Shown in pieces: positions 1 to 64,000 of a DNA stretch of 64,000 bases. Where the stretch lies: the NCBI RefSeq assembly GCF_003860405.1, contig NZ_CP034170.1:248001-312000 (forward strand), read 5' to 3'. Below the pieces are notes generated by a model. That model saw nothing but the letters and a program-made list of their open reading frames with translations, was not told the origin of the DNA and ran no database searches. This stretch comes from Nakamurella antarctica. GTDB lineage: Bacteria > Actinomycetota > Actinomycetes > Mycobacteriales > Nakamurellaceae. A program made the position numbers and the translations under genes. The stretch's first letter is position 1. Every line of letters starts with the position of its first letter.

Positions 1-68
1 CTGTTTTCTTTCTTTTGTTGATCATTGCTCGTCTTCCTTTTCTGGTTGGTGGGTGTGGTTTATATACA

Positions 69-5105
<5,037 letters not shown>

Positions 5106-5216
5106 ATGCTACGCGTCCACTGTGCAGCTCTGAAAACACAGAGCGAAGCACCCACCTTTCACACTTGACCGTGTGGGTGGGTGCCCAAAAAATCACTCTC
5201 ACAATGTTTTCGCAAA
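5106..5216 (+). other. 23S-5S spacer with processing stems
   Basis: CGCGTCCACTGTGCAG at 5112-5127 pairs exactly with the ITS. A second hairpin pairs GCACCCACC (5148-5156) with GGTGGGTGC (5176-5184), with CACAC/GTGTG pairing inside. Both probably guide release of 23S and 5S rRNA. No gene is seen here. Confidence 0.7.
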
Positions 5217-5334
5217 GTTACGGCAGTCATAGCGTAGGGGAAACGCCCGGTCCCATTCCGAACCCGGAAGCTAAGCCCTACAGCGCCGATGGTACTGCAC
5301 CCGCCAGGGTGTGGGAGAGTAGGACGCTGCCGGA
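5217..5334 (+). rRNA. rrf: 5S ribosomal RNA
   Basis: Starts at GTTACGGCAGTCATAGCG and contains the conserved core CCGGTCCCATTCCGAACCCGG. The end segment GGACGCTGCCGGAC pairs with the start. About 118 bases, the usual actinobacterial size. Last gene of the rRNA operon. Confidence 0.96.
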
Positions 5335-5345
5335 CAAACATTCCC

Positions 5346-5382
5346 AAAAAAGGGGAAACCACCACGTGGTTTCCCCTTTTTT
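5346..5382 (+). terminator. rRNA operon intrinsic terminator
   Basis: A perfect 17-bp stem, AAAAAAGGGGAAACCAC against GTGGTTTCCCCTTTTTT, with a CAC loop and a T-run on its 3' arm, 11 bases after the 5S gene. The A/T-flanked symmetry would allow termination in both directions. Confidence 0.93.
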
Positions 5383-5624
5383 GCACCCAAAACACCTTTG
5401 ACGTGCCTCCTGATCCGGTGGGGTGGGGGAACTAGGCGCTCCTGGGTTGGAGCGGGGAATCAATGCCGGCTGGGGCCGGTAACGGGCTCCGTTACCGAAA
5501 ACCTGCGCCTATGCGTGCTAGCACTACTTGTGTAGTGTGGTGGCATGCGTGCCGGAGTGTGTGGCTTGCGCCCTCGTCTTGATCTGCTTTCAAGAGCAGA
5601 ATTTGAGATAACACGGAATGAGCC
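5383..5624. other. Intergenic region after the rRNA operon
   Basis: No convincing gene. Two short hairpins are visible: GGTAACGG/CCGTTACC with a GCT loop (5478-5496), and CACTAC-TTGT-GTAGTG around 5523-5538. Either could be a weak terminator or part of the leader of the following gene. Confidence 0.4.
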
Positions 5625-5831
5625 GTGACCGAGCACATGAAAGAACGGCGTACGATGACTTACCTGCTCAGGCGTCTGCTGCCCACCCCGCGCACCGAAC
5701 TCCGCCTGGACCTCAATACCTCCGACGTGTACTGGCTGCCGCAACCGTGCAAGGAGCCTTGGACGGCCGAAGAAGAGCGTCTTGCGACACAGTCCGAACT
5801 TGATGCCCTACGCGCCCAGATGTCTGTGTGA
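5625..5831 (+). CDS. Small hypothetical protein upstream of the sensor kinase
   Basis: Not recognised. Up to 68 residues, basic at the N-terminus with an acidic helical C-terminus (WTAEEERLATQSELDALRAQ). It ends 7 bases before the kinase start, so the two could be co-transcribed. The start is uncertain: GTG is given, with ATG at 5637 and 5655 as alternatives, and none has a strong ribosome binding site. It could be chance, but its position directly ahead of a kinase gene with no promoter gap favours a real gene. Confidence 0.4.
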   Translation: MTEHMKERRTMTYLLRRLLPTPRTELRLDLNTSDVYWLPQPCKEPWTAEEERLATQSELDALRAQMSV

Positions 5832-5838
5832 GTGCGAC

Positions 5839-7047
5839 ATGTCAGTAGCAGATTTCGGCAGGCAGTTAGAGCTAGATAGTCAGAGTGCGCCCGCCGGCGG
5901 AATGTGCGGGGCCGCTCAAAAGGGCTGGAGCCCCGCAGCGTCGCCTTTGCGTACCAGGCCATCTGCGGCGAGTGAGGCGTCGGGCGAACTGCAGCCTTTA
6001 TACAAAGCAATTCTCGATTCTGCTATGGATGCCGTGGTGACCATTGACCACCACGGCCGGATCCTCGAATGGAATATCTCCGCGGAGCTGATTTTCGGGT
6101 ATCGCGCGGATGAGGTGCTCGGTAGGGAACTCTGCGATTTGATCATTCCCGCTAAAACTCGTCATTTACATCGCGCAGGGCTGCACAGCATCGCATCCGG
6201 TGGGGTTCCTACCATTCTTGACCAGCGCGTCGAGGTTATTGGACAACGTGCGGACGGCACCGAAATCCCGGTAGAACTCAGTATCACCAGGGTGATTTCC
6301 ACTGCTGGAGTGATGTATTGTGGGTTTCTCCGTGACATTAGTGACCGGAAGAAAATGCTGGAGGACCTGAAGGCCAGCCGCAGCCGACTCATCACGGTCT
6401 CTGATGACACGCGTCGCCGGGTGGAGCGCGATTTGCATGATGGCGCTCAGCAGCAGCTGGTGGCGGTAGCAATCGCTTTGGGCAATGCCCGGAATCTGAT
6501 CGATTCGGATCCAAGTTCTGCGGCCACGACCATTGAGCTAGCTAGCGAAGTGCTTGTCAGCGCTATTGCAGAACTGCGCGAGTTGGCCCGTGGTATCCAT
6601 TCTTCGACACTGGCCGATCACGGCCTACCCGTGGCTCTTCAGGAGCTGGGCCGACGATCCGCCATTCCAGTGCAGGTGCGAGCCGACATGCAGTGCCGAG
6701 TAGCCAAGCACGTAGAGACGTCAATCTATTTCATGGTCTCCGAAGCGTTAACCAACGCTGCAAAGCATGGCGCGAGGAGCGCGTTGGTGGTGGTCGATCT
6801 TGTTCCGCGCCCTCAGCGGTTTACCCACCAAGCGGCTGTTTCACCCCAGTGGGTGCTGCGATGCGTCGTCTCCGACGACGGACCCGGCGGCGTTGATTTG
6901 AATCGAGGCACGGGGCTTCGCGGGCTGTTCGATAGATTAGCTGCAGTCGATGGGACCTTAACGCTCGATAGTTCAGCTGACGCAGGCACCACGCTAACGG
7001 CGATTGTTCCTGCCCCACTCCACGACCTGTCGCCGCTGTCAGTGTGA
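5839..7047 (+). CDS. PAS-domain sensor histidine kinase, NarL/DesK type
   Basis: Soluble-looking kinase of about 402 residues with no membrane segment. A PAS domain follows a short N-tail (AILDSAMDAVVTIDHHGRI, then WNISAELIFGYRADEVLG), with a PAC-like end at GFLRDISDRK. Then comes a HisKA_3 dimerisation helix with the phospho-acceptor His in RDLHDGAQQQLVAVA, and a HATPase domain with N-box EALTNAAKHG and G-boxes DDGPGG and GTGLRGL. The ATG is chosen because upstream in-frame sequence overlaps the small ORF. It faces a NarL-type response regulator 40 bases beyond its end, a probable cognate pair sensing a cytoplasmic redox, ligand or light signal. The signal is inferred, not visible. Confidence 0.9.
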   Translation: MSVADFGRQLELDSQSAPAGGMCGAAQKGWSPAASPLRTRPSAASEASGELQPLYKAILDSAMDAVVTIDHHGRILEWNISAELIFGYRADEVLGRELCDLIIPAKTRHLHRAGLHSIASGGVPTILDQRVEVIGQRADGTEIPVELSITRVISTAGVMYCGFLRDISDRKKMLEDLKASRSRLITVSDDTRRRVERDLHDGAQQQLVAVAIALGNARNLIDSDPSSAATTIELASEVLVSAIAELRELARGIHSSTLADHGLPVALQELGRRSAIPVQVRADMQCRVAKHVETSIYFMVSEALTNAAKHGARSALVVVDLVPRPQRFTHQAAVSPQWVLRCVVSDDGPGGVDLNRGTGLRGLFDRLAAVDGTLTLDSSADAGTTLTAIVPAPLHDLSPLSV

Positions 7048-7087
7048 GCTCGCGGGTACAGCTCCGACCAAGGGCCCTAGAAGTCCC

Positions 7088-7747
7088 TTAGTGCTCGGAC
7101 AGGTACAGCAGCACCGCCCGCACCCGATGGTGGGCGTCAGCGTCAGCGCTCATCCCCAATTTAGCGAAGAGGGCGTTAATGTGACGCTCGACGCCGCGCA
7201 CTGTGAGGAATAGGCGTTGAGCGATGGCGCTGTTTGTCCGGCCTTGAGCCATTTCTCCCAAGACTTCCATTTCACGGGGCGTGAGTTTATCCAATGTGGA
7301 CCCCGGGCTTCGGCTCCCACCTCGTACAAGGTTCTCCACCACTTGGGGGTCGATGACGGACCCGCCACGCGCCACCTCAAACACTGCATTCAGAAGCTGG
7401 CCCGGCTCGGCAACACGTTCTTTCAACAAATAGGCGCGGCCCGCAGACCCATGTTCGAGCAGATCCAGTGCGTGTTGAGGATCGTCCCTGCTAGAGAGCA
7501 CGACTACACCAATATGAGGCATATCCCGTCTGAGTTCCCGAGCCACCTGGATGCCTTCATCACTTAGTCCCGGCGGCATGTGAATGTCGGTAACCACCAC
7601 GTCCGGCTCGTATTCTTTGATGGCGATCCGGAGTTCATCCGCGTCGGCGCACGCGGCGACGACCTGCAGACCCTCCCCGGAGGAGAGCACCCCTCGGACA
7701 CCTTCACGGACGAGGAGATTGTCTTCGGCCAGCACGATAGACAGCAT
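7088..7747 (-). CDS. NarL/LuxR-family response regulator
   Basis: Receiver domain with acidic pocket LAEDN and phospho-acceptor Asp in VVVTDIHMPPG, followed by VVVLSSRDD (switch Ser) and YLLKERV (conserved Lys). The C-terminal LuxR HTH reads LTPREMEVLGEMAQGRTNSAIA then VRGVERHINALFAKLG. 219 residues is the standard length. It converges on the PAS kinase and lies 113 bases downstream of the large ATPase gene on the same strand, so it may serve either as partner of the kinase or as part of an ATPase-regulator unit. Confidence 0.93.
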   Translation of the reverse strand: MLSIVLAEDNLLVREGVRGVLSSGEGLQVVAACADADELRIAIKEYEPDVVVTDIHMPPGLSDEGIQVARELRRDMPHIGVVVLSSRDDPQHALDLLEHGSAGRAYLLKERVAEPGQLLNAVFEVARGGSVIDPQVVENLVRGGSRSPGSTLDKLTPREMEVLGEMAQGRTNSAIAQRLFLTVRGVERHINALFAKLGMSADADAHHRVRAVLLYLSEH

Positions 7748-7860
7748 TGATTGAGCCTAGACACCTCGAGCACACGAGGGGAAGAAACGACAGAAAACTG
7801 TGGTGTCTCCACGCCGAAAGGCGTGTCGGGTGAATGGGACAAGAACCGGGATTGGACCGA

Positions 7861-10584
7861 TCAGGCCCTGGCGACCTCACCCCGCGCGAGGTTGGCGAGG
7901 GGGAGTGCGCCGAATGTTAACGCCAGTTCCAACCCTTCCTCAGTTTCAGGCGCTGGGTGACCGGCCGCAGCTTTCGCGGCGCCAAGGGCGACAAGGCAAT
8001 ACGCCAGCTCGAGTCTCGCGACGCTCTCCCGAACAAGAGCGGTTGCCTCTTCCAGAAGTGTCACCTTCTCGCTTGTGCTGCCTACCTCAGCTGTGAGGCG
8101 CAAGGACGCTGCAAGTGAGCCGGGCGCCCCCCAACGTCTCGCGTGCGCTAGGTCTTCTGCGGCCAATTCCGCAGCTTCTACCGAGCGACCCACAGCGAAC
8201 AGACACAGAGCGGCCTCGCGCCGCCACCCAACCATGGCCGGGTTTCCGCCATTGGAGGGCGCGCAGCGCTTCTCAACCTCTCGGGCGAGGCGTAGTCCGC
8301 TCTCGAAGTCTCCCCGCACGCGGTGGAGTCGGGCATAGCTGCTGAGCGCGAAAACGCTGTACGGCTGCGCAGCCGGTGAGGTGACCACCTGCGACCAGTC
8401 CAGTGTTGCTTGGGCATCTGCGTAACGTCCAGTGGCGATGCAAATATCGGCGAATACGGAAGCTACGAATGCCCGGTTGTCGAGACCGCAGATTGTTGTC
8501 GCCCAGCGCGCTGTCGTGGCGTCCTGGTAGGCATCCGAGAGCCTGCCTCGCAGAAACAGTGCGTGTGCCCGATAGGTGTAGGCGCCGGCCACGGCGGGCA
8601 GCGAACCTAGCCGTTCGGCCCGACGCACAGATGAGTCGAGGTGTCCGAGAGCTTCAGGAACATCGGCAATTGTGAGGACCTTGAGCGCCATTTGTAATGG
8701 TCCACGGCCAGGGTCGGTGGCGTCGAGGGCATCGTCAGACATCGCGCGAATAGCTCTACCCACCCCCTCGGGCTCGGTCCTGAATGCGTGATAGATGGCA
8801 AGAACGCCGTCTAACGAACGTCCACCAACCCCGGTCGTCGGAGGGGCCGTCAGCATCGCCGCAATGTCGTCACGCAGCCCAGGGAAATCGGGGCTTGTCA
8901 AACTCGCTATGGCAATGATGCAGTTCAGCTGCGCGATCAGGTCGTCGTAGTGTTCCGCGCTGTCGTCGATGGCGCACTCTTCGATCACGCACTCTCGGGC
9001 GGTGACGAGCTTCGACCGCTCGGATCGAAGTAGATCGATTGCCTCCGCCATTCGTCCGGTCAGCATCAACGCGTTCGCCAGGGTCGCTGTGAGAGTCGCT
9101 CTCCGGCTGGTATCGCTGGTGTGCTCCAGCGCCTCGGACAGATATCCCACCGCACTCGGGGGATCGGCTGCGTAGGCTGCGACACCAGCGGAATACTGCA
9201 TGTCGAGCCGCGCAACGGGATCTGATGTTTCGGCAAGCCCGCGCCGTAGATACCGAAGGGCGCTTTCCGGAGAACCCCGGAGAATTGCATCCGCAGCAGC
9301 TCGTTGCAAAATCGACGTGCTCGCAGTGTTTTCAGTCGACGTTGTTGCCGCAATGGCCTGGGCAGGAGTCACCTTCGCCGCCGAAGCCCCCTCGTCACGG
9401 TGAGATAGGAGAGCCGCGGCAGCGCGATGCGCCTGTGTCCTTGCTGCTGGCCCAATGGACTCGTACACAGCGGCCCGAACCATTGGCTGGGAGAAAGATC
9501 CGCTGCCGTTCGCAACGGGTGACGCGAAAAGTGCTGCGTTAGCGAGGGTGTCGAAGGCAGCGCGCGTGCGGTCTGACGATGGTGAGCCTGCCAATTCGGT
9601 CACGAGGTCGAGTGGAACGCCGTCTCCTAAAACCGCCACGGCGTGCAGGACGGCAACATCGACCGCGCCGAGCGATCCCGTCATTGTGGCGACTTGGTTC
9701 TGAATTGCCTGTGAACCCAACCCGGCAACCACTGGGCTGTGTTCGGCCAACGGAGAAATATCAGCACTATCTAGCGCGCCCGCGAGCTCTGACAACAACC
9801 ATGGGTTGCCGCCGGTCTCGCGCAGACATGTTGCCGTGAACCAGCTGTCGGGACGTTTCCCGAGGCGCTGCGCGAGAAGTGCATTCACCGATTCCTTTGA
9901 AAGAACAGTCAGCTCCAACAACAGGACTTCTGGAGTATCGATGATCCGATCGATCAGTGCGGAGGGAGCGTGGGCCAGCCGCGGTCGGGTACCGAAGAAC
10001 AGCGCGATCGGTGAATGCAGGGGCATCGCAGCGAGGTAGGCGAAAAACCTCAGAGATTCCTCGTCCACCCAGTGGGCGTCATCGACCACGATGACGAGAC
10101 CGCGGGAGCCGGCGAGGGTGTGCAACTGGGCGGTTAATGCGTGCATGACGGCAACTTCGCCATCGGCGGTTCGCCAATCATTTGTCAGCGTGAGTCCGGA
10201 TAGCAGTTGGTCAATAGCGCTGTAACTGGCGGCCGGGCCAGTGTCTGCTCCCTGAGCACGCAGAACGAGGCAACCTGATGCGGCCGCGGACTCCGCAGCG
10301 GCCGCAAGAAGAGCGGACTTGCCAATTCCCATGGGGCCGCGCAGGACGATGGCGCTGCCGTCGCCGGTCACAGCAACCCCTACGGCCTTCTCGAGTACGG
10401 CAAGCTCCGCGCCGCGCTCGAAAAGGGTGAAATCCGCTCCGGCAACCGGTGATGTGCTCGTCACAGGGGGAGACAATTCATTAACGGGGTGAGGTGACGA
10501 TGGTTCGGCAATCCGAATCGTCCTGTTTCCACCAGCGAACAATATCAAGAATTTCCGTCCACGAACGGTCCGCACGGGGGTCAA
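7861..10584 (-). CDS. LAL-like AAA ATPase regulator lacking a C-terminal HTH
   Basis: Large protein of up to 907 residues. An AAA_16/NACHT-like domain has Walker A GPMGIGKSAL and Walker B LVIVVDDAHW, then a long TPR-like helical region, as in MalT/LAL regulators. Family members normally end in a LuxR HTH. Here the protein stops right after the last helical repeats (LPLANLARGEVARA), and no HTH is encoded. The next gene on the strand, a response regulator, does carry one. The N-terminal about 45 residues are atypical, so a GTG near residue 34 may be the real start. Its output may be through protein contact, or the gene may be truncated. Confidence 0.82.
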   Translation of the reverse strand: MTPVRTVRGRKFLILFAGGNRTIRIAEPSSPHPVNELSPPVTSTSPVAGADFTLFERGAELAVLEKAVGVAVTGDGSAIVLRGPMGIGKSALLAAAAESAAASGCLVLRAQGADTGPAASYSAIDQLLSGLTLTNDWRTADGEVAVMHALTAQLHTLAGSRGLVIVVDDAHWVDEESLRFFAYLAAMPLHSPIALFFGTRPRLAHAPSALIDRIIDTPEVLLLELTVLSKESVNALLAQRLGKRPDSWFTATCLRETGGNPWLLSELAGALDSADISPLAEHSPVVAGLGSQAIQNQVATMTGSLGAVDVAVLHAVAVLGDGVPLDLVTELAGSPSSDRTRAAFDTLANAALFASPVANGSGSFSQPMVRAAVYESIGPAARTQAHRAAAALLSHRDEGASAAKVTPAQAIAATTSTENTASTSILQRAAADAILRGSPESALRYLRRGLAETSDPVARLDMQYSAGVAAYAADPPSAVGYLSEALEHTSDTSRRATLTATLANALMLTGRMAEAIDLLRSERSKLVTARECVIEECAIDDSAEHYDDLIAQLNCIIAIASLTSPDFPGLRDDIAAMLTAPPTTGVGGRSLDGVLAIYHAFRTEPEGVGRAIRAMSDDALDATDPGRGPLQMALKVLTIADVPEALGHLDSSVRRAERLGSLPAVAGAYTYRAHALFLRGRLSDAYQDATTARWATTICGLDNRAFVASVFADICIATGRYADAQATLDWSQVVTSPAAQPYSVFALSSYARLHRVRGDFESGLRLAREVEKRCAPSNGGNPAMVGWRREAALCLFAVGRSVEAAELAAEDLAHARRWGAPGSLAASLRLTAEVGSTSEKVTLLEEATALVRESVARLELAYCLVALGAAKAAAGHPAPETEEGLELALTFGALPLANLARGEVARA

Positions 10585-10743
10585 CTTATTCGCTACCAGC
10601 GGGTGTGGGGATTCGGTCCCACGGCGAAAGCCCCGGAGCTACCGCTGTCTGCCGTTCGAGACAGCAGATGTGGTTCGTGGTACAAACTTGTGATCCGGCA
10701 GTGAACGGAGCCGCGACCGGCGGCATCGAGCGGAGGGCGCGTC

Positions 10744-11475
10744 ATCGACATCCAGATTTTTAACGACACGACCGGCACCGAACTGGCACTGCTCGGTATT
10801 ACGTTCGTGCTCTCCTGCGTTATCGGCCTGGAAAGGCAGTTTTATCAAAAGAGCGCCGGAATGCGTACTCACGTTTTGGTGGCGCTGGGATCGTGCACCT
10901 TCACGCTGGTCTCAGCCTTCGGGTTCGCCGGGGTGCTCGGCCAGGACGTGAACCTGGACCCTTCTCGTATTGCGGCCCAAATTGTTTCCGGGATCGGCTT
11001 TCTCGGTGCCGGGGTGATCTTCATGCGCCGCAACGTGGTTCGCGGCCTCACCACCGCGGCAACGATCTGGGTGAGTGCTGCAGTGGGTATGGCGTGCGGC
11101 GCCGGCATGCCGACACTGGCCGCGGCTTTAACGCTCCTGCACATGGTGGCATTACTCGTGATCTCCCCCCTGATCCGACGGTTGCCAACGCAAGACCGGA
11201 AACGCGTGGTGCTGATTACCTATCGGGATGGGCAGGGTGTCCTACGACTCATTTTGGCCGAGGCCACCGAGATGGGTTTCGAGGCTTCCGTTCTCGCCAC
11301 GAAAGTATTGTCTCGAACGGATAGCGAGCCCGCGGTGGCGGTCCGGATGCGTTTCCGCGGTGGCGCTCCGATGTCCGACCTACTTCTCACGCTCTCGGAA
11401 ATACCTGGCGTGCAGCAAGCAAGGCTCTCCAATACCAGCGAAGATGATTCAGACGACGACGACGACTACCTGTAA
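10744..11475 (+). CDS. MgtC/SapB-family membrane protein
   Basis: Integral membrane protein with the family signatures IGLERQ, SAGMRTHVLVALGS, ARIAAQIVSGIGFLGAG-like segment, RGLTTAATIWVSAAVGMACG, and a C-terminal ACT-like cytoplasmic domain ending in a poly-Asp tail. Relatives support growth at low Mg2+ and modulate ATP synthase. The first ATG/GTG/TTG in frame is GTG at 10807, inside transmembrane helix 1. Homology-like sequence (ELALLGITFVLS) continues upstream, and a GGAGGG ribosome binding site at 10732-10737 sits 6 bases before an ATC codon, so the start given is that non-canonical ATC. If 10807 is used, the first helix is truncated. Confidence 0.8.
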   Translation: MDIQIFNDTTGTELALLGITFVLSCVIGLERQFYQKSAGMRTHVLVALGSCTFTLVSAFGFAGVLGQDVNLDPSRIAAQIVSGIGFLGAGVIFMRRNVVRGLTTAATIWVSAAVGMACGAGMPTLAAALTLLHMVALLVISPLIRRLPTQDRKRVVLITYRDGQGVLRLILAEATEMGFEASVLATKVLSRTDSEPAVAVRMRFRGGAPMSDLLLTLSEIPGVQQARLSNTSEDDSDDDDDYL

Positions 11476-11511
11476 CACGGTGGTCGACAGCGCGGGCTCC
11501 TGGACGAGTGG

Positions 11512-12801
11512 CTACCGCTCTGCAGGATCGAGAAGGAACTCAGCAATTCCCGAGACGAGGTAGCCGGCGTCGAGGACTCCGCCGAGTTCCCGCGTGGAGT
11601 GCATCGAAAGGATGGGGATTCCGACATCGACGGTGCGGACGCCTAAGGACGTGGCAACAAACTTTCCGAGTGTGGAGCCGCAGGTGACATCGTTGCGGCC
11701 GACGAACGTCTGTGTTGGAATTTCCGCGGTTCGGCATGCTCGAATCCATGCTGCTGTCCCGATCGCGTCGGTGCCGTAGTGCTGATCCGCGTTGACCTTC
11801 AAGGCTGGGCCCTGGTTGATCTGAAGATAATGGCCCGGATCGTAATGGGAGAGGTAGTTGGGGTTGACTGCGTGCGCAGCGTCTGCGGACAGGCACCGCG
11901 ACGCAGCTAGCATTCGGCCCAGCTCCTCTTCAGTGCCACCGAGCGATATACCGATACGCCGGATGATGTGGGAAAGCAGCGGACCACCAGCTCCGGTAAA
12001 CGTGCCGGAGCCGACCTCTTCATGGTCGAACGCAGCGAAAACACTGATCACGTCGGCGTGCGGACTCTTTTCAACGTTTTGAAGGAGCGCCGTTAATCCG
12101 GCATAAGAGGAGGAGAGATTGTCCAGCCGCGGCGCAGCGAGCAGGTCCTGCTCCCGGCCGAGCAGAGACGGCGGTGTCAGGTCGTGAAGAAGAAGGTCGT
12201 GCCCCACAACGTCGCTGGCGCTGAAATCGGTTTCTGCGCAGAGGTGCTCCATCAGGACGCCGTCATCGACGGGCCCGGTTCCCCACAGGGGGAGGAGGTG
12301 TTGTTGCGGGTTGAGCGTGAGTCCGCGGGTGTTGATTCCGCGGTCCAGATGCGGCGCCAGCTGGGGGATTCGCAGCAGCGGTTGGTCGATACGGATGAGG
12401 TGGCTGCTGCCGTCTACCAATGCCACGCGACCGGCGATACCAAGGTCACGATCCAGCCAGGAGTTCCACAATGCACCGCCATACACTTCGACGGCGACCT
12501 GCTGCCAGCCAGCGGCGCCGGTGTCGGGGCGAGGTTTCACTTTCAAAACGGGCGAATCAGTATGGGCAGCAATGATTCTCAATCCAGTCGACGCGGTAGA
12601 CCCTTCGGGTACCCACCACGCAACGATGGTGCCGTCGACGACGCAGAAGTGTCCGCCAGTGCCGCCGTTCCACTCCTCCCGAAGGTCCTGCTCGACAAAG
12701 CCCGCTCCGCTCAGTTGCCGAGCGGTTTCAGCGCAGACATGGTGCGGCGTCACGCCAGCCGTGATGTAGCTCGCCATCTGCTGCGCAACCGCGGTGCTCA
12801 C
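11512..12801 (-). CDS. M18 family aspartyl aminopeptidase
   Basis: Cytosolic di-zinc aminopeptidase removing N-terminal acidic residues. Metal and catalytic motifs are in order: AAHTDSP, PRLDNLSS, FDHEEVGSG and SMHSTRELGG near the C-terminus. 429 residues matches the family. The GTG start at 12801 is preferred because AGGAG lies 8 bases upstream; GTG at 12810 is in frame but overlaps that site. Its end faces the MgtC-like gene with a 36-base gap. Confidence 0.93.
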   Translation of the reverse strand: MSTAVAQQMASYITAGVTPHHVCAETARQLSGAGFVEQDLREEWNGGTGGHFCVVDGTIVAWWVPEGSTASTGLRIIAAHTDSPVLKVKPRPDTGAAGWQQVAVEVYGGALWNSWLDRDLGIAGRVALVDGSSHLIRIDQPLLRIPQLAPHLDRGINTRGLTLNPQQHLLPLWGTGPVDDGVLMEHLCAETDFSASDVVGHDLLLHDLTPPSLLGREQDLLAAPRLDNLSSSYAGLTALLQNVEKSPHADVISVFAAFDHEEVGSGTFTGAGGPLLSHIIRRIGISLGGTEEELGRMLAASRCLSADAAHAVNPNYLSHYDPGHYLQINQGPALKVNADQHYGTDAIGTAAWIRACRTAEIPTQTFVGRNDVTCGSTLGKFVATSLGVRTVDVGIPILSMHSTRELGGVLDAGYLVSGIAEFLLDPAER

Positions 12802-12907
12802 GTGTCTCACTCCTCATCATGTGTGTGCTGCAAACTCCCAGTGAGTCTAGGACTTGCCGCGTCGGGAGAGCATTGCTGCTGCCGCGCCTTTACCGCCACC
12901 GCCGGTT

Positions 12908-15751
12908 TCAGTCGGCGACCTCGCTGCAAGCCCAGGCAAGCAGCTCCAGAACATGTTGATACTGCGAGCCACTCGCGCGCGTCATCCCCAGCTCGCAAGT
13001 TCGGTTGCAGGATGCGTACGCGGAGAAGTTACCCGCCGCAAGCTCAGCTGCTTGGGCTTCGGTAGCCGATGCCGTCAGCTCGGGGTGAAGCAGGCCACGG
13101 TCGCCCGCGAACCCGCAGCAACCCCAACTCTCAGGCACCGTGACCACGGTGGCGAGGGCGTCAGCGACCGCGTGGAGGCTGGAATTAAGGCCCATCCGGG
13201 TGGAGGAACAGGTGGGGTGCAGTGCCAGTGAATCGACCTTCCTGCGCACCCGCAGCTTGCCCAACACTTCCTGTTCTACGAATTCGACGACGTCGATGAT
13301 CCGCAGGCTTGCCCAATCGGGCGACTCTGTCGCATGCTCCTGCATTTGCCGTAAGCCCTCGGTGCACGAGGAAGCGTCGCACACGATGGGGATCTTACCC
13401 TGCCTACTGGCTGCCCACAGGGCGGGCAGCACGATGGCGGCCATGTGTTCATAGCCTTTCGTCATACCTTTGGAACGCCAGGGGGTTCCGCAGCACAAAC
13501 CGGGAAGATCCTTGGGGTAGGCAAGAGACACCCCTGCACGGTCACAGATTTGCTCGAACGCTTCCCGCACCCCGGGTCCCGCGTCGGTCGGTCCGAAAAT
13601 GGCGCCGACACATGCGGTGAAGTAGACAGCGTCCGCATGCCCCACGGTGCGCTGCCGTTCTCGCTGGACGCCGCCAGCTGGGAGTTCGGACGACCACAGC
13701 GGCAGGGTGTCTTTGCTAATTACCTTGCGCCCCAGGCTGTTTGCTGTACGAACGAGCGGCTCGGGTAGTTTCTGGGTCACGGTGAGCGCCAGAGAGGCCA
13801 CCGTACTGCTACCCGCCCAGTGGCGGGCGGCAGACCTCCACGCCGTAGATTCGAGCTTCCCTGCCGTGTCAGCGCGTAGCCGCTTGACCAAGTCGCCAGT
13901 GTTGATCAACACGGGGCATGCGGTCTGGCACATCCCATCTACAGCGCACGTCTGGACCGCGTCGTAGTCGAATTGTTCCGCGAGCTCGGAAAGTAAGGCG
14001 CTGTCGCCGGCCAATCGGGCCCGCTCCATCTCGCGCCGAAGCACAATGCGTTGGCGCGGAGTGGTAGTCAGGTCCTTGCTGGGGCAAACAGGTTCGCAAT
14101 AACCGCATTCCACGCAGCCGTCAACTTCGGCTTCGATCGTGGGAGTCACCTTCAGATCACGGACATGCGCGTCTTTATCGTCGCTGATGACGACGCCGGG
14201 GTTGAGTGTTCCCGCCGGATCGCACAGCCGTTTGACCTCGCGCATAACGTCGTACAGTTCGTCGCCATACTGGCGGCGAACATAAGGAGCCATCATTCTG
14301 CCCGTGCCGTGCTCGGCTTTCAGCGACCCGCCGTTGCTGAGGATGAGTTGCACCATGTCTTCGGTGAAAGCAGTAAATCTGTCGAGATTACTTCCACCGC
14401 CGAGCTTTTCGGTCAACATAAAGTGAATGTTGCCATCTTTGGCATGTCCGAAAATGACGCTGTTGGAATAGGCGTGACTTTCGAAGAGCCTCGTTAGCTG
14501 CTGACAGGTGTTCAGTAGCGCCGGTAGCGGGACGGCGACGTCCTCCAAGAGCGCGGTAGTTCCGGAGGGCCGGGCCTGTGCCACCGCTGCATACAGACCT
14601 TTCCTGGTGTGCCATAGTTTTGCCCGGACCCGGGGGTCCGCGCTCAATGACGCGGTGCGCTCTAACGGAAGCCTGCGCAACGTCGAGTATGCGGTAGCAC
14701 TGAGATCTGCTGTCTCGAGAGCGCTCTGCGCCTGATACTCGACCAACAGCGCGGCATGGTTGCGAACGGTAATACTGCGCAGGATCTCGGCAGCGCTCGG
14801 ATCGGACTGGCTCACGCGCAACGAAGTGGCATCGAGCAGTTCGATAGTTGCAGGCCCCGTTGCCACCAGCTCGGGCAGCGAACCGGTGGCACGGTCCAGA
14901 CTTTCAAAGACAAGCAGGCCCGTCATCGAGTGGGAGAGTAGCGGGACCGTCCGCATGACGACGGAGGCAATGAATGCGAGGGTGCCCTCGCTGCCCACCA
15001 CCAAGTGCGCCAGAATCTGCGCGGGGGTGTCATAGTCCAGAAACGAGTTGAGCCCGTATCCCATCGTGTTCTTCATTGAAAACTGTTGCTGCAGCTTGGT
15101 TACCGAAGCAGGATTGTGACGAATACGCTCACGCAACTGGTCGAGACCGGCGAAAAGTTCAGGTTCCAGAGCCTTCAGTCGCGCGTCGGCGTCCGATGCG
15201 CCAGTATCGATAACGGTGCCGCTCGGCAACACAAGTGTTACCGAATCGAGCGTGTTGTAGGTGTTGGCAACTGTTCCGCAGGCCATTCCGCTGGAGTTGT
15301 TAGCAACGACACCGCCCAGTGTGCAGGCACTTTCGCTCGCTGGATCCGGTCCCAGTTTGCGGCCGAACTTGGCAAGGCGCGTGTTGACCTGGCGAACCGT
15401 GGCGCCAGGACCGATGCGGACCCGGTGGCCGTCATCGATGATTTCGATCTCACGGAAGTTTCGTCGGGTATCGACAAGGACTCCGTCGGTGACTGCCTGC
15501 CCACTCAGGCTGGTGCCACCGGATCGGAAGGTGAGCGGGATCCCGTGAGCGGCCGATGTGCGTAGCAGTCGCCCGACCTCGGCGGCGTTGATAGGTGTAG
15601 CAATCGCGCTGGGCGTCAGGAGGAAATGAGAGGCGTCATGGGCCATGGCGAGTCGGTCAGTAGCGCGGCTGCGCACTGTCCCGCCTTCCAGCATCGCGGC
15701 GCTAAGGTCGGCGAGTAGCTGCGGTGGTGGTGCGGGCAGGGTGGAACTCAT
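12908..15751 (-). CDS. FAD-binding and 4Fe-4S D-2-hydroxyacid dehydrogenase (YdiJ/D-lactate type)
   Basis: Fusion enzyme of 947 residues. The N-terminal FAD_binding_4 domain contains FRSGGTSLSGQAVTDG; a FAD-oxidase C domain carries FGHAKDGNIHF and KAEHGTGRMMAPYV. Two 4Fe-4S clusters follow (CVECGYCEPVCPSKD and CAVDGMCQTACPV), then a Cys-rich tandem (CCGTPWRSKG, CCGFAGDRG). This is the architecture of quinone-linked D-lactate or D-2-hydroxyglutarate dehydrogenases. Substrate cannot be told from sequence alone. The ATG start has AAGGA 8 bases upstream. Confidence 0.9.
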   Translation of the reverse strand: MSSTLPAPPPQLLADLSAAMLEGGTVRSRATDRLAMAHDASHFLLTPSAIATPINAAEVGRLLRTSAAHGIPLTFRSGGTSLSGQAVTDGVLVDTRRNFREIEIIDDGHRVRIGPGATVRQVNTRLAKFGRKLGPDPASESACTLGGVVANNSSGMACGTVANTYNTLDSVTLVLPSGTVIDTGASDADARLKALEPELFAGLDQLRERIRHNPASVTKLQQQFSMKNTMGYGLNSFLDYDTPAQILAHLVVGSEGTLAFIASVVMRTVPLLSHSMTGLLVFESLDRATGSLPELVATGPATIELLDATSLRVSQSDPSAAEILRSITVRNHAALLVEYQAQSALETADLSATAYSTLRRLPLERTASLSADPRVRAKLWHTRKGLYAAVAQARPSGTTALLEDVAVPLPALLNTCQQLTRLFESHAYSNSVIFGHAKDGNIHFMLTEKLGGGSNLDRFTAFTEDMVQLILSNGGSLKAEHGTGRMMAPYVRRQYGDELYDVMREVKRLCDPAGTLNPGVVISDDKDAHVRDLKVTPTIEAEVDGCVECGYCEPVCPSKDLTTTPRQRIVLRREMERARLAGDSALLSELAEQFDYDAVQTCAVDGMCQTACPVLINTGDLVKRLRADTAGKLESTAWRSAARHWAGSSTVASLALTVTQKLPEPLVRTANSLGRKVISKDTLPLWSSELPAGGVQRERQRTVGHADAVYFTACVGAIFGPTDAGPGVREAFEQICDRAGVSLAYPKDLPGLCCGTPWRSKGMTKGYEHMAAIVLPALWAASRQGKIPIVCDASSCTEGLRQMQEHATESPDWASLRIIDVVEFVEQEVLGKLRVRRKVDSLALHPTCSSTRMGLNSSLHAVADALATVVTVPESWGCCGFAGDRGLLHPELTASATEAQAAELAAGNFSAYASCNRTCELGMTRASGSQYQHVLELLAWACSEVAD

Positions 15752-15982
15752 GAGCGGGGTCCTTGCGAGGCAGTAGCTGAGGCGCGGTTCTCAAGGCACT
15801 GACTCTGAGAAGCTGACCCGGTACCGCTCGCAACAAATATCGCCGCGAGCGTTGTTGCCTATATTATTCGCTCGCGCAGCCGCAGTGGGTCTTCCCAGAT
15901 AGCTATGAGTGCCTTTCCTGCCTGCGGCCTGGCCAGGCCCGCCACACCAAGAGTCTGAACTATCTCGTTGTCGCGGATTGGC

Positions 15983-16939
15983 CTACTTCTCGCAGCCGAT
16001 GCCGTCGCCATCCTTGTCGAATTTTTGTTGAAACCCAGGGTCACCGCGACGGATCGGGGCTGCTCCTGCAGCTTTCACCGCCGTGCAGTTCTGGTAGTAC
16101 ACGTTGCTGTCCGGAACGATGGCAGCTTGCTGGATCCTGGCGTCGGCGGCGGCCTGGTCGGCCGCGGCCTGGTCGGCCGCGGCTTGGTCGGCGGCTGCTT
16201 GGTTGGCGGCTGCTTGGTCGGCGGCTGCTTGGTTGGCGGCTGCTTGGTCGGCCGCTGCTTGGTTGGCGGCTGCTTGGTCGGCCGCTGCTTGGTCGGCCGC
16301 TGCTTGGTCGGCCGCTGCTTGGTCGGCGGCTGCCTGGTCGGCAGCCGCTTGGTCGGCAGCCGCGCGCGCGACTTCTGCAACGCGCGCGACTTCTGCAACG
16401 CGCGCGACTTCTGCAACGCGTGCGATTTCTGCAACCCGTGCGACTTCGGCAACCTGCGCGGCTGCGTTGTCTACGGCGAAGGTCAGGTCTGAGGTGTGCT
16501 CGGTGCACAACGTGCCTACCGCGAATTGCAGAGCAACCAGCTGTGGCGCGGTCGCGGAAGATACCAAGGTGCCGAGATCGGTCGCAAGGGAACCGGCCCG
16601 TTTTCCCGTCGCGAGGGCGAGGCAGGTCGCTGAAGCAGCGGCGAAGGTGAGCAATGGGTCGGCTGGATTGAGGTGAGCAGCAGTGGCAGCTGCGATGTAG
16701 AGCTGCTCGGGGTCTGCGGATGTGGTGGTGGCGCTCGGCGAACTAGCGGTGGTCGACTCGGATGGGGCCGTTGTTGTGGACGGAGCCAGGCTGGTGGAAC
16801 TCACCTCTTGTGTGGCCACCACGTTCCTGGTCGTCGACGCAGCAGCCGCGGCCAAGCCAACTTTCTGGGTATCGACGGAGCCGCAGCCGGTCATTGCTAG
16901 CGCGCCGATCATTACAGCTGCCCACACGTGCTTTTTCAT
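15983..16939 (-). CDS. Secreted lipoprotein with Ala-rich repeats and C-terminal Excalibur domain
   Basis: Starts [21 protein letters not shown]: a signal peptide with lipobox MTGC, so a lipid-anchored envelope protein. Then come a Ser/Thr-rich linker, a conserved helical segment, five VAE[VI]AR hexapeptides, and 14 pentapeptides A-A-[DN]-Q-A. It closes with an Excalibur calcium-binding-like domain ([15 protein letters not shown]... [11 protein letters not shown]). The longer in-frame ORF to 17107 is rejected because the signal peptide begins at 16939, with GGGGA upstream. The repeats look like a long helical spacer presenting the Excalibur domain. Function is unknown. Confidence 0.87.
16140..16460 (-). 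repeat. In-frame minisatellite coding for AADQA and VAEVAR repeats
   Basis: About 14 near-identical 15-base units (AA[D/N]QA) followed on the plus strand by five 18-base units (VAEVAR). Unit length is a multiple of three, so copy changes keep the lipoprotein frame. Asp/Asn alternation comes from single-base differences between units. Confidence 0.9.
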
Positions 16940-17277
16940 ATTTTCCCCAGGCTGCGTAGCGGATGCGCCCAGATGCGATCCCCCTCGGAGGTCACCCTCC
17001 CAGTAGCCCGCCGCCGGGTCTAGGTGTTTTGCGAAGTTCATCCCGTTGGGATGGCTCGATGCACGTTCGAGAGCGTCGATCGGCGTGAAGCGGTTACTCT
17101 CTGGCACTGCCGATGCGGCCTAAAGAGCGCATTCTGATGGGTGAAACTCATCTTTTTGCCAGAGGTTCGGACGCTAACGATCCGCAAGTGGAGTATTTTG
17201 TGCTTGCCCACTGTGCGATTCCGGGCACCCACGCGTGGCTGTGGTAGCTGGCAGCTGCTTACCCTGAGGGAGAAGTT
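16940..17277. other. Divergent intergenic region between lipoprotein and aquaporin
   Basis: 338 bases holding the two divergent promoters. No further gene or strong hairpin is seen. The short ORFs here lack ribosome binding sites and similarity. Confidence 0.5.
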
Positions 17278-18063
17278 ATGGCACAAAAAAGAGTCCACTC
17301 CGCCCCCGTTGACGCGGTCGTTCCATCGACCTTGCACAAGCTCGGTGCCGAATTTATGGGCACGTTCTGGCTGGTCTTCGCTGGCTGCGGGTCTGCGGTC
17401 CTGGCTGCCAAGTTCGGTGACACCGACTTAGGAATCGGGTTTGTGGGCGTTGCACTGGCATTCGGTCTGACGGTGTTGACTATGGCCTACGCCGTCGGAC
17501 ACATCTCAGGCGGGCATTTCAATCCGGCCGTCACTCTCGGACTGTGCGCGGCGGGTCGCTTCGCATGGAAAGAGGCACCCGGCTATATCGTTACCCAAGT
17601 GGTGGCCGCTATCGCGGCTGCGGGCGTGCTTTTCGCCATCGCGTCGGGCAAGCAAGGATTCAGCGCCTCCGAGTCGGGCTTCGCCACCAACGGGTATGGC
17701 GCGCATTCCCCGGGCGGGTACTCGCTGGTCTCCGCGCTGATCGTAGAAATTGTGCTGACAGCGTTCTTCCTCTTCATCATCTTGGGGTCGACGGATACGC
17801 GCGCACCCAAGGGGTTTGCGCCGATTGCGATTGGACTGGGCCTGACCCTGATTCATCTTGTGTCGATTCCAGTGACCAACACGTCGGTCAACCCCGCCCG
17901 CTCCATCGGTCCGGCTCTTTTCGCCGGAAGTGTGCCGCTCGGGCAGCTGTGGCTGTTTATCGTTGCGCCCATTATCGGCGCCGTCATCGCCGGCGTGGTG
18001 TACACCGCCCTGCTCGATCGCAACCCACACCCGGTGTCGCTGCAGGAGTCCAACGCCGGCTGA
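17278..18063 (+). CDS. aqpZ: Aquaporin Z-type water channel
   Basis: MIP family membrane channel of 261 residues with six predicted helices and both pore half-helix motifs, [11 protein letters not shown] and [13 protein letters not shown]. An Arg follows the second NPA (selectivity filter), and no glycerol-facilitator insertions are present, so water transport is likely. ATG preceded by GGGAGAAGTT. It converges with the zwf gene, 40 bases apart. Confidence 0.95.
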
Positions 18064-18103
18064 CCCATGCCGCGAAACGGGGAGACCAAGTGCCGATGCT
18101 ATT

Positions 18104-19498
18104 TCAGTCGCACAGCCACCCCGAGTGGCCGGCGAGCTCCGTGCCGGCGGCGGGACCCCAGGAACCAGCGTCGTACGGAAGCGGCGCGGGCGGGTTGGCG
18201 ACGATCGCTTGGGCGACTTTCCACGCGCTGGCCAAGCCCGCACTGCTGGTGAAAAGAGACCTATCGCCGACGGTGACGTCATGCAGGAGCGAAACGTATG
18301 GCGGCAGAGCGTCGGAGTCCGGGACTTCGTCGAGACACAGGGAGATTGTCTGCTCCGCAAGTTCCAGTGTGGCGCCCGGCTTCTTCAAAACCAGATCCAG
18401 ATGGATCGCGCCGGGTCCAGAAAGGTCGAAGGTGATAATCGTGCCGTCGCCGGGAATGTGCCGCAAAGGCCCGTCGGGTTTCTTGAGAATGAGCGAGACC
18501 CGTTGATGGGAGCGCTGAAGCTGCTTTCCGCTCCGCAGAAGGAAGGGAACACCTCGCCACCGATCTGTATCCACCCACAGGCGTACCGCCGCATAGGTAT
18601 CGGTGTTGGAATCGTTGGCCACCTCGGGTAGGTTGCGGTAGCCGTTCACCTGGCCGAACACCACGTCGTCGGTGCCGAGCGGCCGGAAGGCGCTGAGCAC
18701 GGATTCCCTCGCCTCTTGGAGGTTGTCCGCCGTCATATCCAGAGGTGGTTCCATAGCGATTTCGGCGGCAACTTGGAATAGGTGAGTGACGATCATGTCC
18801 CGAAAGGCGCCAGTGGCATCGTAAAACTCAGCCCTATCCGCGACATCCAGGGTTTCAGGCACATCGATGTGGATCTGCGCGACGTGCCGGGCGTTCCAAA
18901 TATCGCCGAATAGCTGATTACCAAACCGCAGCACATGGATGTTCTGCGTCGCTTCCTTTCCCAGAAAGTGATCAATGCGATAGACCTGCTCTTCGTCCAT
19001 GACGGAGTGGACGAGATCGTCGAGGTGGCGGAAGCTTTCAGGGTCAGTGCCGTACGGCTTTTCGTAGACGACTTTGGCGCCGTCAAGTAGATCGTGTGCG
19101 GCCAATGCTGATGTCAATTTCTCAAAAGCGACCGGTGGAACGGCGAGGTAGTAGACGAATTGAGTATCTAAACCAAGCTCAGACTTGGCCTGCTGCAACA
19201 CGTTCAGTAGTTCGCCAGCATCGTCAACACTAAATCCGCCCCCAGCGAAGCGCAGGTTCTTTGCGTGGGCAGCCCATTTCTTGGCGTGAAGATCAGTTTC
19301 GATTTCAGCGACGGCGTCGTGCGCTGCGGCTTGGAAGGCTTCATCCGACATTTCACCCCGACCGTTGCCGACGAGTCGCCAGCACTCGGGCATGAGGCCG
19401 TACTTGTCCAGTTGGTAGAACGCGGGCAGAACCATCCGGCGGGCTAGGTCGCCAGTGGCCCCGAAAAGGATGAAGACGGTCGGAGTGTGCGTAGTCAT
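18104..19498 (-). CDS. zwf: Glucose-6-phosphate dehydrogenase
   Basis: First step of the oxidative pentose phosphate pathway (G6P + NADP to 6-phosphogluconolactone). The nucleotide loop is FGATGDLARRM, the active site RIDHFLGKE with its catalytic His-Asp and Lys, and VYEKPYG precedes it. 464 residues matches the shorter actinobacterial paralogue (like mycobacterial zwf1). No opcA, tal or tkt neighbours, also consistent with a second, stand-alone copy. Confidence 0.95.
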   Translation of the reverse strand: MTTHTPTVFILFGATGDLARRMVLPAFYQLDKYGLMPECWRLVGNGRGEMSDEAFQAAAHDAVAEIETDLHAKKWAAHAKNLRFAGGGFSVDDAGELLNVLQQAKSELGLDTQFVYYLAVPPVAFEKLTSALAAHDLLDGAKVVYEKPYGTDPESFRHLDDLVHSVMDEEQVYRIDHFLGKEATQNIHVLRFGNQLFGDIWNARHVAQIHIDVPETLDVADRAEFYDATGAFRDMIVTHLFQVAAEIAMEPPLDMTADNLQEARESVLSAFRPLGTDDVVFGQVNGYRNLPEVANDSNTDTYAAVRLWVDTDRWRGVPFLLRSGKQLQRSHQRVSLILKKPDGPLRHIPGDGTIITFDLSGPGAIHLDLVLKKPGATLELAEQTISLCLDEVPDSDALPPYVSLLHDVTVGDRSLFTSSAGLASAWKVAQAIVANPPAPLPYDAGSWGPAAGTELAGHSGWLCD

Positions 19499-19521
19499 GC
19501 GTGCTCAGAACCTTTCTGAAG

Positions 19522-20961
19522 TCATTCGTCGTAGGTGATGTCGGGCCACAGTCCTAGCAGTGCATCGATTTTGCTCTGGACCCACAAGCAGGCGTCCCAC
19601 TCGGGCTTTGCTCCGAGGTCGGTGAAACGTCGTTGAATGTCCTGATAAGTAACAGATGTCGTCAAAGAGCGCCGGACCAGCAAGTAGTAGTAGATCCGAG
19701 GTGGGTTCGCGGTGTGGTCCGTATAGCTGTGGCGGACGAAGCCGGGAGGGGTCACCTTGGCTGCGGCCGCAGTGCGCTTCCTTGTCGACTCCACACCTAT
19801 GACGTAGCGACCGCGGGGATATTTCCAGACCTCGCTCAGCCCGCCTTTTTCATCCCACCACATCATGTTGAGGCCAAATTCACTGCTGCCCAGGCTATTT
19901 CCGCGGCTGTCTACGTCGAAGTCCAGGCCTTCCTCGGCGTGTAATTCACCCAGTATCTCCAGCGCCGGCTGCGAGGGAGAACCGGGGGAGTCCATCGCGG
20001 CCAGGAAAATTCCGGCCGGACGTCGCCACGTGATGATGGGCGCTGGGCCGGGTGCTGGAGCCAACGCCTGCTCATCGTGCAAGGAGACGCTCACTCCAGT
20101 GTGCTGGCGAAGGGGAGGAGTCGGTGGGGGACTGGCAGGCTCAGGGGCAATGAGACGGGGAGCGGGCATAGCCGGTTCCCACACCACCCGTGCGGCCTTT
20201 GCGGGCGCGACTTTTTCACGTGTGGGAGCTGTGGGCGCTGTGGGCGCTGGCGCTGGCGCAGGAGCTGGCGCTGTGGGCGCTGCAGCTGTGGCCAGCGGCG
20301 GGTCCGCTACCGCTGGCGGAAGCACAGCATCAATCCCGAGCAAATCCGCGCCGTAAAAATCGATGGCGTCGGTCAGCCACTGTTCGCTTAAGGGGCCACG
20401 CGGATCGACTTGATTGAGCCAGGCCACGAGGGTGCTGCGGAGCTGCGCAACCACGTCAGCGTCCTCGGACACGATCATAGCTTCGAAGAGCCCATTTCGC
20501 GAAGACCACGTCGGATCCGCTGAGCCCACCATGGCGACGGGATGGTCGCCTTCGGCCAAGATCGCTTTCGCGTGCAAACCCGGCAGGCTGAACACGTACA
20601 CCCCGCGGCGAACCCAGCGGAGCAAGACTTCCGGGTCGGTGTTTCCTTCACGAATGGCGGAAACGGAGGCGTCGGTGATGAGGGTGGAACCCGGAAGCAG
20701 CGGCAGGAGGGAATCGGCGTTCGAGCCAATGTGAGCTAAAGCGGCAAAGATGTCGCCACGACTGCCGACAAGCGGCGTGATGTGCTCCCAGATCTGTTGT
20801 CCCGCAACCAAAATGTGGCTGCGGCCTTCCCCGCGGAAATGAAACTCACAACAATGCCCCTTGCGTTGTACGGCACACTGCGAGGGCGCCATCAGATTGA
20901 CTGCGCACGCCATCCTCAACTTCACGATACGTGCCCTCGTTTTAAGGATTCGTAGCACCAA
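19522..20961 (-). CDS. PLD-like domain protein with Pro/Ala linker
   Basis: Up to 479 residues; ATG at 20913 is an alternative start. The N-terminus has a Cys/His cluster (CAVQRKGHCCEFHFRGEGR). A single phospholipase-D-like half follows with LHAKAILAEG and VGSADPTWSS, the HxK and GS[AN] elements of HKD nucleases. A Pro/Ala-rich linker (about residues 225-330) leads to a C-terminal domain with several Trp/Tyr (YYYLLVRRS, LGLWPDITYDE), not recognised. It is the third gene of a minus-strand set after DUF2786 and HEXXH genes, 6 bases downstream of the latter, so probably one operon. One HKD motif suggests dimerisation if it is a nuclease. Confidence 0.7.
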   Translation of the reverse strand: MVLRILKTRARIVKLRMACAVNLMAPSQCAVQRKGHCCEFHFRGEGRSHILVAGQQIWEHITPLVGSRGDIFAALAHIGSNADSLLPLLPGSTLITDASVSAIREGNTDPEVLLRWVRRGVYVFSLPGLHAKAILAEGDHPVAMVGSADPTWSSRNGLFEAMIVSEDADVVAQLRSTLVAWLNQVDPRGPLSEQWLTDAIDFYGADLLGIDAVLPPAVADPPLATAAAPTAPAPAPAPAPTAPTAPTREKVAPAKAARVVWEPAMPAPRLIAPEPASPPPTPPLRQHTGVSVSLHDEQALAPAPGPAPIITWRRPAGIFLAAMDSPGSPSQPALEILGELHAEEGLDFDVDSRGNSLGSSEFGLNMMWWDEKGGLSEVWKYPRGRYVIGVESTRKRTAAAAKVTPPGFVRHSYTDHTANPPRIYYYLLVRRSLTTSVTYQDIQRRFTDLGAKPEWDACLWVQSKIDALLGLWPDITYDE

Positions 20962-20967
20962 CGGGTT

Positions 20968-21567
20968 TTATCCCACCCGCGCTCCCATATCCGACATCGT
21001 CACCCGCAGCATCAGTTGAGCCTCGGGCCCAATAATTTCGCCCACAATGTGGACAAGTCGACCAACGAATTCCGGTCCGTGCGTCTGTTCGCCCGCTGGC
21101 GCGAGATGGTGGGCAAGTTCGTGCAGGACGACCAATTCGCGCATGGCCCATGCGGAGGCGTTGACGTGACCGGGCACGGCGATGGTGGCGGCGGCTCGTT
21201 CGTAGTGGGCGGCCTGTTGGCCCGATCTGCGACGGACGACTACCGGAACCTGGGCGCGCGGCCACGTTTCTCGGACCCATCTCAGAGCCAGAAATGCGTC
21301 GCAGTAGATCTGTACATTGTCCACGGATGCGAACTTGCGCTCTACCGGAATCGTGATGGTCGAGCCCGCGATCTGCAGTAGCGGGTAGTTGTCCGAGCGA
21401 TCGAAGATCCGCATCACCGCATGCTCGGCCTCGTAGACGCGGGTGCGCTGCGAGTCGCGCTGCTGTTCCCGCGCGGGGTGCGAGCCGCGCGCCCGCCGTG
21501 AGCCAGGAGCAGAAGAATCCCCTGGGCTCCCGCTATCGGGCCTCCGCTGATTCACCGACGGCCTCAA
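20968..21567 (-). CDS. HEXXH putative metallohydrolase (Rv0185-like, TIGR04338 family)
   Basis: 199 residues with zinc-binding HELAHHLAPAGEQTHGPEF, a zincin-like HExxH with a downstream His, and an upstream Arg-rich region. The TTG start overlaps the DUF2786 stop in the sequence TTGA, which implies translational coupling. The same pair occurs in mycobacteria (Rv0184-Rv0185). Activity is unproven; the Arg/Ser-rich N-tail of about 45 residues may be partly non-translated if a later start is used. Confidence 0.82.
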   Translation of the reverse strand: MRPSVNQRRPDSGSPGDSSAPGSRRARGSHPAREQQRDSQRTRVYEAEHAVMRIFDRSDNYPLLQIAGSTITIPVERKFASVDNVQIYCDAFLALRWVRETWPRAQVPVVVRRRSGQQAAHYERAAATIAVPGHVNASAWAMRELVVLHELAHHLAPAGEQTHGPEFVGRLVHIVGEIIGPEAQLMLRVTMSDMGARVG

Positions 21568-22409
21568 CCCGTAATCGCCGGCCGGGACCCGCCCAACGCT
21601 GTGTCCGAGCCCAACTTCGCAGAACGCGCAGCGCGATCACCGGCTCGGCGGGACTGCTCGGAGTGTCCCGCCGAAGCTCGATTCCCTCCCCAACTTCCTC
21701 GTGCAGTGGAGGTCGCTCTGTAGTGGTTGCGCAGTTCGATTTCCTTATCGCGCAGCGCAAGAGCAACTCCGGTGAGCGCCCCGGGGGCCACCGCTGAATC
21801 AGCTGCGATCACTTGTTGCTGGGCCTGGTGCCTGGCCTCCATCAAGCGATTTCCGATGCGTGCTGCGAAAGCCTCTTGGAAGTTGATGCGAGCTGTGGTG
21901 GCGTGAACGGGTTTGGGGACAAGCCGCGTGCGGTGCAGCACTCGGCCCCCGGGAAGAACGCGCTCGACCCTGACCTGGCGGATAACCACTTCGCTGCTGT
22001 ACTCGCCCGACTTGATGTAGGCATCGGAGGTTCGGACCATCTGGACCACCAACGACGCATAGAGCGCCTCGGTGGCGCGAATGTCGGTGTCGAACCCGTA
22101 GGCAAAGACCTTGGTGGAGTTTCGGGCGATGTCACACGTGATGTTGTTGGCTGCGCCGATCATCAAAAATAGTTGCACGTAGGTTCGCAGCCCCCGTTTG
22201 CCAGCTTCTCCGATCTCGATGGTCCGCTGGGTTGGCGCGACTCGCTTTTCTCTATTCGCGGAGTGGGCCCTGGCGACGGCCAAATCGACCGACTCCATAG
22301 TTGCCAATCGTTGAGCAGCCGCCATGTAGGCGTCAGCTTCGTGGGCGTTGTCCGTGCCCTCCGCCTTGCGCAGCAGCGCTGCGATGCGAGATAAACCCCT
22401 GTCGCTCAT
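21564..22409 (-). CDS. DUF2786 domain protein (Rv0184-like)
   Basis: 281 residues. The N-terminal DUF2786 segment is LSRIAALLRKAEGTDNAHEADAYMAAAQRLAT, followed by a longer alpha/beta region and a basic, Arg/Ser-rich C-tail. ATG at 22409 is chosen because the domain begins directly after it; the longer ORF upstream shows no conserved sequence. First gene of the three-gene minus-strand operon. DUF2786 is also found in phage and plasmid proteins and has no established function. Confidence 0.82.
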   Translation of the reverse strand: MSDRGLSRIAALLRKAEGTDNAHEADAYMAAAQRLATMESVDLAVARAHSANREKRVAPTQRTIEIGEAGKRGLRTYVQLFLMIGAANNITCDIARNSTKVFAYGFDTDIRATEALYASLVVQMVRTSDAYIKSGEYSSEVVIRQVRVERVLPGGRVLHRTRLVPKPVHATTARINFQEAFAARIGNRLMEARHQAQQQVIAADSAVAPGALTGVALALRDKEIELRNHYRATSTARGSWGGNRASAGHSEQSRRAGDRAARSAKLGSDTALGGSRPAITG

Positions 22410-22603
22410 GCTTGGTCGTCCACTGCTATCCACATCTCTCGCCGCCTCGTGCCACCCGACAGTATGTCCGGCGCCCCTGGATTCCCCGTGCCCCACCCGG
22501 CTACTTTTCACCGTAGCGCCGGGGTCCGACAAGATGGAGTCAGGATTCAGAACCGCCCTGGTGGGTACGAACCCTGACAAAGCCACGACGATCGAAGAAA
22601 CGG

Positions 22604-23512
22604 ATGAGCAAAATGAAGGTAGTCGTTACCGGAGGTCGCGGAAAAGTTGGACGCCCGCTCGTCGCGGCCCTGGCTGCAGCGGGACACGACGTCACGGCCG
22701 TGGACTTGTCAGCTCCTGGCTTTGAGCGCAAAGAGGCGGGCGAGCCCCGCTACATTCAAGCCGACCTGACGGATGCTGGTTCGGCATTTGCCGTCATCTC
22801 TGGTGCGGACGCTGTAGTCCATACCGCGGCGATTCCCGAGCCGACTGGTAACCCTGCACATGTCGTGTTCGGCACGAACATGATGGCGACTTTCAACACC
22901 CTCGAGGCCGCAGTGCGGACCGGGGTTCGACGCTTCGTGAACATTTCCAGCGAGACCGTGCCGGGGTTCTTCTTCCCTGAGCGTGCATTCTTGCCGACCT
23001 ACGCGCCGGTGGACGAGCTCCACCCGATCGCACCGCAGGATCCCTACGCGCTGTCGAAGCACTTCGGTGAGCAGCTCATGGATGCAGCTGTTCGGCGTAG
23101 CGACATTCGATGCATCTCCATCCGACCGTGCTGGGTGCAGAACGAAACCAATTACGAATTCAACCTTGGGCCGCAAATCCGTGATGCGTCGAATTTGAGC
23201 CAAAACCTATGGAGCTACATCGATGTCTACGATCTGGCGGACGCCATAGTTTTGGCCACCGAATCGGAGTTGCCTGGCCACGAGGTTTTCTACATCGCCT
23301 CACCCGACAATGTTGGTGGTCACGACTTCGCGGAGGTAATGAAAACCTACTACGGGGATTCCATCGAGGTTCGCGAGCTTGACCGCCGGGATGCTTCCGG
23401 CATTTCCAGTGCGAAGGCTATGCGGATGCTCGGCTGGGAGCCGAAACGTTCCTGGCGCGACTACTTGGACACAGACGGAAAACTGCTCAAGGCGCCTTCG
23501 GAAGAGGGCTGA
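22604..23512 (+). CDS. Extended SDR, NAD-dependent epimerase/dehydratase family
   Basis: 302 residues, Rossmann fold with TGGRGKVG near the start, DLTDAGS, HTAAIPEP, and the catalytic YALSK (YxxxK) with upstream Ser in VNISSETV. Likely acts on a sugar or sugar acid with NAD. It lies two genes ahead of the L-fuconate-type cassette, so a role in a sugar dehydrogenation step is possible, but TerB stands between them. No specific substrate can be assigned. Confidence 0.85.
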   Translation: MSKMKVVVTGGRGKVGRPLVAALAAAGHDVTAVDLSAPGFERKEAGEPRYIQADLTDAGSAFAVISGADAVVHTAAIPEPTGNPAHVVFGTNMMATFNTLEAAVRTGVRRFVNISSETVPGFFFPERAFLPTYAPVDELHPIAPQDPYALSKHFGEQLMDAAVRRSDIRCISIRPCWVQNETNYEFNLGPQIRDASNLSQNLWSYIDVYDLADAIVLATESELPGHEVFYIASPDNVGGHDFAEVMKTYYGDSIEVRELDRRDASGISSAKAMRMLGWEPKRSWRDYLDTDGKLLKAPSEEG

Positions 23513-23641
23513 TAAAGACCACCATCCCGCCGCAGAGGACCCTGCCCGCTCGGGCCGGTTTCGGTAAGCTTGGCCTGAGGCCGTGAACGGCTCGCCAGCC
23601 CTAGTCGGGGCGGGTTCGGCGACACAGAAAGAGGTAAATTC

Positions 23642-24097
23642 ATGGCGTTCTGGGACTCACTCAAATCGAAGACCACGGAAATGAGCGCACAGCTCAAGAC
23701 AAAAACCGGTCAATTTAAGAACAAGGAATTGGCCAACGGCTCGATGGCAATGTGCGCGCTGATCGCGGCCGCCGACGGCACGATCGATCCCGAGGAGCGA
23801 CGCAAAACAGCTGCTCTGATCAGCAGCAACGATATTCTGAGCATCTTCGAGCCGTCGGAGCTGAAGGAAAAATTCGATTGGTACTGCGACAAGTTGGCAA
23901 AAGATTATGACTTCGGCAAGGTCGAAGCGATCGCAACTATCGGCAAGCTGAAGTCCAAGCCGGAGCAGGCTAGGGCCGTGATACAGATCGGCATCATCAT
24001 CGGCGGCGCGGACGGTAACTTTGATGCGCACGAGCGTGGGGCCGTCAAGGACGCGTGTTTCGCTGTTGGCATCGCGCCAACTGAATTTGATCTGTAG
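23642..24097 (+). CDS. terB: TerB family tellurite/stress resistance protein
   Basis: 151 residues, all-helical TerB fold with paired acidic motifs: IAAADGTIDPEER and IGGADGNFDAHER, the conserved metal-binding Asp/Glu clusters. The N-terminus (MAFWDSLKSKTTEMSAQLK) is typical. AGAGG precedes the ATG by 8 bases. In Ter systems TerB works at the membrane with TerC-type proteins and TerD domains; here it is about 3.5 kb from the rest of the module. Confidence 0.92.
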   Translation: MAFWDSLKSKTTEMSAQLKTKTGQFKNKELANGSMAMCALIAAADGTIDPEERRKTAALISSNDILSIFEPSELKEKFDWYCDKLAKDYDFGKVEAIATIGKLKSKPEQARAVIQIGIIIGGADGNFDAHERGAVKDACFAVGIAPTEFDL

Positions 24098-24142
24098 TTG
24101 GTGCTGGCCCCCGCCAGCTTGAACGCGTAGTACCAGCAGGTG

Positions 24143-24173
24143 GGCGTGCGAACGGTTGCGCTGTTCGCACGCC
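24143..24173 (+). terminator. Hairpin between convergent terB and GntR genes
   Basis: GGCGTGCGAAC (24143-24153) pairs perfectly with GTTCGCACGCC (24163-24173) across a 9-base loop. No T-run follows, but U-poor stem terminators are common in actinobacteria and the site lies between two gene ends. Confidence 0.55.
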
Positions 24174-24176
24174 AAC

Positions 24177-24261
24177 CGCGCCGTCATAGGCCCTGCTGCG
24201 CGCCGTCATAGGCTCTGCCACGCGCCGTCATAGGCTCTGCCACGCGCCGTCATAGACGGCG
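24177..24261. repeat. 22-bp tandem repeat, three copies plus a partial, over the GntR gene end
   Basis: Units begin CGCGCCGTCATAGG at 24177, 24199, 24221 and 24243, at exact 22-bp spacing. The last unit contains the stop codon of the GntR gene and also forms the hairpin CGCCGTC-ATA-GACGGCG (24245-24261). The array looks like duplication of the gene's 3' end. Confidence 0.9.
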
Positions 24262-24918
24262 CAACCAGTCCTCGACGCCCGCGATGTGGGTGAGCGCCCG
24301 CGCGCTCGCCAACTCTGCATCTCGCGCCTCCAAGGCTTGCAGGATCGCTGCGTGCTCGTTGACGGTTCGGGCAAAAGCATTTTCTTCAGCAAGCCCGCGC
24401 CACACTCTGGCGCGACTGGTTGGCATGGCCAACGAATCGAGAACCGCTGCCAGCACAGGGTTGTGCGATCCTGCTGCGATCATGGAATGGAAGCGCAGAT
24501 CGTGTTCGACAAGGTCGGCGACCGAATCAGCGGCCGCACCGGCCTCTGCTTCTTTGCGTAACGCCAGCAGGCCGGGTTGGTCAAGGCGGGTGGCGGCAAG
24601 GCCTGTCGCAGCCGGCTCCAAAATTCTCCTGACGCCGAAGAAATCCAGCACTGAAGCGTCTTGGTGAAATTCCAACAAGAAGCCCAGTGCGTCGAGCAGA
24701 ACCTCTGGTTCCAAGCTGGAGACGTACGTGCCATCACCCTGCCGGACTTCCAGTATCCGAACGAGCGACAGTGCTCGCACAGCTTCACGAAGCGAGTTTC
24801 GCGAGACCCCAAGCTGGGCCGCCAGGTCAACTTCGCGAGGCAGTTTGCCGCCCGGCAACAGCGCTCCGGAGAGAATCATTTCCTTGATGCGATCAATCGC
24901 TACGTCAGTTACGGCCAC
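24250..24918 (-). CDS. GntR family regulator, FadR/FCD type
   Basis: 222 residues from the GTG at 24918, which has GGGAAG 7 bases upstream. The winged helix reads IDRIKEMILSGALLPGGKLPREVDLAAQLGVSRNSLREAVRAL; a C-terminal FCD ligand domain has metal-site-like His residues (EHDLRFHSMI, HAAILQALEARD). Reading frame is open further upstream but lacks family similarity; GTG at 24945 is an alternative. Divergent from the fuconate-type dehydratase, so it probably represses that cassette and responds to a sugar acid. Confidence 0.88.
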   Translation of the reverse strand: MAVTDVAIDRIKEMILSGALLPGGKLPREVDLAAQLGVSRNSLREAVRALSLVRILEVRQGDGTYVSSLEPEVLLDALGFLLEFHQDASVLDFFGVRRILEPAATGLAATRLDQPGLLALRKEAEAGAAADSVADLVEHDLRFHSMIAAGSHNPVLAAVLDSLAMPTSRARVWRGLAEENAFARTVNEHAAILQALEARDAELASARALTHIAGVEDWLRRL

Positions 24919-25118
24919 GGCATCTTCCCGTCTGTGATCGGGCACTCCTTTGGACCCCGAGTCTGTCGCTGAGCCGCCTGGCAAAACGATAGCTGATGGG
25001 AGGCGTCGAAAGTCGCGGAATGCTGCAGTGCGGCTCCAACAGATGGGATCTATTGGCTTACTGATCGCAGTTAGCGGGCCGATTTTCGAACGACTGGGAC
25101 AGAGTCGAAGCAGAAGGC

Positions 25119-25140
25119 AAGACATACATCGGATGTCTTG
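25119..25140. promoter_or_regulatory. Candidate GntR operator upstream of the fuconate dehydratase
   Basis: CAAGACAT and ATGTCTTG form an 8-bp inverted repeat with a 7-base spacer, and a nested ACATC-G-GATGT palindrome. It abuts the -10-like TACAGT at 25142, the right place for a repressor. Binding by the adjacent GntR protein is inference. Confidence 0.55.
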
Positions 25141-25141
25141 T

Positions 25142-25151
25142 TACAGTCTGA
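25142..25151 (+). promoter_or_regulatory. -10-like box TACAGT ahead of the fuconate dehydratase
   Basis: TACAGTCTGA also occurs at 26579-26588 before the FAH hydrolase gene. TACAGT fits the actinobacterial TANNNT -10, and CTGA would hold the transcription start. Sharing between two genes of one pathway supports a regulated promoter element. Confidence 0.5.
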
Positions 25152-25228
25152 CCTAGGTCCGCCCTACAGAGTTGGAGCAGACCTCCGTCCGGCGGCCGTC
25201 ACCGCCGGATCGCCGATAGGAGAACGCA

Positions 25229-26551
25229 GTGCCAACAATCATCAGCATGGACATTTCGGATATCCGCTTCCCTACGTCCCGTCTTCTGGACGGATCGGAT
25301 GCGATGAATCTGGACCCCGACTATTCCGCTGCGTACCTGCGACTGGGTACTGATTACCCCGGGCACCCTTATGGCTACGGGTTTGTCTTCACCATCGGTC
25401 GTGGCAACGACGTGCAAGCTGCCGCTATTAGCTTGCTCGAGCCGTTGGTGCTGGGCCGAGACGTCGATGAGGTCATCCAGGACTTGGGCGCATTCTCCGC
25501 GAGTTTGAATCGGGACAGCCAACTCCGTTGGCTCGGTCCGGAGAAGGGCGTCATTCATATGGCGATCGGCGCCGTGGTGAACGCGGCTTGGGACTTGGCC
25601 GCCCGGATTGCCGAAAAGCCGCTCTGGCGCTTCATTGCCGATATGACTCCGGCGCAACTGGTCTCACAGATTGACTTTCGCTATCTGACCGACGCGCTGA
25701 CGCCCGACGAGGCGCTTGCGATCTTGACCGACGCCGAACCTGGGAAAGCTGCCCGGATAGCCGATCTCACCGCGCGCGGATATGCGGCCTACACCACCTC
25801 CCCCGGTTGGCTGGGATATGACGATGCCAAGCTGGAGCGGCTGGTGGTCGAAGCGGTCGAAGCGGGCTTCGGTCTGATCAAGCTCAAGGTGGGACGCGAC
25901 GTCGACGAGGACATTCGCCGAGTTGCGTTGGCGCGCAGGGTCATGGGCCCATCCGTACAACTTGCGGTCGATGCTAATCAGCGTTGGGATGTACCAGATG
26001 CGATCGCGTGGATACGTCAACTTGCGTCTTACGATCTGGCCTGGATCGAAGAGCCCACCAGCCCTGACGATATCCTTGGGCACGCTGCCATCCGCAAAGG
26101 GATTGCCCCCATTCCGGTTTCGACGGGGGAGCACACGCACAACCGGGTCATGTTCAAACAGCTCCTGCAAGCCGGGTCGGTCGACCTCATTCAGATTGAC
26201 GCGGCCAGAGTGGGTGGAGTCAATGAGAACTTGGCCATTTTGCTTCTGGCCACGAAGTTCTCGATCCCGGTGTACCCCCATGCAGGCGGCGTCGGCCTGT
26301 GCGAACTCGTCCAGCATCTTGCAATGGCCGACTTTGTCGCTATCAGCGGGCAGATGGATGATCGCTCCATCGAATACGTCGATCACCTGCATGAGCATTT
26401 TGTTGACCCTGTGGTAATCAACAATGGGCGCTACATGGCCCCCACCGCACCCGGCTTTTCAGCCGAGATCAAAGCCGAGACGGTCGCCGATTACGTCTTC
26501 CCGCACGGCCCGCAATGGCAGGAGCCAGGCCCCATTAACGCGGTGGAGTGA
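25229..26551 (+). CDS. L-fuconate dehydratase-like enolase superfamily enzyme
   Basis: 440 residues, mandelate racemase group. Substrate-cap motifs [15 protein letters not shown] and [10 protein letters not shown] mark the L-fuconate dehydratase (ENOSF1) subgroup. The barrel carries LIKLKVG (catalytic Lys), [27 protein letters not shown] and [10 protein letters not shown]. Product would be 2-keto-3-deoxy-L-fuconate. GTG start with AGGAGA 6 bases upstream. Divergent from the GntR gene and followed by an FAH hydrolase, together covering the dehydration and final cleavage of the non-phosphorylated fucose pathway. Confidence 0.9.
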
Positions 26552-26578
26552 GGCAAGTACCTGCCGTGGAGAACGCAC

Positions 26579-26588
26579 TACAGTCTGA
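26579..26588 (+). promoter_or_regulatory. Second TACAGTCTGA element before the FAH hydrolase
   Basis: Identical ten bases to those ahead of the dehydratase. Placed 35 bases before the hydrolase start, it would give the hydrolase its own promoter in addition to read-through. Confidence 0.45.
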
Positions 26589-26622
26589 GCCAGTAGAAAA
26601 CTGATCAATGAAAGAGAGTGGC

Positions 26623-27477
26623 ATGAAGCTAGGCAGAGTCGGAGAACTAGGCGCGGAACGCCCGATCGCCGAAGTGGAGGGAGTCAACTACGACCTGTCG
26701 AGTGTGTGTACTGATATTGACGGGGAGTTCTTTGCTGCCAACGGTATTGACGCTGTGCGAACAGCTATCACCGCAGGCACCTTGCCGACGATCGACGTGG
26801 CCGGCCTGCGCGTAGGCGCGCCTGTGGCGAGGCCGCATGCCCTCTGGTGCATCGGAATGAACTACGCTGCCCACGCTGCGGAATCCGGCTCGGCGCCGCC
26901 CACAGTTCCGATTGTGTTTTTCAAGACTCCGAACACCGTTGTTGGCCCGTTTGATCCGATTCAGATCCCACCGGGCTCGGAGAAGACCGACTGGGAGGTT
27001 GAGTTGGCAGTCGTCATTGGGCGTCAAGCAAGCTACCTCAGCGGTCCCGACGAGGCAGCGTCGTATATCGCGGGCTACACGGTGTCCAACGACGTATCCG
27101 AGCGGCACTACCAACTCGAGATTTCTGGCGGGCAATGGTCGAAAGGCAAGTGCTGCGCCACTTTTAACCCGATGGGCCCGTGGCTTGTGCCCGCGGATGA
27201 ACTCGACCCCAGTGACCTGCGCCTACGGTCGTGGGTGAACGGGGAAGCGCGACAGAACTCGTCAACCGCGGACTTGATCTTCAACGTGCCGTACCTCATC
27301 TGGCATCTGTCGCAGTTCGCTGTGCTTGAACCAGGAGACGTGATCAACACTGGTACTCCGGAGGGTGTCGCACTATCGGGCCGCTTCGATTACCTTCGAT
27401 CGGGCGACGTCGTCGAGGTAGCGATCGAAGGTATTGGCCGCGGGCGACAGATGTGTCAGGGCAGTTCTGAAGGCTGA
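26623..27477 (+). CDS. Fumarylacetoacetate hydrolase family protein, probable 2,4-diketo-3-deoxy-L-fuconate hydrolase
   Basis: 284 residues. FAH core with WCIGMNYAAHA, PIVFFKTPNTVVGP, DWEVELAVVIG (metal-binding Glu residues), YTVSNDVSER and GDVINTGTPEGV. ATG at 26623 follows AAAGAGAG; ATG at 26608 is in frame but lacks a site. Downstream of the fuconate dehydratase, so the likely substrate is the diketo acid, giving pyruvate and lactate. The dehydrogenase between these steps is not in the window unless an SDR supplies it. Confidence 0.88.
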   Translation: MKLGRVGELGAERPIAEVEGVNYDLSSVCTDIDGEFFAANGIDAVRTAITAGTLPTIDVAGLRVGAPVARPHALWCIGMNYAAHAAESGSAPPTVPIVFFKTPNTVVGPFDPIQIPPGSEKTDWEVELAVVIGRQASYLSGPDEAASYIAGYTVSNDVSERHYQLEISGGQWSKGKCCATFNPMGPWLVPADELDPSDLRLRSWVNGEARQNSSTADLIFNVPYLIWHLSQFAVLEPGDVINTGTPEGVALSGRFDYLRSGDVVEVAIEGIGRGRQMCQGSSEG

Positions 27478-27565
27478 GTCGCTAGGTGGTGACCCCTGTG
27501 GGCAGGCAGGCGGGGATTTGGACTCCATCGAAATCCCCGACTGCGTGTGTGGCGCTGCGCCAGCA

Positions 27566-28414
27566 CTATTTGCTACCGGTTCCCCACTTCATGCCCCAGC
27601 CGTACATCGTGTCGAGATCGCGCTGGCTTCCTTTGATGTACTTAACTTCTCGCTGAACCACCAGCTCCCCGCCGCGATTTTCCAGCAGCGCGATCGCGCA
27701 GACTCGGGACGCGGTGTCGTCGGCGTCGAGGCGGACCTCGATCTGTGGGCCAGTTGCTGGATAGAGGGTGACTACGCCGTTTGCTTGGGCCCACCGCGAT
27801 GCTCCTTGGTAGATCGTGGCGTAGATCAAGATCCGCTTGAAGTAGTGCGGATTGGCCAGGTTGATCATCAAGTTCTCGCCGCCGGTGACGGCTCCGGTGC
27901 GGTCATCGCCGTCCAGTTGGATGTACGGCTCTGAGTTCAGGCTTCCGAAAACTCTTCCGAGCGCTTGGATCCCGCCCTTGCGACCATCGGCAAGCTCGTA
28001 CAGGCATTCCAGGTCAAGGTCGATGGAATCGGCTCCGGCGAGTTTGGCCAGGAAGCCGGCCTTCTTTTCTGGCCGCGCTGTCCAGTTCAAGTTCACCCGC
28101 ATGACGCCCTGACCCTGTCCACCCTTGGTCAGCGAGATCGAGGGGGCGGATTTGGTCAGGGTGATCTTGTTCAGCGACACCGGGCTGGAAGCAACTGGAT
28201 GGACCGCTGCGGCGGCAGGCCCTGCCGAAAAAGGGGTTGCAGCAGGGGTTGCAGTAGGGGGCGCCCCAGGGTGCGGAGCCGCTTCTCCGCGGCTGCCTCG
28301 CGACGGCCGGCGGAAGTCCAACTTCCCCAGGTCTGAGGGCGTCCCCGATGCGGGAATCGGGGGTTCGTCATTGCCGCTATTGGGGCGCGAGGGACGCGAG
28401 TAATCAATGGCCAT
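27566..28414 (-). CDS. terA: TerA-type protein with N-terminal linker and TerD domain
   Basis: 282 residues. A low-complexity Pro/Ala linker (about residues 10-80) is followed by SLNKITLTKSAPSISLTKGG, then a TerD-like beta domain (VNLNWTARP, DSIDLDLECLYEL, PYIQLDGDDRTG, GENLMINL). The Asp-rich stretches match Ca2+-binding positions of TerD domains. ATG at 28414 fits the family start and has GAAAGG upstream. Downstream of the DUF475 membrane gene on the same strand. Confidence 0.87.
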   Translation of the reverse strand: MAIDYSRPSRPNSGNDEPPIPASGTPSDLGKLDFRRPSRGSRGEAAPHPGAPPTATPAATPFSAGPAAAAVHPVASSPVSLNKITLTKSAPSISLTKGGQGQGVMRVNLNWTARPEKKAGFLAKLAGADSIDLDLECLYELADGRKGGIQALGRVFGSLNSEPYIQLDGDDRTGAVTGGENLMINLANPHYFKRILIYATIYQGASRWAQANGVVTLYPATGPQIEVRLDADDTASRVCAIALLENRGGELVVQREVKYIKGSQRDLDTMYGWGMKWGTGSK

Positions 28415-28508
28415 GGTGAAAGTAAACCTTTCTTTGCCGGTGCTGAATATAAGTCTGGGGTCGAGCGAACGCGTGAGCGCCATCTCGACCCCAGGGCAAC
28501 GAGATCTG

Positions 28509-29636
28509 TTATGGCTTGGCGATAGTCACTGAAGGTTCAGCGGCCGCGATACGCCGGTTGCGCATAATGCTGGAGATGAAGGCTGCGCCGATAAACGCGA
28601 CGCCCAGGAGGCCGGTGATGATCTCGCTGACGTGAACCCCGATAGAGATGAACAGGATCGCGGCTAACGCTCCGATCGCCCAGTGCGCACCGTGCTCCAG
28701 GTACACGTAGTCCTGCAGGGTGCCCTTGCGAACAAAGAAAATAGTCAGCGACCGTACGTACATTGCCCCGATCAAACCAAGGCCCAAGGCGATGATGATG
28801 GGGTCGGAGGTGATGGCAAACGCCCCGATAACGCCGTCAAAGGAGAAGGACGCGTCCAACACTTCGAGGTAGAGGAAGAGGAAGAAGGCCGCTTTACCGG
28901 TGGCCTTGACGAGGTTGTTGGGCCCCTTCTTCGTCGTTTCAGCTGTCGTCGGTGCGTCGGCGACGTCGGCACCCCCTGCGGGCTCGTCGCCATCGCCGGT
29001 CTGGGCGCCTGAGAACAGCGACCCCAGTCCGTTGACGGCTAAGTACGTCACCAAGCCGAGCACTCCGGATAGGAGCACCACCTCGGTGTCTTTGGCCAGA
29101 AACTCTGCAGACAGAACGAGAACAATCGCTGCGACAACGACCGAAAGTTGGTCCAACTTGCCGATTTTGGCCAGCGGCTTTTCGAGCCAGGTCAGCCACG
29201 TGATGTCGCGGTCTTCAAAGATGTAATCCAGGAACAGCAGCAACAAGAACATGCCGCCGAATGCCGCGATCTGTGGGTGCGCGGCATTGAGCAGGTATTC
29301 GTAACTCGTCGGATCGTCGCCGGGTCGTTGTTCCAACGCCAGATTTATAGCTTCGATCGGGCCAAGATTAGCGGTGACACCGACAATCAGCAGAGGGAAA
29401 ACTAACCGCATGCCGAAGACGGCGATGACGATGCCGACGGTGAGAAAGATTTTTTGCCAAAAATCACTCATTCGCTGCAGGATGCCCGCGTTGACGACGG
29501 CGTTGTCGAAGGACAATGAAACTTCCATGATCCCGAGAATTACGCACAGGAAGAGTGCGGTCGGCCCGCCATAAAGAAAGGCCACTACGAGCGAGACGGC
29601 CGTAACCGCGTACGACCAGCCGAATACCTTCAACAT
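28509..29636 (-). CDS. DUF475 (TerC-like) integral membrane protein
   Basis: 375 residues with about nine hydrophobic segments. Two symmetric acidic motifs in membrane helices, MEVSLSFDNAVVNAGIL and EVLDASFSFDGVIGAF, are typical of the TerC/DUF475 superfamily and probably bind metal ions. A cytoplasmic Gly/Asp-rich loop lies mid-protein. ATG at 29636 is the family start. Sits between TerA and TerD and is likely the membrane anchor of the Ter module. Confidence 0.88.
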   Translation of the reverse strand: MLKVFGWSYAVTAVSLVVAFLYGGPTALFLCVILGIMEVSLSFDNAVVNAGILQRMSDFWQKIFLTVGIVIAVFGMRLVFPLLIVGVTANLGPIEAINLALEQRPGDDPTSYEYLLNAAHPQIAAFGGMFLLLLFLDYIFEDRDITWLTWLEKPLAKIGKLDQLSVVVAAIVLVLSAEFLAKDTEVVLLSGVLGLVTYLAVNGLGSLFSGAQTGDGDEPAGGADVADAPTTAETTKKGPNNLVKATGKAAFFLFLYLEVLDASFSFDGVIGAFAITSDPIIIALGLGLIGAMYVRSLTIFFVRKGTLQDYVYLEHGAHWAIGALAAILFISIGVHVSEIITGLLGVAFIGAAFISSIMRNRRIAAAEPSVTIAKP

Positions 29637-29718
29637 AACGAGAGGGCGCCTTTCAATCGGAAAGCGCCTGCGGAGGAAGCACATACCGGCGCACGGAACT
29701 CACACTGCGGACATAGGT

Positions 29719-29755
29719 AGGTCCCGGTGTCGCTGTGGCAGCGACACCGGGACCT
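29719..29755 (-). terminator. Perfect 17-bp stem-loop after terD
   Basis: AGGTCCCGGTGTCGCTG pairs exactly with CAGCGACACCGGGACCT around a TGG loop, 22 bases beyond the terD stop and before the DUF475 gene. No T-run; an I-shaped actinobacterial terminator or attenuator that would separate terD from the downstream genes. Confidence 0.75.
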
Positions 29756-29776
29756 GAGGAAGATCTGAGAAATCAA

Positions 29777-30352
29777 TTACAGATTGACGCCGAAGTCACG
29801 GGCAATTCCGGCCAGACCGGATGCGTACCCCTGGCCGGTGGCGCGGAACTTCCATTCCGCGCCGTTGCGGTAGAGCTCGCCAAAGACCATGGCGGTCTCG
29901 GTGGAGGCATCCTCGGAAAGGTCGTAGCGCGCGAGTTCGGTGCCGTTGCTGGCATCGACTACGCGAATGTAGGCATTGCGGACCTGGCCGAAGCTCTGGC
30001 TGCGAGCATCCGCGTCGTAAATGGAGACGGGGAATGCGATCGAGTCGATCTCGGCGGGTACCGCGGCGAGGTTCACGTTGATGACCTCGTCGTCGCCGTC
30101 GCCCTCACCAGTCAGGTTGTCACCGGTGTGTTCGATGGAGCCGTCCGGCGATTTTAAGTTGTTGAAGAACACGAAATGCTTGTCGGACAGAATCCTTTTG
30201 GCGGTGTCCAGGCCGAGGGCGCTGGCGTCGAGGTCGAAGTCTGTTCCGGTGGTGGTCCGGATGTCCCAACCCAGGCCGACAGAAACTGCCGTCAGGTTTG
30301 GTGCCACCTTGGTCAGGGAGACGTTGCCGCCTTTAGTCAAGCTCACGCTCAT
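29777..30352 (-). CDS. terD: TerD family protein (copy 1)
   Basis: 191 residues, a textbook Ter[80 protein letters not shown]. The Asp clusters bind Ca2+ in studied homologues. It confers or supports tellurite and oxidative stress tolerance in known systems. About 75 percent identical by eye to the second copy about 7.3 kb away. Confidence 0.96.
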   Translation of the reverse strand: MSVSLTKGGNVSLTKVAPNLTAVSVGLGWDIRTTTGTDFDLDASALGLDTAKRILSDKHFVFFNNLKSPDGSIEHTGDNLTGEGDGDDEVINVNLAAVPAEIDSIAFPVSIYDADARSQSFGQVRNAYIRVVDASNGTELARYDLSEDASTETAMVFGELYRNGAEWKFRATGQGYASGLAGIARDFGVNL

Positions 30353-30707
30353 TACTGGGTCCTCCTCATAAGAAAATCACTGGGTTTACGGGTGCCGCCG
30401 ACGTTAACTGCGGCGCGAAATGGGTCTGTCTGAATTCGTCAATTCCGCACCTCTCCGACCACCGGAATCGTACACGGCCGGGTTTTTCACCACAGGCAAT
30501 TCACTACTTTGCTCTCCTTCTGGGGTCGCTGTTACGAGCGGTAACTCGGGGTGGTTCTCGATGATTGAACGCCGGAAGGCCGTGCAAGGTTCCCGGTGTT
30601 CTCGCCGTTCCGGGCGCTGGGCGGATGAGAGCGCACTCCCACAGGTGGGATTGGGCTCAGGGCGGCCCCACCGGTAACGACCCGTCGTAGCAGTAGTGTT
30701 TGAGGCA
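30353..30707. other. Divergent promoter region between terD and the helical Ter-linked gene
   Basis: About 355 bases. AGGAGGACC lies just before the terD start on its own strand. The rest holds short ORFs without ribosome binding sites; no other gene is seen. Confidence 0.5.
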
Positions 30708-31949
30708 ATGTCAACACCGTGGTTCGGGCGCCGGAACAGAAGTCCCGAAGACCTAGCCGCTGCAGAGTCCGCCCGCGACGGCGCTGTTGCCGCATTCCTG
30801 GACCTGGACACCCGGCAGAGCTACATAACCGATGCGCTGCGGCCGCTGCAGAGCTCAGACCCGATGACGGCGGCGAGCGCTATTCTTGCCGCTTGGAAAA
30901 AGGTCGAACAGAAATGTTTTGACGCCAACTCGCAATACTTGACGATCTCGCAGCAGTACGCGCTGGAGGATGCGCTGGGGCAGCCGACTGCCGTGGAGCT
31001 GCCAGTCGCTGCACAAGCCTTCGCCAATACCCACCGAACCTTGGCCCAGGCCGCAACCGCGATCAACGATTTTTACACTGACAACCGCCGCGCCCTCGAC
31101 CAAGCGCGCAGTGCTGCGTCGGAGATCCCGAAACTAGCTGAAGCTGGTGTGGCTCAGGCGTTGTCGATTCGAGCGCGACTGACCGGGGTGCACAGTGACG
31201 TCGCGGGTTTTGCATCGGTGCGGGGGGCAGCTGCCGAGCTGGAAACCGGCGTCGCCGACCTCGACCGCGCGCTGGTGGCTGGCTCGCTGGAAGGTATCCA
31301 AGCAGCCACCGCAGCGATTACTGCAGCGGGTGAACAGATTGATGCGGCGGCGGCGGCAGCTCGCACCGCTGGTGATCGGGCAGCGACGGCCATTTCCTCC
31401 GTCCGCACCCGGATCAGTGCTGTCACCACTCGCACCGAACGGCTACCGGGCGTTCGGTCGATCCTGCTGCGCGAGTTCAGCGCCCCGAACTCGGCGGATC
31501 TTGCAGGCAATGTCGAGGTTGCGGCGCGCGAATTGGCCGCGGGCGAACACGCGTGGGAAGAGGCGTCACAAGCGCTTCGCTCGGGCGATGCGGAGAAATC
31601 ACTGAGCCTGCTTGCAGATTCTCGCGAGCACCTCCATGCTGCAAGCCAGGCATGTGACGACGTCACGAACCGGCTGGAAACGCTGAAAGCAGTCAAGGCG
31701 GACCCGAGCGGCCCCGAACGTCAAACCAGGTTCCGAATCCGAGATGCACAGCGTCTGGTCGTGGACCGCGGCCTCACCAGCCAATGGGGTTCGGTGCTGG
31801 ATGCGCAGTCCGCGCGGGTCGACCGCGCACTCCACGCTTTGACAGGGGTGCACCCGGACTATTGGGCGTACGTCCGCGAATTGGACGCGGTGACAGAGTT
31901 CGTCAAGGGTGTCGTTGAGCGAATCAGAGAGCAAGCCCGACACAGCTAG
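30708..31949 (+). CDS. Helical (coiled-coil) protein in the Ter module
   Basis: About 413 residues, Ala/Arg/Glu-rich and helical throughout, with long segments like coiled coil (for example ATAAITAAGEQIDAAAAAAR), and no membrane segment. No enzyme motif is recognised. The C-terminus is more conserved-looking (WGSVLDAQSARVDRALHAL, HPDYWAYVRELD). GTG at 30696 is an alternative start; ATG is given with GAGG two bases ahead. Its place between terD and the ATP-grasp gene suggests a structural or partner role in the Ter complex. Confidence 0.75.
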   Translation: MSTPWFGRRNRSPEDLAAAESARDGAVAAFLDLDTRQSYITDALRPLQSSDPMTAASAILAAWKKVEQKCFDANSQYLTISQQYALEDALGQPTAVELPVAAQAFANTHRTLAQAATAINDFYTDNRRALDQARSAASEIPKLAEAGVAQALSIRARLTGVHSDVAGFASVRGAAAELETGVADLDRALVAGSLEGIQAATAAITAAGEQIDAAAAAARTAGDRAATAISSVRTRISAVTTRTERLPGVRSILLREFSAPNSADLAGNVEVAARELAAGEHAWEEASQALRSGDAEKSLSLLADSREHLHAASQACDDVTNRLETLKAVKADPSGPERQTRFRIRDAQRLVVDRGLTSQWGSVLDAQSARVDRALHALTGVHPDYWAYVRELDAVTEFVKGVVERIREQARHS

Positions 31950-31952
31950 TCA

Positions 31953-32981
31953 TCATATTTTGGAACCCATCTCCACCGATGACGACACCGTGACGTAGCG
32001 AGCACCCAAGACCGGCTTGAGTTCTTCCTGTTCCTCGCCCAGAGCGAGCTTGACCGCGGCCCAGGGCATGTTCAGTTTGGCCATCGCTGTTTGATAGAGG
32101 CCACCGGAGGGGCGGGTGTTGATTTCGAGCAAAACCGCCTGCCCCTGCCATTGGCGAAATTGGACATTGACTAATCCGTCCAGACCGAACTCGGCCACCA
32201 GCAACCGGGCGGCCTGCATGGTCTCTTCCGGTGCGCTGAGGAATCGGTCTCGACCGACTTTGGAGCGGGGGACTGCCACTACCGTTTTGCCGTGGTCGGC
32301 CAGCACGTCGACACTCACTTCGGGACTGTCCAAATAGGGCATGACCAGCAGCGGGTTGATCGAGACACCCGAATCCTGTGCCTGTTTCAAAGCGAAGACG
32401 AACTGAGCAGCGGTGGCCGTCGGATTCAACGGTCCCATCAGCTCGGTGAGCGTGGGCTCGTTTTCGGCAATGAATCGGACCCCGTCGGCTCCGACACCGC
32501 GAGCGGGTTTTACTACGATCGGCTTGCCGAGGGGACGAAGGTCCTCCAGTGCCTGTTCAAACTCTGCGACACAAGCTACTTTTCGCCAGGGTGGGACCAG
32601 TTCGTAATGCTCACCGAGGGCCTGGTAGGTGGCGCATTTATCGGTGAGCAACTCGATGGACTCCGCACTGGGGCAGATTACCGCGACACCCATTTCGGCA
32701 AACTCGTTGGCCCGCAACGCGATGGCGAGCTGTTCGTAGACGGGAAGGAAGACCTTGATCCGGTGGTCCCGGCAAAACTGAAGGGCGTAGTCCACATAGG
32801 CCGAACCTGTCAGTGTCGACTCCATGAACCGGTGGTCGCACCCGGTCAGCATGGGCGAAGCGGCGTCCTTGTGACTGCCGTAGAGGGTGATTTTCCGCCT
32901 GTCCGGGTTGTTACGAAGCAGCTCCAAGACATGCACCGTGGTGGCATAATTGCGGTTGAGCCAAATAGCGAGACTGGGCAC
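31953..32981 (-). CDS. ATP-grasp enzyme of the Ter-linked module
   Basis: 342 residues. N-terminal pre-ATP-grasp Rossmann-like domain (MPSLAIWLNRNYATTVHVLELL), then the ATP-grasp core: PIVVKPARGVGADGV (ATP loop and Lys), LLVMPYLDSPEVSVDVL, and the Mg2+ site VLLEINTRPSGG. It would ligate an acid to an amine with ATP. In known Ter clusters this family is paired with PRTases, a CitE-like protein and a HAD phosphatase. Divergent from that four-gene operon, 129 bases away. Confidence 0.88.
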   Translation of the reverse strand: MPSLAIWLNRNYATTVHVLELLRNNPDRRKITLYGSHKDAASPMLTGCDHRFMESTLTGSAYVDYALQFCRDHRIKVFLPVYEQLAIALRANEFAEMGVAVICPSAESIELLTDKCATYQALGEHYELVPPWRKVACVAEFEQALEDLRPLGKPIVVKPARGVGADGVRFIAENEPTLTELMGPLNPTATAAQFVFALKQAQDSGVSINPLLVMPYLDSPEVSVDVLADHGKTVVAVPRSKVGRDRFLSAPEETMQAARLLVAEFGLDGLVNVQFRQWQGQAVLLEINTRPSGGLYQTAMAKLNMPWAAVKLALGEEQEELKPVLGARYVTVSSSVEMGSKI

Positions 32982-33110
32982 AATAACTCCTAGCCGTGGG
33001 CTGTGGGGGAAGTGAGCGTCGGTGGCAGTTTCTTGCCGTTGCCTTGCGGCGCCCTGCCGTACCCCTGCACTCGAAGCCTAGCGCTTTGGGTCCGTACCAG
33101 AAAGAAGCGC

Positions 33111-34259
33111 GTGCGCCACTTCGATCATTTAGACCCTGCCGTCCGTCAGGAGCTGTTCTACCTGGACCCGGCAGAGTTCAATCGGGACAGCGGCATCGAC
33201 CTGCTCGCTTCCGCGCTGGGGGCGACGTTGTATGTCCCCGGTACCCGCGAGAACCTCGTGGCGGCCATCCATCGACGCGCGAAGGCCGGGGTGCGCTCCA
33301 TCGTGATCGACCTCGAGGATGCTGTCGAAGACTCGCGTGTTGATGAGGCGATGAGTCACGCCATCGCCGCGATCACCGAGCTTTCGCAGACCGGCATAGA
33401 CGCGATGCTCTTCATTCGGGTGCGCACCGCGGAACATATCCAAGAACTTTCCGACCGGCTCACCGATGCCCGTGCCTTATACGGCTTCGTCATTCCAAAG
33501 TTTTCTCCGTGGACAGGGCAAGCATTTCTCGACGCAGCTGTGGAATGCGGTGTGGCACATGGACTTCGCATGCTGGTGATGCCCGTGATTGAAACCCCGG
33601 AAGCGATCTACCGCGAATCCCGCAACGCGACCCTTGCGGGTATTCGCGAGCTATTGAACAGGTATCGAGACAACGTGTTGGCGGTTCGCTTCGGCGCAAC
33701 TGACCTGTGCGGATTGTTCGGCATCCGCCGCGAACGCGACCTCACAATTTATGACGTCAAGGTGGTGGCTGACCTCATCTCCGACACGGTGAACCACCTC
33801 GGCCGTGGCGACGACTCCAGCTTTCTGATCACTGGCCCAGTGTGGGAGTACTTCGCCACGCACGAACGCCTCTTCCGCCCCCAACTGCGAACCACACCCT
33901 TTATGGACCACGACGCGCAGGCGCTCCGGCACAGCCTGATCACCAAGGACTTCGACGACTTGATCCGGGAAGCGTTGCTGGACAGGGCGAACGGCTTGCA
34001 TGGCAAGACCGTGATCCACCCTTCCCACGTCGCTCCCATTCATGCACTTTCTGTCATCTCATTTGAGGAGTACACCGATGCGGTGGAAATTTTGGAATCC
34101 GGCACCGGTGCCAAGGCTTCGACGTATCGGGACAAGATGAACGAGGCGGGCCCCCACCGGTATTGGGCAGAGCAAGTATTACGGCGAGCCAGCGCGTTTG
34201 GGGTTGCCAGCGAGCAGACTTCGTTTGTCGATGTGCTGTCAGCCTTGGTCAGCGCGTGA
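33111..34259 (+). CDS. CitE/HpcH-like TIM-barrel protein of the Ter module
   Basis: 382 residues from the GTG at 33111; the in-frame ORF upstream is not conserved. Family motifs: GATLYVPGTRENL, IVIDLEDAVEDSRVDEA (Mg2+-binding Asp/Glu), ALYGFVIPKF, VMPVIETPEAIY and VRFGATDLCGLFGI. A C-terminal part carries GKTVIHPSHVAPIHAL. Likely cleaves or forms a C-C bond of an acyl or keto acid with Mg2+. First of four genes joined by 4-, 4- and 1-base stop-start overlaps. Confidence 0.9.
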   Translation: MRHFDHLDPAVRQELFYLDPAEFNRDSGIDLLASALGATLYVPGTRENLVAAIHRRAKAGVRSIVIDLEDAVEDSRVDEAMSHAIAAITELSQTGIDAMLFIRVRTAEHIQELSDRLTDARALYGFVIPKFSPWTGQAFLDAAVECGVAHGLRMLVMPVIETPEAIYRESRNATLAGIRELLNRYRDNVLAVRFGATDLCGLFGIRRERDLTIYDVKVVADLISDTVNHLGRGDDSSFLITGPVWEYFATHERLFRPQLRTTPFMDHDAQALRHSLITKDFDDLIREALLDRANGLHGKTVIHPSHVAPIHALSVISFEEYTDAVEILESGTGAKASTYRDKMNEAGPHRYWAEQVLRRASAFGVASEQTSFVDVLSALVSA

Positions 34260-35689
34260 GTGAACGTCCCGCGGTTCAGGCCGCAGCCCCCCGGCATGCC
34301 GAGCAATGGGTGCAGCGCATGTTCGGGGTCGGGCTGACGACGGGCGATTCGCAGCTTGGCTGGGCGCTGAGTGACCTGGTCGGGCTCGCACTACGACGAA
34401 ACCCGCGTCGCGCACACCTGCTGGTTTCGTCGATTCTCGGCAAACACGTCCCTGTAGATCCTGATCTGGTCCACGGCACGGGGATGTTGCTGGGTGCGCT
34501 GGTGTCCTACTCGCTTGCAGGCGTTGAGCTGCCGGAAGACGTGAAAACAGTTGCAGTAGAGGCATTATCGGGTGCAAAGCCGGACGGTTTGGTCAGGCTG
34601 TTGGAACGGCCAGCCTTCGATCACCCCGACGTGTTGGTGGTCGGATTTGCCGAGACGGCCACCGGGCTGGGGCATTGCGTGGCCCAGGCTCTTGGCGCTG
34701 GCGTGTACTTGCACTCGACCCGCCGCGCCGTGCCGGGCGTGCAGGTGGTGGGCACGTTTCAGGAGGGACACTCACACGCGACTGATCACCTACTTCAACC
34801 CCTGCCAGGGACGATGTTATCGCCGGCTGGCGTGATGGTGCTCGTCGACGACGAGTTCTCCACGGGGAAGACTGCTATGGAGACCATCGCCGAAATGCAT
34901 CGGCTCTTCCCTCGACCGCACTACGTGGTAGCAGCGCTCGTGGACCTACGGGCCAGCAGCGACCAGGAGGCGATGGCGTCATTCGCGACGCAGCTTGGTA
35001 TCCAGATCGACGTGGTGGCAATCGTTTCCGGGAGTGTGGACCTGCCTCTCGGATTAGCGGCTGCTGCGGCGGCACATATCGCGACTGCAGGTGTCAGCAT
35101 CGTTCGGGCTGGGTTGCTGCCAGTGCAGCAGGAACGGGCCCGTCCGTACACGGAGTTGCGCTTGCCCTGGCCCGCGACGGTCCCGGACGGCGGCAGGCAC
35201 GGCTTCCTGCTCACCGACCGGGAGCCTTTCGAGATTGCTCTTGAAGCAGCGAGTGCGATTCTGCTGCAGGCGCTCTCGCCTCACGCCCACCATGTGCTGG
35301 TGCTGGGAACCGAGGAGCTGATGTACCTGCCGATGCGGCTGGCTGGGGCGATCAGTAGTACCCCTGGCCACATCTGCAGATTCCAAACCACCACCCGCTC
35401 GCCGATCCACGTCGAAGATGCGGACGGATATCCAGTTCGTCGCGGATTCGCTTTTGAATCCCCCGAGAAAGATCCGGCAGCCCATCGCTACCTCTACAAC
35501 GCGGATTGGGACGGCGCGGAGGCGGATGCCATCGTGCTGGTGATCGACGAGGCGATGGACACCGTGGATCTGCGCAGCGAGCATGGGTTGCTGCCGGTCC
35601 TGGAGTCTGTCGGAGTCCCAGTGGTGCTGGCAATCGTGACCGGCGCTTCCCCCGAGGCCCTTGGCCAGAATCGAATTGCTCACTCATGA
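34256..35689 (+). CDS. Phosphoribosyltransferase with TRSP domain
   Basis: 477 residues; GTG start overlaps the previous stop (GTGA). PRTase fold with PRPP loop VMVLVDDEFSTGKTAMETI and hood segment GFAETATGLGHCVAQALG. A C-terminal TRSP domain shows the name-giving motif TTTRSPIHV plus GFAFESPEKDP. In Ter systems such PRTase-TRSP proteins are predicted to make a nucleoside-like compound. The base or acceptor is unknown. Confidence 0.9.
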   Translation: MSERPAVQAAAPRHAEQWVQRMFGVGLTTGDSQLGWALSDLVGLALRRNPRRAHLLVSSILGKHVPVDPDLVHGTGMLLGALVSYSLAGVELPEDVKTVAVEALSGAKPDGLVRLLERPAFDHPDVLVVGFAETATGLGHCVAQALGAGVYLHSTRRAVPGVQVVGTFQEGHSHATDHLLQPLPGTMLSPAGVMVLVDDEFSTGKTAMETIAEMHRLFPRPHYVVAALVDLRASSDQEAMASFATQLGIQIDVVAIVSGSVDLPLGLAAAAAAHIATAGVSIVRAGLLPVQQERARPYTELRLPWPATVPDGGRHGFLLTDREPFEIALEAASAILLQALSPHAHHVLVLGTEELMYLPMRLAGAISSTPGHICRFQTTTRSPIHVEDADGYPVRRGFAFESPEKDPAAHRYLYNADWDGAEADAIVLVIDEAMDTVDLRSEHGLLPVLESVGVPVVLAIVTGASPEALGQNRIAHS

Positions 35690-36843
35690 CGGATAAAACG
35701 CTGCTTCCCGCGCCACTTTTCGGCCCCGAGTTCGGGTCGTACGCACCCGACGAGGTGGCGTGGCTCCTCAAGGACCTGTCCGCGGTGGATCTGGAAGCAG
35801 ACATCGCCGAGCGGGAGCAGCAGATTCAATCGGGGAGGGCGCACTACGCAGAGTCACTGCCGATCGAATACCAGCCGGATCAGCAGTACCAGGAGCTGTT
35901 CGAGTCGGTGCTTGCGCAGAGTGCCCCCAGATTGGCGACGGCCGTCGGGCTGATAACGGAGCTGGTGTTGGCAGAGCGCGGCTCCGATATCGTGCTGGTC
36001 TCGCTGGCCCGAGCCGGCACGCCGGTGGGTATTTTGATGAAGCGGTGGGCGGCACACACCTACGGATTGAATCTGCCGCATTATGCGGTGTCGATTGTGC
36101 GTGGCCGCGGCATCGACCGGGTGGCATTGGAATACCTTGCGGCACATCACGATCCGGCGAGCATCGTCTTCGTCGACGGGTGGACGGGCAAGGGTGCGAT
36201 CGCTCGGGAGCTGGCGGAGGCACTCGACGCGGTGGCTAGGCAGGGTGGTCCTCGGTTCAATGCACGGCTCGCCGTCCTCGCCGACCCGGGTAGTTGCGTC
36301 ACTGACTATGGGACTCGGGACGATTTCCTGATCGCCTCGGCGTGTCTGAATTCCACGGTATCCGGACTGATTTCTCGAACAGTGTTGAACAATGCGCTCA
36401 TCGGCCCGGGTGAATTTCACGGTGCGAAGTTCTACTCCGAGCTCGCTGCCAGCGACAGGTCGGTTGCGTTTCTCGATGCGGTGGGCGCCGAGTTCGGTTC
36501 CGTATCCACGGATGTCGTGTCTGCGCTGCCCGGGTTGCTAGCCAGCGATCGAACGCCGACATGGGCCGGCTGGGCAGCGGTGGACAAAATACGCGCTGAC
36601 TACGGGATCGAATCTGTGAACTTTGTCAAGCCGGGAGTGGGGGAGACCACCCGGGTATTGCTGCGGCGAGTGCCCTGGCGGATTCTGGTGAGGGTTGCGA
36701 AAGCGCTTGACCACGAACACATTCGGCTCCTGGCAGCCGCCCGGGGTGTGCCCGTTGAAGTGATTCCGGACTTACCCTACGCCTGCGTCGGGTTGATCCG
36801 GACCCTGCCCACCGATACCGCCGCCGAACGAGGAGAAGCCTGA
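35686..36843 (+). CDS. StiP/PRTase-like protein of the Ter module
   Basis: 385 residues; ATG overlaps the previous stop (ATGA). It has a PRTase-like core: IVLVSLARAGTPVGILMKRW, YAVSIVRGRGIDRVAL, and VFVDGWTGKGAIARELAEAL (PRPP-type loop). Often annotated as cysteine protease StiP or PRTase_1; the loop motif argues for a phosphoribosyltransferase. The C-terminal region (NFVKPGVGETTRVLLRR) resembles partner-binding parts of the family. Confidence 0.88.
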   Translation: MTDKTLLPAPLFGPEFGSYAPDEVAWLLKDLSAVDLEADIAEREQQIQSGRAHYAESLPIEYQPDQQYQELFESVLAQSAPRLATAVGLITELVLAERGSDIVLVSLARAGTPVGILMKRWAAHTYGLNLPHYAVSIVRGRGIDRVALEYLAAHHDPASIVFVDGWTGKGAIARELAEALDAVARQGGPRFNARLAVLADPGSCVTDYGTRDDFLIASACLNSTVSGLISRTVLNNALIGPGEFHGAKFYSELAASDRSVAFLDAVGAEFGSVSTDVVSALPGLLASDRTPTWAGWAAVDKIRADYGIESVNFVKPGVGETTRVLLRRVPWRILVRVAKALDHEHIRLLAAARGVPVEVIPDLPYACVGLIRTLPTDTAAERGEA

Positions 36844-37664
36844 TGCCGCGCCCCATGGTGGTCACCGACCTAGACCGCACCATGATTTTCTCACCCGCGG
36901 CACTTCAGTTCCCTGGCGCGGATATTGAGGCGCCGCAATTGGTGTCGGTGGAGGTGCTGGATGGTCGTCCCAGTGCGTTTATGACGGTGCGGGCCGCGGA
37001 GCAGCTGTCCGAGCTGTCCGCCCTCACCCAGGTGGTGCCGTGCACCACCCGCACGCTCGAGCAGTTCTCCAGGGTGCATCTACCCCTGTCCGATAATGGA
37101 CAGGACCGGTACGCGATCGCGAGCAACGGAGGGACGATCGTTGTCAACGGCCATCCCGACAAAGGCTGGCGCCGAAATTTGGAAAAATCGATCGCTGACT
37201 CGGCTGCTCCGTTGCACGAGATCAAAGACGAGATCAAGGCCCATATCAGTGATGATTGGGTGATTAAGCGACGCAGCGCGGATCACCTTTTTTGCTATCT
37301 GGTGGTCGACTTGGCGAAGGTCCCCGAAGGATTCATCGAGCAGTGGCGGCACTGGTGCGCAGAGCGCGGCTGGCGAATCTCCGTGCAGGGCCGCAAGATC
37401 TACTCGATCCCGGAGCAGCTCTCAAAGTCTGCGGCAATGCTGGAGGTTGCCGGGCGAACGGGTACCGACCATATGATCGCCGCTGGCGACGGTGGACTTG
37501 ATGCGGACATGCTAGAAGCAGCCGATCGTGGTATCCGGCCCAGGCACGGCGAACTAGCGCAGATGGACTGGAACCGGCCGCATGTCGACGTCACGCAAGC
37601 GTCCGGGGTGCTGGCTGGTGAGGAGATGGTGCGGTGGTTCGTCGACCAGGTGGACGCCTACTAG
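36843..37664 (+). CDS. HAD superfamily phosphatase of the Ter module
   Basis: 273 residues, HAD-IIB type. Motif I VVTDLDRTMI (DxD variant with the second Asp conserved), motif II CTTRTLEQF, Lys motif SKSAAMLEV, motif III-IV AAGDGGLDADML. The ATG shares one base with the previous stop (TGATG). Probably dephosphorylates the product of the two PRTases in the same operon. Confidence 0.9.
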   Translation: MPRPMVVTDLDRTMIFSPAALQFPGADIEAPQLVSVEVLDGRPSAFMTVRAAEQLSELSALTQVVPCTTRTLEQFSRVHLPLSDNGQDRYAIASNGGTIVVNGHPDKGWRRNLEKSIADSAAPLHEIKDEIKAHISDDWVIKRRSADHLFCYLVVDLAKVPEGFIEQWRHWCAERGWRISVQGRKIYSIPEQLSKSAAMLEVAGRTGTDHMIAAGDGGLDADMLEAADRGIRPRHGELAQMDWNRPHVDVTQASGVLAGEEMVRWFVDQVDAY

Positions 37665-37695
37665 CGCACCCGCTGCGAGGCCCGTCGGGCTTGGC

Positions 37696-38271
37696 TTAAA
37701 TGTTGACGCCGTAGTCGCGAGCGATGCCGCCCAGACCTGACGCGTAGCCCTGGCCGACCGCGCGAAACTTCCACTCGACGCCATTACGGTAGAGCTCGCC
37801 AAAAATCATCGCTGTCTCGGTGGAGGCGTCTTCGCCGAGGTCGAACCTGGCGATCTCGGAACCGCTGTTGCGATCCACCACACGGATAAAAGCGTTGCTG
37901 ACCTGGCCGAAGGACTGCGACCGGGCCAGTGCGTCGTGGATCGACACCGGAAAAACTATGGCGGCGACAGTAGCCGGAACCGCTGGCAGCGACACGTTGA
38001 TGCTTTCGTCGTCCCCTTCGCCCTCGCCTGTGAGGTTGTCGCCCGTGTGCTCGACGCTGCCGTCGGGAGAGCGGAGGTTGTTGTAGAAGACAAAATGTTG
38101 ATCGGAGAGAACTCGACGATCAGACCCGACCAGCAGCGCGCTGGCGTCCAAGTCGAAGTCGATGCCGGTGGTGGCGCGGACATCCCAGCCCAGACCGATG
38201 CTGACCTCGGTCAGGTTGGGCACCTGCTTGGTCAACGAGACGTTGCCGCCCTTAGCAAGGCTCACTGTCAT
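37696..38271 (-). CDS. terD: TerD family protein (copy 2)
   Basis: 191 residues, with [50 protein letters not shown] and [17 protein letters not shown] at 38271 chosen for family fit with AAAGGA 7 bases upstream. Converges on the HAD phosphatase, 31 bases apart. With copy 1 it brackets the ATP-grasp/PRTase set, so the two TerD genes mark the edges of the module. Confidence 0.95.
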
Positions 38272-38377
38272 GGTGGGTGTCCTTTCATGGTCGCCCCGCT
38301 GAAGGGGCGAAGTGGTTGCCGAGTCGACCCTACCTGCGCCAGTCGTGAGGTCCCTGAGAGGTGGAGCAACTACGAGG

Positions 38378-39391
38378 TCAGACTTCCTCGGTCCACGCCA
38401 GCAACGCCTCAACAGGAAGGGCATTGATCACGCGGTCAGCACTGATTCCCGCCCGTTGCGCGCGATCTGCGCCATAGGCTTGGAAGTCCAGCTGGCCGGG
38501 GGCGTGCGCGTCCGTGTCGATACTGAACAAGCAGCCTGCCGCTACCGCTTCAGCGAGTAGCTCCATGGGCGGGTCGAGCCGCTCTGGGCGGCTGTTGATC
38601 TCGACCGCCACGGACTGTTCGGCGCAGGCGGCGAAGATCGCGGCAGAGTCGAACTGGCTCGGGGGTCGCTGCCCTCGCCCCCCGGCGATCAGTCGCCCCG
38701 TGCAGTGACCGAGGATGTCGGTGTGTGGGTTTTCGATAGCGGTGAGCATCCGAGCCGTCATGACGGCGCTGGTCGAGCGCAGCTTGGAATGTACTGAGGC
38801 GACAACGATATCGACCCTAGCCAGCAGCTCGTCGGTTTGATCGAGGGTGCCGTCCTCGTTGATATCGCACTCGATTCCGCTTAAAAGCCGGAATGGGGCG
38901 AGGCGCTCGTTGAGGGATGCCACGATGTCGAGCTGTTGCTCCAGCCGCTCGGCGGTGAGGCCGTGGGCGATCGTCAGGCGCGGCGAGTGGTCGGTCAACG
39001 CTAGGTACTCGTGGCCCAGTTCCAGGGCTGTGATGGCCATTTCCTCGATGGGGCTGCCGCCGTCGCTCCAGTCGCTGTGCGAATGCAGGTCGCCGCGCAG
39101 CGCTGCCAGCAGGTCTTCGCCGCCGCTGACCACAGGCGTTGCGTTGGCTTCCAGGTCGGCCAAATAGTCCGGGACCCGGCCAGCCACAGCCTGTTCCACC
39201 ACCAGCGCGGTCTTCGCACCAATGCCAGGTAGACCCGTAAGTGTGCCGGACCTTGCCTTCCGGGCGACATCTTGCGGACTCAGCTCGGCGATGGTGGTCG
39301 CCGCGGTTCGGAATGCTTTGACCCGGTAAGTGGGCGCCAATTGCCGTTCCAAGAGGAACGAAATTCTTCGTAGCGCTGCCACCGGGTCCAT
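38378..39391 (-). CDS. PHP-domain phosphoesterase with helix-hairpin-helix (PolX C-terminal like)
   Basis: 337 residues. An N-terminal HhH-like segment ([38 protein letters not shown]) precedes a PHP domain with [46 protein letters not shown] and DTDAHAP metal ligands. Resembles the C-terminal half of family X DNA polymerases without the polymerase. Divergent from a LigD-type polymerase gene, so a role in DNA end repair is plausible. Confidence 0.9.
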
Positions 39392-39477
39392 GCAGGCAAG
39401 GGTAGCGCCCGGGGCGGACGGGGGTATGAGGGGTGCGACGCCACGTGGGCACGGGTATGCGCAACTACGATCGGGCT

Positions 39478-40524
39478 ATGAGCGCAGCAAAGGTTCTCCA
39501 GGTGCCGGGCCCCGACGACGTGGTGCGGGAGGTGCGGATCTCCTCGCCGGACCGCGTCATGTGGACTGCCGAGTCCGCCGGGAAAGCCATCACCAAATGG
39601 GACCTGGCCACGTACGTCGCGTCGGTCGCCGAGCCGATGATGCGCGCTCTGGGCAACAGACCCGTGACGCTGCAACGCTTCCCAGACGGCGTCAAGGGGG
39701 AGATGTTTTATTCGAAGAACCCGCCTCGCGGTGTTCCGGCGTGGGCGAGGACCGTCATCTGCACCTATCCTTCGGCGCGCAGCCACCCGCAGCTCGTCGT
39801 GGACGAGATTGCCACCGCCATCTGGGCTGTCCAGATGGGCACGGTGACATTTCACCCGTGGCCGGTTCGCACGGAAAATAACGACAACCCGGACGAGTTT
39901 CGGATCGACCTTGATCCGCAACCCGGTCGGGCTTTCGCCGATGTCGTTGAGGCGGCCATGGCGCTGCGAGAAGTGATGCAAGGCATTGGTTTAACGCCTT
40001 TCGTGAAGACATCCGGCAACAGGGGACTGCACATCTTTGCGCGGATTGCACCAGACTACGAGTTTCTTGAAGTGCGGCATGGCGTCATTGGGGTGGCCAG
40101 GGAGCTGGAACGCAGATTGCCTGACCTGGTGACAACCGCGTGGTGGAAGGAGGAACGCGGAGACAAGATCTTCGTCGACTTCAACCAGGCCAGCCGCGAC
40201 CGCACCATAGCTTCCGCGTACAGCCCTCGCCCACTCGAGGGGGCGCCCGTGTCGATGCCGGTGGGCTGGACGCGCCTTGGCGACATCGCGCCGTTGGATT
40301 TCACAGTCCTCACCGTGCCGGCGATGGTGGCCGGGCACGGCGATGCCTGGGCCGAGATGGACGATTCCGTAGGCGATGTCGCGGGCGCCCTTGCTCTCTG
40401 GGAAGAAGACATCAGCGAAAGAGGCTTAGGTGAGATGAGTTTCCCGCCGGACTACCCGAAGATGCCCGGTGAGCCTCCCCGCGTCCAACCCAGCAAGAAG
40501 GTCGCGTCGCACTGGGATGAGTGA
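39478..40524 (+). CDS. Stand-alone LigD-type polymerase/primase (PolDom)
   Basis: 348 residues, archaeo-eukaryotic primase fold. GEMFYSKNPPRGVP, FRIDLDPQPG (catalytic Asp pair), VKTSGNRGLHIF (nucleotide-binding His) and RTIASAYSPRPL are diagnostic. No ligase domain is fused. ATG at 39478 is preferred because the family start follows. Converges, with a 4-base gap, on a LigC-type ligase, the same pairing as mycobacterial Rv3730c/Rv3731. No Ku is in the window. Confidence 0.92.
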   Translation: MSAAKVLQVPGPDDVVREVRISSPDRVMWTAESAGKAITKWDLATYVASVAEPMMRALGNRPVTLQRFPDGVKGEMFYSKNPPRGVPAWARTVICTYPSARSHPQLVVDEIATAIWAVQMGTVTFHPWPVRTENNDNPDEFRIDLDPQPGRAFADVVEAAMALREVMQGIGLTPFVKTSGNRGLHIFARIAPDYEFLEVRHGVIGVARELERRLPDLVTTAWWKEERGDKIFVDFNQASRDRTIASAYSPRPLEGAPVSMPVGWTRLGDIAPLDFTVLTVPAMVAGHGDAWAEMDDSVGDVAGALALWEEDISERGLGEMSFPPDYPKMPGEPPRVQPSKKVASHWDE

Positions 40525-40528
40525 CGGC

Positions 40529-41587
40529 TTAAGTCAGAACGGAATTCAAGTCGTAGGCGATGGGCCGGTCGACTTGGCTGACGAGGCAAGAAGAGGCGTC
40601 GCGGTCTGGGCGCCAGCGCAGGAAAGTCACCGAGTGCCGAAAGCGCAGGCCTTCCATCTGGTCGAACTTGACCTCGACGACGCGCTCGGGTCGCAGCCGC
40701 ACAAAGCTGACGTCTTTGTTGGCGCTGAATCTGCTGCGCTCGCCTGCGCCCGTGACGGTTTCGCCTGCTTCGTTCACCTCAACCCACGGCGCTAGCTCGT
40801 CAATGAGTTCCAGTCGTTTCACGTTCGTGAAGGCGGCGATCCCGCCGACGCCGATCAGTTCTGCGTCATCGGTGTAGAGGCCTAGTAGTAGGGAGCCCAC
40901 TCCCTTGCCGGATTTGTGGATCCGGTAACCGACAACCACAGCGTCGGCGGTTCGAGAGTGTTTGATCTTCAACATGGATCGCTTGCCGCTTTGGTAGGCA
41001 AGCGCCAGCGGTTTAGCGATAATCCCGTCAAGGCCCGCGCCTTCAAAGGCCTCAAACCACTGCTGGGCCTGATCCGCATCTTTCGTCACCCGCGTGAGGT
41101 GGATCGGAGCATCAGCAGGCACGGAGGCTAACGCAGCTTCCAGTCGCGTCCGCCGATCGCCGAAGGGGACGTCCATCAGGCTGGCATCCTCGAGCGCTAG
41201 CAGGTCGAAACAGACGAGTTCGGCGGGGGTTTCGACCGAAAGCTTCGCAATGCGGGACTCTGCGGGGTGGATTCGCTGGGACAGGTTCTCCCAATCCAGC
41301 TTCTGGTTTCCGGCCGCCCCAGAGCGCACCACGATCTCCGCATCGATGGCGCACCTTCTGGGCAGGTGCTCAAGTACGGCGGCGACCACCTCGGGAAAGT
41401 AGCGGGTCAAGGGCTTTTGGCCGCGACTGGCTAACTCCACCTCGTCGCCATCGCGGAGCACGATGCACCGAAACCCATCCCACTTGGGCTCATACAGCAA
41501 TCCGCCAGTCACCCAGTCCTGCGCTGGCACCTGGGGAACGGCCTTGGCCAGCATGGGAGAGACGGGTAGTTCGATGGGCAGCTTCAT
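40529..41587 (-). CDS. ligC: ATP-dependent DNA ligase, LigC type
   Basis: 352 residues. Adenylation Lys motif EPKWDGFRCIV, motif III CAIDAEIVV, motif IV AGLDGIIAKP, motif V MLKIKHSRTADAVVVGYR, and a C-terminal OB-fold ending in FRHSVTFLRWRPD. Seals nicks and some double-strand ends in gap-filling repair with its neighbour polymerase. ATG at 41587 follows the family start. Confidence 0.93.
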   Translation of the reverse strand: MKLPIELPVSPMLAKAVPQVPAQDWVTGGLLYEPKWDGFRCIVLRDGDEVELASRGQKPLTRYFPEVVAAVLEHLPRRCAIDAEIVVRSGAAGNQKLDWENLSQRIHPAESRIAKLSVETPAELVCFDLLALEDASLMDVPFGDRRTRLEAALASVPADAPIHLTRVTKDADQAQQWFEAFEGAGLDGIIAKPLALAYQSGKRSMLKIKHSRTADAVVVGYRIHKSGKGVGSLLLGLYTDDAELIGVGGIAAFTNVKRLELIDELAPWVEVNEAGETVTGAGERSRFSANKDVSFVRLRPERVVEVKFDQMEGLRFRHSVTFLRWRPDRDASSCLVSQVDRPIAYDLNSVLT

Positions 41588-41790
41588 CACAGCATTGTTG
41601 CTCAAGCGGGATATGACGTGTTGTTGGGAGTCGGGTCTGGCGCCCGGGTCGGGCATGCGGGCTTTACCGCGCGTCACGCCGGTCAGTGACTACAGCGAGG
41701 ATGGGGGCAGGGGAGGGCGGCCATAATGGTGTTTCACGATATCCCTGTCGCGCTGCAGCTGAGATCTATCACCCGTTGTGGAGGCTTTTG

Positions 41791-42255
41791 ATGAACTTGC
41801 CAACATTTACCGTTGAAGAACTCGAATCGGAGGTGCGCGAGCTGACGTTCTCGAAATTTGATCAGGCCGACGCCTACCGGTTGGGCACCATTGCGGCCGA
41901 AATGATTGCGGCACGGGGCTACTCGTTGGCGGTGCAGATCGTCATTGGGGAGCAGGTGGTTTTCAAAGCCGCGTTGGGTGGCGTGTCGGATGCGACTGAT
42001 AGCTGGCTTCGCCGCAAGGCCGCCCTCGCTCGGCTGGATGGGGTGAGTTCGCTGTTGGTGCGCCTCCGCAACGAAGCTGCGGGCACGTCCTTCGACGATC
42101 GGGGCCTTCCGAAGGCCGAGTTCGCCGCTCACGGTGGCGCCTTCCCGATCCGAGTGGACGGCGCGGTAGTTGGCACCCTTACCGCTTCTGGACTGGAGGA
42201 CGTGGTCGACCACCAGGTGGTAGCTGCGGCTATTCGGCAGTTCCTGCAGGTCTGA
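41791..42255 (+). CDS. UPF0303/heme-degrading-domain (HbpS-GlcG-like) protein
   Basis: 154 residues, single alpha/beta domain. Family segments include RLGTIAAEMIAARGYSLAVQI, DSWLRRKAALA and GGAFPIRVDGAVVGTLTASG. GGAGG lies 6-7 bases before ATG at 41791. HbpS-like proteins sense or bind heme and small acids. No conserved neighbour suggests a specific partner; it precedes the M13 peptidase by 82 bases on the same strand. Confidence 0.85.
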   Translation: MNLPTFTVEELESEVRELTFSKFDQADAYRLGTIAAEMIAARGYSLAVQIVIGEQVVFKAALGGVSDATDSWLRRKAALARLDGVSSLLVRLRNEAAGTSFDDRGLPKAEFAAHGGAFPIRVDGAVVGTLTASGLEDVVDHQVVAAAIRQFLQV

Positions 42256-42337
42256 AACCACCGCCCTGGCCACTTGGTCCAGGCATGTCAGTATGGAGAA
42301 GTAGCGCAATCACCCCATCGGTAGAGGAACAGCGAAC

Positions 42338-44275
42338 ATGACCAGTGCACATTCCACTCGCGCGCAGGACGACCTGTTCAGGCACGTCAACGGCGACTGG
42401 TTAGACCACGCCGAGATCCCCGCCGACCAGTCGATGTACGGGGCCTTCAATGAACTGCGCGACGATGCGGAGTTGGCGGTTCGCGGAATCATCGAGAAGG
42501 TGGCTGCGGGAGAACGCGGAGCCGCTGGTAGCGCCGAGCAGCTGATCGGCGACCTGTATTCGAGCTTCATGGACACCGAGGCTGTTGAAGCCGTCGGGGT
42601 TGAGCCGATTCGGCCGACGCTGGCTGCGGTTGCGGAAGTAAGCGATCTGGTGGGGCTATTCACGCTGCTCGGCAAGCTGGACCGCGACGGCGTCGGCGGC
42701 GCCTTCGGCTTTTATGTCGACACCGATCCGGCCCAGCCCGACCGCTACACCCTCGCGTTGAACCAGGGCGGCCTTGGCTTGCCGGACGAGTCTTATTACC
42801 GGGAAGAGCAGTACGCGGATATCCGGAAGGCCTACGCCGGGTATGCGGACGGCATGCTGGAGTTGTTGGGCCTGCCCGACTCTGCAGCTTTGGCAACGCG
42901 GATCCTGGATCTGGAGACCGAGATCGCAGCCGGGCACTGGGATCGAGTCCGGAACCGCGATCGCGACCAAACTAACAACCCAATGGACCGGGCGGGCCTT
43001 GCTGACCTACTACCCGCCGCGTGGTGGGAGGCTTGGCTGAGCGGAATGCACGCGCCCGTAGGAGCTTTCGACCATGTAATCGTGCGCCAGCCCAGCTTCT
43101 TCACTGCCGTTGCAGCACTATTAAGTCCCGAACGCCTCGACGACTGGAAGGCCTGGTTGAGCCTGCGGGTGATCCGCTCCGCAGCCCCCATGAGCATCAA
43201 GTCACTGGTGGAGAAGAACTTCGACTTCTATGGCCGCACGCTGTCTGGCACTCCGGAGCTGCGTGAGCGCTGGAAGCGCGGCACCGGCTTCGTGGAAGGC
43301 AGCGTCGGCGAAGCACTCGGCGAACTCTATGTACAGCAATACTTTCCGCCTGCGGCAAAGGGGCGGATGGACGAACTGGTCGACTACTTGATCCGCGCCT
43401 ACCGTCAGGAAATTGAGAAACTGCCGTGGATGAGCGCCGCGACGAAGGAGAAGGCGCTGGAGAAGTTGGCCGCCTTCACTCCCAAGGTCGGTTACCCCAG
43501 CGCGTGGCGCGACTACAGCGCGTTGGTCATCACGCCGGGCGACCTACTCGGTAACGCCCGTCGGGTCGCGGCCTTCGAACACGACCGCGAACTGGCCAAG
43601 ATCGGCAAGCCGGTCGACCGCGAGGAATGGTTCATGACCCCGCAGACGGTCAACGCTTACTACAACCCGGGGATGAACGAGATTGTTTTCCCCGCAGCTA
43701 TTCTGCGCCCGCCGTTCTTCGACCTCGACGCCGACGACGCAGTGAACTTCGGCGGAATCGGCGCCGTGATCGGCCACGAAATCGGCCACGGCTTCGATGA
43801 CCAAGGCTCCAAATACGATGGCACCGGAGCGCTGAACGATTGGTGGACGGCAGCGGACCGCGAAGCGTTCGAGGCACTGACGGCCAAGCTCATCGCGCAG
43901 TACTCCGAGCTGGAGCCCGCCGATGCGCCAGGGCATCGCGTCAACGGCGGGTTAACCATCGGCGAGAACATCGGCGACCTTGGCGGTCTGGGCATCGCCT
44001 ACCAAGCGTGGCTGATCTCGCTGAATGGCCAGGAAGCCCCCGTCGTCGACGGAGTGACAGGCGCGCAGCGGTTCTTCCTCTCGTGGGCAACGGTGTGGCG
44101 AGCCAAGGGGCGCGAGGCGGAAGTGTTGCGTCGCTTGGCAGTTGACCCGCACTCCCCGCCGGAGTTCCGCTGCAACCAGGTGGTCCGCAACATGGACGAG
44201 TTCTACGATGCGTTCGAGGTCGCCGAGGGCGACGCGTTGTGGTTGTCGCCCGAGGAGCGCGTCCGGATCTGGTAG
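42338..44275 (+). CDS. M13 family zinc metallopeptidase (neprilysin/PepO-like)
   Basis: 645 residues with an N-terminal M13_N helical domain from DDLFRHVNGDWLDHAEIP and a catalytic domain with GAVIGHEIGHGFDDQGSK (HExxH), NAYYNPGMNEIVFPAAIL and GENIGDLGGLG (third zinc ligand Glu). No signal peptide or membrane anchor, so cytosolic oligopeptide cleavage is expected, as for PepO. Confidence 0.94.
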   Translation: MTSAHSTRAQDDLFRHVNGDWLDHAEIPADQSMYGAFNELRDDAELAVRGIIEKVAAGERGAAGSAEQLIGDLYSSFMDTEAVEAVGVEPIRPTLAAVAEVSDLVGLFTLLGKLDRDGVGGAFGFYVDTDPAQPDRYTLALNQGGLGLPDESYYREEQYADIRKAYAGYADGMLELLGLPDSAALATRILDLETEIAAGHWDRVRNRDRDQTNNPMDRAGLADLLPAAWWEAWLSGMHAPVGAFDHVIVRQPSFFTAVAALLSPERLDDWKAWLSLRVIRSAAPMSIKSLVEKNFDFYGRTLSGTPELRERWKRGTGFVEGSVGEALGELYVQQYFPPAAKGRMDELVDYLIRAYRQEIEKLPWMSAATKEKALEKLAAFTPKVGYPSAWRDYSALVITPGDLLGNARRVAAFEHDRELAKIGKPVDREEWFMTPQTVNAYYNPGMNEIVFPAAILRPPFFDLDADDAVNFGGIGAVIGHEIGHGFDDQGSKYDGTGALNDWWTAADREAFEALTAKLIAQYSELEPADAPGHRVNGGLTIGENIGDLGGLGIAYQAWLISLNGQEAPVVDGVTGAQRFFLSWATVWRAKGREAEVLRRLAVDPHSPPEFRCNQVVRNMDEFYDAFEVAEGDALWLSPEERVRIW

Positions 44276-44309
44276 CTGGCCTGACGAGTAAGCCTGGAAG
44301 CCAACGCAT

Positions 44310-45056
44310 ATGACGATAGTCCGGCTGCTTTCGGGTCCATCAGGCACAGACGCGGCCCTCGACCTCGCTGTGGGGCCGGCTTTGCTTGCCGCGATGGCAG
44401 CCGAAGGCGGGGATCCCTGGCTGCGGATCTATCGACCATCGCCGACGGTTGCGATGACCGGCCGCGACAAACTACTGCCAGGATTCGATGCGGCAGTCCA
44501 AGTTTCGCGCGCACAAGGGTTTGTGCCGGTTCGTCGCTCGTCAGGAGGGCGCGCCGCCGCCTACACCGACCAGGCGATCTGCCTGGACCATATAGGTTAC
44601 TCTGCAACGGATCTCCACGATATTAAGGGAAGGTTCGCCGAATACGGTGAACTGCTCGCCGGCGCTCTTCGGTCCTTGGGGTGCGATGCCAGGATGGGGG
44701 AAGTGGCGGGGGAATAGTGCCCCGGCGAGTACAGCGTCAACGGCGAGGGCCGCGTCAAACTCATCGGCACAGCCCAACGGATGGTGCGCCGCGGGTGGCT
44801 ATTCGGCGCTGTCATCGTGGTGTCAGACTCTGCTCGGGTCCGGGGTGTTCTGGAAGGCGTCTACAGTGCGCTCGGCACGGGGTGGAACCCGGAAACGGTA
44901 GGCGCCATCACTGATCTCGTGTCGAGTGTGACGACAGACCAGGTGGCGCAGGCGGTGTTAGACGCGTACGCGGACCGGTTCGACCTGGTGCCCAATGAGT
45001 GGCCAGCCGCTGTCTTAGCCGGCGCCCGAGACCGCGTGGCCGACCACGTCCTCTGA
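44310..45056 (+). pseudogene. Lipoate/biotin protein ligase-like gene split by an in-frame TAG
   Basis: 249 codons in one frame. The first 135 residues (for example VPVRRSSGGRAAAYTDQAICLDH, the RRxxGGG-like ligase motif) stop at TAG 44715-44717, and the same frame continues at once with CPGEYSVNGEGRVKLIGTAQR, core family sequence, to a normal end. Relatives often have a Tyr or Trp codon at this place, so a single base change can explain it. It could be recent inactivation, suppression or read-through, or a sequencing error. Transfers lipoyl groups in the intact family. Confidence 0.8.
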
Positions 45057-45101
45057 GCGTTTGCTTGGCCACCCCTGTCCCCCACCCATTACGATAAACA
45101 C

Positions 45102-45788
45102 GTGAATTCCGTACCCGCCGAAACCGATTTGCCGCACGCCGTCCTGTGGGACTTGGACGGGACGCTCATCGATTCCGAACACCACTGGCTCACCGTGCAG
45201 TACGCCCTCACCGATGCGCACAACGCGCCCTGGACAGAAGCGGATTCCCTCGCCAGCATTGGCCGAGCACTGCCTGATTCGGCTCGGGCGCTCCGGGAAA
45301 GTGGCGTCGATATGCCGGAGCCACACATCATCGACCACTTGGTCGACACTGTCAGCGAACTCCTCAAAGACGGGGTTACGTGGATGGATGGCGCCAGAAA
45401 GATGCTGGAAAACCTCGCTGCGGCGGGTATTCCGTGTGCTTTGGTGACCATGTCCTACCGCAAAATCGCCGAGCAGGTTGCTGCGGTAGCGCCGAAAGGC
45501 GCGTTTCGGGTCATCATCAGCGGTGATGACGTCGAATTCGGTAAACCGCATCCGGAGCCGTACTTGCGCGCCGCCGCGGCGCTGGGCGTAAAACCGGAGC
45601 ACTGCGTGGCCTTCGAAGACTCTTCGGCCGGGGTCGCCTCGGCGGAGGCCGCCGGGGCGAAAGTGGTGGTGCTGCGCGGCATCACGAAGTTTCCGTGGCG
45701 AGCTGGGCGCAGTTATGTCAACTCTTTGGCGAGCCTGAATGTGCAAGACGTACGGGAAATAGCACGTGGCCACGTCGTAGATCTGTAG
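45102..45788 (+). CDS. HAD hydrolase, phosphoglycolate phosphatase/beta-phosphoglucomutase-like
   Basis: 228 residues. Motif I LWDLDGTLIDSE, motif II VTMSYRK, Lys motif GKPHPEPYLRAA and motif IV CVAFEDSSAGVASA, with a helical cap between I and II. Likely a phosphosugar phosphatase or mutase; substrate not clear. GTG start. Confidence 0.9.
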   Translation: MNSVPAETDLPHAVLWDLDGTLIDSEHHWLTVQYALTDAHNAPWTEADSLASIGRALPDSARALRESGVDMPEPHIIDHLVDTVSELLKDGVTWMDGARKMLENLAAAGIPCALVTMSYRKIAEQVAAVAPKGAFRVIISGDDVEFGKPHPEPYLRAAAALGVKPEHCVAFEDSSAGVASAEAAGAKVVVLRGITKFPWRAGRSYVNSLASLNVQDVREIARGHVVDL

Positions 45789-45851
45789 CTCGCGCGCTCG
45801 ATCTTTGGCTCGCGCATACGAGAAAGATGTCGGTTTGGCACACTGGAAGGC

Positions 45852-46169
45852 ATGGAAACTCCCCACAAGCTCACCTCGACAGAACTCGCAGATGCCCTAG
45901 CAACACTCGAAGGCTGGGAGACCGACGGCAGCGCGCTTACCGTCACCTACTCACTTGCAACATCAGTTGCCGCCGTTCTGTTCATCGTTCAGGTGGGTCA
46001 GATCAGCGAAGAACTGAACCACCACCCCGACCTCGACTGGCGCTACAACAAGGTCTTGCTGCGGATCACCACGCATGATGCTGGCGGCGTGGTCACCGAA
46101 CTCGATCGCAAGCTGGCCGGCTCGATCAGCGCGTGTGCGAGCCAGTTCAACGCCAAGCCTGCCAACTGA
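45852..46169 (+). CDS. Pterin-4a-carbinolamine dehydratase
   Basis: 105 residues. Active-site signature EELNHHPDLDWRYNKV with its His pair, plus a C-terminal LDRKLAGSISACA helix. Recycles 4a-hydroxy-tetrahydropterin in the family. No aromatic amino acid hydroxylase is nearby. It ends two bases before the end of the reductase on the other strand. Confidence 0.93.
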   Translation: METPHKLTSTELADALATLEGWETDGSALTVTYSLATSVAAVLFIVQVGQISEELNHHPDLDWRYNKVLLRITTHDAGGVVTELDRKLAGSISACASQFNAKPAN

Positions 46170-46170
46170 G

Positions 46171-47160
46171 CTACAGGACTGTTGGGGCCGTCCCGTTACC
46201 GAACGGGAGCCCCCCGAGATCGGCGCGATTGTGCGGAAGCTGCCACAGCGATTCGTCCGGCCCAAGCGGCACGATCTGTGTCGGGTTGATGTCCACGTGC
46301 ACGCGGTAATAGTGCGCCTTGATCTGCGCGAAGTCGGTGGTGTCGCCGAAACCTGGAGTTTGAAACAGGTCTCGGGCATAAGCGAAGAGCACGGGCATCT
46401 CGCTGAGTTTGTTCCGGTTGCATTTGAAATGTCCGTGGTAGACGGCGTCGAACCTGGCGAGGGTGGTGAAAAGGCGTACATCGGCTTCGGTGATGGTCTC
46501 TCCCACCAGATATCGCTGGTTACGCAAGCGATCCTCCAGCCAGTCGAGGCGGTGGAACAACCGGTGGTAAGCCTTCTCGTATGCCTGCTGGGAGCCGGCA
46601 AAACCTGCGCGGTAGACCCCGTTGTTCACGTCGCGGAAGACGAGATCGGCAACCTCGTCGATTTCTGCACGCATGTGCTCGGGGTAGAGATCCGGGGCTC
46701 CTTCGCGGTGAAAGTCCTTCCATTCCAGCGACATGTCGAGCGTGATCTGGGGGTAGTTGTTCGTCACCACCTTGCCCGTCGTGGTGTCCACGATCGCTGG
46801 CACCGTGATGCCGCGGGGGTAATCGGGGAATCGGGCGAAGTATGCCTGTTGGAGCCGCTCGATACCCAGCACGGGATCCACGCCGTTGGGATCGAGATCG
46901 AAGGTCCAGCTGCGGCTGTCGTGCGTCGGCCCGCACAAGCCCATCGAGATGGAGTCTTCTAACCCGAGGAGGCGGCGCACGATAATCGCGCGATTGGCCC
47001 ACGGGCACGCCTTGGCGGCAACAAGCCGGTAGCGGCCGGCTTCCACCGGATAGCCGTCGCGGCCGTCGCGCGTAATGCGTGTCTGAATGTAACGGGTATC
47101 CCGGTTGAACTCCTCGCCGCCGTGGACGTAGGAACCTTCGGTGCTGAAGTCAGTGCTCAT
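46171..47160 (-). CDS. Glutathionyl-hydroquinone reductase-like (Xi-class GST) enzyme
   Basis: 329 residues. Thioredoxin-like N-domain with active Cys in AKACPWANRA, then helical C-domain motifs PRGITVPAIVD, YRAGFAGSQQAYE and RYLVGETITEADVRLFTTL. Reduces S-conjugated hydroquinones; as mycoredoxin also occurs here, mycothiol is the likely thiol. The ATG abuts a 34-bp palindrome containing TATACT at -12 to -7, which suggests a leaderless, tightly regulated transcript. Confidence 0.92.
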   Translation of the reverse strand: MSTDFSTEGSYVHGGEEFNRDTRYIQTRITRDGRDGYPVEAGRYRLVAAKACPWANRAIIVRRLLGLEDSISMGLCGPTHDSRSWTFDLDPNGVDPVLGIERLQQAYFARFPDYPRGITVPAIVDTTTGKVVTNNYPQITLDMSLEWKDFHREGAPDLYPEHMRAEIDEVADLVFRDVNNGVYRAGFAGSQQAYEKAYHRLFHRLDWLEDRLRNQRYLVGETITEADVRLFTTLARFDAVYHGHFKCNRNKLSEMPVLFAYARDLFQTPGFGDTTDFAQIKAHYYRVHVDINPTQIVPLGPDESLWQLPHNRADLGGLPFGNGTAPTVL

Positions 47161-47194
47161 TTCATAAGTATATGCACGTGCATATACTTATGAA
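47161..47194. promoter_or_regulatory. Perfect 34-bp palindrome shared by two divergent promoters
   Basis: Half-site TTCATAAGTATATGCAC is followed directly by its exact reverse complement. Each half contains a TATACT -10-like hexamer pointing outward: one gives a leaderless start for the reductase on the minus strand, the other serves the DUF1697 gene. The central GCACGTGC suits a dimeric repressor such as MarR or HxlR type. No regulator gene is adjacent. Confidence 0.8.
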
Positions 47195-47200
47195 CCGGAA

Positions 47201-47776
47201 ATGAGCAGGCCACCACAACACACGAGCCTTCGGCACGGGACAATGGCACCCATGACGACCTACGTAGCGCTGCTCCGTGCGGTGAATGTCGGCGGCGCGA
47301 AGGTGTCGATGACGGCGCTGAGAGAAATCGCCCTCAGACAAGGATGGACAAATGTCAGCACCTACATCAACAGCGGCAACCTGCTGTTCGATTCACTCGA
47401 TGGGCCGATCAGAGCAGCCGACCTGGTCAGTAGTGGGATTGAGGCTGCCATCGACCGTCATGTGGCGGTGGTGGTGCGAACCCCGGACCAGCTGGCCGCC
47501 ACGCTTGAGCGGTCGCGGGAACTATTCGCCCACGACGACGACAAACACGTGGCCATCGCCTTTCTCGACCGCCCAGTACAGCCAGCCTCGCTGGGCCAGT
47601 ACGACCTAGAGCGCTACGTGGTGGATGGCGCGCAGGTGCACCTGTTGTATCCAACCGGATTGGGCAACTCGAAGCTCACAACGCCGTTGATCGAAAAGAA
47701 GCTGGACGCTGTAGCCACCACCAGGGGCCGCAAGACCGTCATGGCGCTTGTCGCCAGGGCGTCTAAGCAGGCCTAA
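47201..47776 (+). CDS. DUF1697 family protein
   Basis: The DUF1697 core starts at MTTYVALLRAVNVGGAKVSM, with later YINSGNLLF and GNSKLTTPLIEKKL. From ATG at 47252 it has 174 residues; ATG at 47201, directly after the palindromic promoter, adds 17. Small alpha/beta fold of unknown function, widespread in actinobacteria. Shares the palindromic control region with the reductase. Confidence 0.85.
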   Translation: MSRPPQHTSLRHGTMAPMTTYVALLRAVNVGGAKVSMTALREIALRQGWTNVSTYINSGNLLFDSLDGPIRAADLVSSGIEAAIDRHVAVVVRTPDQLAATLERSRELFAHDDDKHVAIAFLDRPVQPASLGQYDLERYVVDGAQVHLLYPTGLGNSKLTTPLIEKKLDAVATTRGRKTVMALVARASKQA

Positions 47777-47970
47777 GGGTCTCTCAACCGCTGCCCGGAA
47801 CGGGTGTGGTTCGCCGCGCAAGCTCAGACACCTGGATCGATAGCACCACACAATGCTCGTGGCTCACCCTGTTCAGCGCGGCTGGCCCATCGCTCGGTAC
47901 CTTCGAAGGGAGTCCCTCGGATTGCCGAAAAAGACTGCGGGACGCGAACGCGCGTAGCGTCGGGTATCGA

Positions 47971-48020
47971 AACGACGAGACGACGATGACGACGAAACGA
48001 CGAGACGACGATGACGACGA
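47971..48020 (+). repeat. 25-bp tandem duplication upstream of the sirtuin gene
   Basis: AACGACGAGACGACGATGAC plus GACGA, two exact copies head to tail (47971-47995, 47996-48020). Recent slippage product in the leader; not CRISPR. Confidence 0.93.
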
Positions 48021-48050
48021 GCGCGCAGAGAATTGGAAGGCCAGTAGCCG

Positions 48051-48899
48051 ATGACCAGTACCGACAGCGAGCCGCACCTCGCTGAGGCAGTAGGGCGAGT
48101 TGCGCAGCTGCTGCGGGGTAAGTCCGTTGCCGTACTCACGGGCGCCGGACTCAGCACCGATTCGGGAATTCCCGACTACCGCGGTCCCGGTTCGGGCAAC
48201 CGCACGCCGATGTTTTTCCAAGAGTTCATCAAAACCGACCTCAACCGCCAACGATATTGGGCAAGAAGCTATCTGGGCTTTGGCACCATGGATCACGCAG
48301 AGCCGAATGACGGACACCGGGCGCTGGTGTCGATGGAAAGGGCGGGGCTGCTCGCTGGCTTGATCACTCAAAACGTGGATGGGCTCCACACTCGAGCTGG
48401 CTCGGTCGACCCCATCGACCTCCACGGCAGGATCGATCGCGTCGTGTGCCTGGCTCAAGGCCACCTCACCGACCGAGCACGAGTGCAGGCGCGGTTGGCC
48501 GAACTCAACCCGGGTTTTGCGGAAGGTAAAAACGTCGAGGTCGCTCCCGATGGGGACACTGTTTTGGAGGAGACCAGCGATTTCCGAGTTGTTGCCTGCG
48601 AGGAATGCGGCGGAATCCTGAAACCGGATGTGGTGTTTTTCGGTGAGTCGGTGCCATTGCCGCGAGTTCAGCAGGCACTGGCGATGGTAGCTGCTGCCAG
48701 CGCTCTCCTGGTAGCTGGCTCGTCGTTGACCGTGTTCTCCGGCTACCGCTTTGTGCGGCTGGCAGCCCGGGAAAACATCCCCATTGTGATCATCAACCGG
48801 GGCAGCACCCGCGGCGACGATCTCGCCACCATTAAGTTGGAAACTGGGACGACCCAGACCCTGCAGGCTTTAACGCAGCGCCTAACCACCGCCCAGTGA
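48051..48899 (+). CDS. Sirtuin, NAD-dependent protein deacylase
   Basis: 282 residues. NAD site LTGAGLSTDSGIPDYRGPG, TQNVDGLHTRAG and catalytic LHGRIDRV are all present. The zinc ribbon is unusual: the first pair reads CLAQGH where CxxC is normal, the second pair CEECGG is intact, so one of four Cys is missing and His may replace it. The C-terminal GSSLTVFSGYRFVRLAA is typical. Ribosome site GGAAGG before the ATG. Confidence 0.92.
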   Translation: MTSTDSEPHLAEAVGRVAQLLRGKSVAVLTGAGLSTDSGIPDYRGPGSGNRTPMFFQEFIKTDLNRQRYWARSYLGFGTMDHAEPNDGHRALVSMERAGLLAGLITQNVDGLHTRAGSVDPIDLHGRIDRVVCLAQGHLTDRARVQARLAELNPGFAEGKNVEVAPDGDTVLEETSDFRVVACEECGGILKPDVVFFGESVPLPRVQQALAMVAAASALLVAGSSLTVFSGYRFVRLAARENIPIVIINRGSTRGDDLATIKLETGTTQTLQALTQRLTTAQ

Positions 48900-48935
48900 C
48901 GACAATGGTGACCACGAACAAATGACGGGAATGTT

Positions 48936-49541
48936 ATGAAGGTCGACGGCAAATTCAACGGCGCGATTGCAGGTATTGGCACATCGTCCGGCGTGAGGCT
49001 GGTGATTGGGATGTGGCCGGATTCCCCACTGGGTTCTTTCGCCGACGTGATGGTTCAGACCGCGGACGGAACCCGAATCCTATTGGCCCCCAACGAGGAA
49101 GCGGCTGAATTTGTCAGCGCCACCTATTCGTTTGACCACGTACGAATTCAGCCAGTCAAGCTGCGGCGATCAGGGGTGAGGTGGGGTATCAGCACTCCGG
49201 ACCTGACGGTGGACTTCGCTACCGGCCGGCGCCACCCCCTGGGTTGGCTTCTGCAGCTGGTCCCCAGATGGTTATCGCTGAACCTGTTGTGGACTCGGGC
49301 CATTGACCCCATTGCTCGTGTTCTGGTGCCGGGCGTCCGCACCGTCGGTACGGCGGGAAACGGTCGTGGAGAATGGTATTCCGCGCTGGATATGCACAAC
49401 ATTCAGGGCGTCACCGGAACTTTCGATTCGGTAGATCTCGGCGACCTGCGTAATGTGTCGCCGCCGGTGACGTTCGGTTTTGGATCAACGCCACAAGTCC
49501 CTAGCCTGGTCCGACTGGTCACAACCGTGCGTACTCGCTAG
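48936..49541 (+). CDS. Conserved hypothetical protein after the sirtuin
   Basis: 201 residues, beta-rich, no clear membrane segment, not recognised. Segments WPDSPLGSFADVMVQTADGTRILLAP and YSALDMHNIQGVTGTFDSVDLGDL look conserved. 36 bases after the sirtuin stop on the same strand, so likely co-transcribed. Confidence 0.75.
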   Translation: MKVDGKFNGAIAGIGTSSGVRLVIGMWPDSPLGSFADVMVQTADGTRILLAPNEEAAEFVSATYSFDHVRIQPVKLRRSGVRWGISTPDLTVDFATGRRHPLGWLLQLVPRWLSLNLLWTRAIDPIARVLVPGVRTVGTAGNGRGEWYSALDMHNIQGVTGTFDSVDLGDLRNVSPPVTFGFGSTPQVPSLVRLVTTVRTR

Positions 49542-49573
49542 CGCCAGCACGGCGCGACCGCACGAGAGCCTCT

Positions 49574-49879
49574 TTACCGAAATTGCCGATGAGTAGCGGA
49601 GTCTGCTTCTTCGCTGTGGCTACGCGGCGTCGGCAGCGATTGCTCCGGGTCCAGCCGGATAATGGTGAGCGGGTACACCTCGGGGACCGGTACCCACTCG
49701 CAGAAATTCCGCCAGGATCCGGCTGCATAGGAGCGAACCACACGGCCAGAGTCGAAAATCTGGAGCTGACCGGTGGTCTGCGAGAGTCGGGTTCCTTCCA
49801 CATATTCGCTGTAGGGCTTGGCCTCCGGCGGGGTGCAGAGCACCACCCAGGTGATTCTCAGGGGAACGTCATTGTTCAT
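49574..49879 (-). CDS. Small hypothetical protein downstream of GAF-ANTAR gene
   Basis: 101 residues, not recognised; several Trp/Tyr (ITWVVLCTPPEAKPYSEYVEG). Follows the GAF-ANTAR gene on the same strand after 90 bases. Confidence 0.6.
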   Translation of the reverse strand: MNNDVPLRITWVVLCTPPEAKPYSEYVEGTRLSQTTGQLQIFDSGRVVRSYAAGSWRNFCEWVPVPEVYPLTIIRLDPEQSLPTPRSHSEEADSATHRQFR

Positions 49880-49969
49880 GGTGGTCTTTCAGAGGCAGCT
49901 GCGGGGTAAATCCAAGGTCATTCGAGGCACTACCCGCCAGTAGATACAGCCAAACCTGTGTGCCGTTGG

Positions 49970-50689
49970 CTATGTGGAAGAGCGGCTCGCAGTGCCGGAA
50001 TCTGCTGGCAATGCGCGTGTGTCGATGATCTTCACCGCAACGTCGCGCAACTTCGTGTTCGACCTCTGCGAGTACCTCTGCAACACCGCAAATGCTTGTT
50101 CTGCGGTCAAGTTCAGCTTTCCCATCAAAATTCCTTGGGCCTGGCCGATGAGGTGCCGTGAATCGACTGCCGCCCACAGGTCCTTCTCCGCGCGGATTCG
50201 CGCGAATGCCACTGAAGCGTGTGCGGCCACGATCTTGGCGACTTCGACATCTTCGTCGCTGTAGGTCCGATAGCGCGTGGAGTAGAGGTTGAGGGCACCC
50301 ACGGGAAGATTGCTGGTGAACAAATGAATACTGAGAATGCTGTGGATGCCGAGTTCTGCTGCCTGTGGCCCCCACTGTGGCCAACGAGGGTCCGTTCCGA
50401 CATCTTCGACCCGGTAGTAGCCGTTATTCCACAGAGCATCGACGCACGGACCCTCGTTGAGGCTGTATTGCAGCGCATCAGCTTGTTGCGCTTTGTCGTC
50501 AGTCGCGGCGAATGTCTCGTAATTGCCACCTGGTAGTCGCAGTGTAATGCTGGCACGGTCGCAGGCCACGGTGCGTAGCGCCAGGTCAGAAACCTGTTTA
50601 AGGGCCTCGTCCAGTTCCGTCTGCGCCGCGAGGTCGCGCGCGGCTTCGGCCATCATTCCCGCCAGGGGAACACTGTTCGCCCGTGTCAC
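49970..50689 (-). CDS. GAF-ANTAR regulator
   Basis: 239 residues. GAF domain (DRASITLRLPGG... LNEGPCVDAL, IHSILSIHLFTSNLPVGALNLYS) followed by an ANTAR RNA-binding three-helix domain (HLIGQAQGILMGKLNLTAEQAFAVLQRYSQ). ANTAR proteins act by binding dual hexaloop hairpins in target RNAs and preventing termination. Divergent from the sigma factor gene, 406 bases apart. Confidence 0.9.
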   Translation of the reverse strand: MTRANSVPLAGMMAEAARDLAAQTELDEALKQVSDLALRTVACDRASITLRLPGGNYETFAATDDKAQQADALQYSLNEGPCVDALWNNGYYRVEDVGTDPRWPQWGPQAAELGIHSILSIHLFTSNLPVGALNLYSTRYRTYSDEDVEVAKIVAAHASVAFARIRAEKDLWAAVDSRHLIGQAQGILMGKLNLTAEQAFAVLQRYSQRSNTKLRDVAVKIIDTRALPADSGTASRSST

Positions 50690-51095
50690 GTGGAGTCCTT
50701 ACGTCGTAATGGAGAACGCGGATCAGAGCGCGAATGGGTGGGCTTGCGTGCCCACAGCCAAGGATACGCGGCCGCCTACCGGCCGCGCACATTCGCTCGT
50801 AAGGGTGAATCAAGGCGTGCGTTCCGCTCGGTTTTACCATCCTCGGTAGGACGCTTAAGAGCAGATGGCGTTCAATGACCTCTCGTTGCCCTTGTGTATC
50901 CCGACATGCGGTTTCGCCGCGAACGGTGGCCGAAAAACGAGTGAGGGGACTGTCGAAGCCTCGAATGCCAGCGCGGTGGGGCGTCCTTTGGGGCCGGCGG
51001 TGACAACCTTGCATCCAGATCCCGGGAGTGATTGGCTAAGGGTCCGGTCCAAAAGCGGCGCCAGGAATCTCCACTCGTATTTCAGGAGGCCTGTG
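50690..51095. other. Intergenic region between GAF-ANTAR and sigma factor genes
   Basis: About 406 bases with no conserved gene. The frame of the sigma factor is open back to ATG 50865 but that part (about 77 residues) resembles no family. CGGTTTTACC...GGTAGG near 50830 is reminiscent of a SigB-type promoter but spacing is wrong. Confidence 0.5.
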
Positions 51096-51998
51096 ATGGC
51101 TGTTCAACTCATGATTCACGCCGAAAAAGCTACCGATAGTGTTGCCAGCACCCAGGACCGCGGCCCTATTCTCACCTTGCTGCCAACCCCCCGAGAGCCC
51201 GCGGCTAAGGGCGTTGCGCCCACAGCTGGCACTGAGTCCCGACCGAGGGCGATTGATTCTGAGCGAGCATCGAGGGTCCTTGATTTGCTAGCAAAGGCTC
51301 GGCTGGCGGTGAACCCCCGCGAGAAGCGTCGGCTACTCGACGCCGTCATTGTCGAGCACATGCGCGTTGCCCACTCTGTGGCTGCTCGCTACCGTGGAAA
51401 GGGCGTGGACCGCGAGGATCTCGACCAAGTTGCCTACCTTGGTCTGGTCAAAGCGGCGGAGAATTGCGACCCGGACAAGTGCGAGGACTTCCTGCACTAC
51501 GCAGTCCCGACGATTAACGGCGAGTTGAAGCGGTACTTCCGTGACCACGCTTGGGCGGTGCGCCCCCCTCGTCGCCTCCAGGAAATGCAACCAGCTGTCG
51601 CCGGAGCTAGGCGAGATCTGTTGCAGCACTTGGGTCGGGAACCCATTAATTCCGAAATCGCCGCGGCGCTCGAGGTGGACGAGTCGGAGGTGCGGGAAGC
51701 TGTGGTCGCTGGCCGCGGGTTCAGTGGCGTGTGTTTGGATCCGATGGTAGAAAATGGATTCGCCGGCGCCGACGAAGACCCCGCGCTCTCGCAGGTAGAG
51801 GACCATATGATGCTCGCCGGCATGTTTGCCCATCTCGACGACCGGGAGCGGGAAATTTTGGCCCTGCGCTACTTCAAAGGGCTGACCCAGGCGGAAATTG
51901 GCCGCGAACTCGGCGTCAGCCAGATGCACATCTCGCGTATTTTGCGCAGAGCGATCAAGAAGCTCCAGGAGCCTGGCTCCGCGAAGGCCATTGCCTGA
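51096..51998 (+). CDS. SigB/SigF-family RNA polymerase sigma factor
   Basis: 300 residues. Region 2 reads VAARYRGKGVDREDLDQVAYLGLVKAA, region 3 YAVPTINGELKRYFRDHAWAVRPPRRLQE, region 4 HLDDREREILALRYFKGLTQAEIGRELGVSQMHISRILRRA. This is the stress/sporulation group-3 type, normally held by an anti-sigma RsbW. AGGAGG sits 6 bases before the ATG. Next gene is dps, itself a usual target of this class. No RsbW/RsbV gene is in view. Confidence 0.93.
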   Translation: MAVQLMIHAEKATDSVASTQDRGPILTLLPTPREPAAKGVAPTAGTESRPRAIDSERASRVLDLLAKARLAVNPREKRRLLDAVIVEHMRVAHSVAARYRGKGVDREDLDQVAYLGLVKAAENCDPDKCEDFLHYAVPTINGELKRYFRDHAWAVRPPRRLQEMQPAVAGARRDLLQHLGREPINSEIAAALEVDESEVREAVVAGRGFSGVCLDPMVENGFAGADEDPALSQVEDHMMLAGMFAHLDDREREILALRYFKGLTQAEIGRELGVSQMHISRILRRAIKKLQEPGSAKAIA

Positions 51999-52026
51999 CA
52001 TGAGGTCGCAGGGAGCACAGTGCAGA

Positions 52027-52062
52027 AAAGTGCCCCGACGGAGAGCTCCGTCGGGGCACTTT
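52027..52062. terminator. Bidirectional terminator between sigma factor and dps
   Basis: 17-bp perfect stem AAAGTGCCCCGACGGAG/CTCCGTCGGGGCACTTT with a two-base loop, A and T runs on opposite sides, between two gene ends. Confidence 0.88.
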
Positions 52063-52087
52063 CACCGCTGAACAACGCCCGTTGCTA

Positions 52088-52666
52088 CTAGTGAGCGGCG
52101 GCGTCTTTCTCGGCAGCAGTGGCGGCTTCAACCTCTGTGTCAGATCCATCAGTGCTGAGCGTTCCTGATGATGACTCCAGGTGCGCGCGGACGAACCAGT
52201 GAAACTGCTCCAATTCGCGAAGCTGACCGATCAGCATGTCGTTGGTGACCGGATCGGACTCCTCGGTGTTACTCGCAGCCTTGCGGTGGTCAGCGATGAC
52301 CCCTTGGTAGACCATGTCGAGAGCGCCAAGGTGAGCGATGGAGTCCGCGCGGCCGACCGAATAGTCGTTCCACGTGCGGTCTTTCACCAATGCGCCAGCG
52401 GTGCCCTTGGGTGAAACACCCAGGGTTGCAATACGTTCGGCAGTTTCGTCCACTTGCGCGCGAACCGCGTCCACCTGTGGGTCGAGCATTTCATGAACGC
52501 CGATAAAATGCGGTCCCACCACGTTCCAGTGAATGTGCTTGAGAGTCAGTGCCAAGTCGTTGAGTGCGTTCAGGCGGTCCTGCAGGATTGCTGCGACATT
52601 CGCGCCTTCCGCGAGTGACATGGACGGAACTGTGAAGCGGGGGAGTCCTGCTTTGCCTTTTGCCAT
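52088..52666 (-). CDS. dps: Dps-type ferritin
   Basis: 192 residues. DNA-protection dodecamer. Ferroxidase ligands in KHIHWNVVGPHFIGVHEMLDPQVD, and LEQFHWFVRAHLE near the end. Acidic tail. Oxidises Fe2+ with peroxide and shields DNA in stress or stationary phase. ATG preceded by GGAAGG. Confidence 0.95.
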   Translation of the reverse strand: MAKGKAGLPRFTVPSMSLAEGANVAAILQDRLNALNDLALTLKHIHWNVVGPHFIGVHEMLDPQVDAVRAQVDETAERIATLGVSPKGTAGALVKDRTWNDYSVGRADSIAHLGALDMVYQGVIADHRKAASNTEESDPVTNDMLIGQLRELEQFHWFVRAHLESSSGTLSTDGSDTEVEAATAAEKDAAAH

Positions 52667-52776
52667 GGTGGTCTTCCTTCCGTTGCGTCAATGACGGACA
52701 TCTTCGTCATCTGCTGGTGCGGTGCCCAAAGTACGCTTCTCGCAAACGATCCGAGCGCCTGATCCCCCCGCCGCCC

Positions 52777-52834
52777 GGGGGCGGTGCCGTCACTGCCTGG
52801 GGGCGGTGCCGTCACTGCCTGGGGGGCGGTGCCG
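52777..52834. repeat. 22-bp tandem repeat upstream of mycoredoxin
   Basis: GGGGGCGGTGCCGTCACTGC plus CT at 52777-52798, again at 52799-52820, then a partial third. Lies between dps and mycoredoxin genes where promoters are expected; may alter spacing. Confidence 0.9.
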
Positions 52835-52860
52835 AGCGCGTACCGGGTATACATGGATGC

Positions 52861-53100
52861 ATGAGCGAACTGACTGTGTACACGACGTCCTGGTGCCCCT
52901 ACTGCCACCGGTTAGCGATGGATCTTGACCGAGCAGGTATCGAATTCGACGATATCGATATCGAACAGACCCCGGACGCCGCCACCATCGTCGAGGGTTT
53001 TAATAACGGAAACCGGACGGTACCAACTGTTGTGTTCGCGGACGGCACTGCAATGACGAATCCGTCCGTCGCGCAAGTGACGGCTAAACTTGGGAGTTGA
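52861..53100 (+). CDS. mrx1: Mycoredoxin-type glutaredoxin
   Basis: 79 residues. Starts MSELTVYTTSWCPYCHRLAMDL with the CPYC active site, later NNGNRTVPTVVFADG (cis-Pro). Reduces mycothiol mixed disulfides. The longer frame upstream is not conserved. Its stop overlaps the alternative start of the oxidase gene. Confidence 0.93.
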   Translation: MSELTVYTTSWCPYCHRLAMDLDRAGIEFDDIDIEQTPDAATIVEGFNNGNRTVPTVVFADGTAMTNPSVAQVTAKLGS

Positions 53101-53105
53101 TCGGA

Positions 53106-55046
53106 GTGATCGCTTCGACAGACCTTGCAGTGCTACAGCGTCACCTCGGTGGCAGGTGGGCAGATATTCGTGCCACGTTCACCGACCAAATCCGGCAGAT
53201 CCCTTTGTCGGATACGGAAAACTTGGACACGGCAGAGCATCGCGTAGCGACGCTTCAAGCTCTCCAAGCCACCGCTCGGACTGGCATCCAGCGGCTCGGC
53301 TTTGACGAGAAGTACGGCGGCGGCGGCGATCCCGGCGCATCTATTACGGTGTTCGAAATCCTTGCCCAAGCAGACCTGTCGCTGATGGTTAAAGCGGGTG
53401 TGCAATGGGGCCTGTTCGGGGGCGCGATTAACGCGCTCGGCACCGACGTGCACCACGAAAAGTACCTGCGCCCCATCATGGATGCTGATCTAATCGGCTG
53501 CTTCGCGATGACGGAAACCGGCCATGGCAGCGATGTTCAACGCATTCGCACCACCGCAACCTACGACCCGGCGACCGACGAGTTCGTGGTGCACAGTCCC
53601 GATTCGTCGGCACGGAAGGACTACATCGGCAACGCCGCCAACGATGGGCGACTCGCTGTCGTCTTCGCCCAGCTCGTGACTGCTGCTGGCGTCCATGGGC
53701 CGCACGCACTGCTAGTCCCGATCCGCGACGAAGCGGGTGCGACGATGCAGGGCGTGACCATCACCGACTGTGGGCGCAAGGGCGGGCTCAACGGGGTGGA
53801 CAACGGAAGGCTGATGTTCTCCCAGGTGCGAGTGCCGCGTCAGGCGCTGCTGAACAGATACGGCGCTGTGGACGAGAAGGGCGAGTACAGCAGCCCCGTC
53901 GAGAGCTCGAGCCGACGATTTTTTACCATGCTGGGGACGCTTGTCCGGGGTCGGGTAAGTGTTGCGGGAAGTGCGGGCAGCGCCACCAAAAAAGCGCTTG
54001 CCATTGCGGTCCGCTATGGCGATGTTCGACGCCAGTTCGCCGCTGGCGCGGACGCGGAAGAGACAGTGCTGCTTGACTATCCGGCCTATCAACGCACGTT
54101 ATTGCCGGTGTTGGCGCGTACCTATGCCCTGCATTTTGCCCAGGACGAGCTGCTGCGCATCATGCACGAGGTGCAAACGGCAGCCGAGCCCGACGAGCAG
54201 CAACAACGCGAATTGGAATCTCGAGCTGCTGGGATGAAGGCGTTAGCAACGTGGCATGCCAGTGAAGCGGTTTCGGTGTGCCGCGAAGCATGTGGTGGCG
54301 CAGGCTATCTCGCCGAGAATCAGATCACCCAGCTCAAAGCGGATCTCGATGTTTTCACCACCTTCGAGGGTGCCAATACGGTGCTGTTGCAGTTGGCGGG
54401 CAAAGGGCTTATGACGCAGTACCGCGAGCATGTGGGCGACCTCGACACAGTAGGCATGGTCGGATTCATCGCTGAGCAAGTGTTGGGCGATGTAGCCGAG
54501 ATAACCTCCGCTCGTTCACTTCTGCAACGAATCAGGATGATCGGTGGCCGCGAGAGCGACAGTGCGTCGCTGCGGGACCGCGACTGGCAGCTGGCACTCT
54601 TCGCCGACCGCACCGAGCATTTGGTAAGCAGCCTGGGCCGCCGGATCCAGAAAGCAGCCAAAGACGGAGCGGACTCCGAGACCATCAGCTCTCGAACCCA
54701 AAACCATGTGCTGCGTGCGGCGCGGGCGCATGTGGAACACCTGGTGCTACAGGGGTTTGCGGTGTCGATTGCGAAAGCTGAGGACCCTGACCTGGTGGCG
54801 CTGCTGGGTGCCGTGTGCGACCTGCATGTTCTGAGCGAAATCGAGCGAGATGCGGCCTGGTTCCTAGAACACGACCGACTGACGGTATCTCAGACCAAGA
54901 CCGTAAGTCTGGGCATCGACCAACTCTGCGCCGAGCTGCGCCCCCACGCGCGGTTGTTGGTCGATGGCTTTTCGATCCCCGAGGAATGGCTTACTGCCCC
55001 GATCCTGTTCGAGGAGCGAGAGCGCCAAGCCTCGGCACGCTGCTGA
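53106..55046 (+). CDS. Acyl-CoA oxidase/dehydrogenase family protein
   Basis: 646 residues, longer than plain acyl-CoA dehydrogenases and like peroxisomal acyl-CoA oxidases. FAD-binding and middle-domain motifs CFAMTETGHGSDVQ and KDYIGNAANDGRLAVVFAQL; catalytic Glu region TTFEGANTVLLQLAGKGL. Oxidises acyl-CoA at C2-C3. GTG at 53106 has GGGAG 9 bases upstream; TTG at 53097 is possible, overlapping the mycoredoxin stop. Confidence 0.9.
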   Translation: MIASTDLAVLQRHLGGRWADIRATFTDQIRQIPLSDTENLDTAEHRVATLQALQATARTGIQRLGFDEKYGGGGDPGASITVFEILAQADLSLMVKAGVQWGLFGGAINALGTDVHHEKYLRPIMDADLIGCFAMTETGHGSDVQRIRTTATYDPATDEFVVHSPDSSARKDYIGNAANDGRLAVVFAQLVTAAGVHGPHALLVPIRDEAGATMQGVTITDCGRKGGLNGVDNGRLMFSQVRVPRQALLNRYGAVDEKGEYSSPVESSSRRFFTMLGTLVRGRVSVAGSAGSATKKALAIAVRYGDVRRQFAAGADAEETVLLDYPAYQRTLLPVLARTYALHFAQDELLRIMHEVQTAAEPDEQQQRELESRAAGMKALATWHASEAVSVCREACGGAGYLAENQITQLKADLDVFTTFEGANTVLLQLAGKGLMTQYREHVGDLDTVGMVGFIAEQVLGDVAEITSARSLLQRIRMIGGRESDSASLRDRDWQLALFADRTEHLVSSLGRRIQKAAKDGADSETISSRTQNHVLRAARAHVEHLVLQGFAVSIAKAEDPDLVALLGAVCDLHVLSEIERDAAWFLEHDRLTVSQTKTVSLGIDQLCAELRPHARLLVDGFSIPEEWLTAPILFEERERQASARC

Positions 55047-55051
55047 AGCCG

Positions 55052-57415
55052 TCAGGCGTAGTCGACCAAACCGTCGAGCATCGTGGGCAGGTCCTCGGTG
55101 TGAATCACGCCGAGCTGCTGCGTAGGGCGAGTGATCGCCACATACAGATCGTTGATGCCGCGATCGGATTCACGTACTATCGCCGCTGGCTCCACGACAA
55201 TCACGTTGTCGAACTCCAAGCCTTTGGCCTGCAGCGTGGTGAGCATTACGATCGGCTTTTCGAGATCGGGATCCGCATTGGTCGATGCGGGCGCGAAGCC
55301 CGGGTGCAGACTTTCCACAGCAGCGGCAAGTCCCGAGATCTGTTCGTGGCCAACCAGGATCGCGAGCGTGCCTTTCTTGCCGCCGGCTGCCATCGCTGTG
55401 GCTTGTCGCACTAGCGACTCGGCCAAAAACCCCGCCTCAACCCGTAACTTCCACGGCGCCGACCCGGTCTCACGGACCGACTGCGGCGCGATAAGTTGGG
55501 GGTCGATGGCAGCCAACACCTGGTTGGCAACGTCCATGATCTCTGCGGGGGTCCTGTAATTCACCGTCAGATTTTCCAGATGCCAGCGGTCGCCGAGATA
55601 GGGCTCGAGTGCCTGCGCCCATGACGTGGTGCCGGCGGGGTCGCTGGTTTGCGCGACATCCCCCACCACCGTCATCGAGCGAGTGGGGTTGCGGCGCATC
55701 AACATTCGCCACGCCATCGGTGAGAGCTCCTGAGCTTCATCGACGATGAGATGGCCGTACGTCCATTCGCGGTCAGCCGCCGCGCGCTCGACCGTCGTGG
55801 TCTGGATCTCCGCGTCTTGGCGTCCAGCGAGGAGGTCGGCGCCGATCAGATCTGAGGCGACCAGCATCTCTTCTTCGCCGTCGTCCTCGAAATCTGCAGA
55901 CCGTGAACCTTCAATAATATCGAGAACCCCTTGGGCGTAATCGACTTCGTCGTCACGTTGGCGCTGCGCCCGGGCTTTCGCCGCGCTGTCGTCGACGCCG
56001 AGAAGTTCTGCCGCTTCGTCCAACAGTGGAACATCAGCAGGCGACCACGCCGTGATTCCTGTGCGGCGCAGCAGAGTTCGCTCAGCTGCCGAAAGCTTCG
56101 GCGCCGCAGCGGCCAATGCGGCGTCGCTGGCATACAGATCGGAGAGCAGCTGCTGCGGGGTCAAGCGCGGCCACAGCTCATCAAGCGCGGCCAAGATTTG
56201 TGAATCACCGCGCAACTCCGTGCGAATCTCACCCAAGTCTGATTCGTCCAGTAGGTTCGGCCCGCCGACCACGTTGGCGCCCATGCGGGCGGCATATTGC
56301 TGGGCAAGGAAATTGATCATCTCGGCGAAGAAGGTGGCGCGAGCTTTGTTATGCGGCTGGCGAGAGGACCGGGCCCGCTTACGAGCCGTCAGGGCGTCAT
56401 CCTTGAGGAGCCTGAGGCTGTCGCGTTCAAACGGAACCTCGATATATCCGGCGGGAACTCGCTGCCGGTTCCGAACTGCGGTCTGGACCACCCCGGCCAT
56501 CAGTAGCTGGCCTTTGAGGCCGGCCACCGGCCCGGCTTCGATCAGCTCGGCGCGCACACCGGGAAAGAGGTTACCGATGGTGGACAGTGATACTGCCGTC
56601 TCACCCAGAGAAGGCAGCACTTGGCCGATGTAGCGCAAAAAGGTGGTGTTCGGGCCGACCACCAAGACGCCACTGTTGGCCAGCCGTTCGCGGTGGGTGT
56701 AGAGCAGATAAGCGGCGCGGTGCAGCGCGACAGCTGTCTTACCCGTCCCCGGACCGCCCTGCACCACCAGTGCGCCATTGAGGTTTGCTCGAATAATTCG
56801 GTCCTGTTCGGCCTGGATGGTCTCGACAATGTCGTTCATCCGACCCGTGCGGTTGGCGTCCAAAGCCGCGAGCAGTGCCGATTCGCCCGTCAGACCCGCG
56901 CGCGCCGACACTGCGTCTGCGGCCGACGTGCCGGTCAGCACCAAAGACTCGTCATCGATACCCGTGACGCGACGGCGACTGGAACGGATATGACGGCGTC
57001 GCTGGACCCCATCGGGGGCGACGGCCGTCGCCAAATAGAACGGCCTCGCTGCGGGGGCTCGCCAGTCGATCAAGAGCGACTCGTAGTCCTTCGAGTAGAC
57101 ACCCATCCGACCGATATAGAGCTCAAGCGACTCTGCCGCAGAGCGGCTTGCCGGGTCAAAATCCAAACGTCCGAAGCACAGCCCGTACTCGGCTGCGCCC
57201 AGGGCGGCGAGGCGATCAGCATATTTAGCGGTCGCCACATCACGTTCGCTCAGGCCCTGCGGGGTGCCGTCGGTCTCGCGCAGCGCTCGCGCCATCGAGT
57301 CCTTCGTCTCGGCCCAGAAATCGTCGAGCCGTTGGTAGAGCACGGTGAGGTAGCGCTGCTCATCGGCGATGGCCGCGCGAATGTTGTCGTTAATAGGGAT
57401 ACCGCCTTGAGTCAC
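55052..57415 (-). CDS. helR: HelD/HelR-type RNA polymerase recycling ATPase (UvrD-like)
   Basis: 787 residues from the GTG at 57415, where AGGA lies 5 bases upstream; the longer ORF to 57607 would overlap the divergent gene and is not conserved. Walker A VQGGPGTGKTAVALHRAAYLLYT, Walker B LIVDEAQELSPMAWRMLMRR, motif TVVGDVAQTSD and C-terminal VAITRPTQQLGVI. HelR displaces stalled or rifamycin-bound RNA polymerase in relatives. Convergent with the acyl-CoA oxidase, 5 bases apart. Confidence 0.9.
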   Translation of the reverse strand: MTQGGIPINDNIRAAIADEQRYLTVLYQRLDDFWAETKDSMARALRETDGTPQGLSERDVATAKYADRLAALGAAEYGLCFGRLDFDPASRSAAESLELYIGRMGVYSKDYESLLIDWRAPAARPFYLATAVAPDGVQRRRHIRSSRRRVTGIDDESLVLTGTSAADAVSARAGLTGESALLAALDANRTGRMNDIVETIQAEQDRIIRANLNGALVVQGGPGTGKTAVALHRAAYLLYTHRERLANSGVLVVGPNTTFLRYIGQVLPSLGETAVSLSTIGNLFPGVRAELIEAGPVAGLKGQLLMAGVVQTAVRNRQRVPAGYIEVPFERDSLRLLKDDALTARKRARSSRQPHNKARATFFAEMINFLAQQYAARMGANVVGGPNLLDESDLGEIRTELRGDSQILAALDELWPRLTPQQLLSDLYASDAALAAAAPKLSAAERTLLRRTGITAWSPADVPLLDEAAELLGVDDSAAKARAQRQRDDEVDYAQGVLDIIEGSRSADFEDDGEEEMLVASDLIGADLLAGRQDAEIQTTTVERAAADREWTYGHLIVDEAQELSPMAWRMLMRRNPTRSMTVVGDVAQTSDPAGTTSWAQALEPYLGDRWHLENLTVNYRTPAEIMDVANQVLAAIDPQLIAPQSVRETGSAPWKLRVEAGFLAESLVRQATAMAAGGKKGTLAILVGHEQISGLAAAVESLHPGFAPASTNADPDLEKPIVMLTTLQAKGLEFDNVIVVEPAAIVRESDRGINDLYVAITRPTQQLGVIHTEDLPTMLDGLVDYA

Positions 57416-57569
57416 AGCGATCCTGCCGTTGATGTCTGGAAATGTCACTCCGGATCGGCCGGTAGGGGCCCGATAACGGTGAGCAGTCCAGTCTAGACGC
57501 GCAGGCGGAGGGCTGCCGCGGAAAACTGTGGATGTGGGGACTCGTGCCGACATGCAGCAGACTGAGGGT

Positions 57570-58982
57570 ATGGCGGGAGGAAAGAAGGGTAAATCGGCGA
57601 AGTTCACAGCGGCGCCGTTGGACGACTTTCAGCTACCCGCGGGTTTCCCGGAACACCTGAAACGACCCGCTGCTGACGTCGTTGCCGATCTCATACGCGC
57701 GGCCGCTGCAGCGGCCTACGGCTCCCAACGCCGGCCGAAAGCGGTCGATGTAGCCGTCGATTCGCTCACGGTGCTCGGACAGCTGGAAGTGGCTACCGAA
57801 TTGCACGCCGATCACGTGATTTCGGCCGTCTTGGCAGGCGTGATCACCGAGTTGTATGAGCGGGGTTGGCAGCCGCTCGACCTGCCGCATGTGGTCCGGC
57901 GAGCCCAAGACGAGGAATCGGCGGAGCTGGCGACGTTAGCCGTCATCGAGCAGTCTATTTTTGGGCGTCCTCTCGGAGCCGCGCCTCACACGTGGCTTGA
58001 CCAACTCGCCGCTTTGGGCGCTGAGGTGCCAGATGCGCAGGCTACGGGCGACCCGAAGACGGACGGGTCCACCGCGGGTGGCGAGGTCCCCGCGCCTACC
58101 TCCCAGCGGCGCGGCCAGCTCGGCGACTCCACCGCGACGCTCGTGACCGACTGGGCGCTGTCGCACGGGATGCGGCCGGCGGATGGCTGGCGCGCGGCCC
58201 TGAGGGTGATCGGCCAGCTTCAGGAGCTGCCGGGGATCACCAGACTCGTTCCGCCGCCGTCGAAGTGGGGGATGACGCCAGCCCGAACCCACCTGAGTTC
58301 TCCGCAGGATCTTAAAATGCTGACCCGAATCAGGGCGCTGCTGGCCAAGGCGGAATCGACGACGTTCCCCGCCGAGGCGGAAACCTTCAGTGCCAAGGCT
58401 CAAGACCTCATGACGCGACACGAAATTGACGCCGCAATGGTCGATCGTTCGGGTGAGGTCGGAGGCGAGCAGACTGACCCCACTATTCACTCGGTCCGAG
58501 TGCACATTGACGATCCTTACGCGCGGGAGAAGGCCCAGCTGTTAGCAACCCTCGGCGGCGTCAACGTCGTCAGGGTGATTTGGGACGACGTGAACGGGAT
58601 GGCCGTCATGGTCGGACGCGAACTGGAACTGGAGCTTGTAGAAATCCTGTTCACCTCCTTGCTGATCCAGGCCACCCGCGCGATGGTGGCTAGCGGTGAG
58701 CATTCCGGCGATCTGCGGTCGCCGTCCTTTCGTCGCGCGTTTCTGCTCTCCTACGCCGCACGGATCGGGGAGCGGCTGTCCGAGGTGGAGAAGGTGGCAC
58801 TGGAACAGGCCAAACAGCAGTACGGGACTGATCTGGTGCCCGTGCTGGCCAACCGCGCCGAGGCGGTGGATGTCGAGTTCGTGCGGCTGTTCCCGAATAC
58901 CCGAACCGGTGGTGGCCGCCAGGTCAATGCAGATGGATGGTGGGCGGGGCGCGCAGCTGCGGACAGCGCAGTTATTACCTAA
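57570..58982 (+). CDS. DUF2786 domain protein (second copy)
   Basis: 470 residues with DUF2786 in the C-terminal half: KMLTRIRALLAKAESTTFPAEAETFSAKAQDLMTRHEID, and then FRRAFLLSYAARIGERL. The N-terminal about 220 residues are a helical region of unknown function. Starts at 57528 or 57552 are possible; 57570 follows GAGGG. Divergent from helR. Relation to the shorter DUF2786 protein at 21.6-22.4 kb is only in the domain. Confidence 0.8.
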   Translation: MAGGKKGKSAKFTAAPLDDFQLPAGFPEHLKRPAADVVADLIRAAAAAAYGSQRRPKAVDVAVDSLTVLGQLEVATELHADHVISAVLAGVITELYERGWQPLDLPHVVRRAQDEESAELATLAVIEQSIFGRPLGAAPHTWLDQLAALGAEVPDAQATGDPKTDGSTAGGEVPAPTSQRRGQLGDSTATLVTDWALSHGMRPADGWRAALRVIGQLQELPGITRLVPPPSKWGMTPARTHLSSPQDLKMLTRIRALLAKAESTTFPAEAETFSAKAQDLMTRHEIDAAMVDRSGEVGGEQTDPTIHSVRVHIDDPYAREKAQLLATLGGVNVVRVIWDDVNGMAVMVGRELELELVEILFTSLLIQATRAMVASGEHSGDLRSPSFRRAFLLSYAARIGERLSEVEKVALEQAKQQYGTDLVPVLANRAEAVDVEFVRLFPNTRTGGGRQVNADGWWAGRAAADSAVIT

Positions 58983-59030
58983 GGTCAGGATGGTTTGTGC
59001 CCGTCGGCCCGGTGGGGTTACCGTCGGCGA

Positions 59031-59117
59031 ATGAGCAAAGGTAATTCGTCCACCGCGCGTCTTTCCTCGCTGGTTGTCTCTGCTGGGCGGCCCGAGGTGG
59101 TGCCCGGCGCCCCCTGA
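59031..59117 (+). pseudogene. Displaced N-terminal coding segment of the cystathionine-synthase-like gene
   Basis: ATG 59031 opens a 28-codon frame (ending SAGRPEVVPGAP) that stops at TGA right after a run of five C at 59110-59114. The following frame, one base off, continues LNVGITMSSTFHAG, exactly as expected for the family N-terminus. One missing C, or a -1 slip on the C run, joins the two. Confidence 0.75.
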
Positions 59118-59131
59118 ATGTCGGCATCACG

Positions 59132-60160
59132 ATGTCCTCGACGTTCCACGCGGGCACCGACGCCAATTATCTGCGGCAGGGGGGGAGCGACACCACTCGC
59201 GCCTTCGAAGCCGCGTTGGGAGCGCTCGAGGGCGGGACTGCTCTGGGTTTTGCGTCGGGGATGGCAGCAATCGCGGCCGTCATTGAGGGCGTGCCGGTGG
59301 GAAGTGTCGTCGTCGCACCCGAGATGTGTTACGCAGGAACGTCAATGCTGCTTGATGAGCAGGAGCGACTGGGCCGGATTACTGTGCGGCGCCGTGAAAT
59401 AAGCGACTCGGCGAGTGTCCTCGACGCTCTCAGCGAAGATCCCGCGCCCGCACTTTTGTGGATCGAGAGCCCAACGAATCCGATGATGGGCATTGCTGAC
59501 CTCCCGGTTCTCATCGAAGCGGCACACGCTGTCGGCGCGTTAGCTGCGGTCGACTCGACCTGGAACTCGCCGATGGTGGTGCGGCCCATTGACTATGGCG
59601 CCGACCTCGTCGTGCACTCCGCGACCAAGTACCTTGCGGGGCATTCCGATGTGCTGATGGGCGCGCTGATTTGCCGGACGGCGGAGGTCTGGACAGCTAT
59701 GAAGGCTCGTCGGGACCTGGCGGGCGGGGTGCCAGGGACGCTGGAGACGTTCATGACGCTCCGCGGTATGCGGACGCTGGCCATCAGGATGGATCGCGCG
59801 CAGGCGAATGCTGATGAGCTCGCCAAGCGACTGGACGCGCACCCTGCAGTGACGAAAGTGCTGTACGCCGGCCTGCCGGACGATCCTGGCCACGAGCGCG
59901 TGACGCGCCTGCACGACGGTTACGGCGCCATGATCTCCTTTCTGGTGCGCGACCAAGAGGCTGCGGACGCGCTCTGCGGCAGGGTAAAGCTGATCACCCA
60001 CGCCACCAGTCTGGGCGGCGTGGAGTCGTTGATCGAGCGCCGCGCCAGATACGCGGTGGACGCAGCAAACGGCACCCCGGACTGCTTGCTGCGGTTCTCT
60101 GTCGGGATCGAAGACGTCGAGGATCTCTGGGAAGACTTGCGGCAGGCCCTCACCGACTAG
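59132..60160 (+). CDS. Cys/Met metabolism PLP enzyme, cystathionine gamma-synthase-like
   Basis: 342 residues from the internal ATG. PLP-fold motifs: AFEAALGALEGGTALGFASGMAA, IESPTNPMMGI, AVDSTWNSP, VVHSATKYLAGHSDVLMG (Schiff-base Lys), and THATSLGGVESLIERRA. Family proteins carry about 35 more residues in front, encoded here in a different frame (59031-59117). Makes or breaks C-S bonds with PLP; whether synthase or lyase is not settled by sequence. Confidence 0.85.
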   Translation: MSSTFHAGTDANYLRQGGSDTTRAFEAALGALEGGTALGFASGMAAIAAVIEGVPVGSVVVAPEMCYAGTSMLLDEQERLGRITVRRREISDSASVLDALSEDPAPALLWIESPTNPMMGIADLPVLIEAAHAVGALAAVDSTWNSPMVVRPIDYGADLVVHSATKYLAGHSDVLMGALICRTAEVWTAMKARRDLAGGVPGTLETFMTLRGMRTLAIRMDRAQANADELAKRLDAHPAVTKVLYAGLPDDPGHERVTRLHDGYGAMISFLVRDQEAADALCGRVKLITHATSLGGVESLIERRARYAVDAANGTPDCLLRFSVGIEDVEDLWEDLRQALTD

Positions 60161-60182
60161 GTGCCTGCCGCAGCCTCCACTT

Positions 60183-60965
60183 TTAGCCCGCGTTACGGGC
60201 GTCGCGCCAGGTGAGCCACTTCTGTAAGGCGTCAAAGTCGTAGTCGGGCCCGCCCATGCCGACGGTGAACAGCGTGATGCCGTCGTCTGCCATCGCGTTA
60301 GCACCCTGCTCGTCAGAGCGACTCAGTTCGCTGGAGCGCTCAATCTCAGCCACGTCGCGGCCAATCCTTGCGCAGTGTTCGGCAAGGATGCCGGCCTTGC
60401 GCTGGAGCACTTCGATGTCGCCGAACGTGTGCCAGATGGTGCCGAACTCGGCGACGAACTTGAGGGTCTTCTTTTCGCCCCCGCCGCCGATCAGCATCGG
60501 GATCTCCCGGAGAGGAGCGGGATTCAAGGCCGCGAGGCGCGCCTTGATTCGCGGCAGGTATTCGCCGCCGAAGTAGTCGAGGCGAGACCCTGCGGTACCA
60601 AATTCGTAGCCGTATTCGTCATAGTCCTTTTCGAACCAGCCCGACCCGACGCCCAGAATCAACCGGCCGCCGGACATATGGTCCACGGTCCGGGCCATAT
60701 CTGCGAGGAGATCCGGGTTCCGGTACCCCCCGCCGCTGACAAGTGCCCCCAGCTCGACCTTTTCTGTTTGCTCCGCCCACGCGCCGAGCATGGTCCAGCA
60801 TTCAAAGTGTTTACCCTCGGGCTCGCCGTAGAGCGGAAAAAAATGGTCCCAGTTGAACACAATGTCGACGCCGAGTTCTTCGGCACGCATCACGGCGTCG
60901 CGGATATGCGAATAGTCGGCATGCTGTGGCTGCAGCTGGGCTCCAATGCGAATTTTACGGCTCAT
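60183..60965 (-). CDS. LLM class F420-dependent oxidoreductase
   Basis: 260 residues, luciferase-like TIM barrel. Family segments IGAQLQPQHADY, VFNWDHFFPLYG, LGALVSGGGYRNPDLLADMARTVDHMSGGRLILGVGSGW and MLIGGGGEKKTL. ATG at 60965 with GAGG upstream; the long upstream extension is not conserved. Probably uses F420; substrate unknown. Confidence 0.9.
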   Translation of the reverse strand: MSRKIRIGAQLQPQHADYSHIRDAVMRAEELGVDIVFNWDHFFPLYGEPEGKHFECWTMLGAWAEQTEKVELGALVSGGGYRNPDLLADMARTVDHMSGGRLILGVGSGWFEKDYDEYGYEFGTAGSRLDYFGGEYLPRIKARLAALNPAPLREIPMLIGGGGEKKTLKFVAEFGTIWHTFGDIEVLQRKAGILAEHCARIGRDVAEIERSSELSRSDEQGANAMADDGITLFTVGMGGPDYDFDALQKWLTWRDARNAG

Positions 60966-61071
60966 CTGATGCTGGCCTCTTTCGTTTCTCTGCGGTGGTG
61001 GAGGGGGGCGCATCGTTAGAGTAGTCCCGCTGACTGGGATGCCCTCCCCACCGGAGCGCGGGGCGCAGCCG

Positions 61072-62739
61072 TTAGGCAGTGGCGGCAGCCGCTGCTCGGC
61101 CGGCGATGCGGCCACTGAATAGGCATCCACCGAGGAAGGTTCCTTCAAGTGCGCGATACCCGTGGACCCCGCCGCCGCCGAAGCCGGCGGCCTCGCCAGC
61201 CGCGTACAACCCCGGAACCGGCTGGCCGTCCACGCCGAGAGCTCGTGCGGACAGGTCGGTCTCGAGGCCGCCCAGCGATTTGCGGGTCAACACGTGCAGC
61301 CTTACCGCTACCAACGGGCCCGCGGCTGGATCTGCGAATGCATGGGGCGCGGCCGTTCTCATCTTGCGGTCGCCAAAATACCGGCGCGCTCCTTCGACCG
61401 CCACGAGTTGCGGATCTTTGCCCAACCCGGTGGCAACCTGCAGGTCGCGGATGCGGAGTTGTTCGGCCACGAGCTCCGGGTCGATAAGGTCCTCTCCCAC
61501 CAGCGCATTCATCTTCGCGACCAGGCCGCGAAGATCGGGGTCGGTCAAGAAGTCGACCCCCTTTTCCTGGAAAGCCTGGACAGACTGGATCGGAGTATCG
61601 CCGAGTCGGTTCTTCAGCAGCAATCTCAGCGATCGGCCGGTGAGGTCGAGGTTTTGCTCTGAGCCGGAGAGGCTGAACTCGGGGCCGATCGTTGCCTGAT
61701 TCAGCAGGAACCAGGAGTGGCTGAACCCAGTCCTGGTGATGTGCCGGACGGTGCCGAGGGAATCGAAACCCGGCCACAGGGGCGCGGGCAGGCGGTGGCC
61801 CCGCGCATCGAGCCACATCGCCGATGGTCCGGACAAGATGCGGATGCCATGGTTGGGCCAGACAGGGGTGTGGTCAATGACTCCCTCGGGGTAGTGCCAC
61901 ATCCGGTCGCTGTTGATCTGCCGCCCGCCCGCACGCTCGGCGACGCCGAGCATGAGGCCGTCGGTGGAAGCGGGTACACCCGTGATCAGATGCTCAGGCG
62001 GCGAACCGAAACCAGCGGGCCAGTTGGCCCGCACCAGGTCGTGGTTGCCGCCGATGCCCCCCGAACTCACAACGACAGCTCCGGACACAAGCGAAAATTC
62101 ACTGACCACGTCGCGGTTGCTCGCCCGGCCGCGGGTGGCGTTATCCGGCGCCAGGATCTCGCCCCGGGCTCCCACCACACCGCCGTCAGCCGTGAGCAGT
62201 TCGGTGACCCGATGCCGGAAGCGGAGCTCGATGCGCCCGGTGCGCACATGCTTCATCACCCTCTTGAGGAACGGCAGGATAATACCGGGACCCGTTCCCC
62301 AAACGAGATGAAAGCGAGGTACCGAGTTGCCATGCGAGCTGCCTTGATAGCCGCCGCGCTCTGCCCACTGCACCACGGGGAAGAGCGAGACGCCCTGCTC
62401 CTTGAGCCAGGACCGCTTCTCCCCCGAAGCAAACTCCACGTACGCCTTGGCCCATTCGCGGGGCCAATGGTCTTCGGCGCGGTCGAACCCCGCTGTACCC
62501 AGCCAGTCGGAAAGAGCAAGCTCTGCGCTGTCTGTGATGCCGAGCCTGCGTTGTTCGGGACTGTTCACGAGGAAGAGCCCGCCGAGGGACCAGTAAGCCT
62601 GGCCCCCCAGGCTCGCGGCGACTTCTTGGTCGAGGATGACGACCCGGCGCCCGGCATCGGCTGCTTCGGCCGCGGCAACAAGGCCCGCGAGGCCCGCTCC
62701 GATCACGATGACGTCGGTGCGCACGGGGGGAGTCGGCAT
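61072..62739 (-). CDS. FAD-binding dehydrogenase, fumarate reductase/KstD-like family
   Basis: 555 residues. Dinucleotide loop VIVIGAGLAGLVAAAEAADAG, YWSLGGLFLVN, SSGGIGGN, and C-terminal FAD contacts GLYAAGEAAGFGGGGVHGYRALEG. COG3573-type flavoprotein; substrate not known. ATG at 62739 has AAGGA 7 bases upstream. Confidence 0.9.
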   Translation of the reverse strand: MPTPPVRTDVIVIGAGLAGLVAAAEAADAGRRVVILDQEVAASLGGQAYWSLGGLFLVNSPEQRRLGITDSAELALSDWLGTAGFDRAEDHWPREWAKAYVEFASGEKRSWLKEQGVSLFPVVQWAERGGYQGSSHGNSVPRFHLVWGTGPGIILPFLKRVMKHVRTGRIELRFRHRVTELLTADGGVVGARGEILAPDNATRGRASNRDVVSEFSLVSGAVVVSSGGIGGNHDLVRANWPAGFGSPPEHLITGVPASTDGLMLGVAERAGGRQINSDRMWHYPEGVIDHTPVWPNHGIRILSGPSAMWLDARGHRLPAPLWPGFDSLGTVRHITRTGFSHSWFLLNQATIGPEFSLSGSEQNLDLTGRSLRLLLKNRLGDTPIQSVQAFQEKGVDFLTDPDLRGLVAKMNALVGEDLIDPELVAEQLRIRDLQVATGLGKDPQLVAVEGARRYFGDRKMRTAAPHAFADPAAGPLVAVRLHVLTRKSLGGLETDLSARALGVDGQPVPGLYAAGEAAGFGGGGVHGYRALEGTFLGGCLFSGRIAGRAAAAATA

Positions 62740-62814
62740 AGGGGATCCTTCCAAAGTTCAAGACCGGGGCAGTGGGTGACCAACGTGAACTGAGGCTAGC
62801 CCGACCATAAACGC

Positions 62815-62853
62815 CACAAGGCGGCTACCTCAAGAAGAGGTAGCCGCCTTGTG
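62815..62853 (-). terminator. Terminator of the cold-shock gene
   Basis: 17-bp perfect stem CACAAGGCGGCTACCTC/GAGGTAGCCGCCTTGTG, five-base loop AAGAA on the plus strand, 24 bases past the cold-shock stop. Confidence 0.88.
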
Positions 62854-62876
62854 AACTATTTGAGGGTTAGCTCAAA

Positions 62877-63080
62877 TCAGATGACGGTGACACCGGTCGC
62901 CTGGGGACCCTTGGGGCCCTGGGTGACGGTGTAGGTCACGCGCTGGTTTTCTTCCAAGCTGCGGTATCCACCGGACTGAATTTCGGAGTAGTGAACGAAG
63001 ACGTCCGCACCCGAATCTTCAGGGGTGATGAAGCCGAAGCCCTTTTCAGCGTTAAACCACTTGACGGTTCCGTTTGCCAT
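62877..63080 (-). CDS. cspA: Cold-shock domain protein
   Basis: 67 residues. [22 protein letters not shown] with RNP1 (KGFGFI) and RNP2 (VFVHYSEI) RNA-binding motifs, ending [10 protein letters not shown]. Nucleic-acid chaperone. GGAG before the ATG; the ORF upstream of it is leader, not protein. Confidence 0.96.
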
Positions 63081-63372
63081 GATTTCTCCTCTGGCGATGT
63101 ATCCATCGAACCTTCGCGAATTACGAAAGTCCGGGTCTGTCTTACGAATCCGACATCTCTGGATACTTCGATCTAGAGGATCCCACGACCGCAAAGCTTG
63201 CACTTGGGGCCGTTTGAAACGTACACAAGAACTGGTGACCACGGATAGTTTGGCACGTATCCGTCGCGGCGGTCAACACAGATGTGCAGTCTTAACCTTG
63301 TTGTAACCCATAAGGGTGCCCGCTAGCCGAAGTGGGGAGTCCTGTGCCCGCGTCGACAGGCGCCCAGCGCAG
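63081..63372. other. Cold-shock gene leader and promoter region
   Basis: About 290 bases ahead of the cold-shock start on the minus strand, up to the stop of the ABC ATPase. Cold-shock genes usually have long structured leaders; no specific structure is proven here. Confidence 0.45.
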
Positions 63373-64000
63373 CTAGAGACGACCGGCATCGATGATGCGT
63401 TTCAAGAACTGCTGAGTCCGTGGATCCACTGGGTCGACGAGCACCTGTTCTGGGGGACCGGACTCGGCCACACAGCCGCCTTCGAGGAAGACCACCCGGT
63501 CGGAAACCTGTTGTGCGAAGCCCATTTCGTGGGTAGCGATCACCATCGTCATTCCGTCGGATTTGAGGTCCTTCATCATCGCAAGTACTTCGCCGACCAG
63601 CTCTGGGTCGAGGGCGGAGGTCACCTCGTCGAACAACATGAGAATCGGTTTGTTGACCAAGGCGCGGGCGATTGCTACCCGTTGCTGCTGCCCACCGGAC
63701 AACGAGTCGGGCCTAGCGGATGCCTTCGAACGCAAACCCACCCGGTCCAGCATTTCCATTGCCTCGTGCTCGGCCTGATCTTTCCCGACCCCGTGAACGC
63801 GCCGGGGCGCCAAGGTGATGTTGTTCAGAACAGACATGTGCGGAAACAGGTTAAAGGCTTGAAAAACGATTCCGACCCGAGCGCGGACCGTATCCGCGTC
63901 GACACTGGGATCGGTGATGTCCTCCCCGTCCAGGAAGATCTGACCGTCATCGACTATCTCGAGAAGATTGATGCACCGCAGCAGCGTCGACTTACCTGAG
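63373..64000 (-). CDS. Polar amino acid ABC transporter ATPase (GlnQ type), cut by window end
   Basis: Partial; the N-terminus lies beyond the window. Walker A residue run SGKSTLLRCIN is near 63970, Q-loop VFQAFNLFPHMSVLNN, signature LSGGQQQRVAIARAL, Walker B ILMLFDEVTSALDPE, H-loop ATHEMGFAQ. Drives uptake of polar amino acids with permease and binding proteins not seen here. Confidence 0.93.
   Translation of the reverse strand, partial: SGKSTLLRCINLLEIVDDGQIFLDGEDITDPSVDADTVRARVGIVFQAFNLFPHMSVLNNITLAPRRVHGVGKDQAEHEAMEMLDRVGLRSKASARPDSLSGGQQQRVAIARALVNKPILMLFDEVTSALDPELVGEVLAMMKDLKSDGMTMVIATHEMGFAQQVSDRVVFLEGGCVAESGPPEQVLVDPVDPRTQQFLKRIIDAGRL

Follow-up and report, generated by a model that had tools for sequence, protein, structure and literature searches.

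A Ter-linked biosynthetic module was reportedly described by Anantharaman, Iyer and Aravind in 2012 for IncHI2-type plasmids and E. coli. On plasmid pMCR_WCHEC050613, genes for ATPgrasp_Ter, PRTase_2-TRSP, StiP-PELOTA_1, C-C_Bond_Lyase and HAD-like proteins likewise lie by ter genes, in the order ATP-grasp, PRTase-TRSP, HAD, StiP, CitE-like, all on one strand. By 1995 the Ter genes had been linked to resistance against tellurite, phages and colicins, and the nucleoside-like metabolite attributed to the module is given as a prediction (PMC8115787, excerpts; see also PMC7824862).

Two further systems are relevant. The Ter operon of the Acinetobacter jumbo phage vB_AbaM_ME3 is discussed in PMC7824862 (excerpts), and the CriT/CrpP portion of the Hib capsule polymerase Bcs3 is presented as a PRPP-dependent O-ribosyltransferase with its HAD phosphatase, the acidic pair of CriT being split between D680 and E818 (PMC10299916, excerpts).

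Layout of the Nakamurella antarctica locus

The window analyzed, 64,000 nucleotides of Nakamurella antarctica (NZ_CP034170.1, positions 248,001 to 312,000), contains between 27566 and 38424 what is, as judged from family matches, a chromosomal Ter system carrying a complete copy of the Ter “biosynthetic module” (Table 1). PRTase_2-TRSP, StiP-PELOTA and C-C_Bond_Lyase occur together, all above the Pfam cut-offs; a Ter-type ATP-grasp gene is present but on the strand opposite to the operon, and two TerD genes and the DUF475 (TerC-superfamily) gene stand within the same cluster. The module thus belongs to an already known, biochemically unsolved stress gene set. The preliminary description had named these genes and assigned them to a Ter-linked biosynthetic module; family matches and coordinates locate every one of them, and the assignment holds, the PRTase_2, StiP and C-C_Bond_Lyase families being matched next to ter genes.

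Table 1. Features of the Ter locus (positions in the window)
Feature	Position	Strand	Best evidence	Remark
TerB-like gene	23642-24097	+	Pfam PF05099 E 2.7e-21	outside the range of the preliminary description
TerA-like protein, C-terminal TerD-like domain	27566-28483	-	PF02342 E 4.1e-4	weak match
DUF475 membrane protein, TerC superfamily	28509-29684	-	PF04332 E 7.5e-130; PF03741 TerC E 6.7e-16	
TerD	29777-30352	-	PF02342 E 7.9e-84	
417-aa protein, unnamed	30696-31949	+	no family matched	between TerD and ATP-grasp; absent from the preliminary description
ATPgrasp_Ter ligase	31953-32981	-	PF15632 E 3.7e-37	divergent from operon
CitE-like C-C bond lyase	33111-34259 (ORF opens 33003)	+	PF15617 (C-C_Bond_Lyase) E 2.7e-107	start probable
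PRTase_2-TRSP	34256-35689	+	PF15609 E 1.2e-61; PF12500 E 1.9e-34	
StiP-PELOTA_1	35686-36843	+	PF11202 E 2.3e-106; PF15608 E 2.9e-34	
HAD phosphatase	36843-37664	+	TIGR01484 HAD-IIB E 1.6e-5	below family cut-off
Second TerD	37696-38271 (ORF to 38424)	-	PF02342 E 1.8e-82	domain begins at residue 52

The TerA-like protein is recognized with a TerD match of 20.3 bits, under the Pfam cut-off of 25.3; it is 47% identical over 204 aa to a plasmid TerD-family gene (L007 8937-10094) that is taken as terA, judged by its position on the plasmid. Between the TerB-like gene and the rest lie what we take to be a regulator and sugar-acid-type genes.

The three overlaps noticed earlier can be read directly from the DNA: GTGA at 34256-34259, where the PRTase_2-TRSP start overlaps the CitE-like stop, ATGA at 35686-35689, where the StiP start overlaps the PRTase_2-TRSP stop, and TGATG at 36841-36845, shared by the end of StiP and the beginning of the HAD gene. 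The ATP-grasp gene is divergent and outside the operon of four overlapping genes. The CitE-like protein aligns with its homologues from residue 36-37 of the open frame onward, which is where two annotated plasmid genes start, and its true start is therefore probably GTG 33111 (382 aa), with 129 bases between it and the start of the divergent ATP-grasp gene. The start of the right-hand TerD should likewise be moved from 38424 to 38271, where its domain starts, in agreement with the end coordinate of the preliminary description. In the interval 30300-38500 no sigma-70-like promoter was matched, and the four terminator-like sites are no excess over shuffled sequences (mean 6.1). None of ten locus proteins matched the PADLOC anti-phage library, and NCBIfam yielded no family match for PRTase-TRSP, StiP, the TerA-like protein, the 417-aa protein or either TerD.

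Unlike the plasmid, Nakamurella has the order CitE-like, PRTase-TRSP, StiP, HAD with ATP-grasp divergent, and DUF475 occupies the place of the plasmid's TerC; the proteins of the two loci are 26–38% identical over the aligned parts. Phage ME3 likewise has PRTase_2, StiP, TerD and a DUF475-like protein in one run, together with a HAD recognized from its annotation and motifs, but neither the C-C lyase nor ATPgrasp_Ter was matched in the whole phage record.

The two PRTase-family proteins and the HAD phosphatase

The predicted model of StiP is confident (pLDDT 90.7) and superposes on PRTases, so that the earlier treatment of StiP as a PRTase finds support in predicted structure, though a fold need not imply the activity. 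Its best structural match is CriT (Z 11.2, 203 residues, rmsd 4.4), and its core superposes on PyrR/HGPRT-type chains with Z 8.1-9.8; the 50 matches listed comprise two Bcs3 entries, one hypothetical protein and 47 PRTase or PyrR entries, six of these 47 having truncated titles and being presumed to be such, and 1ufr by name. Against the PRTase fold, Foldseek itself ranks eight cysteine desulfurase-type enzymes first (TM about 0.2, with an rmsd of about 21); only three rows reach E <= 0.001, all of this type, and PRTases follow from rank 9 down at E 0.0018 and worse.

In an alignment of 31 StiP sequences, mostly actinobacterial, the motifs ARAGxP and DGWTGKG are conserved and a single invariant aspartate, D164, lies within the PRPP-loop-like FVDGWTGKG; the canonical vicinal acidic pair of the PRPP loop was not found in this alignment, and the loop looks shortened. 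Because of this single D164, StiP is best said to “work like” a type I PRTase and is not filed as a canonical member. From PyrR/HGPRT-type enzymes it differs by that lone Asp and by the extra helices and the PELOTA domain that it has beyond the PRTase core. CriT resembles it both as best structural match and in having a HAD partner, yet the two are 7% identical in the superposition and StiP has no sequence match to Bcs3; D144 and D164 are, we infer, candidate counterparts of CriT D680/E818. Profile comparison found no link between StiP and PRTase_2 (probability 0.3), and in a second comparison 17 of 60 column-shuffled controls scored as high.

The Pfam name and most RefSeq annotations make StiP a cysteine protease, a reading whose support consists of these names and for which a literature search found no experimental source. 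No cysteine is invariant: the three best Cys columns are each non-Cys in three of 11 diverse StiP sequences, and in 3, 3 and 2 rows of the 31-row alignment. The fold and the conserved motifs equally oppose a protease, as does the annotation of the phage ME3 copy as a phosphoribosyl transferase, and we regard the protease reading as very improbable; the structural support, predicted as it is, favors a PRTase. Its PRTase-likeness is itself probably not new, Pfam having reportedly once named the family a PRTase and the ME3 copy being annotated as one.

The PRTase_2 domain has the attributes of a type I phosphoribosyltransferase by alignment and model: in its acidic PRPP loop, DDE..STGxT, D198, D199, E200, T203, G204 and T206 are invariant (23 sequences), and the PRTase_2 part of the modeled Nocardia fusion protein (see below) matches APRT 1l1r with Z 12.7 and rmsd 3.0 over 163 residues. 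This fusion model is moderate overall (pLDDT 75.7, pTM 0.57) and domain packing is therefore not deduced from it; its structural comparison barely probed the TRSP and StiP parts. Aligned to PRTase_2 by hhalign, TRSP falls in register with a score of 22.1 against a maximum of 21.6 in 60 shuffled controls (probability 4.7), and that TRSP may be a degenerate second PRTase domain is accordingly a lead, not a result.

In the HAD protein all four motifs are intact, with D9, D11, T68, K195, D216 and D220 invariant (21 sequences). A P. aeruginosa plasmid encodes, next to StiP, a HAD with near identity to PDB 6d3v/6cj0 (531.7 bits, 251 aa), deposited as trehalose phosphatase, and the HAD of the module may therefore act on another sugar phosphate. 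In an alternative reading, the HAD would be a trehalose-6-phosphate phosphatase and the operon would protect through sugar or compatible-solute metabolism; the HAD of the Nakamurella locus does align to the P. aeruginosa homologue (E 1.8e-7), and that of the E. coli plasmid matches sugar-phosphatase families, below their cut-offs. But HAD enzymes are often promiscuous, “trehalose phosphatase” is the depositors' name, and the HAD goes with the PRTases in 91 of 92 StiP loci, which makes this alternative quite improbable.

Co-occurrence, gene order and fusion across genomes

StiP, PRTase_2 and strong C-C lyase matches mark the identical 22 of 61 genomes, the host's own included. PRTase_2 was counted above its cut-off, which 22 of the 24 genomes matching at E <= 0.001 exceed; the C-C lyase family matches 49 of the 61 at E <= 0.001 and 43 over its cut-off through other CitE-type proteins, so only the 22 genomes with E below 1e-100 were counted. 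Similarly, PF15632 matches 60 of 61 genomes and 13 of 14 controls through other ATP-grasp proteins, and therefore only strong matches near StiP were considered: an ATP-grasp gene lies <=5 kb from StiP in only six of the 22 StiP genomes and is thus, by gene content, optional in relatives.

Among 92 StiP loci, PRTase_2-TRSP is found in 92, HAD in 91, CitE-like in 89 and TerD in 88, some of the genomes surveyed possibly duplicating loci already counted. The same gene order on one strand recurs in 85 of the 88 loci having all four genes, and in 82 of them the HAD gene begins within the stop of StiP (raw counts, many loci being close kin). That the whole might be ordinary nucleotide salvage genes placed by chance beside ter genes could be argued from the APRT-like fold of PRTase_2. 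The shared phyletic sets and the presence of TerD near StiP oppose this; moreover, PRTase-TRSP and StiP match PRTase_2 and StiP, as expected of the Ter-linked assignment, and no host locus protein matches the general PRTase family PF00156 at E 0.01, so that the better match to salvage families which the preliminary description had set as a refutation does not appear. Phage ME3 PRTase_2 does match PF00156 (E 3.5e-6). We find the salvage reading disfavored to the point of being hardly credible.

PRTase-TRSP and StiP share a single stop-free frame in 70 of the 92 loci, or 68 when two doubtful ones are set aside (L029, frameshifted, and L078, with the PRTase across two frames); Nocardia uniformis has a clean 847-aa four-domain fusion of PRTase_2-TRSP and StiP-PELOTA. 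Nakamurella antarctica, unlike most homologous loci, has the two PRTases split. On a quick tree of 51 of 101 rows (L026-L028 were left out, as was any row sharing 88% identity or more with a retained row in the same state), the fused and split states require ten changes, at least three being forced by well supported branches, with gain and loss indistinguishable. Distance correlations are 0.95-0.97 (72 loci) against a permutation maximum of 0.22.

The preliminary description held that translational coupling shows the four enzymes to act in one pathway. The overlaps alone are insufficient for this, and it is co-occurrence, fusion and distance correlations that give the better support; its observation is confirmed, and its interpretation partly supported.

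Beyond this sample, StiP relatives occur in 2,567 of 72,556 plasmid records, and the enterobacterial module, also carried on enterobacterial plasmids, in 954 of 5,426 complete E. coli genomes.

Putative chemistry and an additional Ter-linked gene

The genes for the CitE-like lyase, both PRTase-family proteins and the HAD phosphatase form one overlapping unit whose members occur together across genomes; judged by gene content, its core would be the two PRTases and the HAD, with the CitE-like enzyme nearly always present and ATP-grasp optional. The reading we favor, and hold to be rather probable, is a PRPP-fed, two-transfer ribosylation followed by dephosphorylation that makes a small ribosylated signal for a complex of TerD/TerC type. 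StiP would perform a second PRPP-dependent transfer, the HAD would remove the 5'-phosphate, and the CitE-like enzyme would form or cleave a C-C bond of the acceptor; where an ATP-grasp ligase is present, it would attach an amino acid or acyl group. Under chemical or phage stress, the product would act via TerD/TerA proteins and the membrane protein DUF475.

Alternatively, the C-terminal, L7Ae-like PELOTA domain of StiP might bring the PRTase to RNA, which would then itself be the ribosylated product. PELOTA_1 is matched in the host locus (Table 1), on the E. coli plasmid (E 6.8e-25) and in phage ME3 (E 1.6e-14), and the best PDB rows of the StiP profile over PELOTA are S12/L7Ae/eL8 ribosomal proteins, albeit short of significance (E 0.15-0.40 for the best six). 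On the other hand, small-molecule chemistry is where HAD, CitE-like and ATP-grasp enzymes typically belong, and their adjoining genes render RNA modification unlikely.

Within the small-molecule reading, CriT/CrpP would be, by analogy, a chemical precedent for the pair StiP and HAD. In the most specific, and rather unlikely, form of this idea, StiP would be a CriT-like O-phosphoribosyltransferase acting with the APRT-like PRTase to put two PRPP riboses sequentially on one acceptor: a base would be N-ribosylated first, the nucleoside (or PELOTA-held RNA) would then be O-ribosylated, and the HAD would strip the phosphate as CrpP does. The Ter metabolite would be an O-ribosylated (disaccharide) nucleoside and, if so, a bacterial stress or antiphage signal of a new class. 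The StiP fold, the recurrent PRTase fusion and the CriT/CrpP precedent narrow the metabolite question to a few in vitro PRPP assays.

The 417-aa gene is, as judged from its distribution, Ter-linked as well: a homologue occurs in 74 of the 92 StiP loci, and one lies near TerD in two of 39 genomes without StiP, a count that omits a weak match (E 9.8e-4) in one such genome, G034. From its sequence the protein looks helical.

Gene layout and relation to the Ter biosynthetic module

Every gene named in the preliminary description was found, with the overlaps reported there, two starts having been moved (see the table); the view that four translationally coupled enzymes form a single stress-linked pathway was based on a sound observation and is broadly right as an interpretation, but was worded with too much firmness. 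The ATP-grasp gene is oriented away from the four-gene operon, 129 bases separating the two starts, and is thus outside the translationally coupled unit.

Coordinates of the features in the window and in the compared records
Feature	Record	Positions	Strand	Remark
rRNA operon	window	70-5335		
417-aa protein	window	30696-31949		
ATPgrasp_Ter	window	31953-32981	-	
CitE-like	window	33111-34259	+	start moved to GTG 33111
PRTase_2-TRSP	window	34256-35689	+	TRSP, residues 300-460
StiP-PELOTA_1	window	35686-36843	+	
HAD	window	36843-37664	+	
Right-hand TerD	window	38271 (start)		start moved
PHP-domain protein and following ORFs	window	38378-41677		
Fused PRTase_2-TRSP-StiP-PELOTA_1	Nocardia uniformis (L036)	8591-11131		847 aa
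Genes preceding the Ter run	phage ME3 (L021)	31-2362		
Second Ter locus	own genome (L024)	11731-15195		C1:445730-449194
Another TerD	own genome	C1:1696476		

Two of the families found, ATPgrasp_Ter and StiP, are described by Pfam itself as Ter- or tellurite-linked, and PRTase_2, TRSP and C-C_Bond_Lyase were presumably defined on those same operons. As in the window, the same families and an HAD-like protein adjoin the ter genes of an E. coli IncHI2-type plasmid, while a Pseudomonas plasmid carries, going by its annotation, an identical gene run. StiP is detected by tblastn in 2,567 of 72,556 plasmid records and the DNA of the enterobacterial module in 954 of 5,426 complete E. coli genomes.

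The module was reportedly defined by the comparative genomics of Anantharaman and others in 2012. The cluster has been predicted to yield a nucleoside-like metabolite (PMC8115787), and the nucleoside or nucleotide derivatives attributed to the PRTases and HAD enzymes, a set carried also by phage ME3, would serve as a signal, with TerB and TerD as its possible sensors (PMC7824862); PMC12054061 phrases this metabolite role as shown, its source being the 2012 paper. The relevant passages of these three articles name no product. The locus is a faithful new copy of this known system, the chemistry of which is predicted only.

Conservation, coupling and fusion of the operon genes

StiP is patchy in the phylum (over cut-off in 11 of 246 genomes sampled) and its nearest relatives, among the matches listed, are actinobacterial. 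In a panel made up of the window's own genome and 60 relatives (61 in all), the sets having StiP, PRTase_2 over cut-off and the C-C lyase at E < 1e-100 are identical (22 genomes), a coincidence having, for two random sets of that size and with kinship ignored, a probability of 4.5e-17.

The 92 StiP loci gathered belong mostly to Streptomyces and Nocardiaceae, a bias due to the scan giving the best 80 of at least 596; in this set PRTase-TRSP is present in all 92, HAD in 91 and the CitE-like gene in 89. The latter is missing from two loci cut by contig ends (L060 and L076) and from phage ME3, in the whole record of which neither the C-C lyase nor ATPgrasp_Ter gives a match. The reduced core of the module comprises two PRTases and an HAD. 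The sole locus lacking an HAD match is L022, a 15-kb unverified scaffold. This faecal sequence (MT836648.1), labelled 'Bacteriophage sp.', has StiP, PRTase, C-C lyase and three TerD genes and may be a bacterial contig mislabelled as phage.

The order CitE-like, PRTase-TRSP, StiP, HAD is kept in 85 of the 88 complete loci, whereas two gammaproteobacterial plasmids have PRTase, HAD, StiP, CitE-like and a single locus has the lyase on the opposite strand. The HAD start overlaps the StiP stop in 82 of these 88 loci and the PRTase-TRSP start the CitE-like stop in 42, whilst in 14 of the 22 unfused ones the StiP start lies over the PRTase stop. Pairwise-distance correlations among the four proteins amount to 0.95-0.97 (72 loci), common host phylogeny contributing to these values.

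A single reading frame, uninterrupted by stops, spans PRTase-TRSP and StiP in 70 of the 92 loci (68 without two doubtful ones). The Nocardia uniformis protein contains PRTase_2, TRSP, StiP and PELOTA_1 in sequence, and its start shares GTGA with the end of the CitE-like gene, the same as in the window. The fusion is seen to recur: fused and split forms alternate across the StiP tree with 10 changes, at least three of them forced (actinobacteria), and both occur within the window's own genus, several genomes of which cluster in that tree with a Nakamurella assembly (SH-aLRT 89-90), so that the host probably belongs in or near Nakamurella.

Two probable PRTases and their partner enzymes

StiP is unlikely to be a cysteine protease: its alignment has no invariant Cys column, and the top three are each non-Cys in 3 of 11 diverse sequences. 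Its invariant blocks, S106-x-x-R109-A-G-x-P and F162-V-D164-G-W-(T)-G-K-G, are interpreted as a pyrophosphate loop and a PRPP loop of reduced length. StiP was modelled with AlphaFold (pLDDT 90.7, pTM 0.91) and the model compared with the top 1000 Foldseek chains after re-alignment with VIA-align. The two best matches, with Z of 11.2 and 10.8 (203 residues, rmsd 4.2-4.4), were to the CriT domain of Bcs3, the Hib polymerase (residues 636-966); PyrR and HGPRT-type enzymes came next (Z 8.1-9.8). In Foldseek's own ranking, places 1-8 are taken by cysteine desulfurase-type enzymes with poor superposition, PRTases appearing from rank 9. The model lends structural support to the reading of StiP as a PRTase, which is probably not a new idea.

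Since the 1.4 Z lead of CriT over PyrR may reflect shared helices alone, the likeness to CriT is a lead to the chemistry and not a sign of membership. Glycan PRT and HAD pairs are presented, in the pertinent part of PMC11127046, as a family of ribofuranose-adding enzymes; in the window an HAD gene directly follows StiP. By analogy, the CriT/HAD type could offer the module a concrete chemical precedent that can be tested; our literature search found no paper joining gPRT/phosphoribose phosphatase chemistry to StiP or tellurite.

The acidic PRPP loop of PRTase_2 is kept in 23/23 aligned sequences, and the domain, as placed in the fusion model, can be superposed on APRT with a Z of 12.7. TRSP aligns with PRTase_2 in register, with weak statistics (VLG.EE/VVGFAET, TTRSP/STRR, VIDE..DT/VDDE.ST), and is possibly a degenerate duplicate PRTase domain. 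All four HAD motifs are kept in 21 sequences. The HAD of a P. aeruginosa plasmid, situated between PRTase_2 and StiP, is nearly identical (531.7 bits over 251 aa) to a relative with a solved structure, 6d3v/6cj0, deposited as trehalose phosphatase, an enzyme reportedly described in a 2018 paper; the HAD-profile E value of 1.9e-67 is inflated because this plasmid protein is itself part of the profile, the window HAD alone giving E 1.8e-7. In the CitE-like protein, L104-E-D, E197 and D234 are conserved, the last two being presumably metal ligands, as in CitE enzymes.

Neighbouring genes

The 417-aa protein has no family in Pfam, NCBIfam or PADLOC. Its homologues occur in 74 of the 92 loci and in 12 of 22 StiP genomes vs 2 of 39 without StiP (Fisher p 2e-5, kinship ignored; a third, weak match is left out). 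In both StiP-less genomes the gene is <5 kb from a TerD gene; in actinobacteria it tracks TerD and is therefore part of the Ter system and not of the enzymes. ATPgrasp_Ter is <5 kb from StiP in six of the 22 StiP genomes, the own one included, all of the window's genus.

Beside the Ter genes, a PHP-domain/helix-hairpin-helix protein is followed by what we take to be LigD-type primase-like and ATP-dependent DNA ligase-like ORFs, so that an end-joining set possibly adjoins the Ter genes directly. In phage ME3, genes annotated as NAD synthetase and Appr-1-p processing protein precede the Ter run, hinting at ADP-ribose-type chemistry nearby. The own genome (one 3.38-Mb contig) has, besides another TerD, a second Ter locus encoding a 558-aa protein with two TerD stretches and a 589-aa protein with one, both with long unassigned parts and with a weakly ATPase-like gene nearby.
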